Part shown: one piece after another, positions 1-64,000 of the stretch
Layout: each line of letters opens with the position of its first letter
Numbering within the stretch: position 1 is the first letter of the stretch
Assembly (NCBI RefSeq): GCF_001484605.1
Contig: NZ_CP013747.1
Location: forward strand, 2,728,001-2,792,000
Reading direction: 5' to 3'
Source of the DNA: Pseudarthrobacter sulfonivorans
Lineage (GTDB): Bacteria > Actinomycetota > Actinomycetes > Actinomycetales > Micrococcaceae
Length of the DNA: 64,000 nucleotides
Position numbers and translations under genes: made by a program
The notes under the pieces: generated by a model
What the model saw: the letters and a program-made list of their open reading frames with translations, nothing else
Database searches by the model: none
What the model was told of the DNA's origin: nothing

Positions 1-434
1 GCACCGGTGGACACCTGGGCCGGCGCCAGGCCGCCGTACACCAGCGACTTGAGCTTCAGCTCGATGCCCGGCTCGGCAGCCCGCACGGCCTTGGCCAGCG
101 GCGGGATCACGTCCCGGCTGCTGGCGCCCGCATAACCCACCACCACCTGCCCCACCACGGCGGAGCTGCCCAGCATCGCAGCGCGCTCGATGAGGCTGGC
201 ACTTTCGAGCGTCTTCAGGATGGGCCCATGGACTGCGTGCCCCGCATCGGTCAGGCGGACCGTCCGGGAAGTGCGGTCAAAAAGTACGACGCCGAGATCC
301 TGTTCCAGCCTGCGGATCCACACGCTGAGCTGCGGTTGAGCCACGGCCAGCCGCTCCGCGGCGCGGCCGAAGTGCAGTTCCTCGGCGAGGACTGCAAACG
401 CGCGGAGGTACTTCAGGTGCATTTGGCCAGCCAT
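1..434 (-). CDS. LysR-family transcriptional regulator, N-terminal part (runs off the window)
   Basis: The visible 144 codons, read on the minus strand, are a LysR DNA-binding domain. A winged helix starts at MHLKYLRAF, with the family signature AAERLAVAQPQLSVWIRRLE, then a wing ending LFDRTSRTVRLTDAG. The effector domain begins just before the window edge. The start is set at 434; an in-frame ATG at 422 (MHLKYL) is an equally plausible start. It is divergent from the AtoE-like transporter and muconolactone isomerase genes and probably controls them, as CatR/BenM-type LysR proteins do for aromatic-acid genes. The effector is not deducible. The C-terminus is missing only because the window begins here. 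Confidence 0.9.
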   Translation of the reverse strand, partial: MAGQMHLKYLRAFAVLAEELHFGRAAERLAVAQPQLSVWIRRLEQDLGVVLFDRTSRTVRLTDAGHAVHGPILKTLESASLIERAAMLGSSAVVGQVVVGYAGASSRDVIPPLAKAVRAAEPGIELKLKSLVYGGLAPAQVSTG

Positions 435-455
435 TCATAAGGGTTTCGTGATCGG

Positions 456-467
456 TTCCTTAAGGAA
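456..467. promoter_or_regulatory. perfect 12-bp palindrome in the LysR/atoE divergent promoter region
   Basis: TTCCTTAAGGAA is a perfect palindrome, 22 bp upstream of the LysR start and about 190 bp upstream of the transporter start. It sits where LysR-type regulators usually bind in divergent promoters. Its role as the operator is inferred from position and symmetry only. Confidence 0.4.
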
Positions 468-654
468 AGTTTATTGGACACTTATCGGCCCATTCTGCGA
501 TCTTGAGTGTGCGCCAGGTAACTCCAGGGTGTGATGCGGCCCATGGTGGCCACTCCGCCGCAAGCTCCTTCGCACCCTCCCGCGGCCGGCTTGCAGGCAC
601 TCCAGTGAACCTGCCGAGCGCCACGAAATTTCGTTCAATTCAATGAGGAACATC

Positions 655-2043
655 ATGACCAAAACTATGGACAGGGCCGAACTCCCAGTCGCCAAGCGCG
701 CCGTCGGCATGCAAAAGGTGACCGGCTTTTTCACCGAGCTGATGCGGCGCTACCTGCCGGACCCCTTTGTCTTCGCCATCATCCTGACCATCCTGACGGT
801 CATCCTCGCCGTTGTGATCGAAGGCCAGAGCATCGACGACGTCACGGCAGCATGGGGCACCGGATTCTGGTCCCTGCTCGCCTTCACCACCCAGATGGCC
901 GTCATCCTGGCCATGGGCTACGTCCTGGCCAACGCCCCGGTGGTGGAGCGTCTCCTCAACGCGATCGTCAGCCACGTGGAAACCCCGCGGACGGCTGTCA
1001 TCGTGGCGACACTCGTGGGCTCGGTGGGGTCCTACCTCAACTGGGGATTCGGCCTGGTCATCGGTGGAATCATCGCCAAGAAGCTCGCCCTGCACGTCAA
1101 GGGCGTCCACTACCCGCTGATCATTGCCGCCGCCTACAGCGGATTCACCATGTACGGACTGGGGCTCTCCGCCACCATTCCCATGGTCATTTCGACGCCG
1201 GGCCACCCCATGGAAAAGCAGATGGGCCTTATCCCGCTGGCCGAGACCATCTTCTCGCTCCCCATGGTGATCACCGCCGTCGTGGTCCTGGTGACCTTGC
1301 CGCTGCTGAACGCCATGCTCCACCCCAAGCCCGGCCAGCCGGTCAGGGAAATCGACCGCTCGCTCCACTTCTCCGAACCCACCAAAGCCGCTGCGGTGGA
1401 CGTGGACGCCGACACCTTCGCCTCCAAGCTCAACAACAGCCGGATCCTTGCCATGGCAATCGGCGCGCTGGGCATGGCCTACGTGGTGGTGCACTTCGTC
1501 CGGGGCGGCGGCGTTGACCTGAACCTCATCAACTTCTTCATCCTGTTCCTCGGCATCCTGCTGCTGGGCACCCCCAACGCCTACCTCCGGCAGCTCAACG
1601 AGGGCATCAAGACGATCTCCGGCATCATCCTGCAGTTCCCCTTCTACGCGGGCATCATGGCGATCATGGCCGCGTCGGGCCTGGTGGTCACCATCTCCGG
1701 CGTCTTCACCAGCATCTCCACCCCTGAGACCCTGCCGTTCTGGGGACTGATCAGTTCCTTCCTGATCAACTTCTTCGCCCCGTCCGGCGGCGGCCACTGG
1801 ATGATCCAGGGGCCCTTTATGATCGACGCGGCGAACGCCATCGGCGCCTCGCAGGCCCAGACGGCCATGTCCGTCATGCTGGGCAACGCGTGGAACGACC
1901 TGGTCCAACCCTTCTGGATCCTTCCCGCCCTGGCCCTGTCAAAGCTCAAGCTCAAGGACATTATGGGTTACACCGTGATCATGATGTTCTGGGTCGGCAT
2001 CATCTACATCGCTGCCATCCTGCTCTGGGGCTACCTGGGCTAA
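655..2043 (+). CDS. AtoE-family (short-chain fatty acid type) membrane transporter
   Basis: A 462-residue polytopic membrane protein resembling the SCFA_trans/AtoE family. About twelve hydrophobic segments are visible, beginning FVFAIILTILTVIL near residue 30. Other family-like stretches are SGGGHWMIQGPFM and, near the C-terminus, the LKLKDIMGYTVI loop. Family members are thought to move short-chain carboxylates across the cytoplasmic membrane. The start at 655 is preferred over an in-frame ATG at 643 because AGGA lies six bases before it. It is followed after 27 bp by muconolactone isomerase, so the two are probably co-transcribed. That pairing suggests that the substrate is a lactone or carboxylate from ring cleavage rather than acetoacetate. 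The substrate assignment is inference. Confidence 0.85.
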   Translation: MTKTMDRAELPVAKRAVGMQKVTGFFTELMRRYLPDPFVFAIILTILTVILAVVIEGQSIDDVTAAWGTGFWSLLAFTTQMAVILAMGYVLANAPVVERLLNAIVSHVETPRTAVIVATLVGSVGSYLNWGFGLVIGGIIAKKLALHVKGVHYPLIIAAAYSGFTMYGLGLSATIPMVISTPGHPMEKQMGLIPLAETIFSLPMVITAVVVLVTLPLLNAMLHPKPGQPVREIDRSLHFSEPTKAAAVDVDADTFASKLNNSRILAMAIGALGMAYVVVHFVRGGGVDLNLINFFILFLGILLLGTPNAYLRQLNEGIKTISGIILQFPFYAGIMAIMAASGLVVTISGVFTSISTPETLPFWGLISSFLINFFAPSGGGHWMIQGPFMIDAANAIGASQAQTAMSVMLGNAWNDLVQPFWILPALALSKLKLKDIMGYTVIMMFWVGIIYIAAILLWGYLG

Positions 2044-2070
2044 AGCCCTTCCAACAAGAAAAGAGAAACA

Positions 2071-2349
2071 ATGCTGTTCCTGGTACGCATGGACGTCAAC
2101 CTTCCCGCTGTCATGCCTTCTGAGGAGGCGGCCGCCATTAAGGCGGTGGAAAAGGACTATTCCCAGGACCTGCAGCAGCAGGGCAAATGGCGTCACATCT
2201 GGCGGGTTGTAGGCGAGTACTCCAACTACTCGGTCTTTGATGCCGAAAGCAACGACGAACTGCACACCATGCTCTCGGGCCTGCCGCTGTTCCCGTACAT
2301 GGACATTTCGGTCACGCCCCTGGCCAAGCACCCGTCAGACATCAACTGA
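2071..2349 (+). CDS. catC: muconolactone delta-isomerase
   Basis: A 92-residue protein of the size and pattern of CatC (usual length 90-97). The start is MLFLVRMDVNLP; the central GKWRHIWRVVGEYSNYSVFD and the ending LFPYMDISVTPLAKHPSDI are typical of the family. It isomerises muconolactone to beta-ketoadipate enol-lactone in the catechol branch of the beta-ketoadipate pathway, as a decameric cytosolic enzyme. An AAGAAAAGAGAAA stretch precedes the start. It lies directly behind the AtoE-like transporter, with no catA or catB beside it, which is unusual because these three are normally clustered. It could therefore act on a muconolactone arriving from another route or taken up from outside. Confidence 0.9.
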   Translation: MLFLVRMDVNLPAVMPSEEAAAIKAVEKDYSQDLQQQGKWRHIWRVVGEYSNYSVFDAESNDELHTMLSGLPLFPYMDISVTPLAKHPSDIN

Positions 2350-2359
2350 CGCAGCGTGT

Positions 2360-3001
2360 TTAGGGCAGTGCGCTGGCGTTGATGACGTTCCCGCCGTCGG
2401 CCGTGACGTAGCAGTCCACGCGCCGGTCGCCTGATTCCCAACTGGTGCTGCTGGGGTAGGCCCGCTGGAAGTTCAGCGTGTACTCGTTCGCTGCCGGTCC
2501 CAGCTTCGCCGCCTGGCAGGCCTCCAGGGCCTTGGCGGCGAGGGCCTCCCGGCCCGGATAGGAGCCGACGGCGGGGTAGCGGAAAACGGCCACAAGCTGG
2601 GCTGAGTGGCCTGTATCGCAGGCCACCACCGTTGACCGCAAAGCCTCGGCGTCAAAATCCTTGAAGCAGTCGCCCAGCCGGTAGCCCGGCGGCTCCACAC
2701 CCTCACGGGGGAGGGGGAGCGGCGTGGCCAGGGGAGTGGGTGAGGTTTCCACGATCACGGAGCCGCCGTCGCCGGTCGTTTCCGGTGCCCTGGAATCCAG
2801 CCACACGGCGAGCCACACCAGGCCTCCCACCACACCGAGCAGAACCACCACGAAGACAGTCTTCAGGAGCGTGGATGCGACCCGCCGCGGCTTCCGCGCC
2901 GGGGGCTCCACCGCAGTTGCCGGAACAGCCACCTGCGGCAATCCGGCGGTGGGCTGAGCGGCAGGTTTGGGCGGGACGGGGCGCGGTTCCTGGTTGTCCA
3001 T
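2360..3001 (-). CDS. septum-formation-family single-pass membrane protein
   Basis: A 213-residue protein. It has a proline-rich cytosolic N-terminus (about 40 residues), one membrane helix (TLLKTVFVVVLLGVVGGLVW), then an extracytoplasmic domain with the PF13845-type pattern: LGDCF near the membrane, VVACDTGHSAQLVAVF, a Cys in the ALEACQAAK helix and a final VDCYV. The four Cys residues likely form disulfides. The start at 3001 is supported by CAGGAGG eight bases upstream; longer in-frame extensions are not supported. It is convergent with catC (10 bp between stops). The function of the family is uncertain despite its name. Confidence 0.8.
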   Translation of the reverse strand: MDNQEPRPVPPKPAAQPTAGLPQVAVPATAVEPPARKPRRVASTLLKTVFVVVLLGVVGGLVWLAVWLDSRAPETTGDGGSVIVETSPTPLATPLPLPREGVEPPGYRLGDCFKDFDAEALRSTVVACDTGHSAQLVAVFRYPAVGSYPGREALAAKALEACQAAKLGPAANEYTLNFQRAYPSSTSWESGDRRVDCYVTADGGNVINASALP

Positions 3002-3276
3002 CCGGATACCCCTCCTGGGTTTCGCCTCGGGATGCTGGATTCTCCGGGCACCCGGATCGGCAGCTGATGAAGAGACTCTATCCAACAAAAAAGCCGGGAA
3101 CCGTGCGCGTCGCGGCGGAAAGGGTACCCGACATGGCGTCCGCGCGCACGGGCCGGGGCGCACCCTGCGCGGAAAGCATGTAATCTAGGTGTTACGACAA
3201 ATTGACCAAACATTCCGGGGCCTCACCGATAGCCAAGGTGACCACCTCCGGTCCGAGTACAAAAGGGGGTCACGCC

Positions 3277-3510
3277 ATGGGGCGCGGCCGTCAAAAGGCA
3301 AAAGCTACCAAGCAGGCTCGGGATATTAAGTACTATTCCCCGAACACTGACTATTCGGCCCTTCAGCGAGAGCTCAAAGGTCCTGAAGGTCGTGCCACGA
3401 GCCATTTCGCGAATGACCCGGTTGAACCGGACTATTCGGCTTATGTGGATAAGTACGCGGACGATTTGGAAGAAGACGACGACGAGGTACACACCCGTCG
3501 GATCGGCTAG
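3277..3510 (+). CDS. DUF3073 small conserved actinobacterial protein
   Basis: A 77-residue, highly charged protein starting MGRGRQKAKATKQARDIKYY, the hallmark of DUF3073. It is basic at the N-terminus and ends in a strongly acidic stretch (DDLEEDDDEV). The start at 3277 has AGGGGG seven bases upstream. DUF3073 genes are commonly found close to purF/purM in Actinobacteria, as here. Its biochemical role is not known. A terminator follows about 140 bp downstream. Confidence 0.9.
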   Translation: MGRGRQKAKATKQARDIKYYSPNTDYSALQRELKGPEGRATSHFANDPVEPDYSAYVDKYADDLEEDDDEVHTRRIG

Positions 3511-3646
3511 TTGTTGCACGCCGGCCCCGCCGCAAGGCGCCCGGCCCCGCGACGCTGCAGTACGTTCGGACGCCGTTCGTTAGTACAGCGCTTCTTTTCA
3601 GCACCCCGGATCCCAGCGGACCCTCGGTGCTGGCCTCAGTTATCAG

Positions 3647-3690
3647 GCCCGTTGCCTGCGCCGGAACCCGGTGCCGGCGGCGGGCTTTTT
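3647..3690 (+). terminator. rho-independent terminator after DUF3073
   Basis: GCCCG at the left pairs with CGGGC at the right, and the stem continues inward through TTGCC/GGCGG. It is followed directly by TTTTT (3686-3690). It is placed between the DUF3073 gene and the next gene on the same strand. Confidence 0.6.
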
Positions 3691-3740
3691 GGTGTTGACT
3701 GGAGGCGTTGATGCGTGTGCCGCCCGCGAAAGGACCTCCC

Positions 3741-4520
3741 ATGCCAGGAAACTCCTCATCCCCCAGCTACCGCCACGGTGAACCGTGCTGGGCTGACGTC
3801 CAGACCCGGGACGTGGAAGCAGCCAAGGCCTTCTACGCGGCGGTGTTCGGGTGGACCTTCAAGGACCTCCCCACGCCCGATGGCCGCAGCTATGCCCAGG
3901 CGTTCGTGGGGGAGGACCTGGTGGCCGTGGTGGCGCCGCAGAACCCGCATCAGGAATCTCTCGGCACCCACGCCCAATGGAACATCTACTTCGCGGCCGA
4001 GGACGCCGGTGCGCTGGCCGAGGAAGTTCCCCACGCCGGCGGCGAAGTGCAGTTCGGCCCCGAGGAAGTGGCGGACACCGGCGTGATGGTGTTTGTGGAT
4101 CCTCCAGGCGGCGGGACCACCGGCGTGTGGCAGCCCGGAACGCACACGGGCTCCGGCCGGTACAACGAGGCCGGTGCGCTGTCCTGGACGGAACTGCTGA
4201 CGCCCGAGCCGCGGGCCGCCGTCGGGTTCTTCCAGCAGCTGTTCGGCCACGAGGTGACCGAGTATCCCCAGGACGACGGCGGGACGTACAGCACGCTGAT
4301 GGTGAACGGCGCGGAGGTGGCCGGGATCGTCGCGGCCGAGGCGCCTGCCAGGTGGCAGATCTACTTCGGCGTCACCGACGTGGCCGAGGCCGTGCGGAAG
4401 GCCGTGGCGGCGGGGGCGGAAGTGCTGATCGCGCCGGAGCCGGATGACGACGATACGCCCGGCGCCACGGCCACCCTCCGGGACCCGCAGGGCGGTGAGT
4501 TCAGCCTGCTGGAGGTTTAA
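3741..4520 (+). CDS. two-domain VOC (glyoxalase/bleomycin-resistance fold) protein
   Basis: A 259-residue protein made of two VOC modules. The first (residues about 8-130) has CWADVQTRDVEAAKAFYAAVFGW. The second (about 140-258) has LSWTELLTPEPRAAVGFFQQLFG and ends LRDPQGGEFSLLEV. This tandem arrangement resembles the actinobacterial CFP32/Rv0577 type annotated as a hydroxylase or glyoxalase-like protein. The ligand and activity are unknown. The start at 3741 is chosen because AAAGGA lies eight bases before it; an upstream in-frame ATG at 3708 lacks a ribosome site. It converges on purM. Confidence 0.8.
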   Translation: MPGNSSSPSYRHGEPCWADVQTRDVEAAKAFYAAVFGWTFKDLPTPDGRSYAQAFVGEDLVAVVAPQNPHQESLGTHAQWNIYFAAEDAGALAEEVPHAGGEVQFGPEEVADTGVMVFVDPPGGGTTGVWQPGTHTGSGRYNEAGALSWTELLTPEPRAAVGFFQQLFGHEVTEYPQDDGGTYSTLMVNGAEVAGIVAAEAPARWQIYFGVTDVAEAVRKAVAAGAEVLIAPEPDDDDTPGATATLRDPQGGEFSLLEV

Positions 4521-4529
4521 AACACGGAT

Positions 4530-4560
4530 GCCCTACAGCCGCCGATTGGCGGTGCAGGGC
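4530..4560. terminator. bidirectional terminator between the VOC gene and purM
   Basis: A hairpin with outer arms GCCCT/AGGGC and inner GCCGCC-GATT-GGCGGT lies between two convergent stop codons. Read on the minus strand it is followed by a T-rich stretch, which suits termination of the purF-purM operon. Confidence 0.5.
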
Positions 4561-4575
4561 AACCGGGGATTGGTT

Positions 4576-5736
4576 TTATGCGTAGGCGTTGACCAGGCGG
4601 ACGGCGCCGCCGTCCACACCCTTGGCGCCCTGGACGTAGTCCGGACCGGTCTTGAGGATGGAATCCGAGTCCGCGGTGACGGTGCCCATGATCCAGGACG
4701 GCACACCGCGGTCGTTGAGGCGGGCCACGGCGGCGTCGGCGGCTTCGGCGGACACGATGGCCACCATGCCCACGCCGAGGTTCAGCGTGCGCTCCAGGTC
4801 GGCCAGCGGGACGTTGCCCAGCTCGGAGACCAGCTTGAAGATGGCCGGCAGCTCCCAGGTGGCGCGGTCCACGGTGGCCACGAGGCCCTGCGGCAGCACG
4901 CGGGCCAGGTTGGCGGCCAGGCCGCCGCCGGTGACGTGGCTGAAGCCGTGCACGGCGTTGGCGCTGTTCACCGGGAAGGCGCGGGCAAGGTCCAGACAGT
5001 CTGCAGCGTAGACGCGGGTGGGTTCCAGCAGTTCCTCGCCCAGCGTGCGGCCGAGTTCGGAGACCTGGCGGTCCAGTGCCCAGCCGGCGTGGTTGATGAC
5101 GCGGCGGACCAGGGAGTAGCCGTTGGAATGCAGGCCGGAGGAGGCCATGCCGATCACAACGTCGCCGGCGCGGACGCGGTCCGGGCCCAGCAGGTCGGAG
5201 GCCTCGACAACACCGGTGGCGGCACCGGCAACATCGTATTCGTGCTCGCCCAGCAGGCCGGGGTGCTCGGCGGTTTCGCCGCCCACCAGGGCGGTGCCGG
5301 CCACGGAGCAGGCCGCGGCGATGCCACGGACGATGTCCGCGATACGCTCCGGGACAACCTTGCCGCAGGCGATGTAGTCGGTCATAAAGAGCGGCTCGGC
5401 GCCCACTACAACGATGTCGTCAACCACCATGCCCACCAGGTCAAAGCCGATGGTGTCGTGGATGTCCATGGCCTGGGCGATGGCAACCTTGGTGCCCACG
5501 CCGTCGGTGGACGTGGCCAGCAGCGGGCGCTTGAAGGTCAGCAGGCGCGAGACGTCGTACAGGCCGGCGAAGCCGCCCACACCGCCGATGACGGAGGAAT
5601 TGTGGGTGGCCTTCACGGCACCCTTCATCAGCTCCACGGCGCGGTCGCCGGCTTCAACGTCAACACCGGCGGAGGCGTACGTGATGCCTGCGGGGCTCAG
5701 TGGGCTGTTGCCGGCGGCGGGGGTTGCGGAAGTCAT
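4576..5736 (-). CDS. purM: phosphoribosylformylglycinamidine cyclo-ligase (AIR synthetase)
   Basis: A 386-residue PurM converting FGAM plus ATP to aminoimidazole ribotide in de novo purine synthesis. Recognisable motifs are ITYASAGVDVEAGDRAVE at the N-terminus, STDGVGTKVAIA, DIVVVGAEPLFMTDYIACGK and ALVGGETAEHPG. The length is slightly above the usual ~350 because of a short N-terminal extension and tail. Its ATG overlaps the purF stop by four bases (ATGA), so translation is probably coupled to purF. Confidence 0.97.
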   Translation of the reverse strand: MTSATPAAGNSPLSPAGITYASAGVDVEAGDRAVELMKGAVKATHNSSVIGGVGGFAGLYDVSRLLTFKRPLLATSTDGVGTKVAIAQAMDIHDTIGFDLVGMVVDDIVVVGAEPLFMTDYIACGKVVPERIADIVRGIAAACSVAGTALVGGETAEHPGLLGEHEYDVAGAATGVVEASDLLGPDRVRAGDVVIGMASSGLHSNGYSLVRRVINHAGWALDRQVSELGRTLGEELLEPTRVYAADCLDLARAFPVNSANAVHGFSHVTGGGLAANLARVLPQGLVATVDRATWELPAIFKLVSELGNVPLADLERTLNLGVGMVAIVSAEAADAAVARLNDRGVPSWIMGTVTADSDSILKTGPDYVQGAKGVDGGAVRLVNAYA

Positions 5737-7412
5737 ACGGACTCTTTCTTTTCAGCGCCGGGGGTGGTGGCTTCGTGGCGGATCGCGGGCACGTGGTCTT
5801 CTTCGGTGAGCAGGTTCTCGAACTCGGCGTCCGGTCCCGGATCGCAGCCGGTGGCGCCGGCCTTCTCCGCCGGGTCCTCCTCGGCGTCGATCGCAAGAGC
5901 CGCCGTTGCGCCGGGGAGGGCAGAGGGCGACGGCGTGAGGCCGCCGAGGTCGGTACGCTCCAGCAGGTTCTTGCCCAGTTTGTCCGCGCCCGGGAGCTCG
6001 ATGGGGTACGTGCCGGTGAAGCAGGCGGTGCAGAGACGCTCGCGCGGCTGCCTGGTGGCGTTGATCATGCCGTCTTCGGAAATGTACGCCAGGGAATCGG
6101 CGCCGATGGCCTGGGAGATTTCCTCGATGGTGGCGCCGTTGGCAATCAGTTCCGCGCGGGAAGCGAAGTCGATGCCGTAGAAGCACGGCCATTTGACCGG
6201 CGGGGAGGAGATTTTGATGTGGACGGACGCGGCGCCGGCCTCGCGGAGCATCCGCACGATGGCACGCTGGGTGTTGCCGCGGACTATCGAGTCATCCACC
6301 ACCACGACGCGCTTGCCACGGATCACGGACTCAAGGGCGTTCAGCTTGAGCCGGATGCCCAGCTGGCGCAGGGTCTGCGAGGGCTGGATGAACGTGCGGC
6401 CCACGTAGGAGTTCTTGACGAAGCCATGCGCAAACGGGATGCCGGATTCCTCGGCGTAGCCCACGGCCGCGGGGGTGCCGGACTCCGGGACCGGGATGAC
6501 GATGTCCGCGTCCTGGGTGTTTTCGCGGGCCAGCTGGCGGCCCATCTCCACGCGGGACTCGTACACGGAGCGTCCCGCGATGGCGGCGTCCGGACGGGCG
6601 AGGTAAACGTATTCGAAAACGCAGCCGGCCGGCGTCGCCTCCGCGAAGCGCTTGGAACGAACGCCGTCCTCATCGATGGCGATGAATTCGCCCGGCTCGA
6701 TTTCACGGATGAAGCTGGCGCCCACGGTGGCCAGGGCTGACTGCTCGGAGGCAACCACCCAGCCGCGCTCCAGCCGGCCGAGGACCAGCGGGCGGATTCC
6801 GTAGGTGTCGCGAGCTGCGTAGAGGGTGCCTTCGTCCATAAACACGAAACAGAAGCCGCCCTTGATCTTCGGCAGCAGCTCCATGGCGGTCTGTTCGAGG
6901 GTCTTGCCCTCCTCGCCTTCAAGCAATGCCGTGACCAGGGCGGTGTCCGAGGTGTTGCCCTGCTTCATTTCGCCGCTGAGCTGGCCGCCGTTGCGTTCCA
7001 TGATCATGGCGTTGAGCTCGGCCGTGTTGGTCAGGTTGCCGTTGTGCGCCAGGGCAACCGTGCCGGTGCTGGTGGCGCCGAGGGTGGGCTGGGCGTTGGC
7101 CCAGTGGCTGGCTCCGGTGGTGGAGTAGCGGCAGTGTCCCACCGCCAGGTGCCCGGTCAGGGTGTTCAGCGTGGTCTCGTCGAAGACCTGGGATACGAGG
7201 CCCATGTCCTTGTAGACGTTGATCCGCTTGCCGTCACTGGTAGCTATACCAGCCGACTCCTGACCGCGGTGCTGCAATGCATACAGCCCGTAATAGGTTA
7301 GTTTTGCTACTTCTTCACCTGGTGCCCAGACCCCGAAAACGCCACAAGCGTCCTGAGGTCCCTTTTCGCCAGGGAGAAGATCATGAGAAAGTTTTCCATC
7401 GCCGCGTGCCAC
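5733..7412 (-). CDS. purF: amidophosphoribosyltransferase
   Basis: A 559-residue PurF, the first committed enzyme of purine synthesis. Residues 1-22 are a propeptide and Cys23 (DACGVFGVW) becomes the N-terminal nucleophile of the glutaminase domain. The PRPP-binding loop reads VVVVDDSIVRGNT. C-terminal Cys residues, including CTACFTG, fit the 4Fe-4S type of PurF. There is a tail of roughly 60 acidic, low-complexity residues beyond the usual end. The start is GTG at 7412; no in-frame ATG lies nearby and the ribosome site is weak. It is first in a two-gene operon with purM. Confidence 0.97.
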   Translation of the reverse strand: MARGDGKLSHDLLPGEKGPQDACGVFGVWAPGEEVAKLTYYGLYALQHRGQESAGIATSDGKRINVYKDMGLVSQVFDETTLNTLTGHLAVGHCRYSTTGASHWANAQPTLGATSTGTVALAHNGNLTNTAELNAMIMERNGGQLSGEMKQGNTSDTALVTALLEGEEGKTLEQTAMELLPKIKGGFCFVFMDEGTLYAARDTYGIRPLVLGRLERGWVVASEQSALATVGASFIREIEPGEFIAIDEDGVRSKRFAEATPAGCVFEYVYLARPDAAIAGRSVYESRVEMGRQLARENTQDADIVIPVPESGTPAAVGYAEESGIPFAHGFVKNSYVGRTFIQPSQTLRQLGIRLKLNALESVIRGKRVVVVDDSIVRGNTQRAIVRMLREAGAASVHIKISSPPVKWPCFYGIDFASRAELIANGATIEEISQAIGADSLAYISEDGMINATRQPRERLCTACFTGTYPIELPGADKLGKNLLERTDLGGLTPSPSALPGATAALAIDAEEDPAEKAGATGCDPGPDAEFENLLTEEDHVPAIRHEATTPGAEKKESV

Positions 7413-7499
7413 TGGTCGATTATCTCACGAGATGGGGTAAGACTTTTCCGCTGCGGCCATTGTGACTGTGCCCGGAGGCCGGACGACGGTGTTTGGAAC

Positions 7500-7814
7500 C
7501 TAGGGCTGCGCGCCGTCGTCGGGCTCTGAATCAGGGACGGCTTCCACGATGGCGCGTTTCTGGCGCTTGACGCTCCGCCGGTCCAGCAGCAGGGCCACTA
7601 CGGCGCCCAGCACCGCGCCGCCGGCGCCGAACATCACCAGGAAGAAACCGAACACCGAGCCGCGCTCGAAGGATTCGTCACCGGGGAGACCGTATGCGAC
7701 GGCGGCAGCCACCGCTGCGCCCACCAGGGCGCCGAGGATGAGGAACGGCACATATTTCGGTGCCCGGCGGACGGTGACCTCGCGGCGTTCAGCGGGGGTT
7801 TCTTCAAAAGCCAT
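7500..7814 (-). CDS. small two-helix membrane protein
   Basis: A 104-residue protein. The short charged N-terminus (MAFEETPAERREVTVRRAP) is followed by two membrane segments (FLILGALVGAAVAAAVAYG and FFLVMFGAGGAVLGAVVALLL) and a basic, then acidic tail. It resembles conserved small actinobacterial membrane proteins of unknown function that lie upstream of purF. The start at 7814 gives the family-like N-terminus and has AGAGGG very close upstream; a longer in-frame form from 7865 would read through an inverted repeat and is less likely. Confidence 0.7.
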   Translation of the reverse strand: MAFEETPAERREVTVRRAPKYVPFLILGALVGAAVAAAVAYGLPGDESFERGSVFGFFLVMFGAGGAVLGAVVALLLDRRSVKRQKRAIVEAVPDSEPDDGAQP

Positions 7815-7837
7815 GCCCTCTAGCCTACTCACCATTG

Positions 7838-7902
7838 CCGTTGCTCTATCACGTACAGCTGCCAAAACAGCGGAATGGGAACCGTAGGTGATAGAGCAAC
7901 GG
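7838..7902. repeat. perfect 15-bp inverted repeat, intergenic
   Basis: Arms CCGTTGCTCTATCAC (7838-7852) and its exact reverse complement (7888-7902) flank a 35-base spacer. The spacer holds a smaller hairpin (GCTG...CAGC). It lies just after the stop of the RsbW-like gene and before the 7814 start. It may act as a transcript end or be a REP-like intergenic element; there is no U-tract. Confidence 0.6.
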
Positions 7903-7916
7903 AGGGGGAGGAGGGG

Positions 7917-8342
7917 TCAGGGCTGTGACGTCCGGGACAGGATCCAGGTGTTGGTGCCGTCCTGCCGTTCGAAGGTCACGGTGGTGACGAGCGCCTCGAT
8001 GAGCGCCAGGCCGCGGCCGGACTCGGAATCGTCGTCCGGGGCTCCCGGTACCAGGGGGCCGAACGGCGGCTTGGCGAAGAACGCACTGACCCGGGCCTGC
8101 AGGAGCGTGGGCTGGACGCTGATGTCCACTCCCAGCTCCACGGGTTTCTGCGCCTTGGCCGGCCGCGCGTGCTGGACGATGTTGGACGCGGACTCGATCA
8201 CCGCCGTGGTGAAGGTCATCTGGTCCATGGCCTGGACGAACGGGGCGTCCTCCCAGAGTTTGTCCAGTTCGTTGTGGACCGAGTCGATGGACTCAGCAGC
8301 GGACAGTCCCCGGAACGTCCGCCGGGCCAGGACCTCAGTCAT
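7917..8342 (-). CDS. RsbW-like anti-sigma/serine kinase (GHKL ATPase)
   Basis: A 141-residue GHKL ATPase domain of the RsbW/SpoIIAB type. The N-box is TTAVIESASNIVQHA and the G1-type box DDDSESGRGLALIEAL. Family members bind either a sigma factor (or another target) or an unphosphorylated STAS antagonist, which they phosphorylate on serine. It is the last gene of a four-gene operon and its start overlaps the stop of the STAS gene by eight bases. No sigma-factor gene is nearby, so its output partner is elsewhere or is not a sigma factor. Confidence 0.85.
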   Translation of the reverse strand: MTEVLARRTFRGLSAAESIDSVHNELDKLWEDAPFVQAMDQMTFTTAVIESASNIVQHARPAKAQKPVELGVDISVQPTLLQARVSAFFAKPPFGPLVPGAPDDDSESGRGLALIEALVTTVTFERQDGTNTWILSRTSQP

Positions 8343-8667
8343 TGCTGAACGCCTCGTCGGCGGAGGCGTAGGCAGTCAACACCCGGTCCATGCTGGTCAG
8401 CTCAAGAACCATTTTGACCTGCGGCTGGACGGCGGCGATGCGCAGGTCCCCGCCGGCCTGACGGGCGGCCTTGAGGCAGCCGATCAGCGCGCCGAGGCCG
8501 GAGGAATCCATAAACGCCGTGTTCTCCAGGTTCACCACGATCCGCGAGGAACCGCCGGCGATCACATCGGTGACGAATTCGCGCAGCTTGGGCGCCGACA
8601 CCATGTTCAGCCGCCCGTCCGCCTTGACCTCCGCATACGAATCCTTGACCTCATAACTAAACTCCAT
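8335..8667 (-). CDS. STAS-domain anti-sigma factor antagonist
   Basis: A 110-residue single STAS domain of the RsbV/SpoIIAA type. The phosphorylatable loop is AFMDSSGLGAL, with the serine pair at residues 55-56. It would bind the neighbouring RsbW-like kinase when unphosphorylated, be inactivated by phosphorylation and be reactivated by the PP2C protein at the head of the operon. It overlaps the glycosyltransferase gene upstream by 11 bp and the kinase gene downstream by 8 bp, implying fixed stoichiometry through coupled translation. Confidence 0.9.
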   Translation of the reverse strand: MEFSYEVKDSYAEVKADGRLNMVSAPKLREFVTDVIAGGSSRIVVNLENTAFMDSSGLGALIGCLKAARQAGGDLRIAAVQPQVKMVLELTSMDRVLTAYASADEAFSND

Positions 8668-10627
8668 CCGGTTTCCTCTCTCCAGCCTCGACGTCCCCAG
8701 CGGGTACGTACCCCTTGTACAAAACAGCCCGGACCAGGACGCTCATGATCAGCAGGTCAAAAATAACCCAGGCCACGTTCACCAGCGTGCCAAGCGGCTC
8801 CGCCAGTCCCGCGGTCAGGCGGATAATCCCGACGACGGCGGCCACCGCCAGCAGCACGGTCACCACGATCTGGGGGCGGATGAGGCTCCAGCTGGGGCCG
8901 CCGCTCTGGCGGGACTTCGGGGTGACGGCGAACGCGAGGGGACGGCCGAACCAGACGTTCCGGGCCGCCGTCGAACAGGCCTTGATCCAAGTGGGGAACA
9001 GCGCGAGGCTGTACTGCTGGCCGCGCCAGGTGGGAATACCGCGGCCGGCGACGACGAACAGCAGCTGGTTTGCAACCATGAACGGGATGAACCGGATGAA
9101 GAAGTCCCAGCTGAGGCTGGCCACGGGCAGGACGCCCAGCAGCAGGTAGATGATGGGGGCGGCGAAGTAGATGATCGCCGCGTAGCCGCTGAGGTAGGTC
9201 CACATGGTGGCGAAGTACATCAGCCGCTGGCCGATCTTCAGGCCCTTCTGGGCCAGCGGGTTCTCGCGGAGCAGCACCTGGATGGTCCCCTGCGCCCAGC
9301 GGAGGCGCTGGGTGAGCATGGTCTTGAGGTCCTCGGGCGCCAGTCCATAGGCCAGGATCTCGTGGTGGTAGACGCTTTCCCAGCCCATGGCGTGCATGCG
9401 CATTGCCGTGGCCATGTCCTCGGTGACGGAGATGGTGGCCAGCGGCATGACCGGCTGGGCTTCGTCGTTGCGCTCAACGCTCAGGGCATCCAGGACGGCC
9501 TGCACGGATTCCAGCGCGCCGAGCGGCGACCAGTCACGGGCCGACATGCGCTGGACGGCGTCGTCGGCCACCACGGGGACGCCTGCATCACCCACATGGG
9601 CGAGTTCCATGGCGGCGATCTCTTCGAGGTCGGCCTGCAGCGCGGACATGTCAGCCTGGACCAGCGTCTGCACGGCCGCGTCCACGCGCCGGCGGACCCG
9701 GTACGTGATCTCGCTCAACGGCTGTCCGGCCGCCAGCTGCTCCTGTGCTTCGCGGGTGGCGGCCTCCACCGCGTCCAGCACTTCAGCTACGAGCGGGGTG
9801 TCCATGTCAGCGGATTTCCGCGCCTGGCGGATGGCGGACCGGGAAGCCGTGAGGGCGCGGCGGATGCTCTTTTCAGTCTCCTTGACGTAGCCCACCAGGC
9901 CCAGCTGCATCAGTGCTTCGCGGCGCAGGATGGCATTGGAGCCGCAGAAGAACGCCGCGTTCCAGCCGTCCTTGCCCTGCTGGATGGGGCCGTAGAACAG
10001 GGGTGCCTGGCTTCCCAGGGGATCGTGGGCGGGCACGTTGCTGAAGTACTGCGGGGTCTGGACCAGGGCCACGCGGCGGTTGTTGAAATAGCCGAGGGTC
10101 TTGTCCAGGATGTCCGGTTCGGGGATCTGGTCCGCGTCCAGGATCAGCAGGAATTCGCCGTGCGTGACCATCAGGGCGTTGTTCAGGTTGCCGGCCTTGG
10201 CGTGGCGCGGCACGTTGGTGGTCCAGTCGTCGCTCCGCGTCACATAACCCAGCCCGTGCTGTTCGGCGAGGGCCTTCAGCTCGAGGCGGGCGCCGTCGTC
10301 GAGAATCCAGGTGCTGTGCGGGTGCCGGATCTTCTGGGCCGCCAGGGCAGTGGTCATCACCATGTCCAGGTCTTCGTTGTATGTGGTGATGAAGACGTCC
10401 ACCGTGGCATCGTGGGGCGGCGCGGGGGCTCCCTTGCGGATCTTGAGCTGCCACACGGTCATCCCGAACAGCATCACGTCGATCAGGCTGTAGGTCTCAG
10501 CCAGCACCAGGGGCACGGCGATCCACCAGGCATCCCAGTTCAGCGACGACGTCCAGCGCCAGCCCACATAGTTCAGGCCGAAGATGACCGTCAGGACCAC
10601 AACCAGGCGGGTGCAGAAGCGCGTCAT
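8657..10627 (-). CDS. BcsA-like processive family-2 glycosyltransferase with a large helical insertion
   Basis: A 656-residue membrane glycosyltransferase. There are N-terminal membrane segments (residues 8-60), then a GT2 catalytic domain with DDG (110-112), DAD (164-166), TED (402-404) and QRLRW (440-444), the D,D,D,QxxRW set of cellulose- and hyaluronan-type synthases. C-terminal membrane segments run from about 470 to 635. Between FFCGSNAILRREAL (ending near 239) and the TED motif there are about 155 residues of charged, mostly helical sequence, where BcsA has only a short link. No PilZ c-di-GMP domain follows the catalytic core. It is the second gene of the partner-switching operon and overlaps the phosphatase stop (ATGA). 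The product polymer is unknown. Confidence 0.88.
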   Translation of the reverse strand: MTRFCTRLVVVLTVIFGLNYVGWRWTSSLNWDAWWIAVPLVLAETYSLIDVMLFGMTVWQLKIRKGAPAPPHDATVDVFITTYNEDLDMVMTTALAAQKIRHPHSTWILDDGARLELKALAEQHGLGYVTRSDDWTTNVPRHAKAGNLNNALMVTHGEFLLILDADQIPEPDILDKTLGYFNNRRVALVQTPQYFSNVPAHDPLGSQAPLFYGPIQQGKDGWNAAFFCGSNAILRREALMQLGLVGYVKETEKSIRRALTASRSAIRQARKSADMDTPLVAEVLDAVEAATREAQEQLAAGQPLSEITYRVRRRVDAAVQTLVQADMSALQADLEEIAAMELAHVGDAGVPVVADDAVQRMSARDWSPLGALESVQAVLDALSVERNDEAQPVMPLATISVTEDMATAMRMHAMGWESVYHHEILAYGLAPEDLKTMLTQRLRWAQGTIQVLLRENPLAQKGLKIGQRLMYFATMWTYLSGYAAIIYFAAPIIYLLLGVLPVASLSWDFFIRFIPFMVANQLLFVVAGRGIPTWRGQQYSLALFPTWIKACSTAARNVWFGRPLAFAVTPKSRQSGGPSWSLIRPQIVVTVLLAVAAVVGIIRLTAGLAEPLGTLVNVAWVIFDLLIMSVLVRAVLYKGYVPAGDVEAGERKPDGV

Positions 10628-11736
10628 GCCGGGGCTGGCTCAGGCAGGCGGCGGACCACCACTACGGTGACGTCATCCTCGGCGGTTTCGGCAGGGGCCA
10701 GTGCCATGATGGCGTCGCTGGCGGACTGCGCAGAAACCTGGCCATGGGCTGCGGCGAGCACCGCCTCGGTGAATTGCTCCACCGAGTCAAAAACGTCCAG
10801 CACGCCGTCGCTGGCCACCACCAGGGAGTCTCCCGGGGCCAGGCCGACGGCGGACTGCGGCCAGGCGGATCCGGCCCAGGCGCCCACGGGCGGACCGCCG
10901 CTGGGAAGACGGTGCGCCGACCCCTCGGCGGTGACATGCAGTGCCAGTCCGTGGCCGGCGTCGACATAGCTGACGACGCCGGAAGCGGCGTCCAGGCGGG
11001 CGTGGAAGAGGGTGACAAATGAGTTGGAGGAATCCAGGTCCGCCGCGATGGTAGTGCTGGCGGAGGCGAAGGCGGCGTCCAGGTCCTGGCGCTGTCCCGT
11101 GGACCGCATGACGGCCCGGACGGTGGCCGCGATGAGGGCGGCGCCCATGCCCTTGCCCATGGCATCGGCGAACGTCAGGTGGAGGCCCTCCGGCGTGCGG
11201 TACCAATCGTAGAAGTCACCGCCGACGCTGCGGGAGGGGCGGAAGACGCCGGCGACGTCGTACCCGTCCACCCGGACGTCCTCCTGGGGCAGCAGGCTCT
11301 GCTGGACCTCGGTGGCGCGCTCCAGTTCGCTCGCCACGGCTGTGTCCGCGGCGGACGGCTGCCGGCGGCGGAACAGGGCGTTGATCCTGGATTGGAGTTC
11401 GCGCGGGCTGAATGGCTTGCTGATGTAGTCATCGGCGCCGTTGTCCAGGCCCGTGAGCTTGTCCAGTTCGTCGGCACGGGCGGTGAGCATCACGATGAAG
11501 GCATCGGAGAATTCACGGAGGAGTTTGCAGACTTCCAGCCCGTCCACGTCCGGGAGGTTCACGTCCAGTGTGATGAGATCCGGCTTGGCGCGGCGGACCT
11601 CCTCCACGCCTGGCAGGCCGGCTTCAGCGTGGGTGACCTCGAAACCCTGCTTGGCCAGGATCCGGACAAGGAGGCCTCGGATGTCCGGATCGTCCTCAAT
11701 CACAACGGCACGGCGCGGTTCGGGCATGGAAGGCAT
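10624..11736 (-). CDS. response regulator fused to a PP2C/RsbU-type phosphatase
   Basis: A 370-residue two-domain protein. The receiver domain (about 8-125) has acidic pair D15/D16, phosphoacceptor D58 in LITLDVNLP, T85 and K107 (SKPFS). A linker with ATEVQQSLLPQ leads into a PP2C SpoIIE/RsbU domain with SVGGDFYDWY, FADAMGKGMGAAL, VDAGHG, VASDGVLDVF and EDDVTVVVV. Such proteins dephosphorylate STAS antagonists when their receiver is activated. It heads the operon and overlaps the glycosyltransferase by four bases. The cognate histidine kinase is not adjacent. The start may be 11736 or the in-frame ATG at 11727, which has the better ribosome-site spacing. Confidence 0.92.
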   Translation of the reverse strand: MPSMPEPRRAVVIEDDPDIRGLLVRILAKQGFEVTHAEAGLPGVEEVRRAKPDLITLDVNLPDVDGLEVCKLLREFSDAFIVMLTARADELDKLTGLDNGADDYISKPFSPRELQSRINALFRRRQPSAADTAVASELERATEVQQSLLPQEDVRVDGYDVAGVFRPSRSVGGDFYDWYRTPEGLHLTFADAMGKGMGAALIAATVRAVMRSTGQRQDLDAAFASASTTIAADLDSSNSFVTLFHARLDAASGVVSYVDAGHGLALHVTAEGSAHRLPSGGPPVGAWAGSAWPQSAVGLAPGDSLVVASDGVLDVFDSVEQFTEAVLAAAHGQVSAQSASDAIMALAPAETAEDDVTVVVVRRLPEPAPA

Positions 11737-11970
11737 GCCTCTACTTCTACCGTATTAGGGCCGGTGAAGCATGTCATGGACCTGACATCGACGGTCGAAG
11801 TCGTGGCAGTACCGGGCATTCCGGGGCGGGCGGCCTTGTGTTGGCCTTGGTGTTGCCCGGTCTTGCCGGAATACTTACCTGCCCTTGATTGGACCTTGAG
11901 GCTCCTTGGCCACACTCGAAGGACCAGCTTTGAAGGAATGTGCGGATTGCCGGAGGACGGTGCAGGACTT

Positions 11971-12264
11971 ATGGAACCAACGGAATCCGTCAGACTGCCG
12001 GGCAGGCTGGGGCGCTCGTGGCGGCGGCTCTTGAAGCAGGGCCGCCGCCCGCGCAGCACCGTTCACTACCTGAGCCATTCCTGGAAGCTCCGCTCGCTGT
12101 CCCGCTCGCTGGCCCAGGCCCTGGGGGAGTCATGGGAGGCCTCGAGCTGGCCGGGGGACCGGCTGGCCGTCGGCGTGGAGCTCTCGGAAAAAGTCGAACA
12201 GCTCACCCGCCTCCTCAACCGCGAAACCGAAGTTCACGGCCGCCTGGCGGCGCTCGCAAAGTAG
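11971..12264 (+). CDS. basic hypothetical protein
   Basis: A 97-residue protein, Arg/Ser/Leu-rich in its first 55 residues (RSWRRLLKQGRRPRS), with a C-terminal amphipathic helix (VELSEKVEQLTRLLNRE) that could form a coiled coil. No membrane segment or known domain was recognised. The start is taken at 11971, preceded by CAGGAC; an in-frame ATG at 11938 has its GAAGGA too close. It is divergent from the response-regulator gene with about 230 bp between. Confidence 0.5.
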   Translation: MEPTESVRLPGRLGRSWRRLLKQGRRPRSTVHYLSHSWKLRSLSRSLAQALGESWEASSWPGDRLAVGVELSEKVEQLTRLLNRETEVHGRLAALAK

Positions 12265-12341
12265 CCGTTCCCTCTTGACCCTTTCCGTGCCACACTTGGT
12301 GACAATCGAGTGGCTGGGGGAAACCAGGTCAGGAGATTACC

Positions 12342-12461
12342 GTGCATTGGTATACAGGTTGGGCTTACCTCTTAGCTGGGCTTATGACCATGGACGCGGT
12401 GCTGCTGGCCTTGTGGTTCATAGACAACGACTGGCCGGATAGCTGGCGGAAGAAACCCTGA
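12342..12461 (+). CDS. 39-residue single-pass membrane microprotein
   Basis: GTG start preceded by AGGAGA six bases upstream. The ORF encodes a Trp-rich N-terminus (VHWYTGWAY), one hydrophobic helix of about 20 residues (LLAGLMTMDAVLLALWF) and a polar tail with two Trp and terminal KKP. The size, strong ribosome site and helix argue for a real small membrane protein. It lies alone between a + gene and a convergent GNAT gene. Its function is unknown. Confidence 0.65.
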   Translation: MHWYTGWAYLLAGLMTMDAVLLALWFIDNDWPDSWRKKP

Positions 12462-12507
12462 TTTAGCGCAGTCTGCGTCAGTTGGTCCCGCGTCAGTTCG
12501 CGCGGAA

Positions 12508-13080
12508 TTAGCGCAGGTTCAGGCGCATCAGGACGCGCGGGAATCCGTTGAGCACCGAATCCGTATCAGCGGCCTTGACGAACCCGGCCTTCTCGAAGAG
12601 CTTGCGCGTGCCCACGTACGCCATGGTGATGTCCACTTTGCTGCCGCCGTTATCCACCGGGTACCCCTCAATGGCGGGCGCGCCGTAACTGCGGGCCAGC
12701 TCCACGGCACCTTTGAGCAGATGATGGGAGATCCCTTTGCCGCGGTAACCGGGCCGGACCCGGATGCACCACACAGACCAAACATCGAGGTCGTCCACGT
12801 GCGGAATCCTGCGGTTGCGGGCAAAGCTGGTGTCGGCGCGCGGATGGACAGCTGCCCACCCGACTACTTCGTCGCCGTCGTACGCCAGAACCCCTGGCGG
12901 CGGATCCTGCGCCACCAGCTCCTTCACCAGGTCGCCGCGGGCCGTTCCGCGCAGCGCAAGGTTCTGCTTGGACGGGATGCGGTAGCTCAGGCACCAGCAC
13001 ACGTTGGCATCGGGCCGCTTGGGTCCAACCAGCGTTCTGACGTCTTCGAACAGCGTTCCCGGACGGACTTCGATCGCCAT
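12508..13080 (-). CDS. GNAT-family N-acetyltransferase
   Basis: A 190-residue protein with the GNAT core: strand VVGWAAVHPR, then VWSVWCIRVRPGYRGKGISHHLL, which contains the Q/RxxGxG/A acetyl-CoA loop (RPGYRGKG). The second half (VDITMAYVGTRKLFEKAGF) is the usual C-terminal helix-strand. The N-terminal Cys-rich stretch NVCWCLSYR is typical of one uncharacterised GNAT subgroup. The acceptor substrate is unknown. It is monocistronic between a small + gene and bcp. Confidence 0.85.
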   Translation of the reverse strand: MAIEVRPGTLFEDVRTLVGPKRPDANVCWCLSYRIPSKQNLALRGTARGDLVKELVAQDPPPGVLAYDGDEVVGWAAVHPRADTSFARNRRIPHVDDLDVWSVWCIRVRPGYRGKGISHHLLKGAVELARSYGAPAIEGYPVDNGGSKVDITMAYVGTRKLFEKAGFVKAADTDSVLNGFPRVLMRLNLR

Positions 13081-13120
13081 GCCTGACTCCCGGTTGGTGG
13101 GCTACCTGTGCCCTGCCAGA

Positions 13121-13600
13121 CTAGACCCCCAGGGACTCCCGGAGGGCTGCCACGTGGCCCTGCGCCTTGACCTGGTACTGGGCCAGCGACACGTTGCCGT
13201 CGGGGTCCACCACCACGGTGGAGCGGACGAGGCCTTCGACGATCTCGCCGTCGACCAGCTTCTCGCCCCACGCGCCGTAGGCCAGGGCAACTGCGTGGTC
13301 CTCGTCGGAGAGCAGCGGGAACGTCAGGTTGAAGTCGCCGGTGAAGTTAGCCAGCTTCTCCGGGGCGTCGGGGGAGATGCCCAGGACTTCATAACCGGAG
13401 CCCTGCAGGGATGAGAGGCTGTCGCGGAAATCGCAGGCCTCGGTGGTGCACCCGGGGGTTGCCGCCTCCGGGTAGAAGTACACGATGACGTTCTTGCCGC
13501 GGTAGTTGGCCAGGGAGGTTTCCTTGCCCTCGGCGTCCTGCAGCGTGAACTCGGGGGCCTGGGTACCTGGCTGAAGTTTGATGGTCAGTTGGGGGCTCAT
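13121..13600 (-). CDS. bcp: thioredoxin-dependent peroxiredoxin of the BCP/PrxQ type
   Basis: A 159-residue peroxiredoxin. The peroxidatic Cys51 lies in PGCTTEACDF with a resolving Cys56 five residues later, the classic PrxQ/BCP arrangement. Preceding motifs are APEFTLQDAEGKE and VIVYFYPEAATPG. It reduces H2O2 and organic peroxides in the cytosol using thioredoxin. The start at 13600 has AAGGA eight bases upstream; the much longer in-frame extension to 13855 has no family similarity. Confidence 0.95.
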   Translation of the reverse strand: MSPQLTIKLQPGTQAPEFTLQDAEGKETSLANYRGKNVIVYFYPEAATPGCTTEACDFRDSLSSLQGSGYEVLGISPDAPEKLANFTGDFNLTFPLLSDEDHAVALAYGAWGEKLVDGEIVEGLVRSTVVVDPDGNVSLAQYQVKAQGHVAALRESLGV

Positions 13601-13916
13601 GGCGTTCCTTCGGGAGACTCTGATGGCAAAAGACAGGAAACCAGTGAATCGGCTTTCCAGTTTAAACAACAACTCCGGCGTCATTTGAAGTATTCCGGCT
13701 GGTCCGGGGCCGGGACCTGTGCGGGGGTCAGTTCCCCGTTCCGCGAATGTCCGGCGGTCCATTGACTTGAGGCGCCGGATGGATACGGTTAGAGATACAC
13801 CTTGTTGGTCTCCGCACTTCGTCGCCGCACTCCGTAGCCGCCTGCCGGCATCCACTCACAACCGCTTGGTCCCAGCCCTAAGCGCCCGCCGAAAATGATC
13901 CCTAGGCTGTGTCCCC
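13601..13916. other. divergent intergenic region, bcp / cupin
   Basis: The 316 bases between two divergently transcribed genes must hold both promoters. No clear -35/-10 pair, operator palindrome or small gene with a ribosome site was recognised. Confidence 0.4.
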
Positions 13917-14315
13917 ATGACCGCAAATTTCATCAGAGCTCTGGCCGTTAAATCCTTTGATATTCCGGACAAAAAGCGGTGTCCGGATAAGGCCGAGTTC
14001 GATCTCGTCACGGTCGATGACTACTCCGTGGCCCGCCTTATCCTCGCTCCCGGCTGGCGCTGGTCCGAGTCGGCCAAGCCTATGGAACTGACGGACTTCT
14101 GCGAGCACAGTCACCTCGGCTACTGTGTCTCCGGCAGTCTGGAGATTCAAACGTCCGACGGCGTGAGGTCCACCATCCGCGCCCATGACACCTATGCGTT
14201 GCCTCCCGGGCATGATGAGTGGGTGGTTGGCTCGGAGCCGTTCGTTGCTATTGAATTCCTGGGTACGGCGTCCTTCGGACGGCCGCGGAGCAGGGGACTG
14301 CACGCGCTGATTTGA
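13917..14315 (+). CDS. cupin-domain protein
   Basis: A 132-residue single cupin barrel. Metal-type motif 1 reads HSHLGYCVSGSLEI (His-x-His ... Glu-like position) and motif 2 is around LPPGHDEWVVGSEP. It is of the family of small cupins that bind ligand or metal but often lack known catalysis. No ribosome site is obvious before 13917. It stands alone. Confidence 0.7.
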   Translation: MTANFIRALAVKSFDIPDKKRCPDKAEFDLVTVDDYSVARLILAPGWRWSESAKPMELTDFCEHSHLGYCVSGSLEIQTSDGVRSTIRAHDTYALPPGHDEWVVGSEPFVAIEFLGTASFGRPRSRGLHALI

Positions 14316-14350
14316 GCGCGCTGGTTTGAGCCGGAGCTGGTCTGCCGGGG

Positions 14351-14965
14351 CTAAACAGCCACGGCCGTTTCCGCGCGCAAGATCCGCTTGTTCACAATCC
14401 GCTTGAGCTTGGCCACAACCTCGGCCGGCGGGCAGTCGGCGTCGAGCTGTACGAAACCCGGGTATTCCGGCATGGAGCTGTAGGCGTCGCGCAGGTCCTC
14501 CAGGTCAGCCAGCGTCTCCGAATCGGTGCCGCGGGCCATGATGCGCTCGTGTGCCAACGCAGGCTCCACGTCCAGGTGCACCACAGCGTCAGGTGCCGGC
14601 AGGGACGCGATCAGCCAGGGGAGCAGGCGGCCACGCCGGAGACCTTTGGCCGCGCGCAGGGCCAGCTGGCAGTGGAGGTGCCGGTCCATCACCACCAGTC
14701 CGTCGACACGGCTGGCCCGGGCATGGGACATAAGCACGTTGACCACGCGGAGGGTGGTTTCCACGGCGTCGGCCAGGTGGCGGGGCCAGCGGATGCCCAG
14801 CCGTTCAGCCAGCACGGACATGCTCCGCCTGCCGGCATGGTTGCTGAGCAGCAGGGCGTTTTCGCCGTCAGCCTGGGCCGCATCTACCAAGGCGCGGGCG
14901 GCCGTGGATTTTCCCGAGCCGTCGATTCCGGTTAAGACAATAAGCACTTGGCCTCCTTTCGCCAA
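14351..14965 (-). CDS. thymidylate-kinase-like P-loop nucleotide kinase
   Basis: A 204-residue P-loop kinase. The Walker A is GIDGSGKST at residues 13-21. The substrate/DRH-type motif VVMDRHLHCQLAL and VVHLDVEPALAHERIMARG follow the dTMP-kinase layout. It has the family's length but is more divergent than a housekeeping Tmk, so it may act on another nucleotide or be a paralogue. The start at 14965 is preceded by GAAAGGAGG. It is divergent from a small membrane-protein gene. Confidence 0.75.
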   Translation of the reverse strand: MAKGGQVLIVLTGIDGSGKSTAARALVDAAQADGENALLLSNHAGRRSMSVLAERLGIRWPRHLADAVETTLRVVNVLMSHARASRVDGLVVMDRHLHCQLALRAAKGLRRGRLLPWLIASLPAPDAVVHLDVEPALAHERIMARGTDSETLADLEDLRDAYSSMPEYPGFVQLDADCPPAEVVAKLKRIVNKRILRAETAVAV

Positions 14966-15066
14966 TGGTTTAACGGAAGGGACAGTGTGATCGTCCCATC
15001 ATGAGGTGGAGGTCACATTAAGCTTACGTCCGGACGGTGCCTGCAACAGGCCGGCTGCCGCACCAA

Positions 15067-15129
15067 GAGTTTTTGTCCAGATAACGTGCCCAAACCGGCG
15101 TTTTTGGCACGTTATCTGGACAAAAACTC
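15067..15129. repeat. perfect 24-bp inverted repeat in a divergent promoter region
   Basis: The arms at 15067-15090 and 15106-15129 are exact reverse complements, separated by a 15-base loop. The arm begins GAGTTTTTGTCCAG and ends ATAACGTGCC. The right arm ends 20 bp before the start codon at 15150, so the hairpin lies in the promoter or 5' leader of that gene, not behind a gene. It may be a REP-like element or a large operator. Confidence 0.75.
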
Positions 15130-15149
15130 CCGCAGAATGGGGATCTTCG

Positions 15150-15536
15150 ATGCAGTTAGCCCAGCTAGCCGCGATTGTTGCGTGTGTACTTTTGGCAGCG
15201 CTCGCGGTTTTTCAGGCCGCCCTGATCGCAGGAGCACCACTGGGACGGTTCGCGTGGGGAGGCCAGCACAACGTCCTTCCCACCAAGCTGCGGATCGGCA
15301 GCGCCACCTCGATCATCCTTTACGTCGTCTTCGCCTATGTTGGGCTGGCCAAGGCTGGCATGGCGGCCCCGCTGGTGAACCAAGGTTTCACGGACGTCTT
15401 CTGTTGGGTGCTGACGGCCTATTTCGCGGTGGGCATCGTGCTGAACGGAATCTCCCGCAGCAAACCGGAGCGCCTGGTCATGACACCCACAGTAGTGATC
15501 CTGACAGCCCTCTACCTGGTCCTGTCCCTGAACTAG
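15150..15536 (+). CDS. small four-helix membrane protein
   Basis: A 128-residue hydrophobic protein with four probable membrane segments: LAAIVACVLLAALAVFQAAL, SIILYVVFAYVGLA, VLTAYFAVGIVLNGI and TVVILTALYLVLSLN. Conserved-looking polar motifs are GRFAWGGQHNVLPTKLRIGS and SRSKPERLVMTP. It belongs to a group of uncharacterised actinobacterial membrane proteins. The start at 15150 has GGGGAT seven bases before it. It converges on the LysE gene with stops two bases apart. Confidence 0.75.
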   Translation: MQLAQLAAIVACVLLAALAVFQAALIAGAPLGRFAWGGQHNVLPTKLRIGSATSIILYVVFAYVGLAKAGMAAPLVNQGFTDVFCWVLTAYFAVGIVLNGISRSKPERLVMTPTVVILTALYLVLSLN

Positions 15537-15538
15537 CG

Positions 15539-16186
15539 TCAGTGCTGTGGTTCGAGGGCGAGCCGCAGCCCGAAACCGATCAGGACGGTGCCCGTGATGC
15601 GGTCGATGGTCCGGAGGCTGCGGGCGTCTTTCAGCCACTTGGAGGCGAAACCTGCTCCGAAAATCAGGAAGGTCAGCCACGCAAGGCCCAGGACGCAGTG
15701 GACGCCGGCCAGCAAGATTCCCATCAGCAGCGGAGGTGTCCCCGGCGGGATGAACTGGGGAATCGTGGCGATGTAGAACACCCCCACCTTCGGATTAAGC
15801 AGATTAGTGCCTGTCCCGGTCAGCCAGCCCTGGAACAGCTGATGGCGGGAGGCCGCGGGCACTCCAATCTCGGGCGAGGCGGATGACGGGTCCTTGGCCC
15901 GGCTCTTCCACAGCAGGGAAGCGCCAAGCCAAACCATGTAGGCGGCACCGGCGATGGTGAGTGCCCGGTAGGCCAGTTCAGATGCTGCCAGCAGCGCCGA
16001 GACGCCCACAGCTGCCGCGATTCCCCACACCATCAGTCCGGTGGAGATGCCCAAGGCCGTGGCGAAGGCGAAACCGCGGGTCCTGGCGAGGGACGAACGG
16101 AGCACCAGCGCCGTGTCGATGCCCGGAACCAGCGTCAGGAGTCCGGCCACAAGGCCGAACGAGAGCAGTGACTGATAGAGATCCAC
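15539..16186 (-). CDS. LysE/RhtB-family amino-acid exporter
   Basis: A membrane protein of about 215 residues with the family's N-terminal motif LVPGIDTALVLRSSLARTRGFAFATALGISTG and mid-protein GTNLLNPKVGVFYIATIPQF. Six hydrophobic segments are visible. Family members export amino acids or derivatives. The GTG at 16186 (VDLYQSLL) is the chosen start; a TTG at 16204 would add six residues and neither has a clear ribosome site. A hairpin separates it from the lipoprotein gene upstream. Confidence 0.85.
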   Translation of the reverse strand: MDLYQSLLSFGLVAGLLTLVPGIDTALVLRSSLARTRGFAFATALGISTGLMVWGIAAAVGVSALLAASELAYRALTIAGAAYMVWLGASLLWKSRAKDPSSASPEIGVPAASRHQLFQGWLTGTGTNLLNPKVGVFYIATIPQFIPPGTPPLLMGILLAGVHCVLGLAWLTFLIFGAGFASKWLKDARSLRTIDRITGTVLIGFGLRLALEPQH

Positions 16187-16204
16187 GAGCCAAGGATAAG
16201 CCAA

Positions 16205-16230
16205 CGACGGCGGCCAACCGGCCGCCGTCG
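16205..16230 (-). terminator. 11-bp perfect stem-loop between the lipoprotein and LysE genes
   Basis: CGACGGCGGCC, loop AACC, GGCCGCCGTCG. Read on the minus strand it follows the lipoprotein stop by about 20 bp. The T content after the stem is weak, so termination is probable but not certain. Confidence 0.5.
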
Positions 16231-16251
16231 AACGTTAACGCAGGAGGCGTC

Positions 16252-16590
16252 TTAGCTGCAGTGCTTAGTGAAGGCGGCGCCGGCTTCCTGGTACTGGGCC
16301 TCCAGCTCGGCGAGCTTGGCCTCGTCCGGGGCTTCCTTGGCGGACTCGTCCGTGAACGCGATGATGGATCCGAGCGCAGGCTTGAGGTCATCCGATGCCA
16401 CAACTTCGATGGGCCGGATCTGGTTGGCGAGACGCACCAGGCCGGTCTTGCCCACGTTGTTCGCGGGGTTCGCCAGGACAGCTTTGACGCGGTCGCAGGT
16501 TTCGGGGGTGGAAAGTTTGGTGGGCGTGGTGCACGCAGAAGCGGAAAGCACGAGGCCGGCAGCGATCAGGGCGGTGGCGAGTTTCTTCAT
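16252..16590 (-). CDS. small secreted lipoprotein, hypothetical
   Basis: A 112-residue protein with a lipoprotein signal (MKKLATALIAAGLVLSASAC, lipobox Cys at residue 20). The mature helical domain has two further Cys (ETCDRVKAVL near its start and KHCS at the extreme C-terminus) likely to form a disulfide. The start at 16590 has AGGGA upstream. No known domain was recognised; exported, membrane-anchored location is the only safe inference. Confidence 0.75.
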   Translation of the reverse strand: MKKLATALIAAGLVLSASACTTPTKLSTPETCDRVKAVLANPANNVGKTGLVRLANQIRPIEVVASDDLKPALGSIIAFTDESAKEAPDEAKLAELEAQYQEAGAAFTKHCS

Positions 16591-16801
16591 GGGTCCCTCA
16601 GTAGTTGATTGAGGTTTCGATTGTAAGCAGAGACCGCGGCGCCTTGCCGCTCCGGGGGCTCCGGACGGCGGAGTGTGACCGCACAAGGAGGGGGCTCCGG
16701 ACTCTGGCGGGGCGGTTCTCGGGGTGCATAGACTGGCAGGACAATCGTGCGGGCCTGCCGCAGGTTGGCCCGTGCGGATCACCTAAATTCAAGGAAGAAT
16801 C

Positions 16802-17746
16802 ATGGCCCGCACAACCCAGAATTCAGGAAAAGTACAGCGACGTACCGCCATTGGGTTCATTGCACTCATGGGGTTGTTGGCACCTGTCCTCCCGGCCTCG
16901 GCGTCGCCGCCGGAAGACTCAGTCATTGTGCTCAAGGGCGCCACCTCCGCCGAGGGGATAGCCGCCGGCAGCGGAACCACGTTCTACGCCGGAGACCTGG
17001 CACTTGGGGACATTTACCGCGGCGACATCCGTGAAGGCAAAGCGCGGTTGTTCATCGACGTATCCGAATTTGATACGCAGCCGAGGGCCGCCGTCGGGAT
17101 GAAGGCCGATACGCGAAACAACCTGCTGTTTGTAGCGGGCGGCGGCACGGGCAAGGCGTTCGTCTATGACACTGAATCAGGCGAGCCGGTGGATGACTTC
17201 ACGCTGGCTCCGGGGTTCATTAATGACGTCGCCCTGACGCGGGACGGCGCCTGGTTCACGAACTCGGCCGCTGGCGAGCTCTACTTCCTCCCCGTGGGCA
17301 GGCACGGCGAGCTGGGCACTGTTGAGATCCTGCCGCTGTGCGGGCCGGCTGCCGAGCTGACTCCGGGCTTCGACCTCAACGGCATTGCCGCCGCCAAGGG
17401 CGGCCGGGTCCTGATCGTGGCTCATTCGAACAACAGGGCCCTGTACACCGTCGACCCGGAGACCGGCGATAGTGCCTTGATCGAGGGTGTGGATGTGCCG
17501 AATGTTGACGGCATCCTGGTCCGGGGCCATACCGTCTGGGCGGTGCAGAACTTCCTGAACCAGATCGTCCGGATTGACCTCTCCAACGATCTCTCCTCCG
17601 GCGAGATCGAAGACACCATCACCAGTCCCCACTTCGATGTTCCCACCACGGTTGCGCGGTTCGGGAACACCCTGGCTGCCGTGAATGCGCAGTTCATGCG
17701 GCCGGCCAGCCCCCACGAAGTAGTGCTGGTGCCGGCCCGCGATTAG
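16802..17746 (+). CDS. secreted SMP-30/gluconolactonase-like beta-propeller protein
   Basis: A 314-residue protein. A signal peptide (basic start, AIGFIALMGLLAPVLPASAS) is followed by repeated strand motifs of a beta-propeller: GTTFYAGDLALGDIYRGDI, NNLLFVAGGGTGKAFVYD, INDVALTRDGAWFTNSAAGELYF and DGILVRGHTVWAVQNFLNQI. It resembles secreted SMP-30/LRE-type proteins. An enzymatic role is not certain. AAGGAAGAATC precedes the start. A strong stem-loop follows its stop. Confidence 0.75.
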   Translation: MARTTQNSGKVQRRTAIGFIALMGLLAPVLPASASPPEDSVIVLKGATSAEGIAAGSGTTFYAGDLALGDIYRGDIREGKARLFIDVSEFDTQPRAAVGMKADTRNNLLFVAGGGTGKAFVYDTESGEPVDDFTLAPGFINDVALTRDGAWFTNSAAGELYFLPVGRHGELGTVEILPLCGPAAELTPGFDLNGIAAAKGGRVLIVAHSNNRALYTVDPETGDSALIEGVDVPNVDGILVRGHTVWAVQNFLNQIVRIDLSNDLSSGEIEDTITSPHFDVPTTVARFGNTLAAVNAQFMRPASPHEVVLVPARD

Positions 17747-17763
17747 GCCGCTTACGTAGGGAC

Positions 17764-17798
17764 GGTGTTGCCCCGCTTGAGCGGTGCGGGGCAGCACC
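17764..17798. terminator. 13-bp stem-loop between convergent genes
   Basis: GGTGTTGCCCCGC pairs with GCGGGGCAGCACC (one G-U) around a nine-base loop, between the convergent beta-propeller and SRPBCC genes. There is no U-tract; it is likely a bidirectional transcript end. Confidence 0.5.
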
Positions 17799-17899
17799 GC
17801 TCGTGCGGGGCCGGGCAGCTGATGCCGCGTACTGCTGTTGCAAAGTACGACGGCGGGCGGCACCTTAGGTTCGACTCAGCCAGTCTGCGACTCCGCCAG

Positions 17900-18538
17900 T
17901 CAGCGGTCGCCCAGGCTGCCGCCGAGCGGCGGGAGGGTGCCGTCGTCGTCCGGTTTCTTGACCTTGCGTTGGGCCGCGCTGCGGATCTCGCCCTCTGCCG
18001 AGCCGTCCGACTCGCCCTCAAGATCGACCATCCCGCCGGTCTGGTCGAACGGGTGCGTGTACCGGTTGTACGCCGACGGCTCGCCCTCGGGGACGGATTC
18101 CCGCCAGGCGCCCGTGGCATGGCCCTCGTGTTCGATGAATTCCTTAAACTTCTTCAGGTCGTGCTCCGCCTGGCGGGCCACGACGTGGAGGAGGTCGCCC
18201 ACCTTCTCTACCATGCCCTCCGGCTGGTACTCCAGGGTGAGGGAGAGCTCGGTCTTGTTGCCGCCGGCGTCGGAGAATTCCACAACGCCGGAGTTCGTGG
18301 CCCCTTCGGTGGACGCCCACTCGATCCTGCGGTCCGGGATCTGCTCCACGATGGTGGCTTCCCACTGACGGCGGATCCCGGCGATATGGGCCACCCACTT
18401 CAGGCGGTCGGCACTGAGCTGGGTCACGCTCTCCACGCCACCCATGAACTGCGGAAAATCCTCGAACTGGGTCCACTGGTTGTAGGCGGTGCTGACCGGC
18501 ACGTCAACCACAATCCGCTTCTCGACTTTGCTGCTCAC
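17900..18538 (-). CDS. SRPBCC (polyketide cyclase/dehydrase-like) protein
   Basis: A 212-residue protein whose first ~150 residues form an SRPBCC/START-like fold: VEKRIVVDVPVSTAYNQWTQFEDFPQFMGGVESV, then DRRIEWASTEG and a long C-terminal helix KVGDLLHVVARQAEHDLKKFKEFIE. The last 60 residues are low-complexity and charged. Members bind hydrophobic ligands; in Actinobacteria this group is common and uncharacterised. The start at 18538 is preceded by AAAGGAGAC. Confidence 0.8.
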   Translation of the reverse strand: MSSKVEKRIVVDVPVSTAYNQWTQFEDFPQFMGGVESVTQLSADRLKWVAHIAGIRRQWEATIVEQIPDRRIEWASTEGATNSGVVEFSDAGGNKTELSLTLEYQPEGMVEKVGDLLHVVARQAEHDLKKFKEFIEHEGHATGAWRESVPEGEPSAYNRYTHPFDQTGGMVDLEGESDGSAEGEIRSAAQRKVKKPDDDGTLPPLGGSLGDR

Positions 18539-18684
18539 AACGTCTCCTTTGACTGGAACGGTCTGATGACAAACTGAATACAGTCAGTATGCTTACCTAT
18601 CGCCGTTGCGGGCAAGGCGTCAGAGGCAGGGCGTCAGTGGCAAGGCTTCAGGGGCGCGTGGGCCAGAGGGGAGGGAGACGGCGG

Positions 18685-18819
18685 TTAGTCGTCGTCGGTG
18701 TCGGCGCCTTCGGCGGGTTCCTGGGAGTGCACTCGAATGTCGGTGGGGTCCGCCAACTCGTCCCCTTCGGCCGGAGCCTCGCTGTGGATGCGCTGCGCCA
18801 CGACTGGTTTTTCCTTCAT
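18685..18819 (-). CDS. 44-residue acidic small protein
   Basis: ATG start with AGGAG eight bases upstream. The product begins MKEKPVVAQRIHSEAPAEG and ends EGADTDDD; it is strongly acidic, with no membrane segment and no Cys. Similar multi-charged, probably disordered small proteins occur in actinomycetes, but no function can be assigned. It lies in the 475-bp gap between the SRPBCC gene and the flavin reductase gene, which also carries an ACTGA/TCAGT inverted repeat at 18573-18588. Confidence 0.6.
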   Translation of the reverse strand: MKEKPVVAQRIHSEAPAEGDELADPTDIRVHSQEPAEGADTDDD

Positions 18820-19014
18820 CTCAACCGCTCCTATGGTGTGTGGAATGTGCCTCAACCATCATTCAGCGCCTCCCGAAGCGGGGTGTCAAGAACCCTTCCA
18901 GAGCTCTGGCGGCGGCACGTGTTCTGTGCTGGACTGGGGGCGCACTGTGCCCGCTTCATCCTGTAAAGCTCTACGGCCAGCCGGCTCTTCCGGCTGTTGG
19001 GAAGGAACAATCTC

Positions 19015-19626
19015 ATGGCAACGCAGAAAATTGGATACTTCGTGGGGAGCCTGGCCACCGGCTCCATCAACCGCACACTCGCCAAGGCCCTCATCAAGCT
19101 GGCCCCGGCGGACCTTGAATTCACCGAGATCCCTATTAAGGACCTGCCCCTCTACAGCTACGACTACGACGCCGATTTCCCGCCGGCAGGCCGCGCCCTC
19201 AAGGAAGCGATCGAGGCCTCGGACGGCATCCTGTTTGTGTCCCCCGAATACAACCGCTCCATTCCGGGAGCGCTCAAGAATGCCATCGACTGGGCGTCGC
19301 GGCCCTGGGGCACCAACTCCTTCGCGCGCAAGCCCACCGGGATCATCGGCGCCTCGCCGGGCAGCATCGGCACGGCCGTGATGCAGTCCTCCATGCGGAG
19401 TGTGCTGAGCTTCCTGGACGCCCCCCAATTGAACGCCCCGGAAGTGTACATTCACTTCAAGCCCGGCGTCTTTGGCGACGACGGCGAGGTCCGGGATGAG
19501 GGCACAGCCAAGTTCCTGCGGCACTACATGGAGGAATACAGCGCGTTCGTCCAGCGGGTACTGGCCGCCAATGCGCCGGGCCACATCGGCGATCCGGAGC
19601 CGGATCCGGACAAGCTTTCACGGTAG
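19015..19626 (+). CDS. NADPH-dependent FMN reductase (chromate/quinone reductase type)
   Basis: A 203-residue flavodoxin-like protein. The N-terminal phosphate loop is GYFVGSLATGSINRTLAKALI, the flavin-binding strand LFVSPEYNRSIPGALKNAIDWASRP is diagnostic, and PTGIIGASPGSIGTAVMQSSMR follows. These enzymes transfer two electrons from NAD(P)H to FMN-bound quinones, chromate or azo compounds. The start at 19015 has AAGGA eight bases before it; six further in-frame residues to 18997 lack a ribosome site. Confidence 0.9.
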   Translation: MATQKIGYFVGSLATGSINRTLAKALIKLAPADLEFTEIPIKDLPLYSYDYDADFPPAGRALKEAIEASDGILFVSPEYNRSIPGALKNAIDWASRPWGTNSFARKPTGIIGASPGSIGTAVMQSSMRSVLSFLDAPQLNAPEVYIHFKPGVFGDDGEVRDEGTAKFLRHYMEEYSAFVQRVLAANAPGHIGDPEPDPDKLSR

Positions 19627-19650
19627 TCCAGCCTTCCCAAGCCCACAGGC

Positions 19651-20124
19651 TCAGTCCAGGGGAAGGGTGACCGTCACGGTGGTGCCCTCCCCTGGCTTCG
19701 AACAGACGCTGACGGTGCCGCCGGCCTCATGTACTGCCACGGACATCAGCCGCAACCCGTAGCCGTGGTTCTTGCCGCTTAACGCGAGGTGGCAGTCAAA
19801 GCCCGTGCCGTCGTCGGACACCACAAGGCGGATGCCGTGGTCAACGGCGGACAACTGGACGGTGAGCTCGGCGGCGTCGGAGTACTTGAAGGCGTTGCTC
19901 AGCGCTTCGCGGGCCGATTGGTAGAGGAGGGACGCGCAGTCCGCCGGGATCTCGATGCCCCAGTGCGGAGTATCCCAGCGGACTGCCGTTCCTTGCTGAC
20001 GGAGGGGGCCGGTCAGCCGGTCAATGCAACCGGCCAGCCCCAAGGTGTGGAAGTCGAGCGGGTGGTGATCAGTGATCAGTCCTCCCACCGCGACGACCTC
20101 GTCCAGAGCTGATTCCTTCCCCAT
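19651..20124 (-). CDS. orphan histidine-kinase-type ATPase domain
   Basis: A 157-residue protein that is only the last part of a NarL-type sensor kinase. HPLDFHTLGLAGCIDRL corresponds to the stretch just after the phosphorylated helix. The ATPase boxes are EALSNAFKYSDAAEL (N box), VVSDDGTGFD (G1) and HGYGLRLMSVAVHEAGG (G2). No sensor domain and no HExxR-type phosphoacceptor helix is present. No continuation in another frame was found upstream before the lyase stop. It could be a remnant, or a stand-alone GHKL module acting through another protein. Confidence 0.65.
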   Translation of the reverse strand: MGKESALDEVVAVGGLITDHHPLDFHTLGLAGCIDRLTGPLRQQGTAVRWDTPHWGIEIPADCASLLYQSAREALSNAFKYSDAAELTVQLSAVDHGIRLVVSDDGTGFDCHLALSGKNHGYGLRLMSVAVHEAGGTVSVCSKPGEGTTVTVTLPLD

Positions 20125-20247
20125 GAATCTTCCTGCTTCCCCGCCGTATTCTTGTGGTGATAAATCCAGCGTGGACCGCCAACTGCATGAGTTGCCAAGG
20201 GTTGGCTCAAGGTTGGATCAATTTTTCGGGGAAGATTCCGTGTTGTT

Positions 20248-21717
20248 TTACGGGTGTCGTCCCAAGGCCGGCAGCCGGACGAGTTTCAACGCCATATCGA
20301 CGTCGGGGCGGAGGTCGCGGTCCTGGCTGGCAGCCGGCAGCGTGAATCCGGTTTCGAGGGTTCTCCTGAGCAGTGGATTGCTGAACTCGGACGTTTTCCG
20401 TCCCTGCATCCGCAGTGTCCGCGCTGAACACACCAATTCAACAGCCGTCATGGTCGCCAGCGCCTGGACGGTGGAGTCCAGCCGGGATGCCGCCAGGCTG
20501 GCGAAGCTGGCGTCTTCCTCGGCGCCGAGGGACAGGACCACTGTCTGCAGGCTCACGGGCTGGGCGTTGGCGCGGACAAGCCCCGCGGCGGCAGCAGCTA
20601 CGTATTCCAGCATCATGACGCCGGATTGGCCGGAATCGTCGGCTGCCAGGAACCGGTTGAGACCCGTGAACGCGGGGTCGCAGAGCAGGTCTATCCGGCG
20701 GAGGTTGGTGGCGCAGGCCGTACCCAGGGCCAGGTGCAAGGCGTCTATCCGCCTGGCAAGGGTTGTCATCTGGAAAAGGCCGTGATGGGCCACCCCGTTG
20801 GTCCCGTCGGTCTCAGAGCCGAAGACCATCGGGTTCTCGTGGCCGGCAACAACAAGCCGGTTCAGGAGCAATTCAAGCGAGGCAAGCTCCTCCGTGACCG
20901 CCCCGAGGACCTGCGGCAAAGTGCGCAGACAGTACGGATCCTGGATCCGGGCGGCCACACCGGTCCCAGCCACCAGCCCGTGAAGTGTCGCCGCCATTTC
21001 CCCCACGGCAGGCGAATCGGACGCCCGGGCCACCTCAGGGCTGAACGCTTCCGGATTGCCTGACATTGCGGTGAAGGACAGAGCACTCACCAGCGTGAGG
21101 TTCTCCACCAGGACGGCAAGTTTCTGATGGCCCAGCACAGCCTGGGCAACGGTGAGCGCGCTGGAACTGATGAATGGCAGGGCGTCCTCCGTGCCCCAGC
21201 CGTCCAGCGCTTCGGGGATGATGCCGCCGCCCATGGTTGGCCGCTCGCCCAGGAGTGTGAGTGCGGTCCCGGCCAAAGCCGGCAGGTCGGCCGTCCCGAT
21301 CCCGCCGAATTCCCGCACCTCCGGCAAAGCATCACGGTTCAACATCTCCACGAGCGCTTCTGCTATGGCCGGGTTGATGCCGGAGGCACCTGCCGACAGC
21401 TGGGAGAGCCTGATCACAAGCATCGCCCGCACGGTTTCACGGTCGAGGGCCCGCCCGGCATCCACCGCATGGCTGCGCAGGAGATTCAGCCCATGCAGGT
21501 CCATCCCTGTATCCGTTGGATCCAGCGTGACGGAGCGGTTGGCGCCGACCCCGGTGGAACGCCCATAAACGGGCCGGGCTCGGGCGGTTGCCCGCGCCGA
21601 CCGCTGGGATGCCGCCATCCGTTCAACGGCCGACGGCGCCAGCGTCACCCGGGTGCCCCCGGCAGCCACCTTGGTGATATCGGCCAGACGCAGCCATGTG
21701 CCGTCGATTTCAATCAT
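20248..21717 (-). CDS. histidine/aromatic ammonia-lyase homologue lacking the MIO triad
   Basis: A 489-residue member of the HAL/PAL/TAL family. Family features kept are Tyr51 in VYGRSTGVG, NLLRSHA (His83), IQDPYCLRTLPQVLG and the AEED motif near the C-terminus. The loop that should read G-S-x-G-[A/C]-S-G-D-L-A-P-L-A is instead G138-G-I-G-T-A-D-L-P-A-L-A, one residue short with no Ala/Cys-Ser-Gly, so the MIO cofactor cannot form. The INGTQ stretch is replaced by ISSSA. A GASG at 110-113 is at the wrong site. It is the last gene of the IclR/ABC/urocanase operon. A MIO-independent elimination such as loss of trimethylamine from a histidine betaine fits better than ammonia loss from histidine. 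The exact substrate is unproven. Confidence 0.85.
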   Translation of the reverse strand: MIEIDGTWLRLADITKVAAGGTRVTLAPSAVERMAASQRSARATARARPVYGRSTGVGANRSVTLDPTDTGMDLHGLNLLRSHAVDAGRALDRETVRAMLVIRLSQLSAGASGINPAIAEALVEMLNRDALPEVREFGGIGTADLPALAGTALTLLGERPTMGGGIIPEALDGWGTEDALPFISSSALTVAQAVLGHQKLAVLVENLTLVSALSFTAMSGNPEAFSPEVARASDSPAVGEMAATLHGLVAGTGVAARIQDPYCLRTLPQVLGAVTEELASLELLLNRLVVAGHENPMVFGSETDGTNGVAHHGLFQMTTLARRIDALHLALGTACATNLRRIDLLCDPAFTGLNRFLAADDSGQSGVMMLEYVAAAAAGLVRANAQPVSLQTVVLSLGAEEDASFASLAASRLDSTVQALATMTAVELVCSARTLRMQGRKTSEFSNPLLRRTLETGFTLPAASQDRDLRPDVDMALKLVRLPALGRHP

Positions 21718-21802
21718 GGACTGATTCTTTCTCTGGGCCGGTGATCGAGCTTGTCAAGATCCAGGTCTCGCTCCCCGCCAGCCCGACCACCGAAGGGGTC
21801 GG

Positions 21803-23497
21803 TTACCGGGTTTCTTGCATGGGGATGCGGACGCCGCGTTCTTTGGCGACGTCGGTGGCGCGGTTGTAGCCGGCGTCGGCGTGGCGGATGACGCCCATGC
21901 CGGGGTCGTTGGTGAGGAGGCGTTCGAGTTTCTGCGCGGCGAGGTCGGTGCCGTCGGCGACGGAGACCTGGCCGGCGTGGATGGAGCGGCCGATGCCGAC
22001 GCCGCCGCCGTGGTGGATCGAGACCCAGGTGGCGCCGGAGGCGGTGTTGAGCAGGGCGTTGAGCAGCGGCCAGTCCGCAATCGCGTCGGAGCCGTCGGCC
22101 ATGGCCTCGGTCTCCCGGTACGGGGAGGCGACGGAGCCGGAGTCGAGGTGGTCGCGGCCGATCACGATGGGCGCTTTGACCTTGCCGTCCTTGACGAGCT
22201 GGTTGAACAGCAGGCCGGCCTTGGCGCGGTCGCCGTAGCCGAGCCAGCAGATCCGGGCCGGCAGGCCTTCGAACTCCACCCGTTCCTGTGCCGCGTCGAT
22301 CCAGCGGTGCAGGTGCTTGTTCTCGGGGAAGAGTTCCTTGATGGCCTTGTCCGTGACCGCGATGTCCTCCGGGTCTCCGGAGAGCGCGACCCAGCGGAAC
22401 GGGCCCAGACCCTCGCAGAAGAGCGGGCGGATGTAGGCCGGGACGAAGCCGGGGAATTCGAAGGCGCGGGCGTAGCCGCCCGTGCGGGCCTCGTCGCGGA
22501 TGGAGTTGCCATAGTCGAAGACCTCGGCGCCGGCGTCCTGGAACTCCACCATGGCCTGGACGTGCTTCGCCATGGAGGCCTGGGCCTTCTTGGTGAAGCC
22601 CTCCGGGTCGGCGGCGGCCTCGGTGTGCCATTCCTGGACCGTGATGCCTTCGGGCAGGTAGGACAGCGGGTCGTGGGCGGAGGTCTGGTCCGTGACGATA
22701 TCGACGGTCAGCTCCCCCGCACGGTGGCGGCGCAGTATCTCGGGGAAAACCTCGGCGGCGTTCCCGACGTAGCCCACGGACCAGCCGCGGCGATCTTCCT
22801 TGGCCGCCAGGACCTTCGCGATCGCCGTGTCGAGGTCGGTTTCGACCTCGTCGAGGTAGCGTTTGCCAGCGCGGCGGCGCAGGTGGCTTTCGTCGACGTC
22901 GACAATCAGGCAGGCGCCCTCGTTCAGGGTGACCGCGAGCGGCTGGGCACCGCCCATGCCGCCGCACCCGCCCGTGAGGGTCAGGGTCCCTGCGAGGGTG
23001 CCGTCCTGGTCCCCGGTGAGTTTGCGGGCGATCGCGGCGAAGGTCTCAAAGGTGCCCTGCAGGATGCCCTGGGTGCCGATGTAGATCCAGGACCCGGCAG
23101 TCATCTGGCCGTACATCATCAGGCCCTCGGCCTCGAGCCGGCGGAACTCGGGCCAGTTCGCCCAGTCGCCCACGAGGTTGGAGTTCGCCAGCAGCACCCG
23201 CGGCGCCCATTCGTTGGTCCGGAACACACCGACCGGCTTGCCGGACTGGACCAGGAGGGTCTCGTCCTTCTCCATGGTCTCCAGGGTGCGGGTGATCGCA
23301 TCGAACGCCGCCCAACTGCGGACGGCACGGCCGGTCCCGCCGTAAACCACCAGATCATCCGGGCGCTCGGCGACCTCGGGGTCCAGGTTGTTCATCAGCA
23401 TCCGCAGCGGGGCTTCGGTCTGCCAGCTCTTGGCGGTGAGCACGGTGCCGCGGGCAGCTTTGACCGGGCGGGCACCGGTAGTGAAATCGGCTTTCAA
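21803..23497 (-). CDS. hutU: urocanate hydratase (urocanase family)
   Basis: A 564-residue urocanase. The NAD-binding glycine-rich stretch is [14 protein letters not shown], the conserved Cys region [25 protein letters not shown], and the C-terminal [16 protein letters not shown]. It hydrates urocanate to imidazolone propionate. The start is TTG at 23497, with AGGAG eight bases upstream; longer in-frame sequence is not urocanase-like. It lies between the binding-protein gene and the lyase homologue. Because of that partner a urocanate analogue such as thiourocanate cannot be excluded as substrate. Confidence 0.9.
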
Positions 23498-23526
23498 TGT
23501 AATTCTCCTAATATCCTGCGGCCGGC

Positions 23527-24432
23527 CTAGGCCAGGTTCTTGGACTTGAGCCAGTCCTGGGCTATCTGGCCGATGTCCTCGAACTTCGCCACGCGGCCGT
23601 TCATCTCGATGAGGTCTTCCGTGGTGAGCGCGGCCGAGACCTTGTCCAGGACCTCCTTGACGGTGGCCGTGGACTTCTTCTCGTTGATGACCGGGACGAT
23701 GTTCTCGGACAGGAAGAGGTTCTTGTCGTCTTCGAGGGCAACCAGGTTGTTGGCGGCCAGTGCGGGGTCGGTGCTGAAGAGGTCGGCTACCTGTACCTGG
23801 CCGGAAAGCAGGGCGTTCAGCGTCAGGGGACCGCCGGCGTCGAGCGCTGAGAATTCCTTGAACTCCAGGTCGTAGACCGACTTGAGGCCGGCCACACCGT
23901 TCAGGCGGGTCTTCCACTCCGGCGGGCCGCCCAGGACGAGCTCCTTGGCCACGGGCTGGAGGTCGCTGATGGACTTGAGGTTGTGCTTTTCGGCCGTTTC
24001 CTTCTTGACCGCCAGGACGTCCTTGTCCTCGGCTTCGGACGCCGTCAGCATGGTCAGCCCGGAGGGGACCTTGGTGGCCAGTTCCTTGGCGACCTCTTCG
24101 GAGGAGACTGCCTTGGTGGCGGAATCAAGGTACTGCAGGAGGGCTCCGCCGTATTCGGGCATGAGATCGATGGAGCCGTCCTTGAGGGCCGGGATGGTGA
24201 CTTCGCGGCTGCCGATGCTGGGCTTTTCGGTCACCTGGACGCCTTTCGACTTGAGGGCCTCGGCGTAGATCTTGGCGATGAGCTGGCTTTCCGGGAAGTC
24301 CGCGGAGCCCACAATGATGCTGTCGCTGGAGCCTGCCTGGGTGTTGGAGTTGCTCATGGGATCCCCGCCGCAGGCGGTCAGGGCAAGGGCGGCAGCAGCC
24401 GCGAGGGTGATGCCGGTCAGGTACTTTTTCAT
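23527..24432 (-). CDS. betaine-type ABC transporter substrate-binding lipoprotein
   Basis: A 301-residue lipoprotein (signal [12 protein letters not shown]) of the OpuAC/OpuC class. The mature part begins [22 protein letters not shown] and includes [22 protein letters not shown] and [19 protein letters not shown]. This class binds quaternary ammonium compounds such as glycine betaine, choline and carnitine; an ergothioneine-specific branch (EgtU) is also known. It belongs to the importer encoded directly upstream. The ligand cannot be read from the sequence; the linked lyase and urocanase genes suggest a histidine-derived betaine. Confidence 0.88.
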
Positions 24433-24525
24433 GTCAATTCTCTCTGGGGGCTGGCGCAGGGTGTGCAGTGGCCAGGCTGGGGGTTTTCGCCGGACGGCGA
24501 GTGGGATGATGCGTGGGGCGGTGAT

Positions 24526-25242
24526 TCAGGGCGTGACGGGGATTTTCACGGTGTCGGCCGCGGCGGCCGAATTGACGGTGCGCCGGGTCAGTCCTGGTGA
24601 GACGATCCGGCGCGTGATGAAGGCGAGCACCTGGTCAAAGACCAGGGCCATCAGGGCCACCAGCACGGCGCCGGCAACCATCTGGCTGTAGTCGTTCTGG
24701 GCCTTGCCGTCGATCAGCAGGCGGCCGAGGCCACCGAGCGAAATGTAGGCCGCGATGGTCGCCGTCGAGATGATCTGCAGCAATGCGCTGCGGACGCCGG
24801 ACAGCACCAGCGGGAGCGAGCAGGGGAGCTGAACATCCGTGAGGATCTTCATGGTGCGGAAGCCCATGCCCTTGGCAGCGTCGACGGCGGCCGCATCCAC
24901 TGCGCGGATGCCGGCATAGGTGTTGGTCAGGATGGGCGGCACCGCGAGCAGCACCAGGACGATGAGGCTCGGCAGGATGTAGCCCATCTTGGACGGGAAG
25001 GCCGGCGAGATCAGGAGCACGAGCAGGATCAGCAGTCCCACGCTGGGTAGGGCGCGGAGGGCATTGGCCAGGCCGGCGATCATGAAGACGCCCTTGCCGG
25101 TGACACCGATGTAGACGCCGAGCGGAACTGCGATGACGGCCGAGATGGCGAGGGCGATGAGCGAGTAAACGAGGTGCTCGCCGATCAGGTTCGGGATGCC
25201 GTCGGCGCCGGTCCAGTGCGCGGGGTCGAACAAGTAGTTCAT
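24526..25242 (-). CDS. betaine-type ABC transporter permease
   Basis: A 238-residue inner-membrane permease with six hydrophobic segments and the EAA-type loop DAAAVDAAKGMGFRTMKILTDVQLPCSLPLVLSG. It is of the OpuCB/OpuCD type. The start at 25242 forms an ATGA overlap with the upstream permease stop, so the longer in-frame form from 25278 is rejected. It probably pairs with the second permease and the CBS-containing ATPase. Confidence 0.9.
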   Translation of the reverse strand: MNYLFDPAHWTGADGIPNLIGEHLVYSLIALAISAVIAVPLGVYIGVTGKGVFMIAGLANALRALPSVGLLILLVLLISPAFPSKMGYILPSLIVLVLLAVPPILTNTYAGIRAVDAAAVDAAKGMGFRTMKILTDVQLPCSLPLVLSGVRSALLQIISTATIAAYISLGGLGRLLIDGKAQNDYSQMVAGAVLVALMALVFDQVLAFITRRIVSPGLTRRTVNSAAAADTVKIPVTP

Positions 25243-25889
25243 GATGCCACCACCTTGGGGGTCCACGGTGTCAGCCACCGGTTGAGGAGGATGATCAGGC
25301 CGTCAAGGATCATGGCCAGGACCACGCAGAGGATGATGCCGGCGATGATCGGGGTGAAGAACCGCAGCTGGAAGCCTTGGGTGAAGAGGGAACCGAGCTG
25401 GGGGATACCCAGCAGCGCGGCCACTGACACCAGGCTGACGTTGGAGACCGCTGCGACGCGGAGACCGGCGCAGATCACCGGCACGCCGACGGGAAGTTCA
25501 ACTTTGAGGAGGCTCTGGTAGCCGCGGTAGCCCATGGCCTTGGCCGCTTGGGCGGTGTCCTCAGGAACGGAATCCAGGGCATCGGCAACCACTCGGACCA
25601 GCAGGGCCACAGTGTAGATGGTCAGCGCGGCCACGATGTTGAGGGGGTCCAGGATCTTGGTGCCCAGCACCAGCGGCAGCAGCACGAACAATGCCAGCGA
25701 GGGCACGGTGTACAGCAGGCCCGCGATGCCCACCAAGAGGGGGTAGATCCGGCGGCTGCGGTGTGCCCACCAGCCCAGGGGCAGGGCAATCAGCAGGCCG
25801 AGGATCAACGGGGTGACGGCAAGCAGGACGTGCCAGCCGAGCAGGAACACAATATTGTCGAACTGGCGGCCCAGCCATTCAATGTTCAT
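25239..25889 (-). CDS. betaine-type ABC transporter permease
   Basis: A 216-residue permease, paralogous to its neighbour, with EAA loop DSVPEDTAQAAKAMGYRGYQSLLKVELPVGVPVICAG and a characteristic TVPSLALFVLLPLVLG segment. It is translationally coupled to the ATPase gene (25886-25889 overlap) and to the second permease. Together they form the heterodimeric channel of an osmoprotectant-type importer. Confidence 0.9.
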   Translation of the reverse strand: MNIEWLGRQFDNIVFLLGWHVLLAVTPLILGLLIALPLGWWAHRSRRIYPLLVGIAGLLYTVPSLALFVLLPLVLGTKILDPLNIVAALTIYTVALLVRVVADALDSVPEDTAQAAKAMGYRGYQSLLKVELPVGVPVICAGLRVAAVSNVSLVSVAALLGIPQLGSLFTQGFQLRFFTPIIAGIILCVVLAMILDGLIILLNRWLTPWTPKVVAS

Positions 25890-26992
25890 CGCGCCGTCTC
25901 CAGGTGCGGTTCGGCTTCGATGGCCTTGACGATGTCGGACGCAGTGACAGTGCCGATGAGCTCACCGGTGTCATTGACGACGACGCCGCGCCGGCTGGGG
26001 GAGGACAGTGCTGCGTCAAGCAGCTGGCGCATGGTGCCGGCCGATGTCGCTGACGTGCCGCTGAGGTTCAGATGCTCCCGCTTGAGCTCGCCGACGATCA
26101 GCTCGGGCTGTGCCCAGCCAAGCGGCTTCCGTCCGCCGTCGACCACCAGGACCCACGCGCCGGTGGCCCTGGCGTGTGCGTCCGCGGCGGAGTCTCCGAG
26201 CTGAACCACAGCCTCTTCGCTCACCGTCACGGTTCCGGCCACATTGGTGAAGCCGAGGGAACGGTAGCCCCGGTCGCGTCCCACGAAGTCGGCCACGAAT
26301 TCGTCGGCCGGGGAGGTAAGCAGCTCCGACGGTGTGGCCATCTGGGCGAGCTTCCCGCCGACGCGCATCACGGCCACCTGGTCCCCGAGCTTGAGGGCTT
26401 CGTCGATGTCGTGGGTGACCATGATGATGGTCTTGCCGATTTCACGCTGCAGGCGGAGGAATTCGTCCTGGAGCTGCGCACGGACCACGGGGTCCACGGC
26501 GCTGAAGGGTTCGTCCATAAGCATGAACGCAGGGTCCGATGCCAAGGCGCGGGCCACGCCAACACGCTGCTGCTGGCCGCCCGAGAGCTGCCAGGGGTAG
26601 CGCTTGGCGAAGTTCGCCGGAAGGCCAACGCGCTCCATGAGCTCAAGGGCCTTCATGCGGGCTTTCTGCCGGCTCTCGCCCAGGAGCAGCGGCATTGTGG
26701 CCACGTTGTCCACGATGGTGCGGTGCGGGAAAAGCCCGGCGTGCTGGATCACGTAGCCGATCCTGCGGCGGAGCAATGCTGCGTCCATCCCGGAGGTGGG
26801 CTGGTCATCAAGGTAAATGGTTCCGGCGGTGGGCTCGATGAGGCGGTTGATCATCCGGAGCGAGGTGGTCTTCCCGCAGCCTGACGGGCCCACAAGGATG
26901 GTCAGCTTGCCGGTGGGGGCTTCGAGGTCCAGCCCATCCACGGCCACTGTCCCGTCCGGGTAGGTCTTGGTAACACTTTCAAACCTGATCAT
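25886..26992 (-). CDS. betaine-type ABC transporter ATPase with C-terminal CBS region
   Basis: A 368-residue ATPase. Walker A is GPSGCGKTT, the Q-loop is IGYVIQHAGLFPHRT, the signature LSGGQQQRVGVARAL and Walker B FMLMDEPFSAVDP. After residue 240 a CBS-like region ends RGVVVNDTGELIGTVTASDIVKAIE, as in OpuA/ProV-type ATPases, where CBS domains gate transport by ionic strength. The first gene after iclR; its ATG overlaps the iclR stop by four bases. Confidence 0.92.
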   Translation of the reverse strand: MIRFESVTKTYPDGTVAVDGLDLEAPTGKLTILVGPSGCGKTTSLRMINRLIEPTAGTIYLDDQPTSGMDAALLRRRIGYVIQHAGLFPHRTIVDNVATMPLLLGESRQKARMKALELMERVGLPANFAKRYPWQLSGGQQQRVGVARALASDPAFMLMDEPFSAVDPVVRAQLQDEFLRLQREIGKTIIMVTHDIDEALKLGDQVAVMRVGGKLAQMATPSELLTSPADEFVADFVGRDRGYRSLGFTNVAGTVTVSEEAVVQLGDSAADAHARATGAWVLVVDGGRKPLGWAQPELIVGELKREHLNLSGTSATSAGTMRQLLDAALSSPSRRGVVVNDTGELIGTVTASDIVKAIEAEPHLETAR

Positions 26993-27675
26993 TTTGTTTC
27001 CATGCTTTCCAGGGGCTTTTCATGGTTTTCGGAGGGCGTGGTGAGAATTGTTTTGGCCACCTTCGCCAGGTCCTCGCCGATCTTCGTTGCCTTCAGCTCG
27101 TTCAGCCTGTAGCTGGGTGCCACGATGCTCAGGGCGGCCACGGTCCGGCCGCCCATGATGACGGGGGCGGCAACAGCCGTCACGTCATCTTCAACGCCGC
27201 TGCGCATGACTGCGAAGCCGCGTTCGGACTCGCCGCCGGTGAGGACTTTGCCTGCGGCCGATCCCTCCAGCGGGATACTTCTGCCGACCCAGCTGGCATG
27301 CCGGATCGAGTGGGTTCCTTCAACGATTGCTATGTAGATTCCGGTGTCGCCGGTGCCGGGAATGCTGAGGTAGCAGGACTCCCCGGTTTTTGCGACGAGT
27401 CCCTTCATGGCCGGGGTGCAGAGGGATACCAGGGATTCGTGGCCCAGGGCCAGTGCCCCCAGCTGGATGACGCTGGCGCCGGGCCTGAAGTTCCCGCCCG
27501 GATCCCGTGATACGAACCCGCTGGCCTCCAGCGTCCGGAGCAGACGCAGGGCCGTGCTGGCGGACAAATCAACCAGCCGGGCCGCGTCGCTGAGGCTGAT
27601 GGCACCGTCTGTACAGACGGCACTCAGCAGCGCCAGGGCCCGTTCCACCGTCCGGGTTGAAGAATCTGCAGCCAC
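26989..27675 (-). CDS. IclR-family regulator of the betaine/urocanase operon
   Basis: An IclR protein of 228 residues from GTG 27675. A winged helix starts at STRTVERALALLSAV, with ISLSDAARLVDLSASTALRLLRTLEASGFV, followed by the effector domain (GIYIAIVEGTHSIRHASWVGRSIPL). A GTG at 27741 would add 22 residues but would overlap the first TTTCACTCG repeat. It is the first gene of the importer-urocanase-lyase operon, to which it is coupled by an ATGA overlap, and it is divergent from the M20 hydrolase/HutF pair. It therefore probably controls both directions and itself. Confidence 0.85.
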   Translation of the reverse strand: MAADSSTRTVERALALLSAVCTDGAISLSDAARLVDLSASTALRLLRTLEASGFVSRDPGGNFRPGASVIQLGALALGHESLVSLCTPAMKGLVAKTGESCYLSIPGTGDTGIYIAIVEGTHSIRHASWVGRSIPLEGSAAGKVLTGGESERGFAVMRSGVEDDVTAVAAPVIMGGRTVAALSIVAPSYRLNELKATKIGEDLAKVAKTILTTPSENHEKPLESMETK

Positions 27676-27735
27676 TGGTTGACCCGCTTTCGAGTGGTGT
27701 GAATCACTATGTCTTGCCACTAAGTAAAAACCAAC

Positions 27736-27775
27736 TTTCACTCGATGACAATAGATGGCGCCTACTTTTCACTCG
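27736..27775. promoter_or_regulatory. paired TTTCACTCG direct repeats, candidate IclR operator
   Basis: TTTCACTCG occurs at 27736-27744 and 27767-27775, starts 31 bp apart (about three helical turns), in the region between the divergent iclR and M20-hydrolase genes. A related inverted form, TTTCCACTC on the minus strand, lies near 27880. The role as the regulator's site is inferred. Confidence 0.45.
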
Positions 27776-27932
27776 TTCTTCACAAAATCCGGGTTGATCA
27801 CCGCCAGTGCAACAGTCCCGTTTCCGGCGTGTTGCAGGATCGTTAATTGTCACGGGCAGTTGTCCCCAAGCCTTGCCATGGAGTGGAAAGTGGCTTTTAC
27901 TTGGTGGCAGTTCGTACCAATCGGAGGTTCAT

Positions 27933-29132
27933 GTGGAAACCGTCAACCAACTCCTCGATTCCATCAAGGACGTGGGCCGCGATGCGGTCCGCGGAGGCTA
28001 TTCCCGGGCCGTCTACTCGACGGCGGAACTCGACCTGAGGTCCTGGTTCATCGAGCAGGCAACGCAGCGTGGCCTGGACGTCGAGACCGACCGGAACGGC
28101 ATCATCTGGGCGTGGTGGGGCAAGCCCCAGGATGGTGCCCTGGTGACCGGCAGCCACCTCGACTCCGTCCCCGGCGGCGGGGCCTTCGACGGTCCCCTGG
28201 GGGTCGCGTCCGCGCTGGCCGCCGTCGATCTCCTCAAGGCCCGGGGCGTCCAGCCGCGCCGCTCCCTGGCCATTACCGCCTTCCCGGAAGAGGAGGGTTC
28301 CCGCTTTGGAGTTGCCTGCCTCGGATCCCGACTCCTGACCGGAGCCATCGACGTCGACAAAGCGCGGAACCTGCGCGACGGCGACGGTAACACCTTCGCC
28401 GACGTCGCCCGCGCCAATGGCCTGGACCCGCGCCACATCGGGCCGGATCCGCAGGCGCTGGCACGGATCGGTGACTTCGTTGAACTGCATGTGGAGCAGG
28501 GCAAGGGCCTCGGCGCGGGCGGCCCGGCCATCGCCGTCGGCAGTTCCATCCTGGGCCACGGGCGCTGGAAGCTGAGCATCAGCGGCCAGGGCAACCACGC
28601 CGGGACCACCTTGATGGCGGACCGGGCGGATCCGATGGTGGCGGCCGCCCAGATCATCGTGGCCATCCGGCAGGCCGCCGCCCGCCAGCCCGATGCGCGC
28701 GCCACGGTGGGGCGCCTTATCCCGGTGCCGGGCGGCACCAACGTCATCGCCTCCCGGGTGGATATGTGGCTGGATGCGCGCCACCCGGAGGACGCCGTCA
28801 CGGCCCGGCTGATCGAAGCCATCCATGGGAGGGCCCAGCGGGTGTCAGCGGAGGAAGGCTGCACCGTGACCCTGACCGAGGAATCCTACAGCGGGACAGT
28901 GCATTTTGATCCGGACCTGACCCGAAGCATCAGCGGGATGCTGCCGGACGCGCCGCTGCTGGCCACCGGGGCGGGTCATGACGCCGGTGTGCTGGCCGGG
29001 TTTGTGCCGTCCGCCATGCTGTTCGTCCGGAACCCCAGCGGAATTTCGCACTCGCCGGAGGAGCACGTCACGGACGAGGACGCCGGCGCGGGCGCTGCGG
29101 CCCTCGCGGACGTCCTGGCAGGCCTGCTGTGA
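27933..29132 (+). CDS. M20-family amidohydrolase (allantoate amidohydrolase / N-carbamoyl-L-amino-acid hydrolase type)
   Basis: A 399-residue metallohydrolase. Metal-site motifs are TGSHLDSVPGGGAFDGPLGV, FPEEEGSRFG, LHVEQGKGL and SHSPEEH near the C-terminus, with the dimerisation domain around GQGNHAGTTLM. The GTG start at 27933 has GGAGG five bases upstream. It overlaps hutF by four bases, so it probably acts next to it: hydrolysis of N-formyl-L-glutamate (in place of HutG) or N-carbamoyl-L-glutamate to glutamate. The family normally handles ureido or formyl substituents, which suits either. Confidence 0.85.
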   Translation: METVNQLLDSIKDVGRDAVRGGYSRAVYSTAELDLRSWFIEQATQRGLDVETDRNGIIWAWWGKPQDGALVTGSHLDSVPGGGAFDGPLGVASALAAVDLLKARGVQPRRSLAITAFPEEEGSRFGVACLGSRLLTGAIDVDKARNLRDGDGNTFADVARANGLDPRHIGPDPQALARIGDFVELHVEQGKGLGAGGPAIAVGSSILGHGRWKLSISGQGNHAGTTLMADRADPMVAAAQIIVAIRQAAARQPDARATVGRLIPVPGGTNVIASRVDMWLDARHPEDAVTARLIEAIHGRAQRVSAEEGCTVTLTEESYSGTVHFDPDLTRSISGMLPDAPLLATGAGHDAGVLAGFVPSAMLFVRNPSGISHSPEEHVTDEDAGAGAAALADVLAGLL

Positions 29133-30475
29133 AGCGGTACTGGTGCGAGCAGGGAATGGTCGACGGCGGTGCCGGTCCCACAGTTGCCGAACGGGTGGAG
29201 ATCGAGGCCGAGGACGGCCGGATCACCCGCATCTCCCCGTCTGTAGACGCCTCGCCCGGCGCGCATCTCCTGCCCGGCGTTGTTTTCCCCGCCGCGGCCA
29301 ACGCCCACTCGCACGCGTTCCACCGGATCCTGCGCGGCCGCACGCACCACAACCGCGGCGACTTCTGGGTCTGGCGGGAGCACATGTACCGCAGTGCAGC
29401 CGAGCTCACGCCCGAAGCCTACGAGCAGCTTGCTACCGCGGTTTTTGTCGAAATGGTGGTGGCCGGCTTCAGTAGCGTGGCCGAGTTCCATTACGTTCAC
29501 CACCAGCCCCGCGGGAAACCGTACGCGGAACCGCATGCCATGGAGCTTGCCCTGGCGAGGGCTGCTGCTGCCGCCGGCATCCGGCTGACGCTCCTGGACA
29601 CGCTGTACCTGGCCGGCGGCATTGGCATGCCGCTGAGCCAGGAACAGGCACGGTTCGGGGACCGGGACGTGCATGCTTGGCTTGACCGGCTGGCTTCCCT
29701 TCGGACCCACATCGCGGGGACCTTCCCACCGGGCATGGTCAGTGTGGGGGCGGCGCTGCACTCCGTCCGCGGGGTACCGGAGGCGGACCTGGCCGTGGTG
29801 GCCGAACAGCTGCCGCACGACCTGCCGCTTCATATCCACCTGAGCGAGCAGCCCGCCGAGAACGCGGCGTGCCTGGCAGCGCACGGGCTGACGCCCACAG
29901 GACTCCTGGCCCGGCACGGCCTCCTCAGCCGGCGCCTGTCTGCAGTCCACTGCACGCACCTGACGGCTGAAGACATCGCCTTGCTCGGAAACGCCGGGGC
30001 AACAGCGGTCATCTGTCCCACCACCGAGGCGGACCTGGCCGACGGCATCGGGCCCGCCCGGGCGCTGTCCGACGCCGGCGCCTCCATCGCGCTGGGGACT
30101 GACCAGCATGCCGTGATCGACCCCTGGATCGAGATGCGGGCCCTGGAGTACGGGGAGCGCCTTGGCTCTGGGGAACGCGGCCGGTTCTCGCCGGAGGAGC
30201 TGCTCCACGCCGCCACGGAGGGGGCAGTCCGCTCCATGGCCACGCCGGTGGCGCCGGAGGCCTTGCGCGTTGGTGCTGTCTGCGATCTGGTGGCTGTGGC
30301 CGCAGGCTCGGCACGGACCGCGGGATCGAAACCGCAGCAGCTCCCGTTGAGCGCCACCGCCGCCGACGTCACGTCGGTGGTCATCAACGGGGAGTTGGTG
30401 GCGTCCGACGGCGTGCATCACCGCCTGGGAGCGGCGGGGAACCTGCTGACGGCGGCCCTGAAGAACTTCTCCTGA
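29129..30475 (+). CDS. hutF: formimidoylglutamate deiminase
   Basis: A 448-residue amidohydrolase-superfamily enzyme with the HutF pattern: NAHSHAFHRILRGR (metal His-x-His), FWVWREHMY, AEFHYVHH, HIHLSEQPAE, VHCTHL, CPTTEADLADG and LGTDQHAVIDPW. HutF converts N-formimidoyl-L-glutamate to N-formyl-L-glutamate and ammonia. The start is GTG inside the M20 stop (GTGA). Its presence means that a formiminoglutamate intermediate is expected, yet no imidazolonepropionase gene (hutI) lies in this locus. Its 3' end overlaps the convergent EamA gene by about 90 bp. Confidence 0.93.
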   Translation: MKRYWCEQGMVDGGAGPTVAERVEIEAEDGRITRISPSVDASPGAHLLPGVVFPAAANAHSHAFHRILRGRTHHNRGDFWVWREHMYRSAAELTPEAYEQLATAVFVEMVVAGFSSVAEFHYVHHQPRGKPYAEPHAMELALARAAAAAGIRLTLLDTLYLAGGIGMPLSQEQARFGDRDVHAWLDRLASLRTHIAGTFPPGMVSVGAALHSVRGVPEADLAVVAEQLPHDLPLHIHLSEQPAENAACLAAHGLTPTGLLARHGLLSRRLSAVHCTHLTAEDIALLGNAGATAVICPTTEADLADGIGPARALSDAGASIALGTDQHAVIDPWIEMRALEYGERLGSGERGRFSPEELLHAATEGAVRSMATPVAPEALRVGAVCDLVAVAAGSARTAGSKPQQLPLSATAADVTSVVINGELVASDGVHHRLGAAGNLLTAALKNFS

Positions 30476-31337
30476 CCGAGACTGGCGGGCGCCGCCCGGC
30501 CCCGGCGGTGAGGGCCGCATTAGCCACAGCGATCAGGAAAATGCCGGCCCACTGCACAATGCCCAGGGCTTCACCAAGCGCCAGCGCCCCCACCAAAGCC
30601 GCAAAGACGGGGTTGATGCTCATCAGAACCCCGAACAGGCTGGTGGGGATGCGGCGCAGGGTGATCACGTCCGCGACGTACGGGACCACGGACGCCAGTA
30701 CGCCGGCGCCTGCTGCGCAGAGGACGGTGAACGCGTCCGGCTGGTGGTTGAGGAACGTCACCAGCCCCACGGGGAGGAAGAGTGCGGCCGACACTCCGGT
30801 TGCGGCCGCCGTCCCCTGGATGCCCGGGATCCGCTTGCCCACGGTCCTGTTCAGGAGAATGTAGGCGGCCCAGCTGCACGCGGCGACCAGTCCCAGGCCG
30901 ATGCCCACGTAGTCCGTGGACGCCTCCGGCTGCGTGATGGCCACAACTCCGGCCGCGGCAAGGAGGGCGCAGGCGGCGCTCACCTTGGTCCGTGAACCGA
31001 TCAGGGCGAGGGCCAGGGGGCCCAGGAATTCGAGCGTGACCGCGAGGCCCAGCCCGATGCGCTCCACGGCCGCGTACAGGGAGAGGTTCATCGTCCCGAA
31101 CACCAGCGCCAGCAGAAGAACGGGCCACCACTGGTGGCGGGTGAAGGAGAAGATGCGTGGCCGGACAAGTGGCAGCAGCACCGCCGCGGCAATGAGCTGC
31201 CGCGCTGCGACCACGCCAACCGGGCCTATTGCGGGGAAGGCCAGTGAACCGCTGGCAGCACCCAGCTGGTTGGAGAGCGCGCTCGCCACCAGAATGGCGC
31301 CAGCCCGGCCTCGGCCGGCAGTTAATGTGTTGTCCAT
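30384..31337 (-). CDS. EamA-family (DMT) transporter
   Basis: A 317-residue membrane protein with ten hydrophobic segments in two EamA repeats, similar to RhtA/threonine-homoserine exporters (SGSLAFPAIGPVGVVAARQLIAAAVLLP; EFLGPLALALIGSR; SLFGVLMSINPVFAALVGALALGE). The C-terminal 35 residues are Pro/Arg/Ser-rich and encoded opposite the end of hutF. The start is placed at MDNTL (31337). It is divergent from a LysR gene that probably regulates it. The exported compound is unknown. Confidence 0.85.
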   Translation of the reverse strand: MDNTLTAGRGRAGAILVASALSNQLGAASGSLAFPAIGPVGVVAARQLIAAAVLLPLVRPRIFSFTRHQWWPVLLLALVFGTMNLSLYAAVERIGLGLAVTLEFLGPLALALIGSRTKVSAACALLAAAGVVAITQPEASTDYVGIGLGLVAACSWAAYILLNRTVGKRIPGIQGTAAATGVSAALFLPVGLVTFLNHQPDAFTVLCAAGAGVLASVVPYVADVITLRRIPTSLFGVLMSINPVFAALVGALALGEALGIVQWAGIFLIAVANAALTAGAGRRPPVSVRRSSSGPPSAGSPPLPGGDARRRTPPTPR

Positions 31338-31374
31338 CCTTGGAGTGTGGGGCCGCAGCGGGTTCCTCCAAAAT

Positions 31375-31400
31375 GCATAGACGGGCGCTCTTATGCGCCC
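31375..31400. promoter_or_regulatory. overlapping inverted repeats between EamA and LysR genes
   Basis: GCATA (31375-31379) and TATGC (31392-31396) form one inverted repeat; GGGCGC (31383-31388) and GCGCCC (31395-31400) form another that overlaps it. They occupy the 85-bp gap of a divergent LysR/transporter pair, the standard place for a LysR operator. Confidence 0.45.
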
Positions 31401-31422
31401 AGCGTATGAATAGAATGAGCTT

Positions 31423-32274
31423 ATGGACATGGAGCTGCGGCACCTGCGTTGCCTCGTTGGGGTGGCCGAAGCAGGCACGTTCACTGACGCCGCCATTGAG
31501 CTGGGCATGTCGCAGGCGGCGGTGTCGCGCAACATCGCTGCACTGGAGCGCGCCTTGGGGGTTCGCCTGATGCACCGAACCACCAGGAGCATTGAGTTCA
31601 CGGCCGCCGGCGACCGGACGGTCCGGCATGCCCGCCGTGTTCTCTCGATTCTGGAGGCCATCCAGCAGGAGGCGGCCGACGGCGGCGGCACAGTCCGGAT
31701 CGGCTACGCCTGGTCCGCGCTGGGCCGGCACACCACGGAATTCCAGCGCAGGTGGGCTGACGCGTTTCCCAACACGGAGCTGTACCTCATCCGGACCAAC
31801 ACCCCGACGGCGGGACTGGCGGAAGGAACCAGCGACTTCGCCATCCTGCGGCGGGTCCCCGACACGGCGGCCATCAGCCTTGTCCTTATCGGGCTGGAGA
31901 GCCGCTTCTGCGCCATGGCAGCGGATGACGCCCTTGCCGGCAAGCGAAGCATCACCCTTGCAGAAGCCGCGGCCAAACCGATTGCCCTGGACCGGCGCAC
32001 CGGAAGTACTCGCCTGGACCTGTGGCCGGAAGGCCAGCAGCCGCAGCGCACTATCGCCACGGACGACGTCGACGATTGGCTGACGGTGATCGGCAGCGGC
32101 AAGGCGCGGGGCATCACTGCGGAATCAACGGCGCACCAGTACCGGCGCAAGGGTGTTGTGTACCGGCACGTGCGTGATGCCGCCCCGGTTCCCGTTTATG
32201 TCGCCTGGTCCAAGTCCGACCCGCCTGCGGGGACGCAGGGCGTCGTCGAACTGCTCGCGGCCCTCTATTCCTGA
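31423..32274 (+). CDS. LysR-family regulator, divergent from EamA transporter
   Basis: A 283-residue LysR protein. The DNA-binding domain (ELRHLRCLVGVAEAGTFTDAAIELGMSQAAVSRNIAALE) is followed by an effector domain starting GTVRIGYAWSALG. It has the usual family length, although the effector domain is slightly short. The start may be 31423 or the second ATG at 31429. Predicted to control the divergent exporter in response to an unknown metabolite. Confidence 0.9.
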   Translation: MDMELRHLRCLVGVAEAGTFTDAAIELGMSQAAVSRNIAALERALGVRLMHRTTRSIEFTAAGDRTVRHARRVLSILEAIQQEAADGGGTVRIGYAWSALGRHTTEFQRRWADAFPNTELYLIRTNTPTAGLAEGTSDFAILRRVPDTAAISLVLIGLESRFCAMAADDALAGKRSITLAEAAAKPIALDRRTGSTRLDLWPEGQQPQRTIATDDVDDWLTVIGSGKARGITAESTAHQYRRKGVVYRHVRDAAPVPVYVAWSKSDPPAGTQGVVELLAALYS

Positions 32275-32404
32275 GCCGGGCATTTTTGCGGGATCCGTTC
32301 GTTATCCCCGCAACGGTTCGGTGCCAATCGCGCCGCCGCGGGATCCTTATGCGCCCGCCAGCTCCACAATTTAAGGACCAAACTCGGACCCAAAGGAGGG
32401 TGTG

Positions 32405-33148
32405 ATGCGCAGTCCCGCCGTATCAGGCGCGGTAATTCCCACAGCTATTCTGATGGCGCTGCTGCTGGCGGGGTGCGGCCCGCAGCCGGGCCCGACGGCA
32501 AGTCCCAGCCCCACCGTCACGTCCGCGGCCACCGGAACCACCACTGCCGTGCCGACGGCGACAGTCTCGCCGAGCGCCACCGGCACCGCGCCGGCGTCGG
32601 CCGCTTGGACCAGCTACACCACGGCGGACGGCCAACTGACGTTCGAACACCCGGCCGCGTGGAGCGTCCGGGACCCGGCCGGCGAACTGCCGGAGGGCGG
32701 CGGTGCCTTCGCCGAGGTGACCAACCAGGCGGGCAAGCCGCTGGCGACACTCCGGACCAACATGGCCACCGGGTCCACGTGCCTGGAGCGGTTCCCGTAC
32801 GAGGTGCTGGAGTCTGAAGAATTGCCGCTGCTGGTGCAGGGCGGCGCGGCGCCCTGGTTTGTTTTTGAGACCCGCGGCAACGATGCTGCGCCGGGTCCGG
32901 CCAACACGCCGGCCGCGGCCTACGGCATCGCGTGGGCGGCGCCCACGGGCGACTCGGCCTGCGCCATCTTCCACTTCTTCACGTGGCCGCCCACCGCTGC
33001 CATGTTCGGCGCGTTCTACAACCCCGGGAACAACGTGACGCCGGGGGCCGAGTCTCTGCCGTACCTGGAGCAGGCCAAGAAGTACGCGGCGACCCCGGAG
33101 TACCAGGACATCAAGCGGATGATCACCTCGTTGCGGCCAGCGAGTTAG
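32405..33148 (+). CDS. secreted lipoprotein with Thr/Ser/Pro-rich linker
   Basis: A protein of about 247 residues. The lipoprotein signal is AILMALLLAGC. A low-complexity Thr/Ser/Ala/Pro linker of ~45 residues leads to a globular domain from WTSYTTADGQLTFEHPAAWSVRD onward, the form of cell-surface lipoproteins with a PsbP-like or DUF-type fold. The ribosome site AAGGAGGG sits four to five bases before the ATG at 32405 (a GTG at 32402 is in frame). Function unknown. Confidence 0.75.
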   Translation: MRSPAVSGAVIPTAILMALLLAGCGPQPGPTASPSPTVTSAATGTTTAVPTATVSPSATGTAPASAAWTSYTTADGQLTFEHPAAWSVRDPAGELPEGGGAFAEVTNQAGKPLATLRTNMATGSTCLERFPYEVLESEELPLLVQGGAAPWFVFETRGNDAAPGPANTPAAAYGIAWAAPTGDSACAIFHFFTWPPTAAMFGAFYNPGNNVTPGAESLPYLEQAKKYAATPEYQDIKRMITSLRPAS

Positions 33149-33291
33149 CGTCTGAGGGTTGGGCTGCCAGGGGCTAGAGGCGGGCTGGCTCAAGGTTCAC
33201 ACAAGATTTGTGCGAGCCGGCCATTTTCGACCTATGCGCCCGCAAGGATTCGGTAGATTGATCTCGGTTTCGGTCCCCCCGCCGAAGCCCC

Positions 33292-33332
33292 GGAAGCCCC
33301 CGCGCTCGAGTCCAACTCGCGTGGGGGCTTCC
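33292..33332. terminator. strong GC stem-loop downstream of the lipoprotein gene
   Basis: GGAAGCCCCC pairs exactly with GGGGGCTTCC, extended by GCG/CGC with a G/T interruption, around a 13-base loop. It lies about 140 bp after the lipoprotein stop. There is no T-tract; it may be a terminator or part of an untranslated RNA. Confidence 0.4.
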
Positions 33333-33367
33333 AACCAAAGTGCAGGGCCCGGTGGTTGGAGGTGCAG

Positions 33368-33472
33368 CTAAAGGCTGGTCATCCGTTCCTCGGCTTCGTT
33401 GTAAAGGCCGGCCCTAGGCCATACAGGGCCATGAACCGTAGAAACTTGGTCCGCTAACCGAAAAGCTGCCAC
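33368..33472 (-). CDS. possible 34-residue small protein
   Basis: A GTG-initiated frame, VAAFRLADQVSTVHGP at its start and GLYNEAEERMTSL at its end. The composition looks protein-like, but the ribosome site (AAAGGA) is about 11 bases away and fits better a seven-codon ATG frame (MQWQLFG) that overlaps the start. It could be a leader-coupled small gene or the decayed end of a longer one. Confidence 0.25.
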   Translation of the reverse strand: MAAFRLADQVSTVHGPVWPRAGLYNEAEERMTSL

Positions 33473-33570
33473 TGCATTTGGGTTCCTTTCCATATTTTGG
33501 GGGAGCCTGCCTCGATAGCATGAGGTGACCGGACAGAGTCGTCCGGCCAGATCGACGCAGAAGGAAGCCC

Positions 33571-35169
33571 ATGGCCGCGGTTACGGTGGACGATATTCTC
33601 TCGGACCTCCCTCTGGGTTTCGCCAGCCTCATCCTCCGGCCTGCTCCGGCCGGCTCTGTGATCGAACGGTTCCTGATAGTGGATGCGGATGATGAAACGT
33701 CCGACGGCGGCGCGGCCTTTGTCCTGCTGATCGGCGTCCGCGGCCGCTCGGCTTTGCCCGCGCTGCGGCGGCTCCTGAAGAACCCTCCGCCGGTGGTCGC
33801 CGTCAAGGGAAGGCGTGAAGAGCTCGCCGAGGCTGAAGAGCTGCTCCGCGATGCCGGCACGGGCCTGCTCCTGGTGGATCCGGGGGCTGACTGGGACCGG
33901 CTGCTGTCCATCGCCAAGGACCGCATCCAGCCACGCAGCTACCAGAGCGAAGTGCTGACGCTGCTGGAAGAGGACCTGTTTGCCATCGCCCAGACCACCG
34001 CCAGGCTCACATCCAGCCACGTGGTCATCGAAGACGCCGCCAACAAGGTCCTGGCATACTCCACTGTTTCGAACGACATCGACGAGCTGCGCAAGGCCTC
34101 CATCCTGGCCCGGCGCGGTCCGCGTAAATACGAGCTGCTGCTGAAGGACCTGGGCGCCTACCGTGAACTGCACAGGACCCGGCTGCCGGTGCGGGTACCG
34201 GCCCGGCCCCAGGACGGGCTGCGGGAACGGGTGGCCGTCACTCTGTTCGCCGGGGACCGGATCATGGGCTACATCTGGCTGCAGGAAACGGGGGCGGGCT
34301 TCGGCACGGACGTTGATCACGTGCTCACCGGATCTGCTGCACGGGCCTCCGCCGAGCTGATCCGTTTCCGCAACCAGCAGTCCGTACACATGCGCGAAGA
34401 CCGCATTGCCCGGATTTTGTCAGGTCCGGCGGAAGCCGCGGCCAGTGCACACAGCGAGAAGATCTCCGCTGAGCGCCCGGCCGCATTGATCCTGATAGGA
34501 ATGTCCGATGCCGATGCTCAGGCCGACGACGCAGCACTGAAGCACGGCGAACTCGCCAATCTGGCGTCCATCCACGCCGCCGCCTACAAGGCGTCCGCCG
34601 TCGTGGGCCAGTTCAAGGGCGACACCGCCGTGATTGTCCCTGGCCTGCAGTCAACCGTCGCGGAGCCCGGGCTGCGGAGCCTGGCCGAATCCATCGTCCG
34701 TGATGCCGGCAAGCACCTCGGCATCAGCCCGTTCGCAGCCGTCGGTCCGGTAGTCCCGGACCTGCTGTCCATCCACTCAACCACCCGTATCACCGAGGCC
34801 CTGTTGAGTTGCGTAGGCACGTCTCCGGATACGGCCGTTGCCACCGTGGACGACTTCGAGGGAGAGGTCCTCTTCCGCGAGGCAGTCCAGAATTTCACGT
34901 CCTCCACATTCCGCCACCGCAGTCTTTCCGCCCTGCTGCGGCAGGACGCCGAACTTGCGGAAACCCTGCACGCGTACTTCGAAGCCTCGCTCGATGTCGC
35001 CGAGTGCGCCAGCAGGATGGGGCTGCACAAGAACACCGTCTACTACCGGATCAGCAAGGCATCCCGGGCGACTGGGCTGAACTTCGGCAACCCGCGGGAC
35101 TCCCTGGTGGCCCTGCTCCACATCCAGGAATGGGCCGGCACACCTAAAGAACAACTGGGCAGGAAATGA
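33571..35169 (+). CDS. PucR-family transcriptional regulator
   Basis: A 532-residue regulator with N-terminal PucR sensory part (VTVDDILSDLPLGFASLIL), a middle GGDEF-like region and a C-terminal helix-turn-helix: LAETLHAYFEASLDVAECASRMGLHKNTVYYRISKASRATGL, which is diagnostic. PucR proteins commonly activate purine, amino-acid or amine catabolic genes. Its stop overlaps the glutaminase start (ATGA), so it leads a transcription unit with glsA and probably the permease and TPP-enzyme genes, which it likely controls. Confidence 0.9.
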   Translation: MAAVTVDDILSDLPLGFASLILRPAPAGSVIERFLIVDADDETSDGGAAFVLLIGVRGRSALPALRRLLKNPPPVVAVKGRREELAEAEELLRDAGTGLLLVDPGADWDRLLSIAKDRIQPRSYQSEVLTLLEEDLFAIAQTTARLTSSHVVIEDAANKVLAYSTVSNDIDELRKASILARRGPRKYELLLKDLGAYRELHRTRLPVRVPARPQDGLRERVAVTLFAGDRIMGYIWLQETGAGFGTDVDHVLTGSAARASAELIRFRNQQSVHMREDRIARILSGPAEAAASAHSEKISAERPAALILIGMSDADAQADDAALKHGELANLASIHAAAYKASAVVGQFKGDTAVIVPGLQSTVAEPGLRSLAESIVRDAGKHLGISPFAAVGPVVPDLLSIHSTTRITEALLSCVGTSPDTAVATVDDFEGEVLFREAVQNFTSSTFRHRSLSALLRQDAELAETLHAYFEASLDVAECASRMGLHKNTVYYRISKASRATGLNFGNPRDSLVALLHIQEWAGTPKEQLGRK

Positions 35170-36098
35170 CCACAGCACTCAAAGCACCGCCGTTGGACCC
35201 AATACTGGACGACATCGTTCGCAGCCACAGGCCACAGCAGGAAACCGGTTCTGTCCCGGCCAACATCCCCCTCCTGGCAGCGGTACCTTTCGACAGGTTC
35301 GGGATCGCCGTCGCCACCACTTCCGGTGAGGTGTTCAGTTCCGGCGATGCCGACGTCCCGTTTTCCATCCAGAGCATCTCCAAGGTGTTCACGCTCGCAA
35401 TGGCGCTTCGAGGCGACAGCTCAGGGATACTGTGGTCCCGCGTGCTGCGCGAACCGTCCGGCACCTCGTTTAACTCCCTGGTTCAGCTGGAACTGGAGCA
35501 CGGCATCCCGCGGAACCCTTTCATCAACGCCGGCGCCCTGGTGGTCACCGATCACCTGATGGAAGAAACGTCCGACGCCGCCGCCCAGGTGTTGCGGTTC
35601 CTCACCGCCCAGGCGGCCAGCACTGGGCCATTCATCGATGAGGCCGCCGCAGCCAGCGAGCTCGCCAGCAGCAGCCGCAATCGGGCCCTGGCGCACTTCC
35701 TGAAGGGCTTCGGCAACCTGAAGCAGCCCGCGGAATCAGTGGTGCAAAACTACGTCCGCCAATGCTCCATCATGATGACCTGCGTGGAACTCGCCAAAGC
35801 GGGACTCTTCCTCGCCCGGGACGGCCACGGATCGCTCGGAACCGTGGTGTCCCCCAGCGACGCGAAACGCATCGGCTCCATCATGCTGACGTGCGGGATG
35901 TATGACGCCGCTGGCGAGTTCGCCTACCGCGTGGGCCTTCCCGGAAAAAGCGGTGTGGGCGGCGGGATCCTGGTCATTGTTCCAGGTGTTTGTGCCATTT
36001 GCGTCTGGAGCCCGCGGCTGGACGCCAAAGGAAACTCCCTGGCCGGCACCGCCGCTCTCGCCGACCTTTCCGACCGCACCGGCTGGTCCGTTTTCTAA
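35166..36098 (+). CDS. glsA: glutaminase
   Basis: A 310-residue serine-dependent glutaminase of the beta-lactamase fold. The catalytic SxxK motif is S70-I-S-K73 (FSIQSISKVFTL); RNPFINAGALVV and the VGLPGKSGVGGGILVIVPG stretch near the C-terminus are family marks. It hydrolyses L-glutamine to glutamate and ammonia. It overlaps the pucR stop and is followed after 72 bp by an amino-acid permease, indicating an amino-acid uptake and deamidation unit. Confidence 0.93.
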   Translation: MTTALKAPPLDPILDDIVRSHRPQQETGSVPANIPLLAAVPFDRFGIAVATTSGEVFSSGDADVPFSIQSISKVFTLAMALRGDSSGILWSRVLREPSGTSFNSLVQLELEHGIPRNPFINAGALVVTDHLMEETSDAAAQVLRFLTAQAASTGPFIDEAAAASELASSSRNRALAHFLKGFGNLKQPAESVVQNYVRQCSIMMTCVELAKAGLFLARDGHGSLGTVVSPSDAKRIGSIMLTCGMYDAAGEFAYRVGLPGKSGVGGGILVIVPGVCAICVWSPRLDAKGNSLAGTAALADLSDRTGWSVF

Positions 36099-36170
36099 AC
36101 CCCCAGGTTGCACACCCCCACAACTTCTTCCCAACCCAGCAGGATCTTCTCCGTATCGAAAGGATCAACC

Positions 36171-37691
36171 ATGCCCATCAGCCCCAATGACGAGGATGTA
36201 CTGAAACAGGCCGACGGCGGCCACGCGCACGCCTCTGAGTCTGCCCTGCACGCGGAGGACAAGGGCTATCACAAGAGCCTCAAGCCGCGGCAGATCCAGA
36301 TGATCGCGATCGGCGGGGCGATCGGCACCGGCCTGTTCCTGGGCGCCGGTGGCCGGCTTAACGCCGCGGGCCCGTCGCTGGTCATCGCGTACGCCGTGTG
36401 CGGTTTCTTTGCGTTCCTGATCCTGCGGGCGCTGGGTGAGCTGGTGCTGCACCGTCCGTCGTCGGGCTCGTTTGTTTCCTACGCCCGTGAATTCTTCGGC
36501 GAGAAGGCCGCGTTTGTCTCCGGCTGGTTCTACTGGCTCAACTGGGCCACCACCACCATCGTGGACATCACCGCCGCAGCGCTTTACATGAACTTCTTCG
36601 GCAACTACATCCCGTGGATGGCTGCTGTCCCGCAGTGGGCCTGGGCCCTGATCGCCCTCGTGGTGGTCCTCGCCCTGAACCTCGTCTCTGTGAAGGTCTT
36701 CGGCGAAATGGAGTTCTGGTTTGCCCTGATCAAGGTCGCGGCCCTGGTGGTCTTCCTCGTGGTGGGCACCTACTTCGTCATCTTCGGCACGCCCGTGGAC
36801 GGCCAACCGGTGGGCCTCAGCCTCCTCTCGGACAACGGCGGGGTCTTCCCCAACGGCCTGCTCCCCATGATCATCCTGATGCAGGGCGTCCTGTTCGCCT
36901 ACGCCTCCATCGAACTCGTGGGCACCGCCGCCGGCGAGACCGAGAACCCCGAAAAGATCATGCCCAAGGCCATCAACTCCGTGGTCTTCCGCATCGCGGT
37001 CTTCTACGTCGGCTCCGTCATCCTGCTCGCCCTGCTGCTGCCCTACACGTCCTACGAAAAGGGCGTCAGCCCGTTCGTGACGTTCTTCGGTTCCATCGGC
37101 ATCCAGGGCGTAGACGTCATCATGAACCTCGTGGTCCTCACCGCCGCGCTCTCCTCGCTGAACGCCGGCCTGTATTCGACCGGACGCATACTCCGCTCCA
37201 TGTCCGTGAACGGCTCCGCCCCGAAGTTCGCGGGCCGGATGAACAAGGCCGGCGTCCCCTACGGCGGCATCGCCATCACCGCCGGAGTGTCCCTGCTCGG
37301 CGTCCCGCTGAACTACCTGGTGCCCGCACAGGCCTTCGAAATCGTGCTGAACGTCGCGTCCGTGGGCATCATCATGACCTGGGCAACCATTGTGCTCTGC
37401 CAAATCCAGCTCCAACGCTGGGCGAACAAAGGCTGGCTCAAACGCCCGTCATTCCGGATGTTCGGCGCCCCGTACACCGGCTACCTCTCGCTGCTCTTCC
37501 TCGCGAGCGTCCTCGTGATGGTGTTCATCGACTCACCCCTCACCATGCTGGTCACGGCCATCGCCTCCGTGCTGATGGTGTTCGGCTGGTACGCCTGCCG
37601 GGCCCGCATCCGTGAAATCGCCGAAACCCGCGAAGGCTTCACCGGCACCGCCCCCGTCATCGCCAACCCGCCCGCGGAGACCTTCAGATAA
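36171..37691 (+). CDS. amino-acid permease of the APC family (GabP/AnsP type)
   Basis: A 506-residue, 12-helix permease. An N-terminal hydrophilic 35 residues precede the first motif, [24 protein letters not shown], the family hallmark. Other marks are [15 protein letters not shown] and [23 protein letters not shown]. The substrate is probably an amino acid such as glutamine, asparagine or GABA; glsA beside it favours glutamine. The start at 36171 has AAAGGAT six bases before it; an in-frame ATG at 36108 lacks one. Confidence 0.9.
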
Positions 37692-37741
37692 ACCCCGCAC
37701 CATCCACTACAAAAACCAGTCCAAACAGCCAAAGAAAGCCC

Positions 37742-39496
37742 ATGACAACGGAAACCGAAGCAACCCTGACCGCATCCCACACCCTGCCCGCCGCCGTCGG
37801 GAATTCCGAGCAAGTCTCCCGGGAGGCACACCATCCGGAGGTGCCTCACGCCGACACCGGCCAGGCCCTGAAATCAGCCGGGCACGTGATTGTTGATTCG
37901 CTGGTGGCCCATGGTGTGGAGCGCACCTATGTGGTTCCCGGCGAGAGCTTCCTGGACGTCCTGGACGGCCTGCACAACTCGGATATTGAAACAATCGTCT
38001 GCCGGCACGAGGGCGGCGCCGCCTACATGGCCGAGGCCGACGGCAAGATGCACCAGCGCCCGGGCATAGCGATGGTGACCCGGGGGCCCGGCGCGGCCAA
38101 CGCACATGTGGGCCTGCACACCGCGTGGCAGGACTCCACCCCCATGCTGCTGTTCGTCGGCCTGATCCCCTTCGCACATCGCGACCGCGAGGCGTTCCAG
38201 GAGTTCGACATCAAGGCCTGGTTCGATACGGGGGCGAAGCGCGTGATGGTCCTTGACCACGCGGAGCGGGCGTCCGAGATCGTGGCCGAGGCGATGTTTG
38301 CGGCCATGAGCGGGCGGCCTGGCCCGGTGGTGGTGGGCCTGCCGGAGGACATTATCCGGCAGCAGATTGACCCGGCGCTGCACCCCGCCATTCCGGTGGC
38401 GGCAGGCGGCATGAGCACGTCCGACGCCGCCGCCCTGGAGGCTGCGCTGGCAGAATCCAGCAAGCCGCTCTTTGTCACCGGCGGCAACGACTGGACGCAG
38501 GGAGCAGCTGACCAGCTGACCGAATGGCTGGAACGGCACCATATTCCGGCCGCAGCTGAATGGCGGACGCAGGGAACGGTCTCCTTCGATTCCCCGTCCT
38601 ACGTGGGCCCCATTGGCTACGGCCGCCCCCGCCCAACGTACGACCTGTTTGAGGAAACCGACCTGCTGGTGTTTGTGGGGACGGTGCCGGGCGACGTGAT
38701 TACGGACGGATTCGTCTGCCGGCAGGACTGGAACAAAAAGAACTTCCTGGTTACGGCCGACCCCTCACTCCGTGGCCGGTCGGGACCCGTTTCGCGGCAG
38801 ATCCTGGCCAAGCCCGAGGCCTTTGTCCGCGACCTTGTGGGGATCGACCTGCCGGCGAAGGAAGAGTGGAAAGCGTGGACCGACCGGATGCGGGGCGAGC
38901 AGGAGCGGTTCGCCGCGCTTCCGCCGGCGGCGCCGGCAGCGGGTCAGGCGAGGATGGACACTTTGATGGCGAACCTGGTGCCAAGGCTGCCCGAGGATTC
39001 ACTGGTGACGTTCGGCGCGGGGGAGCACACCAACTGGGCCCACCGCTACTTTCCTACGCGCCGCTACGCCTCCATGATCAGTGCCCGTAACGGCTCCATG
39101 GGCTACTCCGTACCCTCGGCCATCGCGGCATCGCTGGCCGAACCCCGGCGCCGCGTGGTCACCATCGCAGGGGACGGCGAGTTCCTCATGAACGGCCAGG
39201 AGCTGGCCACCGCGGCCCAGTACGGGGCCACGCCGCTGGTGATCGTTATGGACAACCAGGAATACGGCACCATCCGCACCCACCAGGAGCGTCACTATCC
39301 CTCGCGCGTCTCCGGAACCCAGCTGAAGAACCCGGACTTCGGCCTGATGGCCCGGGCCTTCGGCGGTTTCGGGATCACTGTCACCGAGGACTGTGACGTT
39401 CCGGCCGCACTGGACGCCGCCTTGGCGGCCATCGACGAGGACGGTGTCTTCGCCCTCATCCATCTCATCGTGGAACAGCGCGTTAAGGCGTACTGA
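37742..39496 (+). CDS. thiamine-pyrophosphate-dependent enzyme (acetolactate-synthase-like)
   Basis: A 584-residue TPP enzyme. The PYR domain has the cofactor-activating Glu in IVCRHEGGAAYMAEADG; a central domain follows; the PP domain has the TPP/Mg motif GDGEFLMNGQELATAAQYGATPLVIVMDNQEYGTI. About 40 unusual N-terminal residues precede the domain. It is the last gene of the pucR-glsA-permease run. It may decarboxylate or carboligate a 2-oxo acid formed from the imported amino acid. It differs from biosynthetic IlvB by lacking a regulatory-subunit gene nearby. The exact reaction is unknown. Confidence 0.85.
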   Translation: MTTETEATLTASHTLPAAVGNSEQVSREAHHPEVPHADTGQALKSAGHVIVDSLVAHGVERTYVVPGESFLDVLDGLHNSDIETIVCRHEGGAAYMAEADGKMHQRPGIAMVTRGPGAANAHVGLHTAWQDSTPMLLFVGLIPFAHRDREAFQEFDIKAWFDTGAKRVMVLDHAERASEIVAEAMFAAMSGRPGPVVVGLPEDIIRQQIDPALHPAIPVAAGGMSTSDAAALEAALAESSKPLFVTGGNDWTQGAADQLTEWLERHHIPAAAEWRTQGTVSFDSPSYVGPIGYGRPRPTYDLFEETDLLVFVGTVPGDVITDGFVCRQDWNKKNFLVTADPSLRGRSGPVSRQILAKPEAFVRDLVGIDLPAKEEWKAWTDRMRGEQERFAALPPAAPAAGQARMDTLMANLVPRLPEDSLVTFGAGEHTNWAHRYFPTRRYASMISARNGSMGYSVPSAIAASLAEPRRRVVTIAGDGEFLMNGQELATAAQYGATPLVIVMDNQEYGTIRTHQERHYPSRVSGTQLKNPDFGLMARAFGGFGITVTEDCDVPAALDAALAAIDEDGVFALIHLIVEQRVKAY

Positions 39497-39509
39497 GCCA
39501 CGTGCTGAA

Positions 39510-39555
39510 AGAGCAGCGGGCGACGGCGGGAGGTCCCGCCGTCGCCCGCTGCTCT
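39510..39555 (+). terminator. perfect 22-bp stem-loop after the TPP-enzyme gene
   Basis: Arms at 39510-39531 and 39534-39555 are exact reverse complements with a two-base centre (GG). It starts 14 bp after the stop at 39496. There is no T-tract, but the stability and place argue for the end of the pucR operon. It also marks the left edge of the following gene island. Confidence 0.65.
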
Positions 39556-39583
39556 CTGACCCGGGTCACCCCCGTCGGCTTAG

Positions 39584-39658
39584 TCATGCCACCTTGGCGG
39601 CACGCGAAGCAATGCGCAGTGCCGCGAAGCCCGTCAGCATCGCATGCAGGGGCTGCCT
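39584..39658 (-). pseudogene. possible C-terminal gene remnant at the island edge
   Basis: Minus-strand frame reading RQPLHAMLTGFAALRIASR, then AAKVA and a stop, cut off upstream by an in-frame TAG (39659-39661). It reads like the last 24 residues of an enzyme with no body. No ribosome site exists. It may be what is left of a gene broken when the neighbouring catabolic island arrived. The parent family was not identified. Confidence 0.25.
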
Positions 39659-39729
39659 CTAAGCGCCCGTAAGAGTCGAGATCCCTGGAGCCCATCCGGG
39701 GCTGCGAGCCAAGGACCGCAGATGCTGGT

Positions 39730-39921
39730 TCAGTAACTGGGTTCCGCTCCGACGGCAGCCACATCGCCGGCGTCAATCATGCGTCGGCCCATGCCACCGT
39801 CAGCCCAGATCCAAAAGCAGGACTTGTCTGGCATCACTGCGTCCACCACGCCGCTCAGGACTTCTGACCCCACTCGCAAGCTGACGTGGTACCCGGGCTT
39901 TAGGATGTCGTGATTATCCAT
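39730..39921 (-). CDS. 63-residue hypothetical protein
   Basis: A small protein starting MDNHDILKPGYHVSLRVG, with VSGVVDAVMP-like beta strands and WADGGMGRRMIDAGDV, suggesting a compact beta-barrel (SH3-like) fold. Its codon style matches the left-hand chromosome rather than the island. Its start overlaps the last codons of the MFS-EthD gene (8 bp). No function is recognised. Confidence 0.5.
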   Translation of the reverse strand: MDNHDILKPGYHVSLRVGSEVLSGVVDAVMPDKSCFWIWADGGMGRRMIDAGDVAAVGAEPSY

Positions 39922-41740
39922 CGAGCGCGCGTGGGTCGCTCGTTGGGCCTCCGATGGGGGCGAATGCTCCGAAGAACATTTGCGGCAGATCCTGCGTGTC
40001 GGTGCCGCCGAGTCCTGCACCGAACAGCACTGTCTGCGCGTCGGCCGCGGAGCCTTCGATCTCGTACACCGTGGCGTACCGGTAGGCCGTCGGCGCGTCG
40101 CTGGCAAATTCATAACGCTGCGCGCTGACGAACCCCGGTAGGGCAACCACCTCAGGGATGTGCGTGTCGGAGTACCATGCGTTGAACTCGGCATCCTTTC
40201 CGTCCACGGCGTTCACGAGGGCGATCAGGATCTCGCGGGGGGCATTCGTTGAATCGGTCATGATGGTCGCTTTCTGTTGGGGTTGGGCATGGGAATGGAC
40301 GTGCGGGTGCACATCCGGGGGTGAGATGGGGTCACTGCGTCTCGGAATGAAGGCAGCGATCGCCGCCGAGGCAAGTGCGGCAGCGAGCCCAAGCGTGAAC
40401 GCGCCGTCGAACCGTCCGCCCGGGGAGACGGGGGATCCGTCGGGGGAGATCCCGGAGCTCGTCAGGACCGCGGCGATGGCGGCCGCGGCGGTCGCTGTGC
40501 CGAGCCCGCGCATGAGGGCGTTCAGCCCGTTCGCGGCAGCGGTCTCGTTCCGCGGAACCGCCTGCATGATGAGGGTCGGCATGGCGGCGTAGCCGAGCCC
40601 GACGCCGACACCCGTGAACGCGTTGATGAGGAGGATGTGCCACAGCTGCAGGTTGAGACTGATCGATGCGGCATAACATCCGGCGATAATCAAAGATCCC
40701 GCGACGAGCGAGGGTTTGGCGCCAAACCGCCGTTCGAGACGGCCGGCAATAGGTGACATAGCGAGCATGGCTAAACCGGAGGGCATCAGCGCCAGTCCCG
40801 CGGTGAGCAGTGGCAGGCCGAGGCCGCCCGCCTCGGCGGGGAACTGGAGAAGCTGCGGAAAGGCGATGCTCGATGCGAACAGGGCAAAGCCCATGGCGAC
40901 GGACGCGAGATTGGTGAGGAGTACTGCCGGACGCGCGTTGACCCGCAGGTCGACGAGGGGATCCCGCACCCGCAGTTCGTATGCTCCCCAAGCGAGAAAG
41001 ACAACGACGCCACCGATGAGCAGTGCCAGCGTCACCGGCGACGTCCACCCCCAGGTGTTCCCGCAGGAGACAGCCAGGAGCAGAGCGACCAGCCCGAGCG
41101 TAAGGCCCGCGATACCGCCCGCGTCGATCGCCCCTCCCGGCGGTTTGCCGCGTTCGGGGACGATCAGGAACACGAGCACGAGGGTGATCACGCCGATTCC
41201 CGCGGCTACCCAGAAAAGCACACGGAAATCGGCATGCTCGGTGACGAAGGCGCTGATGGGCAGCCCAAGTGACGCCCCGACGCCGAGGGTCGCGCTGACG
41301 AGCGCGATGGACGATCCCAGGCGGGACGGGGCGATCGAGTCGCCGAGGAGGGCGATGCCGAGAGGGATGACTCCCAGTCCCGTCCCCTGCAGGGCACGGC
41401 CGATGATGAGGGGCAGGACCGTCGGCGCAAGCGCAGCCACCACCGAGCCGGCGATGAGCAACCCGAGAAGCACCAGAGCGATGCGGCGTTTGCCGAACAT
41501 ATCTCCGAGACGACCGGCGATCGGCGTGCAGATCGCGGAGACCAGGAGCGTTACCGTAATCACCCACGCGGTATCGTCCGGACTCGCATCGAGGAGCTCC
41601 GGGAGCGCTCCCTGGATGGGGATCAGGATGGTCTGCTGGAACGAAGCGCTTGCCCCTGCGAATGCGAGCACCGCGACGATGAGGCGCTGGCGCGCGCGGG
41701 AGGGAAGCGAGTGCTCCGCCAGCGGGTCGCTGACGATCAT
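39914..41740 (-). CDS. MFS drug-type transporter fused in frame to an EthD-like domain
   Basis: A 608-residue protein. Residues 1-~465 are a DHA2-type MFS transporter with motif ICTPIAGRLGDMFGKRRIAL and the antiporter-like GRALQGTGLGVIPLGIALLGD. A His/Pro-rich linker (PPDVHPHVHSHAQPQQ) leads to a ~115-residue domain beginning MTDSTNAPREILIALVNAVDG with FNAWYSDTHIPEVVALPGF, an EthD/DUF4286-like dimeric alpha-beta domain. No stop codon separates them; an internal ATG with a poor AGAAAG site exists at the junction. It is the last gene of the BVMO-VOC-MFS operon (ATGA overlap upstream). It may export or take up a substrate or product. Confidence 0.8.
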   Translation of the reverse strand: MIVSDPLAEHSLPSRARQRLIVAVLAFAGASASFQQTILIPIQGALPELLDASPDDTAWVITVTLLVSAICTPIAGRLGDMFGKRRIALVLLGLLIAGSVVAALAPTVLPLIIGRALQGTGLGVIPLGIALLGDSIAPSRLGSSIALVSATLGVGASLGLPISAFVTEHADFRVLFWVAAGIGVITLVLVFLIVPERGKPPGGAIDAGGIAGLTLGLVALLLAVSCGNTWGWTSPVTLALLIGGVVVFLAWGAYELRVRDPLVDLRVNARPAVLLTNLASVAMGFALFASSIAFPQLLQFPAEAGGLGLPLLTAGLALMPSGLAMLAMSPIAGRLERRFGAKPSLVAGSLIIAGCYAASISLNLQLWHILLINAFTGVGVGLGYAAMPTLIMQAVPRNETAAANGLNALMRGLGTATAAAAIAAVLTSSGISPDGSPVSPGGRFDGAFTLGLAAALASAAIAAFIPRRSDPISPPDVHPHVHSHAQPQQKATIMTDSTNAPREILIALVNAVDGKDAEFNAWYSDTHIPEVVALPGFVSAQRYEFASDAPTAYRYATVYEIEGSAADAQTVLFGAGLGGTDTQDLPQMFFGAFAPIGGPTSDPRALDG

Positions 41741-42663
41741 GAAGGCCGGTGCTGGGCTGGCTCAGTGGTGAATCCCCAGGGCACGCCGAGGCTGGTGGCC
41801 GGGTCGGTCACCAGCGAGGTGGCCGAGCGCGCCGCGATGCCGACTCCGTTCGCTGTCAGGTGCTTGGCGGCGCGGTCCAAGTCCTCAACCTCCCACGTAA
41901 TCGCATGGTAGGCGTCGACCGTGCCGTGCGCATGATCAGCCGCAGCCGGAGTGCCGGCGTCGGGGGTCGCAAAGTGGAACACGGCATCGGCCAGACGCAC
42001 GTAGGGCCCGGATACTCCCCGGACGCTATCGCCACCCGACCGGATGATCTCACCACCCAGGACGTCGACGGCGACCTTGAGGGCTCGATCCGGTCGCGTG
42101 GTGAGGATCGTGTGATGCGAGGTGCGCGCGATACCCAGTGGGCCGCCGTCGTGAACGGCGGATGGACTCCAACTGGGGTCGAACCGCGGGTCGAGCGGGA
42201 AGGGGAACGTCTCGAAGAACTGGTACCTCATCCCGGCGTCCTCGGCCAAGGAGTAGAACGGTGCCGGGCCGCCGCTCCAGTCCTCGTCGTCGAGCGCCTC
42301 GTCACGCGCATCGACGAGGCGGACGCCAGCGGACCGGAACGCCTGGTATAGGTCTTTGGCACCATCAACGTACCAACCCACCGCGTTCAGGTGGCCGGTG
42401 TCGATATCGGGATACCGCTGCACTCCGCCCGTGAAATACCGCTTCGGCTCGAGGCTGTCGATGAGTACGTCTGCGACCATCGTGTAATTCGAGTAGTCGG
42501 TTGAATGGCCCGGAGCCGGCGGGGACGTCATTACGGTGCCGATGTTTGTACTCGGCCGCCCAAAGACGCGAGTGAAGAAATCCTCCGACGCGTCGAGGCT
42601 TGGCACGTGCATGGTCGGATGAAACACCGACTTCACGCGGAAGGCTTGGTCATTTTCGGTCAT
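41737..42663 (-). CDS. VOC-family (glyoxalase/dioxygenase-like) protein
   Basis: A 308-residue protein with two VOC-type halves: KSVFHPTMHVPSLDASEDFFTRVFGRP at the N-terminus and SHHTILTTRPDRALKVAVDVLGG in the C-terminal half. YHAITWEVEDLDRAAKHLTANGV follows. The layout resembles extradiol dioxygenases or lactone/epimerase-type VOC enzymes. The start at 42663 has AAGGAGAG immediately upstream. It lies between the BVMO and the MFS gene in one operon, so it probably acts on the BVMO product. Confidence 0.75.
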   Translation of the reverse strand: MTENDQAFRVKSVFHPTMHVPSLDASEDFFTRVFGRPSTNIGTVMTSPPAPGHSTDYSNYTMVADVLIDSLEPKRYFTGGVQRYPDIDTGHLNAVGWYVDGAKDLYQAFRSAGVRLVDARDEALDDEDWSGGPAPFYSLAEDAGMRYQFFETFPFPLDPRFDPSWSPSAVHDGGPLGIARTSHHTILTTRPDRALKVAVDVLGGEIIRSGGDSVRGVSGPYVRLADAVFHFATPDAGTPAAADHAHGTVDAYHAITWEVEDLDRAAKHLTANGVGIAARSATSLVTDPATSLGVPWGFTTEPAQHRPS

Positions 42664-42709
42664 GCCGCTCTCCTTGAACTGGATGATACCTGCAGCGCTG
42701 CCGCCGGGC

Positions 42710-44347
42710 TCAGCCGGCTGCCACTGTCTCGTGAGCCGAGGTGAACGCGCCCCCGTAGTTTTCAGTCGAGGAGACCCCGTCCAGGATTTCGTGCAACTTT
42801 CCGCGGCCACCCGGGTTGAGCAGGAACTTGCGCGGCTTACCCTCGACGTTGGCGCCGTAGTAGTGGCTGTGTTCGACGGAGAAGATCGAAAGGGGAGCGA
42901 GGGTCTCGATCATCGACATCCAGATTGCCTCCTGCGCGGCCGTCGGCTCGAAGCTGTGGTAGCCCTGTTCGCGCGCATAAATGATCGTGTCGAGGATCCA
43001 ATCAACCTGGTCCTGCGAGTACCGCGGGTAGTTGCCGCCGCCCGCTCCGTGCGGACCCCCGGGGAAAAAGAAGTTCGGCAGGCGATTTGCGCTGAACCCA
43101 CCGAAGTCGGACGGGCCGTCCGCCCAGTCGATGCTCAGATCGAGTCCTTCGCGGCCCTTGACGCCCATCCGGGTGAGGGCGCCCGTTCCGAAGTCGAATC
43201 CGGTGGCGTACACGATGATGTCGTAGTCCCGGTGTCCCTCCGTGGTCTCGATCCCGGTCGCGTCTACGCGCACGATCGGCGTTTCCTTGAGTGCGATGAG
43301 GCCGGCGTTCGGTTTGTTGAACGACTCGAAGTAATTTGTCACGAAGGGCGGACGCTTCGCGCCGAACAGGTGGTCCTTCGGAATGAGACGGTCGGCAGTG
43401 ACAGGGTCCTTGACGATGCTGCGGATCTTTTTGGCGAGGAACTCGCAGAACTCGAGGTTGACGTCCCGGTTCGTGGTCATGTCGTAGTAATTCGAGGTCA
43501 GCTTCGCGAAGCCGGGGCTCGTCCAGATCTTCTCGTAGAACTCCTGGCGGGCTTCTGCCGAGTCCTCGGTGGAGAACTTCCCGGCAGGTTCGTGGAGAAA
43601 CCCCGACGGCGACGTGCTGAGTACCGTCACGATGTCCTCGAAGTTATCGTGGAGCCATTCGTACCGTTCGCTGGTGATTGGTGCGTTGTTCAGGGGTGTG
43701 GTCCAGGTCGGGGTGCGCTGGTAGAGGTCGACTGATTCGACGACGTCGACAATTGCCGGCAGCAGCTGGGCGCCGCTGGGGCCGTTGCCAATGATCGCGA
43801 CGCGCTTGCCGGTGAAATCGATCGGCGTGTGCGGCCACGCACCGGTGTGGTGCCCTTCCCCCTGGAAGTCGTCGAGGCCCTCGATCTCGGGGAGGTGCGG
43901 CACCGAGAGTCCGCCGGTCGCTGAGATGACCCAGCGTGCGCGGGTGGTCTCGCCCGCTTCGGTTGTGACCACCCAGATGGCGTCTGTTTCGTCGTAGACC
44001 GCGGACACGACCCGCTGTCCCGTGCTGATGTTCTTACGCAGGTCGAAGCGATCGACGACAAAGTTGAGGTAGTCCTCGATTTCGGGCTGCGTCGCGAATT
44101 CCTCCCGCCAGCGCCACTCGCGGAACAGCTCCTTGGAGAAGATGTATCCGTAGGTATAGCTCTCGGAGTCGAAGCGTGCCTCTGGGTAGCGGTTCCAGTA
44201 CCAGACACCTCCGACGCCGTCGCCGGCTTCCAGCGTGCGTGCGGTGAATCCCGCATCGATTGCCCGGTAAAGGGCGTAGATTCCGACGACTCCAGCGCCG
44301 ATCACCAGTACGTCTACATCGACTTCGTTGTCTGACTTCACTGTCAT
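42710..44347 (-). CDS. Baeyer-Villiger monooxygenase (class B flavoprotein)
   Basis: A 545-residue FAD/NADPH enzyme. The first Rossmann motif is GAGVVG (17-22), the BVMO fingerprint FxGxxxHxxxWP is FQGEGHHTGAWP (161-172) and the second Rossmann motif is GNGPSG (187-192). Also present are GGVWYWNRYPEARFDSESYTY and the late ATG-type motif DIIVYATGFDFGTGAL. It would turn a ketone, probably cyclic, into an ester or lactone. GGGAG lies seven bases upstream of the start. It heads a three-gene operon and is divergent from an SDR, which could make its ketone substrate. Confidence 0.93.
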   Translation of the reverse strand: MTVKSDNEVDVDVLVIGAGVVGIYALYRAIDAGFTARTLEAGDGVGGVWYWNRYPEARFDSESYTYGYIFSKELFREWRWREEFATQPEIEDYLNFVVDRFDLRKNISTGQRVVSAVYDETDAIWVVTTEAGETTRARWVISATGGLSVPHLPEIEGLDDFQGEGHHTGAWPHTPIDFTGKRVAIIGNGPSGAQLLPAIVDVVESVDLYQRTPTWTTPLNNAPITSERYEWLHDNFEDIVTVLSTSPSGFLHEPAGKFSTEDSAEARQEFYEKIWTSPGFAKLTSNYYDMTTNRDVNLEFCEFLAKKIRSIVKDPVTADRLIPKDHLFGAKRPPFVTNYFESFNKPNAGLIALKETPIVRVDATGIETTEGHRDYDIIVYATGFDFGTGALTRMGVKGREGLDLSIDWADGPSDFGGFSANRLPNFFFPGGPHGAGGGNYPRYSQDQVDWILDTIIYAREQGYHSFEPTAAQEAIWMSMIETLAPLSIFSVEHSHYYGANVEGKPRKFLLNPGGRGKLHEILDGVSSTENYGGAFTSAHETVAAG

Positions 44348-44519
44348 TTCCTTGCTCCCACTCCATCATGAGGATACTCTTGGGCTATGTGCGATATATA
44401 AGCACGTGTGCTGAAAAAAGACAACATCAAGCAATATTGGCGCGGAATTTCTGCACTCTACGTGGTTGCGGAATATGAGCTGATGTGATGATATCGGCTC
44501 AAGATCACTTCAAAGGAGA
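44348..44519. promoter_or_regulatory. AT-rich divergent promoter region, BVMO / SDR
   Basis: The 172-bp gap is clearly more AT-rich than its surroundings. TATATA at 44395-44400 is a likely -10 element, and AGCACGTGTGCT (44401-44412) forms a palindrome (AGCAC-GT-GTGCT) directly next to it. GCGGAAT appears twice further right. The palindrome is a candidate operator for the TetR or IclR regulator of the island. Confidence 0.45.
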
Positions 44520-44522
44520 ATG

Positions 44523-45467
44523 ATGAACGCTATCGATGACCTTCGGTACGACGGACGGGTCGCTATTGTGACCGGAGCAGGTCGAGGCCTGGGTCGAGCC
44601 CATGCGCTGCTGCTCGCTGAACGCGGCGCAAAGGTGGTCGTCAATGACCTGGGCGGCAGCAAGGAGGGTGAGGGAAACGACGCTGGCCCCGCCAACGACG
44701 TCGTTCAGGAAATCATTGCCGCGGGCGGTGAAGCGGTAGCCGACACGAATAACGTCGGCAGCGAAGACGGCTGCCACTCGATCGTTGAGACCGCGGTAAA
44801 GGAGTTCGGCCGCATCGACATTGTGGTCAACAACGCCGGTATTTCACGGTGGGCCACTTTCCCGGAAGCAGATGCGGACAACCTTGAGCGCACCCTCGAT
44901 GTGCACCTTCGGGGTACGTGGCACACCACCCGCGCTGCGTGGCCGTATATGGAGGAACAGGGCTACGGGCGCGTCATTACCACCACGTCCACCGGCATGC
45001 TCGGCCTGGCCGACAACCTCGCCTACGCGACGGCGAAGGGAGCTCTTATTGGCTTTACCCGCAGCCTCGCTGTGGCGGCCGCGCCAAAGGGCATCCTCGT
45101 CAACTGCATCGCGCCGAACGCGGTAACGAGACCCAGCGAGTCGGCGACGAAGCCCAACATCGTCACCGCAACGGCTGTGGACAAGGCGCGCATGCAGGCG
45201 ATGGACACCGCCCACGTCTCGCCCATGGTCGCCTACCTCGCGCACGAGTCGTGTCAGGTGAACGGCGAAATACTCGTCGCCGGAGGCGGCCGGTTCGCGC
45301 GGTGGTTCCTCGGTATTACCCCGGGATGGGTCCACGAGGGTGACGGCGTAGCGCCCCTGGAGGCCGTCGTCGAGCACTGGGATGAGATCAATGACGACGC
45401 GGACTACTACATACCCGCCAGTCTCCACGACTGGGCCTCGAACTTCATGGGACACCTCAGCGCCTGA
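44523..45467 (+). CDS. SDR-family dehydrogenase (multifunctional-enzyme-2-like)
   Basis: A 314-residue SDR. NAD-binding motif TGAGRGLGRAHA, then VVVNDLGGSKEGEG, which is typical of the 17-beta-HSD4/MFE-2 subgroup; NNAG, then catalytic Ser and YATAK. It is longer than a classical SDR through a C-terminal extension (VEHWDEIND...). Start at the second ATG (44523), four bases behind AAGGAG. It probably oxidises a hydroxyl to the ketone used by the divergent BVMO. Confidence 0.88.
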   Translation: MNAIDDLRYDGRVAIVTGAGRGLGRAHALLLAERGAKVVVNDLGGSKEGEGNDAGPANDVVQEIIAAGGEAVADTNNVGSEDGCHSIVETAVKEFGRIDIVVNNAGISRWATFPEADADNLERTLDVHLRGTWHTTRAAWPYMEEQGYGRVITTTSTGMLGLADNLAYATAKGALIGFTRSLAVAAAPKGILVNCIAPNAVTRPSESATKPNIVTATAVDKARMQAMDTAHVSPMVAYLAHESCQVNGEILVAGGGRFARWFLGITPGWVHEGDGVAPLEAVVEHWDEINDDADYYIPASLHDWASNFMGHLSA

Positions 45468-45482
45468 GCGCTGAGGGCCTAA

Positions 45483-46190
45483 TCAGCGAGCACGCGGGTC
45501 GGTGCTCGCAAGCGGGGCGATGAGTCCCGCTGACAGGAATGCCACCAGGTCGTCGATCAGTACTTCGATCTTGGCGGGCAGGTGCTCGCGTTTCTGCTGT
45601 GCAGACTGGTACCGGGCGAGCGCGTGCACGGCGCTCGTCCGGGCGAGCGACCAGCGCTCGTCCAGCACGGCGGGCGGCAGTTCTGTCACGAGGCGGCCGA
45701 GAAGCGTTCCAAGGGTGAGTACCGAAGCTCCCGCGTGAATGTCGCGGTTATCCAGACCCTCATAACCGCCTTGTCCCGTGATCAGCAGGGAGAGGAACGC
45801 CAGGTAGTGGTTGTTGGGCTTGATATGGATGGCGAGAGGGCGCACGAAGGCGTCGACGACATCCGAGATGGTGGGCGTTCGGTTGCCCATCATCAGGCTC
45901 GTTACCACCTGCGCTCGATGTGCCTCGCTTTCGGCGCCCCGCGACTCCATGATTGCCTTAACCAGCTCGTCGCGGTCACCAAAGTGGTACTGGACCGCTG
46001 CGTGGTTGCGCTGGCCGGCCGCAATGCCGATGTCGCGGAGCGGCACCGCTGATATGCCGCGTTCGGCGAACAGGCGTTCGGCAGCCGCGATTATGACCTG
46101 GCGGGTCGCCTCTCCGCGCACATTATTGCGCTCCGTGGGTGGTCGACGGTCGCTTTGGATCGGCCGCGGCTCGGGCGCATTTCGGGACAT
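45483..46190 (-). CDS. TetR-family repressor
   Basis: A 235-residue TetR protein. The helix-turn-helix lies in TRQVIIAAAERLFAERGISAVPLRDIGIAAGQRNHAAVQYHFGDRDELVKAI; an acidic/basic N-terminal tail of about 25 residues precedes it. The C-terminal ligand domain is helical. It is the last gene of the SDR-CMD-HtaA-TetR operon, three bases from the HtaA stop, so it is probably autoregulated and controls the island's operons in response to a substrate. Confidence 0.9.
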   Translation of the reverse strand: MSRNAPEPRPIQSDRRPPTERNNVRGEATRQVIIAAAERLFAERGISAVPLRDIGIAAGQRNHAAVQYHFGDRDELVKAIMESRGAESEAHRAQVVTSLMMGNRTPTISDVVDAFVRPLAIHIKPNNHYLAFLSLLITGQGGYEGLDNRDIHAGASVLTLGTLLGRLVTELPPAVLDERWSLARTSAVHALARYQSAQQKREHLPAKIEVLIDDLVAFLSAGLIAPLASTDPRAR

Positions 46191-46192
46191 GA

Positions 46193-46675
46193 CTACGAAT
46201 CTATCGTGATCCGGATGCCGAGGGGTGCCATGTCGGTGCCGGCAGGATATACCGTGCCGAACATTTCGACGGCGGACCCGAGCAGCTTCGAGGGCACAGC
46301 ATCCCAGACCAGAACATCACCGTCCTGCGCGGGCGTCGCGGTTCCCAGCTCAACGATGGCGGTAAGTTCAGTGGAGTCCACCTCGGTGCGCGCGAGCAGG
46401 GCTCCGCTCGTGGGCCCGACGACGATCTCGGGGTCGATGATCCGGATGTCGAGGAGGCCGTGGTGTGCTGTGAAATGGAGCGAGCCGGCGAACAACAGGC
46501 GCCAGCCGCCGTCGGAGGCCACCGCGCGGACGAGCGGGAACGTGAACACGCCGGAGTCGTCGATTGTCGCCGGCCCGTCGATTTCGTACGAGCCGCCAGC
46601 GATCACTGTGACATAACGCATCAGGGAGTCGCGCACTGCCCAGGTCAGTGAGCCGATCGAGTTCGGGTTCGACAT
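46193..46675 (-). CDS. HtaA-domain protein
   Basis: A 160-residue protein matching the HtaA domain pattern: SLTWAVRDSLMRYVTVIAGG at the N-terminus, then WRLLFAGSLHFTAHHGLLDIRIIDPEIVVGP. HtaA domains are best known from secreted corynebacterial haem-binding proteins, but this one has no signal peptide, so it is cytosolic. It lies between a carboxymuconolactone-decarboxylase-like protein and TetR in a catabolic operon. A role as lyase/hydratase-type or ligand-binding domain is open. Confidence 0.7.
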   Translation of the reverse strand: MSNPNSIGSLTWAVRDSLMRYVTVIAGGSYEIDGPATIDDSGVFTFPLVRAVASDGGWRLLFAGSLHFTAHHGLLDIRIIDPEIVVGPTSGALLARTEVDSTELTAIVELGTATPAQDGDVLVWDAVPSKLLGSAVEMFGTVYPAGTDMAPLGIRITIDS

Positions 46676-46678
46676 TTA

Positions 46679-47287
46679 TCAGTCCTGGCTTTCCGCGTTG
46701 TGGCGTGGGGGGAATCCTTGCATGCCTGGCTCCAGCTGCAGGCCCAGGGTAGCGAATGCCATGGCGTGCATATCGTAGGTTCCGACGGTAAACACCAGGT
46801 CGATGAGCTGCGGCCGCGTGAACTGCGCCTCCAGCTCGTCCCACACCGGTTCCGAGACGTTCTTGGCTTGGACCATTTCGTCGATCGCCCGCACCACTGC
46901 GGCATCCTCTGGCGACCATTCCTCCGCATCCGGACCGACGAACAGCGCCTCGAGCTCGGCCTCTGTAAGCCAGCCGTTCGTGCGACTCATGCGTACATGT
47001 TGTGCCCACTCGTACTCGCCATGGCTGAGCCACGCTGTTCGGATGATGGCGATCTCGCGAACGCGGTCGCTGAGCGAGGAGCGGCGCAAGTGGTTGGAAA
47101 ATGGCATCCACCCACGGATGAGGTCCGGATGCCAGGCATAGATCCCGATGATGTGCGACTCGGGCCGCTGTGAGGGGCCGGACGGTGAGCCGTGGCCCTG
47201 CACGGAGAGTATCGACAAAGCCTGGTCGACCTCATCGTCCCACTCGTCGACGGGCCGCGGGGGGATTCGGGGCTGGTTCGTTGTCAT
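46679..47287 (-). CDS. carboxymuconolactone-decarboxylase/AhpD-like protein
   Basis: A 202-residue protein of the CMD/AhpD fold. The core is LSDRVREIAIIRTAWLSHGEYEWAQHV followed by RPQLIDLVFTVGTYDMHAMAF. The Cys-x-x-Cys of AhpD is absent, with SHGEYEWAQH in its place, as in decarboxylase-type and lactone-related members. Its ATG overlaps the SDR stop (ATGA). It may process the acid or lactone formed in the pathway. Confidence 0.8.
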   Translation of the reverse strand: MTTNQPRIPPRPVDEWDDEVDQALSILSVQGHGSPSGPSQRPESHIIGIYAWHPDLIRGWMPFSNHLRRSSLSDRVREIAIIRTAWLSHGEYEWAQHVRMSRTNGWLTEAELEALFVGPDAEEWSPEDAAVVRAIDEMVQAKNVSEPVWDELEAQFTRPQLIDLVFTVGTYDMHAMAFATLGLQLEPGMQGFPPRHNAESQD

Positions 47288-48039
47288 CCGATGAACGACC
47301 CGCCGTTGACGCTGATGGTCTGACCGGTTACGTACGAGGCGCCGTCCGACACCAGATACCCGACGGCTGCCGCAATGTCTTCACCAGTTCCGACGCGACC
47401 GACCGGGATGTACTTCGCCATGTCGGCCGCCGAAGGGATTTTCCCGGCGTCGCGCTTCTTCTGCACGCTTGGCGTGTCGATAGACGATGGCGCGACCGTG
47501 TTCACAGTGATACCCGACTTGGCGAACTCCATCGCGAGCGCCTTGGTGAGAGCCATCTGCCCACCCTTCGATGCGGCGTAGTGAGCCATATTGGGTGCCC
47601 CGCGTTGCGCGCTCGAGGAGGAGATCAGCACGATCCGTCCCCAGCCGGTCGCCACGAGATCCGGGATCGCAGACTGAACGACATTGAACGTGCCGGTCAG
47701 ATTGATAGCGAGGGTGCGGTTCCACTGCTCCAGTGTCATGTCGAGGAACGGCTGTTGGATCGCCACCGCGGCGTTGGCGACAACTGCTGAGATGGGCCCG
47801 AGCTCATCGCGTGCAGCGTCTATCGCCGCATCCACCTCTCCGCGGTCACTCACGTCGGCGCGATATCCCCGGGCGACTCCGCCCCCTTCGGTGATCGACT
47901 GTGCGGCACTCTCAGCCGAACCCTCGCCGATGTCGAGGATAACCACAGCGAAATCGGCCTCGGAAAGTCGCTGTGCGATCGCGAACCCAATTCCTGCACC
48001 GCCCCCACTGACGACGGCGACACGCTTCGCCGCGGTCAT
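47284..48039 (-). CDS. SDR-family dehydrogenase
   Basis: A 251-residue classical SDR. Cofactor motif SGGGAGIGFAIA, with Asp in VILDIGEG indicating NAD preference, VANAAV at the NNAG position, catalytic SSSS and YAASK, and the C-terminal GQTISVNGGSFIG. It heads the SDR-CMD-HtaA-TetR operon and is divergent from the IclR gene. It probably oxidises a secondary alcohol in the pathway. Confidence 0.9.
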   Translation of the reverse strand: MTAAKRVAVVSGGGAGIGFAIAQRLSEADFAVVILDIGEGSAESAAQSITEGGGVARGYRADVSDRGEVDAAIDAARDELGPISAVVANAAVAIQQPFLDMTLEQWNRTLAINLTGTFNVVQSAIPDLVATGWGRIVLISSSSAQRGAPNMAHYAASKGGQMALTKALAMEFAKSGITVNTVAPSSIDTPSVQKKRDAGKIPSAADMAKYIPVGRVGTGEDIAAAVGYLVSDGASYVTGQTISVNGGSFIG

Positions 48040-48266
48040 TTGGCTTCTCGTCTGTTCAATTTATGCTGCGCCGTGATCATGACCCGCGTCCTCTGTTTCT
48101 TTGCGACGGGGCGGCGACGGTCGCGTCGCTACCGGCCCTGTCGACATTATGGTGGTGGTGAACTACCGTCGTACACAACGGAACAGTCGTTCTGTTATAT
48201 AACCCAAGATTGCTGGCACCGCCGAGGAAAGTCAAGCGGCCGGGCTGGCGCCAGCGGGAGTAGTGA
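48040..48266. promoter_or_regulatory. divergent region SDR / IclR with AACGACTGTTCCGT motif
   Basis: The minus strand at 48178-48191 reads AACGACTGTTCCGT, found identically upstream of the ABC importer (61041-61054). A related spaced version lies before the ferredoxin reductase. It is in the gap between the IclR gene and the SDR operon, consistent with an IclR operator that also controls the regulator's own gene. TATATAA beside it may be a -10 element. Confidence 0.55.
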
Positions 48267-49100
48267 ATGATGAACCCACAGCCTGATGGCCAGCAGCGCG
48301 TCGCCGTAGACGAGCCACGGCTCCGCCACCCCCTTGCGCGCGGCATCGAGCTACTTACGCTCATGGTCGACAGCGGCCAGGATGTGCACGGCGTGCGCGA
48401 ACTGGCCGGTCGTCTCGGGGTGAGTCCGAGCACCGTGCACCGGCTAGTCACCGACCTCGAACGCATCGGCCTGGTGAGTCGCACTTCGCATGGGTCGTAT
48501 CGGCTCGGTCTCGAATTTCTCCGGATCGCCTGGACGACGACGGCCCGGTTTCCCCTGCACGAGGTTGCCAATGACACGCTGCGCGAACTCGCGGAGGAGT
48601 CCGGCGAATCGTCCTTCTTTGGCGTTTACGGGGAGCGGCGGCGCGAAATGATGTTCACACTTACCGTCGAATCGCCCCATCCGCTCCGCTACACGCTGCC
48701 GGAAAATATCTGGCTTTCCCTGCATGCCGGCGCGAGCGGGCTGGCGATTCTCGCGTTCCTGCCGGAGGGTGTGCGGGATGAAATCGCTCGCGGCCCGCTC
48801 GGTGCGGCCACCAGTCGCACGGTAGTCGACGCCGAAACGCTCCTCGTGCGCCTCGAGAAGATCCGCGAAGAGGGTTACGCCATCACTCACGGGGAGCGCA
48901 TTGAGGGCGCGATCGCGATCGCGGCGCCGGTGTTCGGACCTTCGGGGGCCGTGGTGGGCGCCACTGGCATCACCATCCCCGAGGCGCGATTCAATGCCGC
49001 ACACTCCTCATCGCTGGCCGCGTCTGTACGGGAGGCCGCAAAACGGCTCACGGGCTACATCAGCGGCACAATCAAGCCCCGTTCAGCCATTGCCCGCTGA
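48267..49100 (+). CDS. IclR-family regulator of the catabolic island
   Basis: A 277-residue IclR protein. The winged helix spans RHPLARGIELLTLMVDSG through VRELAGRLGVSPSTVHRLVTDLERIGLV. The effector domain has LHAGASGLAILAFLPEGV and HGERIEGAIAIAAPVFGPSGAVVGATGI. The start is 48267, with GGGAG six bases before; 48270 is also possible. It is divergent from the SDR operon and next to the ferredoxin-reductase operon. Its probable operator motif recurs across the island. Confidence 0.9.
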   Translation: MMNPQPDGQQRVAVDEPRLRHPLARGIELLTLMVDSGQDVHGVRELAGRLGVSPSTVHRLVTDLERIGLVSRTSHGSYRLGLEFLRIAWTTTARFPLHEVANDTLRELAEESGESSFFGVYGERRREMMFTLTVESPHPLRYTLPENIWLSLHAGASGLAILAFLPEGVRDEIARGPLGAATSRTVVDAETLLVRLEKIREEGYAITHGERIEGAIAIAAPVFGPSGAVVGATGITIPEARFNAAHSSSLAASVREAAKRLTGYISGTIKPRSAIAR

Positions 49101-49160
49101 CCGCCGACGGTGCTTGGGTTGACACTGCTCTCCCGCAGGATCAATACTTGGGGTGTTGCG

Positions 49161-49187
49161 TTATAGCGACTGAGTGTTCCGTTCAGC
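49161..49187. promoter_or_regulatory. variant of the island operator upstream of ferredoxin reductase
   Basis: GCGACTGAGTGTTCCGTTCA (within 49161-49187) matches the CGACTG and TGTTCCGT halves of the motif seen at 48178 and 61041, with two extra bases between. It lies about 90 bp upstream of the ferredoxin reductase start. Confidence 0.45.
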
Positions 49188-49272
49188 GGTAACACATCGA
49201 GTCGTTTACGCCTCGCGAAAGTGTCCGGCGTCCCGGCCTCGCGAACTCGATGAAGAGGAGAAGGACTCGGAA

Positions 49273-50499
49273 ATGGCCACAACAGTTGACCGTCACGTCG
49301 TTATTGTCGGGGCCTCGCTCGCGGGAACCCGTTCCGCGCAGGGCCTCCGAACGCTCGGCCACACCGGGCCGATCACCCTGATCGGCGCCGAGAAGGATCT
49401 CCCCTACGACCGGCCGCCGCTATCGAAGCACCTCCTGGCATCTGACTGGTCTGATGAGGTGATCGAGGGCAACCTCCTGATCACTCGCGCCGAACTCGAC
49501 GAGCTCGCCATCGACATCCGGCTCGGTACCGCCGCCGTCGCGCTCAACACGGCGACCCGCACAGTGGCCCTCGCTGACGGCTCGAGTGTGCAGTACGACG
49601 TGCTGATCATTGCAACCGGAGCGGCCGCCCGGCCATCGCCGTGGAACCCGCCGTCGGGCGTGCTTCAGCTCCGTACCCTGGACGACTCGCGCGCTATCTC
49701 CGCGCGTCTCGCGCTCAAGGAGCCCGTCGTCGTCGTCGGCGGTGGATTCATCGGCACTGAGATCGCCGCAGCGGCGCTCAAGGCCGGCTGCCCGGTCACG
49801 GTCGTCGATCCGGTTGCGGAGCCCATGGCACGCCTCGTCGGCCCCGAGATTGCAGACATCCTCGTGGACCTCCATCTGCGTAACGGCGCGGAGACGCGAT
49901 TCGGAGTGGGCGTCGTCGACATCCAGGGTGAGGCAGGCGCGCTCACTGTTGTCCTCGATGATGGCACGCGGCTCCAGGCCTCCACCGCCGTGGTCGGTAT
50001 CGGTTCCATCCCATCAACCACTTGGCTGGTCGGCTCGGGCCTCACCATTGACAACGGGGTTCTGACCGACTCGTCTCTTCGTGCGATCGGGGCGGACGAC
50101 GTTTACGCGATCGGCGACGTAGCCCGGTGGCCGCATCCCGGCCGGGGGCTGGATCACCGTGCCGAGCACTGGACCAATGCCAGCGACCAGGCGCGGTACG
50201 TTGCGACGGCGATCACGGGCGGCGACATGCAACCGTACAACTCGACCGACTACGTGTGGTCCGACCAGTACGACTGGAAAGTGCATTCGGTTGGCTGGCG
50301 CGACTCTGCGGGCAGCTCGATCGTTCTCGGCGACCTGCTCGAAGACGGACGCGTCGCCGTTATCCACGCGGACGCCGGTGGCATCGCCTGCGGTGCCGTC
50401 ACCGTCAACTGGGTGCGCGCACTCAACCAGGCTCGACGGCTGCTCGCTGGCCGCGGAACGGCCACCGCACTGGTCGAAGAACTGCAGCAACGGGCCTGA
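49273..50499 (+). CDS. NAD(P)H-dependent ferredoxin reductase (putidaredoxin-reductase type)
   Basis: A 408-residue FAD enzyme: VIVGASLAGTRSAQGLRTLG at the N-terminus, PYDRPPLSKHLL (family hallmark), VVVGGGFIGTEIAAAALKAG for NAD(P)H, DVYAIGDVARWPH and a C-terminal reductase domain (YVWSDQYDWKVHSVGW). Such enzymes feed electrons to [2Fe-2S] or 3Fe-4S ferredoxins of P450 systems. The start at 49273 has AAGGA nine bases ahead. It leads a reductase-ferredoxin-FprA-Mrp operon. Confidence 0.92.
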   Translation: MATTVDRHVVIVGASLAGTRSAQGLRTLGHTGPITLIGAEKDLPYDRPPLSKHLLASDWSDEVIEGNLLITRAELDELAIDIRLGTAAVALNTATRTVALADGSSVQYDVLIIATGAAARPSPWNPPSGVLQLRTLDDSRAISARLALKEPVVVVGGGFIGTEIAAAALKAGCPVTVVDPVAEPMARLVGPEIADILVDLHLRNGAETRFGVGVVDIQGEAGALTVVLDDGTRLQASTAVVGIGSIPSTTWLVGSGLTIDNGVLTDSSLRAIGADDVYAIGDVARWPHPGRGLDHRAEHWTNASDQARYVATAITGGDMQPYNSTDYVWSDQYDWKVHSVGWRDSAGSSIVLGDLLEDGRVAVIHADAGGIACGAVTVNWVRALNQARRLLAGRGTATALVEELQQRA

Positions 50500-50537
50500 C
50501 GCCCGGCCACTACGAGAAGTACAGAAAGGAAGTCATT

Positions 50538-50861
50538 ATGGTCTACGTGGTTACCGAGGCTTGCGTCGACGTCCAGGACAAGAGCTGTATGGAGGAATGC
50601 CCGGCCGACTGTATCTTCGAGGGCGGCCGCATGACCTACATCAATCCGGACCTGTGCATCGATTGCGGGGCCTGCGTCAGTCTTTGCCCTGTCGAAGCGA
50701 TTTACTACGACGCCGAGCTCCCCAGCGATCAGGAGCAGTACATCGAACTCAATGAGCGCTTCTTCGCCGGGGTCCAGACCCCGAAGAGTGGCCGTAAGGC
50801 CGGCAAGATCGCGTTCGACGTTGACGAGATCCTCGCGCTTTCGCGCCGCGGAGGGCAGTGA
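50538..50861 (+). CDS. seven-iron (3Fe-4S/4Fe-4S) ferredoxin
   Basis: A 107-residue FdxA-like ferredoxin. The first cluster has CVDVQDKSCMEECPADCI, the second CIDCGACVSLCP. The C-terminal extension (from QYIELNERFF) is as in actinobacterial FdxA. It transfers electrons between the flanking reductases and an oxygenase. The start at 50538 has AAAGGA eight bases before. It overlaps the next frame's GTGA. Confidence 0.92.
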   Translation: MVYVVTEACVDVQDKSCMEECPADCIFEGGRMTYINPDLCIDCGACVSLCPVEAIYYDAELPSDQEQYIELNERFFAGVQTPKSGRKAGKIAFDVDEILALSRRGGQ

Positions 50862-50863
50862 TC

Positions 50864-52210
50864 ATGGCCGCTCTCAGGGTCGCCGTCATCGGCTCGGGTC
50901 CTTCGGGCTCGTACTCCGCCCAGCTCCTCACCGAGGAATCAGAGGCTCCTATCGAGGTGGACGTCTTCGAGCGCCTCCCCGCGCCGTTCGGTCTCGTGCG
51001 GTACGGAGTGGCACCGGATCACCCGCGCATCAAATCCATCACCACCTCGTTCGCCGAGGTTTTCGAAGAGACGCCTGGCGTTCGATTTCTTGGAAACGTG
51101 CTGGTGGGCAAGGACATCACGCTCGACGAAATGCGCGCCCACTACGACGCCGTGGTCTTCGCGACCGGAGCCCCGCTCGACCGGTCCCTCGGCATCCCCG
51201 GAGAAGACCTGGAGGGCGTCCATGCCGTGCGCGAATTCGTCTCGTGGTACGGCGGACACCCGGACAGCGACCCGCAGTCGTTCGCACTCACCGGCCAGCG
51301 CGCGGTGGTCATCGGCGTCGGCAACGTCGCACTCGATGCGGCGCGGATGCTGATGCTGAGCGTCGAAGAGCTTCGGGCCACCGACGTGCCCGAGCACATC
51401 GTCAACGCTTTCGCCGCGAGTAGTTTCCGGGAGGTCGTCATCGTCGGCCGCCGCGGCCCCGCCTTCGCCAAGTTCACCAACAAGGAATTCCTGGAGTTTC
51501 TCGAGGTGGAGAGCTGTGACGTCATCGTCGACCCTGCGGATCTTGAGCTCAGCGCCGAGGAGCAGGCGCACCTCGATTCGGATCCCGCCGCGAAGCGCCT
51601 GTTCAGTTCGTTCAAGAAGGCGGTGGACCGCGGAGTGCTCGGTCGCGATCGGCGCGTGCGATTCGTGTTCGACCGTTCACCGGTGGAACTTCTCGGTGAA
51701 AACGGCGCCGTCACGGCGATCCGTCTCACCCAGACCACCGACCCAGCGGTCACCGAAACCCTTGAGACGCAACTCGTGCTGCGCTCGGTCGGGTACCGCG
51801 GAAAGGCCCTCGTCGGCTTGCCGTTCAACGAGACGACCCACACGGTGCCCCATGTCGAGTCCCGCGTCCACGACGGCGACGGCGTTGTGGATGGGGTGTA
51901 CATTGCCGGCTGGATCAAGCGTGGACCCACCGGCGTCGTCGGCACCAACCGGCGCTGCGCACTGGACACCGTGACGTCGCTCCTCGAAGACGTCTCCGCG
52001 CCTGGGCGTGTCTCAACTGCTTCAACAGCGGCCGACGTCGACGATCTGCTCGAGTCCCGCGGCGTTCACGTTGTTGACTGGGCGGCGTGGAAAACGATCG
52101 ACGCCGCCGAGGTCGCCGCAGGGGAATCGGTAGGGCGTGAGCGCGTGAAGCTCCACGACCGCGACGAGATGCTGCGTGTCGCCCGTGGGAATGGCATGGA
52201 CGCCAGATGA
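50864..52210 (+). CDS. FprA-type ferredoxin-NADP reductase (adrenodoxin-reductase-like)
   Basis: A 448-residue flavoprotein: VAVIGSGPSGSYSAQLL, then VDVFERLPAPFGLVRYGVAPDHPRIKSI, GVGNVALDAARML and, near the end, AGWIKRGPTGVVGTNRRCA. These match mycobacterial FprA and adrenodoxin reductases. It reduces 7Fe or 2Fe ferredoxins with NADPH. The ATG at 50864 has GGAGGG eight bases upstream; a GTG at 50858 is too near to it. Overlaps mrp by four bases. Confidence 0.93.
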   Translation: MAALRVAVIGSGPSGSYSAQLLTEESEAPIEVDVFERLPAPFGLVRYGVAPDHPRIKSITTSFAEVFEETPGVRFLGNVLVGKDITLDEMRAHYDAVVFATGAPLDRSLGIPGEDLEGVHAVREFVSWYGGHPDSDPQSFALTGQRAVVIGVGNVALDAARMLMLSVEELRATDVPEHIVNAFAASSFREVVIVGRRGPAFAKFTNKEFLEFLEVESCDVIVDPADLELSAEEQAHLDSDPAAKRLFSSFKKAVDRGVLGRDRRVRFVFDRSPVELLGENGAVTAIRLTQTTDPAVTETLETQLVLRSVGYRGKALVGLPFNETTHTVPHVESRVHDGDGVVDGVYIAGWIKRGPTGVVGTNRRCALDTVTSLLEDVSAPGRVSTASTAADVDDLLESRGVHVVDWAAWKTIDAAEVAAGESVGRERVKLHDRDEMLRVARGNGMDAR

Positions 52211-53382
52211 CCCAAGAACCCCAGCCCGGCCTCGGTGCCGCCGGGCAGATCGAGGTCGCCGTCCGCGCCGCCGCCGGCGGCGTCATCGACCCGGAGCTGC
52301 GCAGGCCGCTCGCCGATCTTGGCATGATCGACGCCGTCGCCGTGCACGACGGCGTGGCATCCGTCGTCGTCCTGCTCACCATCGTCGGCTGCCCGGCCGC
52401 TGACAGGATCCAACACGACGTACGCACCGCCGTGCTTGGAGTCCCCGAAGTCCATGATGCGAAGGTCGAGCTCGGGGTGATGACGGACGAGCAGCGAGCC
52501 GATATGGTGACACGGCTTCGAGACGGCAAGCCGCGCGCCACCACGACATTCACGGCCGACTCCCTCACCCGGGTCATCGCCGTCACGAGCGGCAAGGGCG
52601 GGGTGGGCAAGTCCACTGTCACCGCGAACCTGGCCGTCGCGCTGGCCGACCGCGGCCTCCGCGTTGGGCTCATCGACGCCGACGTCTACGGCTTCTCAAT
52701 CCCGGGGCTTATGGGTCTGGTGGCGCCGGATGGCCGAATCGCACGGCCCACGCGCGTCGGCGAGCTCGTGCTGCCCCCGGTCGCTCACGGAGTAAAGGTA
52801 GTGTCGATCGGCATGTTCCTCCGCGAAGGGGCCGAGGGCACCGCCATCTCGTGGCGGGGTCCGATGCTGCACAAAACGCTCGAGCAGTTCCTCACGGATG
52901 TGTTCTTCGGAGACCTCGACGTGCTGCTCGTCGACATGCCACCGGGAACGGGCGACGTCGCGATTTCCGTTGGGCATCTGCTTCCGCACGCCGACGTGCT
53001 TGTGGTGACCACCCCCCAGTCGGCGGCCGCCGGAGTGGCCGTACGCAGCGGCCAGCTCGCCCGCCAGCTCGGCCAGCGCATCATCGGCGTCGTCGAGACG
53101 ATGTCCCCGATGGACCTTGCCGACGGCTCAACGTTCGAACCGTTCGGCGCCGGCGGTGCCGACGCCGTTGCCGCAGCCCTGTCCACCGAGGACGAGACGG
53201 TCACACGGATCGCATCCATCCCCTTCAGCACGGTCCTGCGAGCCCACGGCGACGAGGGTATCCCGGTGGTCATCGAACAACAGGACGATCCCGCCGCGCT
53301 CGCATTCCGTGCGTTGGCGGATCTTGTTGCCAAGAGACCGCGCGGGCTCGCTGGGCGCAGGCTGCCAGTATCCGTGGGCTGA
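52207..53382 (+). CDS. Mrp/NBP35-family Fe-S cluster carrier ATPase
   Basis: A 391-residue protein. An N-terminal MIP18 (DUF59) domain with VVVLLTIVGCPAADRI precedes the P-loop ATPase: TSGKGGVGKSTVTANLAVALA, DADVYGFSIPG and LVDMPPGTGD. As in other actinobacterial Mrp proteins, the CxxC of the enterobacterial ApbC is lacking. It is encoded directly behind the ferredoxin reductases (ATGA overlap), so it may supply clusters to the island's ferredoxins. It is likely a second copy beside the housekeeping gene, which lies outside the window. Confidence 0.88.
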   Translation: MTQEPQPGLGAAGQIEVAVRAAAGGVIDPELRRPLADLGMIDAVAVHDGVASVVVLLTIVGCPAADRIQHDVRTAVLGVPEVHDAKVELGVMTDEQRADMVTRLRDGKPRATTTFTADSLTRVIAVTSGKGGVGKSTVTANLAVALADRGLRVGLIDADVYGFSIPGLMGLVAPDGRIARPTRVGELVLPPVAHGVKVVSIGMFLREGAEGTAISWRGPMLHKTLEQFLTDVFFGDLDVLLVDMPPGTGDVAISVGHLLPHADVLVVTTPQSAAAGVAVRSGQLARQLGQRIIGVVETMSPMDLADGSTFEPFGAGGADAVAAALSTEDETVTRIASIPFSTVLRAHGDEGIPVVIEQQDDPAALAFRALADLVAKRPRGLAGRRLPVSVG

Positions 53383-53523
53383 GCGCACCCGATCAGTTGA
53401 CTCGGTTAGCTCTACAACCGCACTTGCCGTTGTTCTGACCACCTCTGTAGTGGTCCAGGCCCGCCTCGCCCCCGGCCCCGTTGGAACATTACCCAGGCAA
53501 CCAAGCGAGGAGTCCGTGGAGCC

Positions 53524-53997
53524 ATGGAATTAACGTCAAATACAGCAGCGAATTTGGGCCACGAGATTTTCGGCCTCCAGCGTGCCGTGCGGCGCATCGT
53601 AGCCGCCAGCCAGCGAGCGGAGGAAACCGGCGTTGCCCTTCAGTTCGTGCTTCGGTTTGTAAGCGAGGGGGACTCCCGTGCCGCCCGGTTGGCCGAGCGG
53701 CTGGGAGTCGGCGCCCCGGTCCTCAGCCGGTACATCGCGGAATTGGAGGAGCAAGGTTACGTTTTCCGCAGGAAAGATCCAAGCGATGGACGGGCCCGGC
53801 TGGTGGCCCTCACTTCCTTAGGAGCCGACAAGCTCCGTCACATCGATGAGCGGCGGGCAGCCGCCTTGATGGAGTGCCTTGGCGCTTGGAGCGAGGAGGA
53901 CGCCGGCAACACCGCGAGAATCCTGCAGACGCTCAATGAAACCTTGGCCGCATCAGGGCGCACGATTGAAACGGGCAGACCCCAACGCGAACCCTGA
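53524..53997 (+). CDS. MarR-family regulator
   Basis: A 157-residue winged-helix protein: ARLAERLGVGAPVLSRYIAELEEQGYVFRRKDPSDGRARLVALTSLG is the MarR recognition region and wing. It lies between the mrp gene and the convergent CaiB gene, 140 bp from mrp. Its sequence style is closer to the host chromosome than to the island. A GACCAC/GTGGTC hairpin lies in its upstream gap. Its targets are unknown. Confidence 0.85.
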   Translation: MELTSNTAANLGHEIFGLQRAVRRIVAASQRAEETGVALQFVLRFVSEGDSRAARLAERLGVGAPVLSRYIAELEEQGYVFRRKDPSDGRARLVALTSLGADKLRHIDERRAAALMECLGAWSEEDAGNTARILQTLNETLAASGRTIETGRPQREP

Positions 53998-54023
53998 TGC
54001 TGCCGAGGAAAGCGACTGTAGGA

Positions 54024-55256
54024 CTAGCTCACCGGCTCGACCACGGTTGCGGCGGCTCCGACAACTCCGTCGGCCACGAGTGAAGCAATGACCTCCTCGC
54101 TGAGCCTGAGACCGTTGCGCAGGATGTCGATTGTGTCCGCGCCCAACTCGGGCGGGTAGGTCGGCGCGACGTCGACGGTGTCAACGAAGCGGATAGGGGT
54201 AGCGACGTTCTCGAACTCGGTGAGGCCATTGCTCACAGTGATGAGGGAGCCGTCATCGGCATTCTGTGCGTCGGTGAGCGCTTCAAGAACGTTCTTTACG
54301 AGCGCGACCGGAACGGACTCCGCAGTCAGCAGGTCCACCCACTCCGCCGCGGGCTTCTCCGAGACTCGATCTTCCAGGATCGCCCATAGGGCCTCCTTGT
54401 TCCGCAGCCTCCCGGCAGCATCGACGAAGCGCTCGTCGGCGATGAGATCGTCGAGTCCGAGGACGTGGCAGAGGCCCTCCCACATACGCGGTGTGTTGGC
54501 TGTGACCACGAATTCGCGGTCGTCTCCGCCGCGAAACGAACGGTAGGTCGCGATCGAGTCGTGCGCGGCGCCCTGTGGTTCTGGAGCTACCTGATTGATG
54601 AATGTATACAGGGCCTGGTAAGAGAGCATCGCGAGCTGGCCGCGCAGCATCGAGATGTCGACGATGCGGCCGCGACCGGTGTCGCTCCGGGCATGGAGTG
54701 CGGCGAGGATGCCGATGACCGCGTACAGCCCCGCCACCACGTCGCCTGCGGGGATGCCGAGGCGGGCGGCAGGGGAGCCTGGGTGCCCGGTGAGGCTCAT
54801 GACGCCGCTAAGAGCCTGCACCACCATGTCGTATGCGGGTCGATCGCGTAGAGCGCCCTCTTGGCCGAATCCGCTGATCGAGGCCCAGATCAAGGCGGGA
54901 TGTTTCTCAAGGACGACGTCGGGCTCCAGTCCCAGCCGCTTTGTGACTCCTGGCCGGAAGTTCTCGATCACGACGTCGGCATCCGCGATGAGTGCGCGCA
55001 TGACATCCAGCCCCCGCGGCGACTTGAGGTCGATCGCGATGCTGCGTTTATTGCGGTTGTTGGACAGGTAGTAGGCACTCTCACCACCCAGTTTCGGGCC
55101 CGCGATCGCCCGGCTCGAGTCACCTTCGAGGGACTCCACCTTAATGATCTCCGCGCCGAGGTCGCCCAGGAGCTGCGTGGCCGACGGGCCGGACAGGAAT
55201 GTCGTGACGTCTATGACGCGGATTCCTTTGAGCGGACGTTCTGTCATGGCGCTCAT
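54024..55256 (-). CDS. CaiB/BaiF-type CoA-transferase (class III)
   Basis: A 410-residue class III CoA-transferase. KGIRVIDVTTFLSGPSATQLLGDLGAEIIKVE at the N-terminus, RNKRSIAIDLKS, the ISGFGQEGALRDRPAYDMVVQALSG segment and the catalytic Asp in IPAGDVVAGLYAV. It would attach CoA to a carboxylic acid from ring opening or aldehyde oxidation. It is last in the ALDH-P450-ferredoxin-DUF35-thiolase-CaiB operon and overlaps the thiolase stop (ATGA). A second in-frame ATG is at 55247. Confidence 0.9.
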   Translation of the reverse strand: MSAMTERPLKGIRVIDVTTFLSGPSATQLLGDLGAEIIKVESLEGDSSRAIAGPKLGGESAYYLSNNRNKRSIAIDLKSPRGLDVMRALIADADVVIENFRPGVTKRLGLEPDVVLEKHPALIWASISGFGQEGALRDRPAYDMVVQALSGVMSLTGHPGSPAARLGIPAGDVVAGLYAVIGILAALHARSDTGRGRIVDISMLRGQLAMLSYQALYTFINQVAPEPQGAAHDSIATYRSFRGGDDREFVVTANTPRMWEGLCHVLGLDDLIADERFVDAAGRLRNKEALWAILEDRVSEKPAAEWVDLLTAESVPVALVKNVLEALTDAQNADDGSLITVSNGLTEFENVATPIRFVDTVDVAPTYPPELGADTIDILRNGLRLSEEVIASLVADGVVGAAATVVEPVS

Positions 55257-56401
55257 GCTGCTTCGAAGATGTGGATTGTGCAGGCACCGTGGTCGAGGCC
55301 GGCGGTGCCACCGCCGGTCACGTGGGTCATCGCCCAGCGCGCATCGTCAATCTGCCGGCCGCCAGCCTGTCCGTTGAGCTGCCAGAATGCTTCGGCAACC
55401 TGGGCGACGCCGCTTGCCCCTACCGGGTGGCCCTTGGACAGTAGTCCACCGCTCGGGTTTACCACGACATCACCGCCGAACGTGGTCTTGCCGTCACGAA
55501 TCAGATCGGCCGCGTGGCCACGCTCCGCGAGCCCGAACGCCTCGTAGTACACGAGCTCGGCAATGGAGAACGCATCGTGGAGCTCGATCATGTCGAGATC
55601 CTTCGGTTCGATGCCGGCAAGCTCGTACGCGTCCTGGGCGGATCGGGAACTGATGTCGGGTCTGGTCATATCGCGGAAACCTTCCTCAACATGACCGGAG
55701 TGCAGGACTGAGGCTGCGATGCGCATCCCGCCGGACGTGCCGAGCCGCTTCCGGGCGCGCTCGGAAGCGAGGACGACGACGGCGGCGCCGTCGCCGGTCG
55801 GGCAGCACATCAACAGGGTGAGCGGGTCGGCCACGGCCCGGGAAGCGAGCACCTCTTCGACTGTTACTTCCTTGCGGAACTGTGCGAAGGGGTTGAGCGC
55901 CCCATGCTTGCGGGCCTTGACGCTGACGAGCGCAAGGTCCTCGGCGGTCGCCTCTGTCTCATAGAGGTACCGTGTCGCTCGCATGGCGTAGACGGCAGGC
56001 ATGATGATGCCCTGCTTTACCTCGCGATCCTCCGGGGAGAGCGGCAACGCACCACCGCCGAACTGCGTCAGCTTCTCCACACCGATGACGACAGCGATGT
56101 CGACAAGCCCCTGGGCGATCGCCGTCGAGGCCTCGTGGATCGCGGTTGCACCGCTCGAGCAGGCGTTGTCCACGTTTACTGTCGGCACATCACCGAGACC
56201 GATTTCCTTGCAGATCCGCTGCCCGGTCATCATGCCGCCGTAGGAGTGTCCGACGTAGACTGCATCGACATCGGACTTATCGACGCCCGCGCTGCGCAGC
56301 GCGTCGATGAGCGGCGGCACAGCGAGCCCGACGTACGAGGATGTGCGGTATTTCGCGAACGGAATCATCGCGGCTGAGATTACGAAAACTTTTTCAGTCA
56401 T
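55253..56401 (-). CDS. SCP2-type thiolase (acyl-CoA acetyltransferase)
   Basis: A 382-residue thiolase. The nucleophile Cys81 lies in NVDNACSSGATAIHEA, the His residues in ELHDAFSIAEL and SKGHPVGASG. It has the shape of SCP-x/lipid-transfer thiolases, which often work with a DUF35 partner, as encoded immediately upstream (overlap of 8 bp). It could perform a thiolytic or retro-aldol cleavage of a CoA ester. The start at 56401 has AAAGGG upstream; longer in-frame sequence to 56548 is rejected. Confidence 0.9.
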   Translation of the reverse strand: MTEKVFVISAAMIPFAKYRTSSYVGLAVPPLIDALRSAGVDKSDVDAVYVGHSYGGMMTGQRICKEIGLGDVPTVNVDNACSSGATAIHEASTAIAQGLVDIAVVIGVEKLTQFGGGALPLSPEDREVKQGIIMPAVYAMRATRYLYETEATAEDLALVSVKARKHGALNPFAQFRKEVTVEEVLASRAVADPLTLLMCCPTGDGAAVVVLASERARKRLGTSGGMRIAASVLHSGHVEEGFRDMTRPDISSRSAQDAYELAGIEPKDLDMIELHDAFSIAELVYYEAFGLAERGHAADLIRDGKTTFGGDVVVNPSGGLLSKGHPVGASGVAQVAEAFWQLNGQAGGRQIDDARWAMTHVTGGGTAGLDHGACTIHIFEAA

Positions 56402-56807
56402 GGTGTTGCCCTTTCGTCTCGCCGGCTGCGCGTGCGAAGAACCAGTTGTCGCCCTCCACACCGAGCTCGACGCGGATGCCCGGCTCAAGGGGTGTGTCGC
56501 CCTCGCGGATGTCGGCGAGCGTGCGCACGTCGTTGTCGAGGTCGACATAGCCCAGGGGGCGGACTCCGTCTCCCCCCACGTGCAAGCGGGTGAATGAGTA
56601 AAGAGTTCCCGTCGAGGGGAGAGCTATGGTGCTGACGTTGGAACTTACGCACGTGCTGCAGACGACCCGCGTGCCGATCATTTCCCGACCGCAATCACCG
56701 CAGCGCGTGCCAAGGAGCCGTGGCCCTTCGGGGAACGTGCTGAGCAGCTCGTCGGTCTCCATGTCAGCGATGACCACTGACACCCTCGCTTCAGACTCCG
56801 TCTTCAC
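56394..56807 (-). CDS. DUF35 Zn-ribbon/OB-fold protein, thiolase partner
   Basis: A 137-residue protein. A zinc ribbon with GTRCGDCGREM and VVCSTCVSSNV is followed by an OB-fold (GTLYSFTRLHVGG). Such proteins form complexes with SCP2-type thiolases and aldolases in steroid and fatty-acid side-chain degradation. It overlaps both its neighbours: the thiolase (8 bp) and the ferredoxin gene upstream (4 bp). Confidence 0.9.
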   Translation of the reverse strand: MKTESEARVSVVIADMETDELLSTFPEGPRLLGTRCGDCGREMIGTRVVCSTCVSSNVSTIALPSTGTLYSFTRLHVGGDGVRPLGYVDLDNDVRTLADIREGDTPLEPGIRVELGVEGDNWFFARAAGETKGQHHD

Positions 56808-57013
56808 GTGTTATCGCCTTCCGCATCGGCCCGCGCGATAGCACGCGTCGGACAGACCTCTATCGCCATCAGGATCTTGTCGTCGCCATCGCCGTGATCG
56901 TCGACGACGATGGCAATGCTGTCATCGTCGAGATCGAAGGTGGCCGGGGCGTAGAACGTGCACTGGCCTGAGCCCATGCAGCGGTCCCGGTCGACGCTGA
57001 GCTTCGCGGACAT
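56804..57013 (-). CDS. 3Fe-4S ferredoxin of the P450 system
   Basis: A 69-residue ferredoxin with CMGSGQC and VCPTRAI: three Cys in CX5C...CP spacing, typical of 3Fe-4S ferredoxins serving CYP enzymes in Actinobacteria. Its ATG is joined to the P450 stop as TGATG, so the two are made together. The reductase would be one of the two encoded at 49.3-52.2 kb. Confidence 0.93.
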   Translation of the reverse strand: MSAKLSVDRDRCMGSGQCTFYAPATFDLDDDSIAIVVDDHGDGDDKILMAIEVCPTRAIARADAEGDNT

Positions 57014-58305
57014 CAGGACCCTGCCGGGGTGTAGGTGAGGTGGAGCTTGGTGTGCCCACGGAATTTGTAGCTGCGGATCAGGTCCCACTCCCGCGCTCCA
57101 GCCGGTCCGTGGTGCTCTTCGCTCACCTGGATGCTGCTCGTGCGCTCAAGGAGCCTTTGGATAGAGAAGACCGCCTCGGCCCGTGCCAGCGGCGCACCTG
57201 GACAGGTGTGGATTCCCCGTCCAAAAGCGAGATGTTGGCGCGCGTTGGCGCGCAGAACGTCGAAGTCCTCGGGGTTGTCAAAAACCCGCGGGTCGCGGCC
57301 GGCGGCACCATGCAGGAGCATGACGTTGGTCCCGGGCGGAAGATCGAGCCCACCGAGGCTCGTCGCTGTCTTGGTGATGCGGAACGATCCCTTAATCGGT
57401 GCCTCGATGCGGAGCGTCTCCTCAAGGAACTTAGGGATGAGCGCGGGCTCGCTGCGCAGCAGGTTCTGGACCTCGGGGTCGTCTGCGATTCGAGCCACCG
57501 AGATGCCAAGCAGCTGCACGGTCGTTTCCTGGCCCGCGGAGAAGAGGTTGGCGGCGATGCGTGCGACCTCGATGGGCTCGGGGAGCGAGCCGTCAGGGAA
57601 GGTCGCCACGGCCATTCCGGTCAGGATGTCGTCCTTCGGGTCTTCGCGCCGCTCCACGATCTTCGCGATGAAGTAGTCGTACATCTTCTCGAGGCCGGTC
57701 TGGTGGTTGTTCGTCTGGAGCTCGAGATTTCCGAGCACCGGTCCCGGTGACGAGGCAAGCAGATCGAGCAGCATCTGGTGGTCTTCCACGGGGACGCCGA
57801 GGAGATCGGCGACGGCAAGGATTGTGTAGCCCTTTGCGTAGTCCCAAATGAATTCCGTGTTCCCCCTGGGGATGAGCTCGTCGAGGAACCGGTCTGCGGT
57901 TTCCTTGAGGAACTGCTCGTTCTCCTTGAGTCGCTTGGGGGTGATGAGCCCCATGAGGATGGCGCGGTGGTCCGTATGCACGGGCGGATCGAAGGTGACG
58001 ATCTGGTCGCTGGCGCCGAAGTACTCGCGGTGTTTCTCCAGGATCTCGGTGATGTCGTCGCCCACGAGTTCGACCGGAAGGTCAATGACCGGACCGCCCA
58101 CCCGGTTGATCGAGGAGTACACCTCGGGCTGGTGGTAGACCTGCAGGGCCTCTTCGTAGCCGGTCACGATGACGACGCCGTACTTCGGCTCCCGGAATAC
58201 CGGGTGGTTCGCGAGCATGTGGTCGAAGTACGGCTCGGCTTTGGATGCGACGTCGGGGTCTGTGAAAAAGTCGACCTCGGTCGGGTCGATCTCAGTGGTT
58301 GTCAT
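57013..58305 (-). CDS. cytochrome P450
   Basis: A 430-residue soluble bacterial P450. The I-helix is AGQETT (257-262), ExxR is ETLR (296-299) and the haem-binding loop is FGRGIHTC with Cys368. The B-C region and VTFDPPVHTDHRAILMGLITPKRL are also typical. It lies between ALDH and ferredoxin genes. It probably hydroxylates an unactivated carbon of the pathway substrate as a first step. Its CYP family cannot be assigned by eye. Confidence 0.95.
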   Translation of the reverse strand: MTTTEIDPTEVDFFTDPDVASKAEPYFDHMLANHPVFREPKYGVVIVTGYEEALQVYHQPEVYSSINRVGGPVIDLPVELVGDDITEILEKHREYFGASDQIVTFDPPVHTDHRAILMGLITPKRLKENEQFLKETADRFLDELIPRGNTEFIWDYAKGYTILAVADLLGVPVEDHQMLLDLLASSPGPVLGNLELQTNNHQTGLEKMYDYFIAKIVERREDPKDDILTGMAVATFPDGSLPEPIEVARIAANLFSAGQETTVQLLGISVARIADDPEVQNLLRSEPALIPKFLEETLRIEAPIKGSFRITKTATSLGGLDLPPGTNVMLLHGAAGRDPRVFDNPEDFDVLRANARQHLAFGRGIHTCPGAPLARAEAVFSIQRLLERTSSIQVSEEHHGPAGAREWDLIRSYKFRGHTKLHLTYTPAGS

Positions 58306-58341
58306 AGGTCTGTCTTTCTGTCTGTGCGGGCAGCGCGTGGG

Positions 58342-59835
58342 TCACTGGAAACGTGAGGGGGCGCCGTCGAGCAGTACCGTCTTCGATTCCAGGTAGGGGA
58401 GAAGGCCCTGCAAGCCGCCTTCGCGGCCCACACCGGACTGCTTGAACCCCCCGACGCCCATCAGTTGGTCCGTCTTGAAGCCGTTGTGGCCAACCGTTCC
58501 CGAACGAAGCCGGCGGGCCGCGTGATACGCCCGGTCATTGTCGTTGGTGAACACGGCCGAGTTCAGTCCGTAGACGGTCCCGTTCGCGAGCTCAATCGCG
58601 TGCTCTTCGTTGTCGGCAGCGATGACCGATAGGACCGGGCCGAAGATCTCCTCCTGGGCGATCGTTGAGTTGTTGTCAACATTCGCGAAGACGGTCGGCT
58701 CAACGTAGAACCCACGCTCGAGGTGCGCAGGACGGCGGCCGCCGGTGACCAGGTTCGCGCCCTCGTCGATGCCCTTCTGGATATAGCCCAGCACTCGCTC
58801 TTGCTGGCGTCCCAGCGCCAGCGGGCCAAGCTGGCTGTCGGCTTCGAACGGGTCTCCGACCCGCACCGAGCCGAAGATGGATCCGAGTGCTTCCGCCATC
58901 TCGTCGTGGCGCGACTTCGTGACGATCACGCGGGTCAGCGACATGCACACCTGGCCATTGAGCGAGCATTCCGCGGCGGAAAGGGTCTTGGCGGCGGTTT
59001 CGATGTCATAGTCGTCGAAGATGACCGCCGCGGACTTTCCGCCGAGCTCCAGGGTGTACCGGGCCATCCGCTCGCCGGCCAACGAGGCGATCCGCCGTCC
59101 CACGCCGCTGGACCCCGTAAACGAAATTTTGTCGACGCGCGGGTCTCGCACGAGCTGCTCAGAAACTTCGCGGTCGGCAGTCACGACGTTGAGCACGCCG
59201 GCTGGGAGGCCGATTTCTTCGGCGATCTCTGCAAGCACGTACAACTCGCCAGGTGCCTCAGGAGGTGCCTTCAGGACAACGGTGCAGCCGGCGAGAAGGG
59301 CCGGGGCCAGCTTGTGGATCGCGAGCGACAGCGGCGTGTTCCAAGGCACGATCGCGCCGACGACGCCGATCGGTTCCTTCACTACGACGCCGAACGGGGC
59401 GAACTCCGGTGTCGCCAGGGCTTCGAACGGATAGGTCGCTGCGAGGTCTGCGTGGTAGTCGAGGGTGTTCGATACGCGGGTGATTGCCATCTGCGACATG
59501 GAGAACAGCACGCCGGCCTGCCGCGACCAGAACGTCCCGGTCTCCGACGAACGCGCGCGCAGTCCCGCCCCGAGTTTGCGGAGGTACTCACCACGCACCT
59601 GCGGTTCGAGGAACGGCCATGGCGAGTGGTCGAACGCATATCGGGCGGCGGTGATCGCCGCGTCCATGTCATGGGGCCCGGCCTCGGCGACGCGGAAGAA
59701 AGTCTCTTCGGTGCCGGCATCGATGATGTCGAAGCCGGATTTGCTCGTGGGAAGAATCCACTCGCCGTTGATGTAGAGGCGATCGGCATGCCGGATGTTG
59801 ACCGGGGCGCCGCGCTGGGTGAGTACGTCAGTCAT
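58342..59835 (-). CDS. NAD(P)-dependent aldehyde dehydrogenase
   Basis: A 497-residue ALDH. Cofactor and catalytic motifs are VPWNTPLSLAIHKLAPAL, SFTGSSGVGRRIA, general base E263 (LELGGKS) and nucleophile C297 (GQVCMS), then EIFGPVLSV. It oxidises an aldehyde to the acid that the operon's CaiB could link to CoA. AGGAG precedes the start. It heads the six-gene operon and has a perfect palindrome 39 bp upstream. Confidence 0.95.
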   Translation of the reverse strand: MTDVLTQRGAPVNIRHADRLYINGEWILPTSKSGFDIIDAGTEETFFRVAEAGPHDMDAAITAARYAFDHSPWPFLEPQVRGEYLRKLGAGLRARSSETGTFWSRQAGVLFSMSQMAITRVSNTLDYHADLAATYPFEALATPEFAPFGVVVKEPIGVVGAIVPWNTPLSLAIHKLAPALLAGCTVVLKAPPEAPGELYVLAEIAEEIGLPAGVLNVVTADREVSEQLVRDPRVDKISFTGSSGVGRRIASLAGERMARYTLELGGKSAAVIFDDYDIETAAKTLSAAECSLNGQVCMSLTRVIVTKSRHDEMAEALGSIFGSVRVGDPFEADSQLGPLALGRQQERVLGYIQKGIDEGANLVTGGRRPAHLERGFYVEPTVFANVDNNSTIAQEEIFGPVLSVIAADNEEHAIELANGTVYGLNSAVFTNDNDRAYHAARRLRSGTVGHNGFKTDQLMGVGGFKQSGVGREGGLQGLLPYLESKTVLLDGAPSRFQ

Positions 59836-59873
59836 GTACGTCTCCTGTTTCTGAAAGTGTTGTGAATTCTGTA

Positions 59874-59887
59874 CCGAAACGTTTCGG
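59874..59887. promoter_or_regulatory. perfect 14-bp palindrome upstream of the ALDH-P450 operon
   Basis: CCGAAACGTTTCGG, 39 bp upstream of the ALDH start and 29 bp downstream of the SDR stop. A candidate operator for one of the island's regulators. Confidence 0.5.
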
Positions 59888-59915
59888 GTGCTGCGGGCGT
59901 GTGGTGCTCAGATGC

Positions 59916-60791
59916 TCACGCGGACTGCTTGGAGAGGACTCCTCGCAGAGTCCAGGTGGTCCGGTCCGGGGCGAGGCCGGCGAGTGCCATTGAGTTCATG
60001 CCGAAGTCGACTGAGAGGTGGGCGCCCGAGACGTAGCTCGCGAGATCGCCACCGAGAAAGACGAGTGCGCGCGCCATATCCACCGACTCCGCGAGGCGGC
60101 CGGCGGGCCCGAGATCGGCGTCTACTGCCTCCCGGCCGCCCTTCATCTCCGCGAACTCGTCGAACATGCCGGAGATGGTCATGGCGGGCAGCAGGGCATT
60201 GATGCGGATCTTCCGCAGGTCCGCGAACTTCACGGCTTCTTCCGCGACCCAGAGGTTCAGCATGCGCTTGGACAGGATGTACCCCAGCGATCCGGGAATG
60301 CCGCCGAGCTCGGCATCGATTCCCTTCGCGAGACCGAGGAGCTCATCCCAGCTCGTTCCGTGGATGAGTGCTGCTGTCTCCTCGCGTACATCCGGGCGAT
60401 CCCACCGAAGGCCACCGTTCGACGTCACGAACGTCAGTGATCCCTCAGCGACGACGCGGTCGACGAGGTACGTGTCGGCGATGTACTTGTTGGCGATGAA
60501 GTTGATCGTGACGGTCTCCAGGAAGTCCGTGTGGACGCCTGACACACCCGCCACGCCGAAGAACCGGTCGATGGATTTGGGGAGCTGTGCGAAGGCTGCG
60601 TCGATCGAGTCCTTGTCGCCGAGGTTTGTGACGATCGACGCAGTCAAGCCTTCGACGGGCGATTCGACGCGGTCGAGGGCGTGCACTTCGGCGCCCTGGT
60701 CGACGAGGATCTCAGCCAGGGCCTTGCCCATGCCCGATGCTGCTCCCGTAACAACGCAGGTCTTGCCGGAATATCCGAGGTAGTCGGTCAC
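59916..60791 (-). CDS. SDR-family dehydrogenase (3-alpha-HSD/carveol-like subgroup)
   Basis: A 291-residue SDR. Cofactor motif TGAASGMGKALAEIL with Asp in VHALDR (NAD type), catalytic Ser in FVTSNGG and YILSK. It has an extended helical region (EETAALIHGTSW) after the Ser strand, as in bacterial 3-alpha-hydroxysteroid and monoterpene-alcohol dehydrogenases. The GTG start at 60791 has AAGGAG eight bases upstream; the longer form from 60833 has none. It is 80 bp ahead of the ALDH operon, on the same strand. Confidence 0.85.
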   Translation of the reverse strand: MTDYLGYSGKTCVVTGAASGMGKALAEILVDQGAEVHALDRVESPVEGLTASIVTNLGDKDSIDAAFAQLPKSIDRFFGVAGVSGVHTDFLETVTINFIANKYIADTYLVDRVVAEGSLTFVTSNGGLRWDRPDVREETAALIHGTSWDELLGLAKGIDAELGGIPGSLGYILSKRMLNLWVAEEAVKFADLRKIRINALLPAMTISGMFDEFAEMKGGREAVDADLGPAGRLAESVDMARALVFLGGDLASYVSGAHLSVDFGMNSMALAGLAPDRTTWTLRGVLSKQSA

Positions 60792-61168
60792 TGTGTGTAC
60801 TCCTTCTTCTGGTGCGAGCCAGGTCGACATCATTGTCTGTCGTACTTACTTCGAGATGTTCTGTTCTCTACAAGAGAACGAAGAGTCTGTATTGCGAAAC
60901 GCTAGCTCGAGTCTGCCATCAGTACGATGCTGCGTCAATGCGTCCTTCGCCTCGCCATGCCCTGGTGCCGGAGCTATCCGGGAAAGGGTTGACAGCAGTG
61001 CCGTGAAACGTGCAGACTCACTCTCGAAACCATATTACGCAACGACTGTTCCGTCTAAGGCGACAAACTCGCAACGGCGGCACAGTCCCAGCGGCACGGA
61101 CTATCTCCAGACCCGATCCAAGGGCGTCCGGTGCTGCGATTCATGGAGCAAACGACGAAGGAGTCGAA
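60792..61168. promoter_or_regulatory. 377-bp divergent promoter region, SDR / ABC importer
   Basis: It holds a perfect 17-bp inverted repeat GTTCTCTACAAGAGAAC (60863-60879) near the SDR, and the island motif AACGACTGTTCCGT (61041-61054) about 115 bp before the leader ORF of the importer. No other gene with a ribosome site was seen here. Confidence 0.55.
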
Positions 61169-61255
61169 ATGAGCAATACGCGACCCGATCGCCAGGGTGG
61201 TGATGCGCCCGCCTTGGAAAGCGGACGTACTTTCGGTAGACCGTCTCATGACTGA
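61169..61255 (+). CDS. 28-residue leader ORF coupled to the ABC permease
   Basis: ATG with AAGGAG five bases upstream. The product begins MSNTRPDRQGGDAPALESG and ends RPSHD. Its stop lies within the permease's first codons (ATGACTGA), and the permease itself has no ribosome site. The ORF therefore probably delivers ribosomes to the permease start. It may have no other function. Confidence 0.5.
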   Translation: MSNTRPDRQGGDAPALESGRTFGRPSHD

Positions 61256-62240
61256 TGTAATGCGCCGAGTCGGCTATGCGGCGCTCGTGATCGTGCTGGT
61301 CACCTTCGGGGTGAGCCTGCTCCTGCATTTCTCGCCAGGTTCCGTTGCCCAGATCGTGCTCGGCGAAGAGGCGACCCCCGAAAACATTGCGGCGCTTGAG
61401 CGGGAACTCGGGCTTGATCGCCCGTTCTTTGTGCAGTACCTCGATTGGCTCTGGCATGCCGTCCGGGGCGACCTGGGAACGTCGCCCATCACGGGCCGCT
61501 CCGTAACCCAGTCCATTGCCGAGCGGTTGCCGGTCACGCTGGAGATCGCCGCGCTGGCACTTATCATCTCGCTGTCGGTCGCCGTGGTCCTCGCCGTGTT
61601 GTCCGCGACCGCACCCAACAGCGCTCTCGACCGGGGAATCAACGCTGTCACGTCGGTGATCCTGTCGATACCCACCTTTGTCGCAGGCCCGCTCCTGATC
61701 TTCCTGTTCGCGATTACCTTCAAGGGATTCCCCGCGCTCGGCTGGACATCGATCGAGGCCGGCCTGGGGCCAAACCTCCGCGCAGCGTTCCTTCCTGCCC
61801 TGGCCGCAGGGCTGGTGGAGATCGCCTCGTTCCATCGCGTGCTCCGTGCGGACCTTATTGGGACGCTGCGCGAGGATTTCGTCGCGGCCGCAAGGGCAAA
61901 GGGGATGGGGCGCGCCTACGTGCTGTTCCGGCATGCGTTCCGCCCGTCCTCATTCTCGCTGCTGACCGTCTCCGGACTGAGCCTCGCGCGGCTGATCGGC
62001 GGCACCATCATCGTTGAGGCCTTGTTCGTACTCCCGGGTCTCGGGCAACTCATCACGCAGTCGATTGCCCAACGAGACGTCATCACCGTGCAGGGGGTCG
62101 TGGCGTTCATCGCCATCGTGTTCGTGATCATCAATACCCTCGTCGACGTCGGGTACGGCCTTATCGACCCACGCGTGCGGCGGGCCCCCCGGGTCCAGAG
62201 AAAACCGAAAGCGACTATCAAGAAGGAGGCCGCCGTATGA
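61248..62240 (+). CDS. peptide-type ABC transporter permease (DppB-like)
   Basis: A 330-residue permease. The N-terminal region LLHFSPGSVAQIVLGEEATPENIAALERELGLDRPFFVQYLDWL is diagnostic of DppB/OppB; the EAA loop is LREDFVAAARAKGMGRAYVLFRHAFRPSSF. The start is taken at 61248, within the end of the leader ORF; GTG codons at 61197/61200 are in frame but unlikely. It overlaps the second permease (ATGA). Confidence 0.9.
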   Translation: MTDVMRRVGYAALVIVLVTFGVSLLLHFSPGSVAQIVLGEEATPENIAALERELGLDRPFFVQYLDWLWHAVRGDLGTSPITGRSVTQSIAERLPVTLEIAALALIISLSVAVVLAVLSATAPNSALDRGINAVTSVILSIPTFVAGPLLIFLFAITFKGFPALGWTSIEAGLGPNLRAAFLPALAAGLVEIASFHRVLRADLIGTLREDFVAAARAKGMGRAYVLFRHAFRPSSFSLLTVSGLSLARLIGGTIIVEALFVLPGLGQLITQSIAQRDVITVQGVVAFIAIVFVIINTLVDVGYGLIDPRVRRAPRVQRKPKATIKKEAAV

Positions 62241-63139
62241 CTGCCAGAGCCATCCCGCGCGAACGGGGCATCGAGACCGCTTCGCGGACGGCGGTAGCAA
62301 CGCCCCGGGTTTCGATGCCGCGCAAGCGACTGTCCATCCTGGTGGTGTTTTCATACGTATGGATCGCGCTCATCGTGCTGCTCGCCATGTTTGCCCCGGT
62401 ACTTCCAATCGCGGCGTATGACCAGTCAATAGGAGCGCCACGCCAGGCTCCGCGCCTCGGCGAACTCAATACCCTTCTCGGCACTGACCAAGTTGGAAGG
62501 TCCCTCCTGTCCCGTGTCATCTACGGGGCCCAGGTCTCGCTGGTTGTCGGAGTTGTCGCAGGCTTGTCCGGCGCCATCCTGGGCACGGTGTTCGGGCTGC
62601 TCGCAGGATACTTCCGCAAGGGGACCGACTGGGTGACCACCCTGGTCGCCGACGTCTTGCTGTCGTTCCCCGTGCTCGTTCTCCTCCTAGCGATCACCGC
62701 CATCTTTTCGCCCAGCATTCCGGTACTGGTGGTGGGTCTGGCCATCGCAGGCACGCCCACTTTTATGCGCCTTGCGCGGGCCAACACGATGGCCTGGTCC
62801 AACCGGGAGTTCGTGCGTGCCGCGCGGAACATGGGTGCCTCGAGCGGCCGGATCCTTATCCGCGAGATCCTTCCGAACGTCGTGCCGTCACTCGCTGCCT
62901 ACATGCCGCTCGTCATCGCCGCACTCATCGTCGCCGAGGGGTCCTTGAGCTTCCTTGGCCTCGGTGTCCCGCCGCCAACTCCGAGTTGGGGCGGGCTCAT
63001 CAGCTCGGGAGCCGTCGACCTTCGCACCGCGCCCTACATGGTGTTCGTTCCAGCCACGGTGCTGTTCCTTACCGTCTTCGCCCTGAACCAAGGCGGAGAA
63101 CACCTCCGCCACCGTTTCGACCGCACTTTGCAGGACTGA
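62237..63139 (+). CDS. peptide-type ABC transporter permease (DppC-like)
   Basis: A 300-residue permease. An N-terminal charged stretch of ~30 residues precedes the first helix. HPLG-type motif NTLLGTDQVGRSLLSRVIYGAQVSLVVG and the EAA loop FVRAARNMGASSGRILIREILPNVVPSL; near the end is EGSLSFLGLGVPPPTPSWG. It pairs with the DppB-like protein. Placed at the end of the catabolic genes, it may import the pathway substrate or a peptide. Confidence 0.92.
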   Translation: MTARAIPRERGIETASRTAVATPRVSMPRKRLSILVVFSYVWIALIVLLAMFAPVLPIAAYDQSIGAPRQAPRLGELNTLLGTDQVGRSLLSRVIYGAQVSLVVGVVAGLSGAILGTVFGLLAGYFRKGTDWVTTLVADVLLSFPVLVLLLAITAIFSPSIPVLVVGLAIAGTPTFMRLARANTMAWSNREFVRAARNMGASSGRILIREILPNVVPSLAAYMPLVIAALIVAEGSLSFLGLGVPPPTPSWGGLISSGAVDLRTAPYMVFVPATVLFLTVFALNQGGEHLRHRFDRTLQD

Positions 63140-63219
63140 GCGCCGCGGACCGCCGGCATGGTCTTCATGCCGAGGTCCGAGCGCTTCGTTCCACCTAACA
63201 GCATCAAGAAAGAGGAAAC

Positions 63220-64000
63220 ATGATTTCAAAGGGGAGATCCATGTTCGTCGCACTCGCGACGGCAACTGTAGTCCTGCTGGCCGGATGCGCCGGCGGGGAA
63301 ACCGCCGGAAGCTCCGGCGCACCCGCGGGTGACCCGGTATCGGGAGGCACGCTCCGAGCCCTCGAGTTTTCGCAGCCGAAAGGCTTCGACCCGGTCCAGG
63401 TCTTCAGCTCCACGTCGATGCCGCTCACATACACGGCCCTGTACGGTCAGTTCCTGATCCCGAACCCCGAAACGGGCGAGTACGATTGCGGACTCTGCGA
63501 GTCGTTCTCTACCCCTGACAAAGGGGCCACATGGGAAGTCGTCACTCGAAAGGGCCTGACGTTCTCGGACGGCACACCGTTCGACGCCGCCGCCATCAAG
63601 TACAACTGGGATCGTATGAAGGATCCGAAGTTCGGATCCGCGAGTGCGGGCATCGCGAGCCAGATTGACCACATCGAGGTGGTCGACAATGAAACAGCAA
63701 AGCTCGTAATGACCGTTCCAAACCCCGGTTTCGAGGGCCTGATGCCCATCTACGCACTCCAGTGGATTGCGTCGCCGACAGCGCTGGAGAAAGGCCAGGC
63801 GGAGTTCAACAAGAACCCGATCGGCGCCGGTCCGTTCCTCTTTGACAGCTGGGTCCCCAACGGAACGCTCAAGCTCAAGAAGAACCCGGGCTACTATGAC
63901 GCGCCGAAGCCCTACCTGGATGCGCTCGAAATCCAGGGCGTTGCTGACAACGCACAGCGCCTCAACGCGCTCATCTCCGGCCAGGCAGACACAATCCTCA
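63220..64000 (+). CDS. peptide-type ABC transporter substrate-binding lipoprotein (C-terminus outside the window)
   Basis: The visible 260 codons start MISKGRSMFVALATATVVLLAGC, a lipoprotein signal. The mature domain (SBP family 5) begins GGTLRALEFSQPKGFDPVQVF and includes SDGTPFDAAAIKYNWDRM and NPIGAGPFLF. AGAGGA lies three bases before the ATG at 63220. It follows the two permeases by 80 bp; the ATPase genes are presumably beyond 64000. The ligand is unknown and need not be a peptide. Confidence 0.92.
   Translation, partial: MISKGRSMFVALATATVVLLAGCAGGETAGSSGAPAGDPVSGGTLRALEFSQPKGFDPVQVFSSTSMPLTYTALYGQFLIPNPETGEYDCGLCESFSTPDKGATWEVVTRKGLTFSDGTPFDAAAIKYNWDRMKDPKFGSASAGIASQIDHIEVVDNETAKLVMTVPNPGFEGLMPIYALQWIASPTALEKGQAEFNKNPIGAGPFLFDSWVPNGTLKLKKNPGYYDAPKPYLDALEIQGVADNAQRLNALISGQADTIL

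What the first reader, a model, noticed from the sequence alone, without database searches (positions are those of the whole stretch)
20248..30475. Candidate catabolic system for histidine betaines (hercynine or ergothioneine type)
An operon encodes IclR, a complete betaine-class ABC importer, urocanase and a MIO-less lyase; divergent genes encode an M20 formyl/carbamoyl hydrolase and HutF. Quaternary-amine uptake plus elimination would yield urocanate (or thiourocanate) and trimethylamine, then glutamate. All genes are coupled by 4-bp overlaps or short gaps, so they act as one unit. A classic histidine pathway would need a histidine permease, MIO-type HutH and HutI, none of which is here.
Basis: partly seen in the sequence, partly recalled or inferred. 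Interest (0 to 1): 0.85.

Follow-up and report, generated by a model that had tools for sequence, protein, structure and literature searches.

The report
Probable hercynine (histidine-betaine) degradation operon
A soil bacterium carries a gene set that most likely imports hercynine, the trimethylated form of histidine, strips off trimethylamine with a relative of histidine ammonia-lyase that lacks the usual cofactor, and feeds the resulting urocanate into a second copy of part of the histidine-breakdown route.

Summary
The lyase belongs to a distinct clade (100/100 support) without the Ala/Cys-Ser-Gly triad that forms the MIO cofactor. The genome holds an ordinary histidine route elsewhere (MIO-type HutH with HutU, HutI, formimidoylglutamase). 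At least 14 of 295 genomes of the bacterial family carry such a lyase, and these 14 all also hold a MIO-type HutH. The operon's urocanase is 98.9% identical to the ordinary HutU and falls below the thiourocanate-hydratase cut-off, so the lyase product is most likely plain urocanate; this favours hercynine over ergothioneine. One predicted operator pair covers both gene arms and was not found at the ordinary hut genes. A sister strain without the importer has a broken lyase. A differently lesioned MIO-less lyase sits with the same importer type and hut genes on a Klebsiella plasmid. Against: the binding protein lacks most of the aromatic cage of known quaternary-amine binders; 9 of 13 other lyase loci have no importer beside them; two genomes have the importer without the lyase; no trimethylamine gene was seen; Sinorhizobium and Aureimonas hut loci also carry MIO-less 'HutH'. 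The substrate is inferred, not shown. New variant of a known kind: ergothionase-like chemistry feeding Hut.

The parts
20248..21717 (-). MIO-less PF00221 lyase, proposed hercynine trimethylamine-lyase
   Evidence: PF00221 304 bits; hutH 241 bits, below its cut-off of 539; triad absent; AlphaFold2 model nearest to ergothionase 6s7j by a small margin
21803..23497 (-). Urocanate hydratase, second copy in the genome, TTG start
   Evidence: hutU 885.5 bits, cut-off 375; 98.87% identical over 1680 nt to the copy at 1.83 Mb
23527..24432 (-). OpuAC-type substrate-binding protein
   Evidence: PF04069 176 bits; model fits ProX, EgtU and OpuBC about equally
24526..25242 (-). ABC permease 2
   Evidence: PF00528; ATG overlaps the stop of permease 1
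25239..25889 (-). ABC permease 1
   Evidence: PF00528
25886..26992 (-). ABC ATPase, proV type with a C-terminal CBS stretch
   Evidence: proV 297 bits, below its cut-off of 327; ABC_tran and CBS
26989..27741 (-). IclR-family regulator, start uncertain (the longest ORF begins inside the motif)
   Evidence: HTH_IclR and IclR_C
27715..27743 (-). Predicted operator site upstream of the IclR/importer arm
   Evidence: 24 of 29 bases shared with the other site; pair present in 13 further loci
27881..27909 (+). Predicted operator site upstream of the M20/HutF arm
27933..29132 (+). M20 amidohydrolase, proposed N-formylglutamate hydrolase
   Evidence: allantoate amidohydrolase model 612 bits, cut-off 372; ErtE 268 bits, below cut-off 520; no PF05013 deformylase found in the genome
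29129..30475 (+). HutF, formimidoylglutamate deiminase
   Evidence: NF006681 537 bits over cut-off 362; TIGR02022 409, just under cut-off 413

Best explanation
An IclR-controlled unit for using hercynine (N-alpha-trimethyl-L-histidine). The ABC importer takes the betaine up. The MIO-less lyase removes trimethylamine by beta-elimination; trimethylamine is a good leaving group, so no MIO electrophile is needed (the chemistry of ergothionase). The product is urocanate. The operon's own urocanase makes imidazolone propionate, the single chromosomal HutI opens the ring, HutF makes N-formylglutamate, and the M20 enzyme releases glutamate. Shown by sequence: gene content, loss of the MIO triad, urocanase type, shared motif before both arms, ordinary histidine route elsewhere in the genome. 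Inferred: hercynine as substrate, trimethylamine as leaving group, deformylation by M20, IclR as the protein that binds the motif, induction by substrate or product.
For: (1) The lyase lost the triad and has Ser for Asn195, but keeps the equivalents of Tyr53, His83, Gln277, Tyr280, Arg283, Phe329 and Glu414 of Pseudomonas HutH (residue roles recalled). (2) The nearest solved fold is ergothionase, by a small margin. (3) HutH+HutU (1.83 Mb), HutI (0.82 Mb) and formimidoylglutamase (3.02 Mb) lie outside the window. (4) 14 of 14 genomes in which I identified a window-type lyase also hold a CSG/MIO HutH. (5) The operon hutU is 98.87% identical to the ordinary copy but 92.1% to its own orthologue in L033, which suggests gene conversion and the same reaction. 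(6) Same importer type, a MIO-less lyase of another lesion, and hutG, hutI, hutU, hutD, hutC, hutF on a Klebsiella plasmid. (7) Importer and lyase adjacent in other orders in L072, L073, L078, L079. (8) L034 lacks the importer and has a broken lyase but keeps HutU, HutF and M20. (9) Shared motif pair. (10) No EgtD match in the genome, so hercynine would come from outside (which had no positive control over the cut-off).
Against: The binding protein has Asp138 where EgtU-type cages have a tyrosine, Glu243 for another, and Ala44 and Phe46 for EgtU Lys242 and Gly244; Asp138 is also in 11 of 11 retrieved members of a second binding-protein group in the family. 9 of 13 other lyase loci have no importer beside them. 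Two genomes (G188, G283) have the importer (54-61% identical) but no lyase among the matches I saw. No trimethylamine-using gene was recognised in the stretches annotated; the rest of the genome was not searched for one. Sinorhizobium and Aureimonas loci hold MIO-less proteins annotated as histidine ammonia-lyase next to hut genes, so lack of MIO may not exclude histidine. HutI is outside the operon. By sequence score, HutH structures are closer than ergothionase.
Confidence: 0.6

Rival explanations
1. The substrate is another N-substituted histidine (mono- or dimethylated, or another good leaving group), eliminated to the same urocanate.
For: Same downstream enzymes; the pocket of the binding protein carries Asp138 and Glu243 instead of an aromatic cage, which would suit a protonated amine.
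Against: A poorer leaving group without MIO is chemically harder (established knowledge of ergothionase against HutH). The importer fold is that of quaternary-amine importers.
Confidence: 0.15
2. An auxiliary histidine or urocanate operon: the importer brings in histidine or urocanate, and the lyase works on free histidine without MIO or has another role.
For: Sinorhizobium and Aureimonas hut loci with betaine-type importers carry MIO-less proteins annotated as histidine ammonia-lyase. Sinorhizobium HutXWV is a histidine transporter (recalled). L034 keeps urocanase, HutF and M20 with another ABC system.
Against: 14 of 14 genomes with the window-type lyase already hold MIO-HutH; low dN/dS and a conserved active-site set argue for a working lyase of its own.
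Confidence: 0.15
3. Ergothioneine, S-methyl-ergothioneine or ergothioneine sulfonate is the substrate.
For: Ergothionase is the known MIO-less trimethylamine lyase (PMC13405746, passages seen) and the nearest fold.
Against: The urocanase is below the cut-offs of thiourocanate hydratase and S-methyl thiourocanate hydratase, while a Burkholderia locus passes for thiourocanate hydratase and ErtD; 0 of 396 genomes across the phylum pass the thiourocanate hydratase cut-off; EgtU-specific residues are not kept; no desulphurising gene is among the nine genes.
Confidence: 0.1

Closest known systems
Ergothionase (Treponema denticola 6s7j; Burkholderia sp. HME13) and the Ert ergothioneine pathway
   Same: HAL-fold lyase without MIO, presumed trimethylamine elimination, urocanase-family next step, M20 hydrolase
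   Different: About 23-28% identity and outside the window clade in the tree; urocanase is HutU and not thiourocanate hydratase; no hydantoin step; HutF route to glutamate; importer in the operon
Histidine utilisation (Hut) pathway
   Same: Urocanase, HutF, a HutH-fold lyase; urocanate as the proposed lyase product
   Different: Lyase lacks the MIO triad and is below the hutH cut-off; second copy with its own motif; betaine-class importer; HutI not in the cluster
EgtU and OpuB/OpuC/ProX quaternary-amine importers
   Same: Fold; OpuAC-type binding protein; Glu172/Arg176 as equivalents of EgtU Glu375/Arg379
   Different: Separate binding protein and two permease genes; aromatic cage largely replaced; Lys242 and Gly244 not kept
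Sinorhizobium hutC-hutF-ABC-'hutH' locus (HutXWV type, name recalled)
   Same: Betaine-type importer, HutF and a MIO-less HAL relative together
   Different: One permease gene, another binding-protein type, hutC regulator, different lesion (GSVGY---L)

Membership tests
MIO-dependent histidine ammonia-lyase (HutH) | Ala/Cys-Ser-Gly triad forming MIO | tested here: not met
   GGIG-TADL; absent in 116 of 116 aligned window-type sequences; the genome's own HutH has CSG
MIO-dependent histidine ammonia-lyase (HutH) | Score above the curated hutH cut-off | tested here: not met
   241 bits against 539
Ergothionase | HAL fold without the MIO triad | tested here: met
Ergothionase | Groups with known ergothionases in a tree | tested here: inconclusive
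   The window clade excludes the one ergothionase row (100/100), but that row is on a long branch
Ergothionase | Thiourocanate hydratase as pathway partner | tested here: not met
   positive control
Ergothionase | Releases trimethylamine from ergothioneine | not testable with these tools
   needs an enzyme assay
Urocanate hydratase (HutU) | Above the hutU cut-off and better than the thiourocanate variants | tested here: met
   885.5 against 375; the variants give 694 and 634, both below their cut-offs
Ergothioneine importer EgtU | Phe293, Gly244, Lys242 and the Tyr341/419/443 cage (residues from PMC9732360) | tested here: not met
   Tyr94, Phe46, Ala44, Asp138, Phe219, Glu243; mapped through printed alignments to Lmo1422 and iAChSnFR and the motifs, not through a printed EgtU alignment
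Quaternary-amine (OpuC/ProX-type) importer | OpuAC fold with its own ATPase and permeases | tested here: met
Quaternary-amine (OpuC/ProX-type) importer | Ligand is a quaternary amine | not testable with these tools
   cage not conserved, ligand unknown
HutF formimidoylglutamate deiminase | Above a curated HutF cut-off | tested here: met
   NF006681 536.7 against 362; TIGR02022 408.9, just under 413.05

The most novel reading that the evidence does not exclude
Window-type lyases, and separately the GSVGY---L lyases on Klebsiella, Rhizobium, Agrobacterium and Sodalis plasmids, are undescribed trimethylamine-lyases for hercynine or other aromatic betaines. The MIO triad was discarded with at least two different lesions, each allied with the same importer type, and the lyases turn a widespread fungal and actinobacterial metabolite into urocanate and trimethylamine.
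Probability: 0.45. Interest if true: 0.75.

Novelty: new variant of a known kind. Interest (0 to 1): 0.62.

Why it matters
If true, it names a degradation route for hercynine, the precursor of ergothioneine, shows a second kind of MIO-less trimethylamine lyase, and gives a function to a family that databases label histidine ammonia-lyase or aromatic amino acid lyase. It also gives a testable rule: a HAL relative without the MIO triad beside a betaine-class importer is a betaine eliminase. It would add a possible bacterial source of trimethylamine.

Tried and rejected
Ergothioneine pathway: rejected as first choice by urocanase type, with a positive control. 'Lyase replaces a missing HutH': rejected, since a MIO-type HutH is in the same genome and in the 14 genomes tested. 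'Paralogue in decay': rejected for the window by dN/dS and conserved residues, but the L034 copy is broken. Importer specificity from cage residues: inconclusive, because Asp138 is shared by a second group of binding proteins. An EgtU alignment could not be printed: EgtU ranked sixth and seventh and only five alignments are shown. The first tree held a mis-extracted row (L114) and an unusual row (L078b); both were dropped and the tree rebuilt. The tree is unrooted, so the number of independent MIO losses is not claimed. The operator motif in the ordinary hut loci: best score 18, no better than background. Literature searches. 'Hercynine' with 'urocanate' gave one paper, on teixobactin metabolomics. 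None of the 14 papers holds 'hercynine degradation' or 'hercynine catabolism'. 'Hercynine lyase' is in none of the 25 listed of 337 papers (the other 312 were not seen). Subscription papers on ergothionase and the Ert pathway (Maurer 2019, Muramatsu 2013, Yan 2022) were not seen; I know them from recall and from a reference list. Odds of the main reading were left unchanged; two rivals were set to 0.15 and 0.1 in this first complete list.
Full report
What is there. The window lies at 2,728,001-2,792,000 of a 5.06-Mb genome whose nearest named lyase relatives are Arthrobacter, Pseudarthrobacter and Paenarthrobacter. On the minus strand run IclR, an ABC ATPase, two permeases, an OpuAC binding protein, urocanase and a PF00221 lyase; on the plus strand, divergently, an M20 amidohydrolase and HutF. 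Four junctions overlap by 4 bp and three are spaced by 93, 29 and 85 bp. Of 23 loci fetched with the lyase from genome contigs, 9 have hits to all nine genes in the same order (L018, L019, L020, L026, L027, L029, L030, L033, L035); 9 are cut by a contig end, 2 lack hits to one or two genes, 1 (L021) is rearranged, 1 (L034) is a broken variant and 1 (L036) is not a member.

It is not the cell's histidase. The genome holds a MIO-type HutH with HutU and an IclR-like gene at 1.83 Mb, one HutI over cut-off at 0.82 Mb and a formimidoylglutamase over cut-off at 3.02 Mb. Of 295 genomes of the family searched with the lyase, 237 have some match at E 1e-20; I identified window-type lyases in 14 (a minimum, since lower rows were not all listed). 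14 of 14 also hold a PF00221 protein of 575 bits or more with the CSG triad. In 25 genomes of the genus, 25 match the lyase query at some level, 3 have the window-type lyase and 6 have HutF; the 3 lyase carriers are among the 6 (Fisher p = 0.009, not corrected for relatedness). In the other 3 HutF carriers M20 and HutF were found without lyase or importer beside them (L159, L161, L162).

The product is most likely urocanate. The operon urocanase scores 885 bits as HutU and 634 as thiourocanate hydratase (cut-off 930). As a positive control, a Burkholderia locus whose lyase is nearest to ergothionase (270 bits) gives 1050 bits for thiourocanate hydratase and 694 for the hydantoinase ErtD, both over cut-off. 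None of 396 genomes sampled across the phylum passes the thiourocanate hydratase cut-off. The two hutU copies of this genome are 98.87% identical over 1680 nt, and the long similarity is confined to the gene. Against the orthologous operon L033 the same gene is 92.1% identical; there permease 1, ATPase, M20 and binding protein are 96.0-98.6%, the lyase 94.9% and HutF 92.1%. The two copies within the genome are thus closer to each other than the operon copy is to its orthologue, which points to gene conversion and argues that both enzymes do the same job.

Coupling of importer and lyase. Importer and lyase are neighbours, in other orders, in 4 of 13 loci fetched (L072, L073, L078, L079). In the other 9 they are not: L074 stops at a contig end and its genome has the importer on another contig; L067 and L076 have the closest binding protein elsewhere in the genome; L068 has HutI, HutF, M20, HutU, an IclR gene and a MIO-type HutH beside the lyase instead; L077 has an MFS transporter and urocanase; L069-L071 and L075 showed none. 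Two genomes (G188, G283) have the importer (54-61% identical) without a lyase among the matches I saw. In L034, a close relative, the importer is replaced by an SsuA-like ABC system and the lyase is broken, while urocanase, HutF and M20 are present. On a Klebsiella plasmid an importer of the same kind (binding protein 56% identical) stands with a lyase whose triad is lost differently (GSVGY---L) and with hutG, hutI, hutU, hutD, hutC and hutF. Klebsiella pneumoniae has a hut cluster with hutH (PMC12188710, passages read).

Regulation. A 29-bp motif occurs once before each arm (27715-27743 minus, 27881-27909 plus; 24 of 29 identical). Of 21 other loci scanned, 13 hold the same pair with scores of 23-29 (L018, L019, L020, L026, L027, L029, L030, L032, L033, L035, L149, L160, L163); one site is left in L031, L034 and L161 and a weak one in L162 and L150; L159, L068 and L072 have none of 20 or more. 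No site of 20 or more occurs in 143,108 background bases, which include the stretches of the ordinary hutH/hutU and hutI; these and the hutG stretch reach 18 at most. The motif was derived from the window and part of it is palindromic; that IclR binds it is an inference.

Doubts about the importer. The binding-protein model fits ProX, EgtU and OpuBC about equally. EgtU holds its ligand with Phe293, Tyr341, Tyr419, Tyr443 and Asn339, with Lys242, Arg379 and Glu375 (PMC9732360, passages read). Mapped through alignments to Lmo1422 and iAChSnFR, the window has Tyr94, Asp138, Phe219, Glu243, Asp136, Ala44, Arg176 and Glu172, so the aromatic cage is largely replaced, and the EgtU-specific Gly244 is Phe46. 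The same Asp138 is in 11 of 11 retrieved members (L138-L148) of a second binding-protein group in the family, so it is no marker of this system. A quaternary ligand therefore rests on the lyase chemistry and the transporter family, not on the pocket.

Mechanism proposed. Hercynine enters; the lyase eliminates trimethylamine (a leaving group that needs no MIO) to give urocanate; HutU, the shared HutI, HutF and M20 lead to glutamate. No EgtD match was found in the genome (no positive control over cut-off among its control genomes), so hercynine would be an outside nutrient. No N-formylglutamate deformylase of the PF05013 type was found, which is why M20, an 'allantoate amidohydrolase' by model (612 bits, cut-off 372) and not ErtE (268 bits, cut-off 520), is given that step. 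What becomes of trimethylamine is unknown; I did not search the genome for it.

Other readings. A secondary or tertiary N-methyl histidine fits the acidic pocket better but is chemically harder. An auxiliary histidine or urocanate operon is not excluded: Sinorhizobium and Aureimonas loci carry proteins annotated as histidine ammonia-lyase beside hut genes and betaine-type importers, MIO-less in the two rows checked (L096, L100) and, by 93.5% identity to L096, probably in Sinorhizobium meliloti L179 too; their substrate is not established here.

Prior knowledge. In the held open-access library, 'hercynine' with 'urocanate' occurs in one unrelated paper, and none of the 14 papers holds 'hercynine degradation' or 'hercynine catabolism'; the other searches are listed under Tried and rejected. 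A 2026 paper (PMC13405746, passages read) finds ergothionase in few genera and says divergent homologues may be missed. Subscription papers were not available, so absence from print is not claimed beyond these searches.

Verdict.

Noticed in passing
L034:3535-10822 (Pseudarthrobacter sp. MDT3-9): Same locus with the betaine-class importer replaced by an SsuA-like ABC system and the lyase broken; urocanase, HutF, M20 and the M20-side motif kept.
   Followed up: partly
L092:4455-12382, L098:5501-13493, L099:5540-13326: Agrobacterium, Rhizobium and Sodalis plasmids carry the same importer type and a GSVGY---L MIO-less lyase followed by a CoA transferase, a 3-hydroxyacyl-CoA dehydrogenase and an enoyl-CoA hydratase, as if an arylacrylate were degraded by beta-oxidation (another aromatic betaine, or urocanate by a CoA route).
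   Followed up: partly
L179:1844-8491, L096:8001-9490, L100:7989-16143: Sinorhizobium and Aureimonas hut loci carry proteins annotated as histidine ammonia-lyase that lack the MIO triad (checked in L096 and L100), together with betaine-type ABC importers.
   Followed up: partly
window 21803-23497 and L003:11907-13610: The two hutU copies look gene-converted; contigs of eight relatives end close to or inside hutU (L014-L017, L022, L023, L025, L028), perhaps because the repeat breaks assemblies.
   Followed up: partly
L021 (Arthrobacter sp. 9AX), L067 and L149 (genome handle G236): Operon split: importer, IclR, M20 and HutF with the start of a hutU lie at one place, and the lyase lies about 1 Mb away in the same genome.
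   Followed up: partly
L073:5091-10603: A lyase relative near a malic-enzyme-like gene, a CitE/RipC-like lyase and a methenyltetrahydrofolate-cyclohydrolase-like gene, which may hint at one-carbon use of the released amine.
   Followed up: no
L078:13351-16002 and L079:3764-6403: A second, unusual PF00221 protein (GAAGE in place of the triad) beside an ornithine-cyclodeaminase-family gene, close to the window-type lyase and importer.
   Followed up: no
L159:9358-12983: M20 and HutF of a genus member without the lyase, next to an ORF that looks HutD-like by eye (not searched).
   Followed up: no
window 33571-39496: PucR-type regulator, glutaminase, amino-acid permease and a TPP enzyme in a row.
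   Followed up: no
window 42710-59835: FMO-like flavin monooxygenase, two pyridine-nucleotide reductases, cytochrome P450 and aldehyde dehydrogenase: probably an oxidative catabolic cluster.
   Followed up: no
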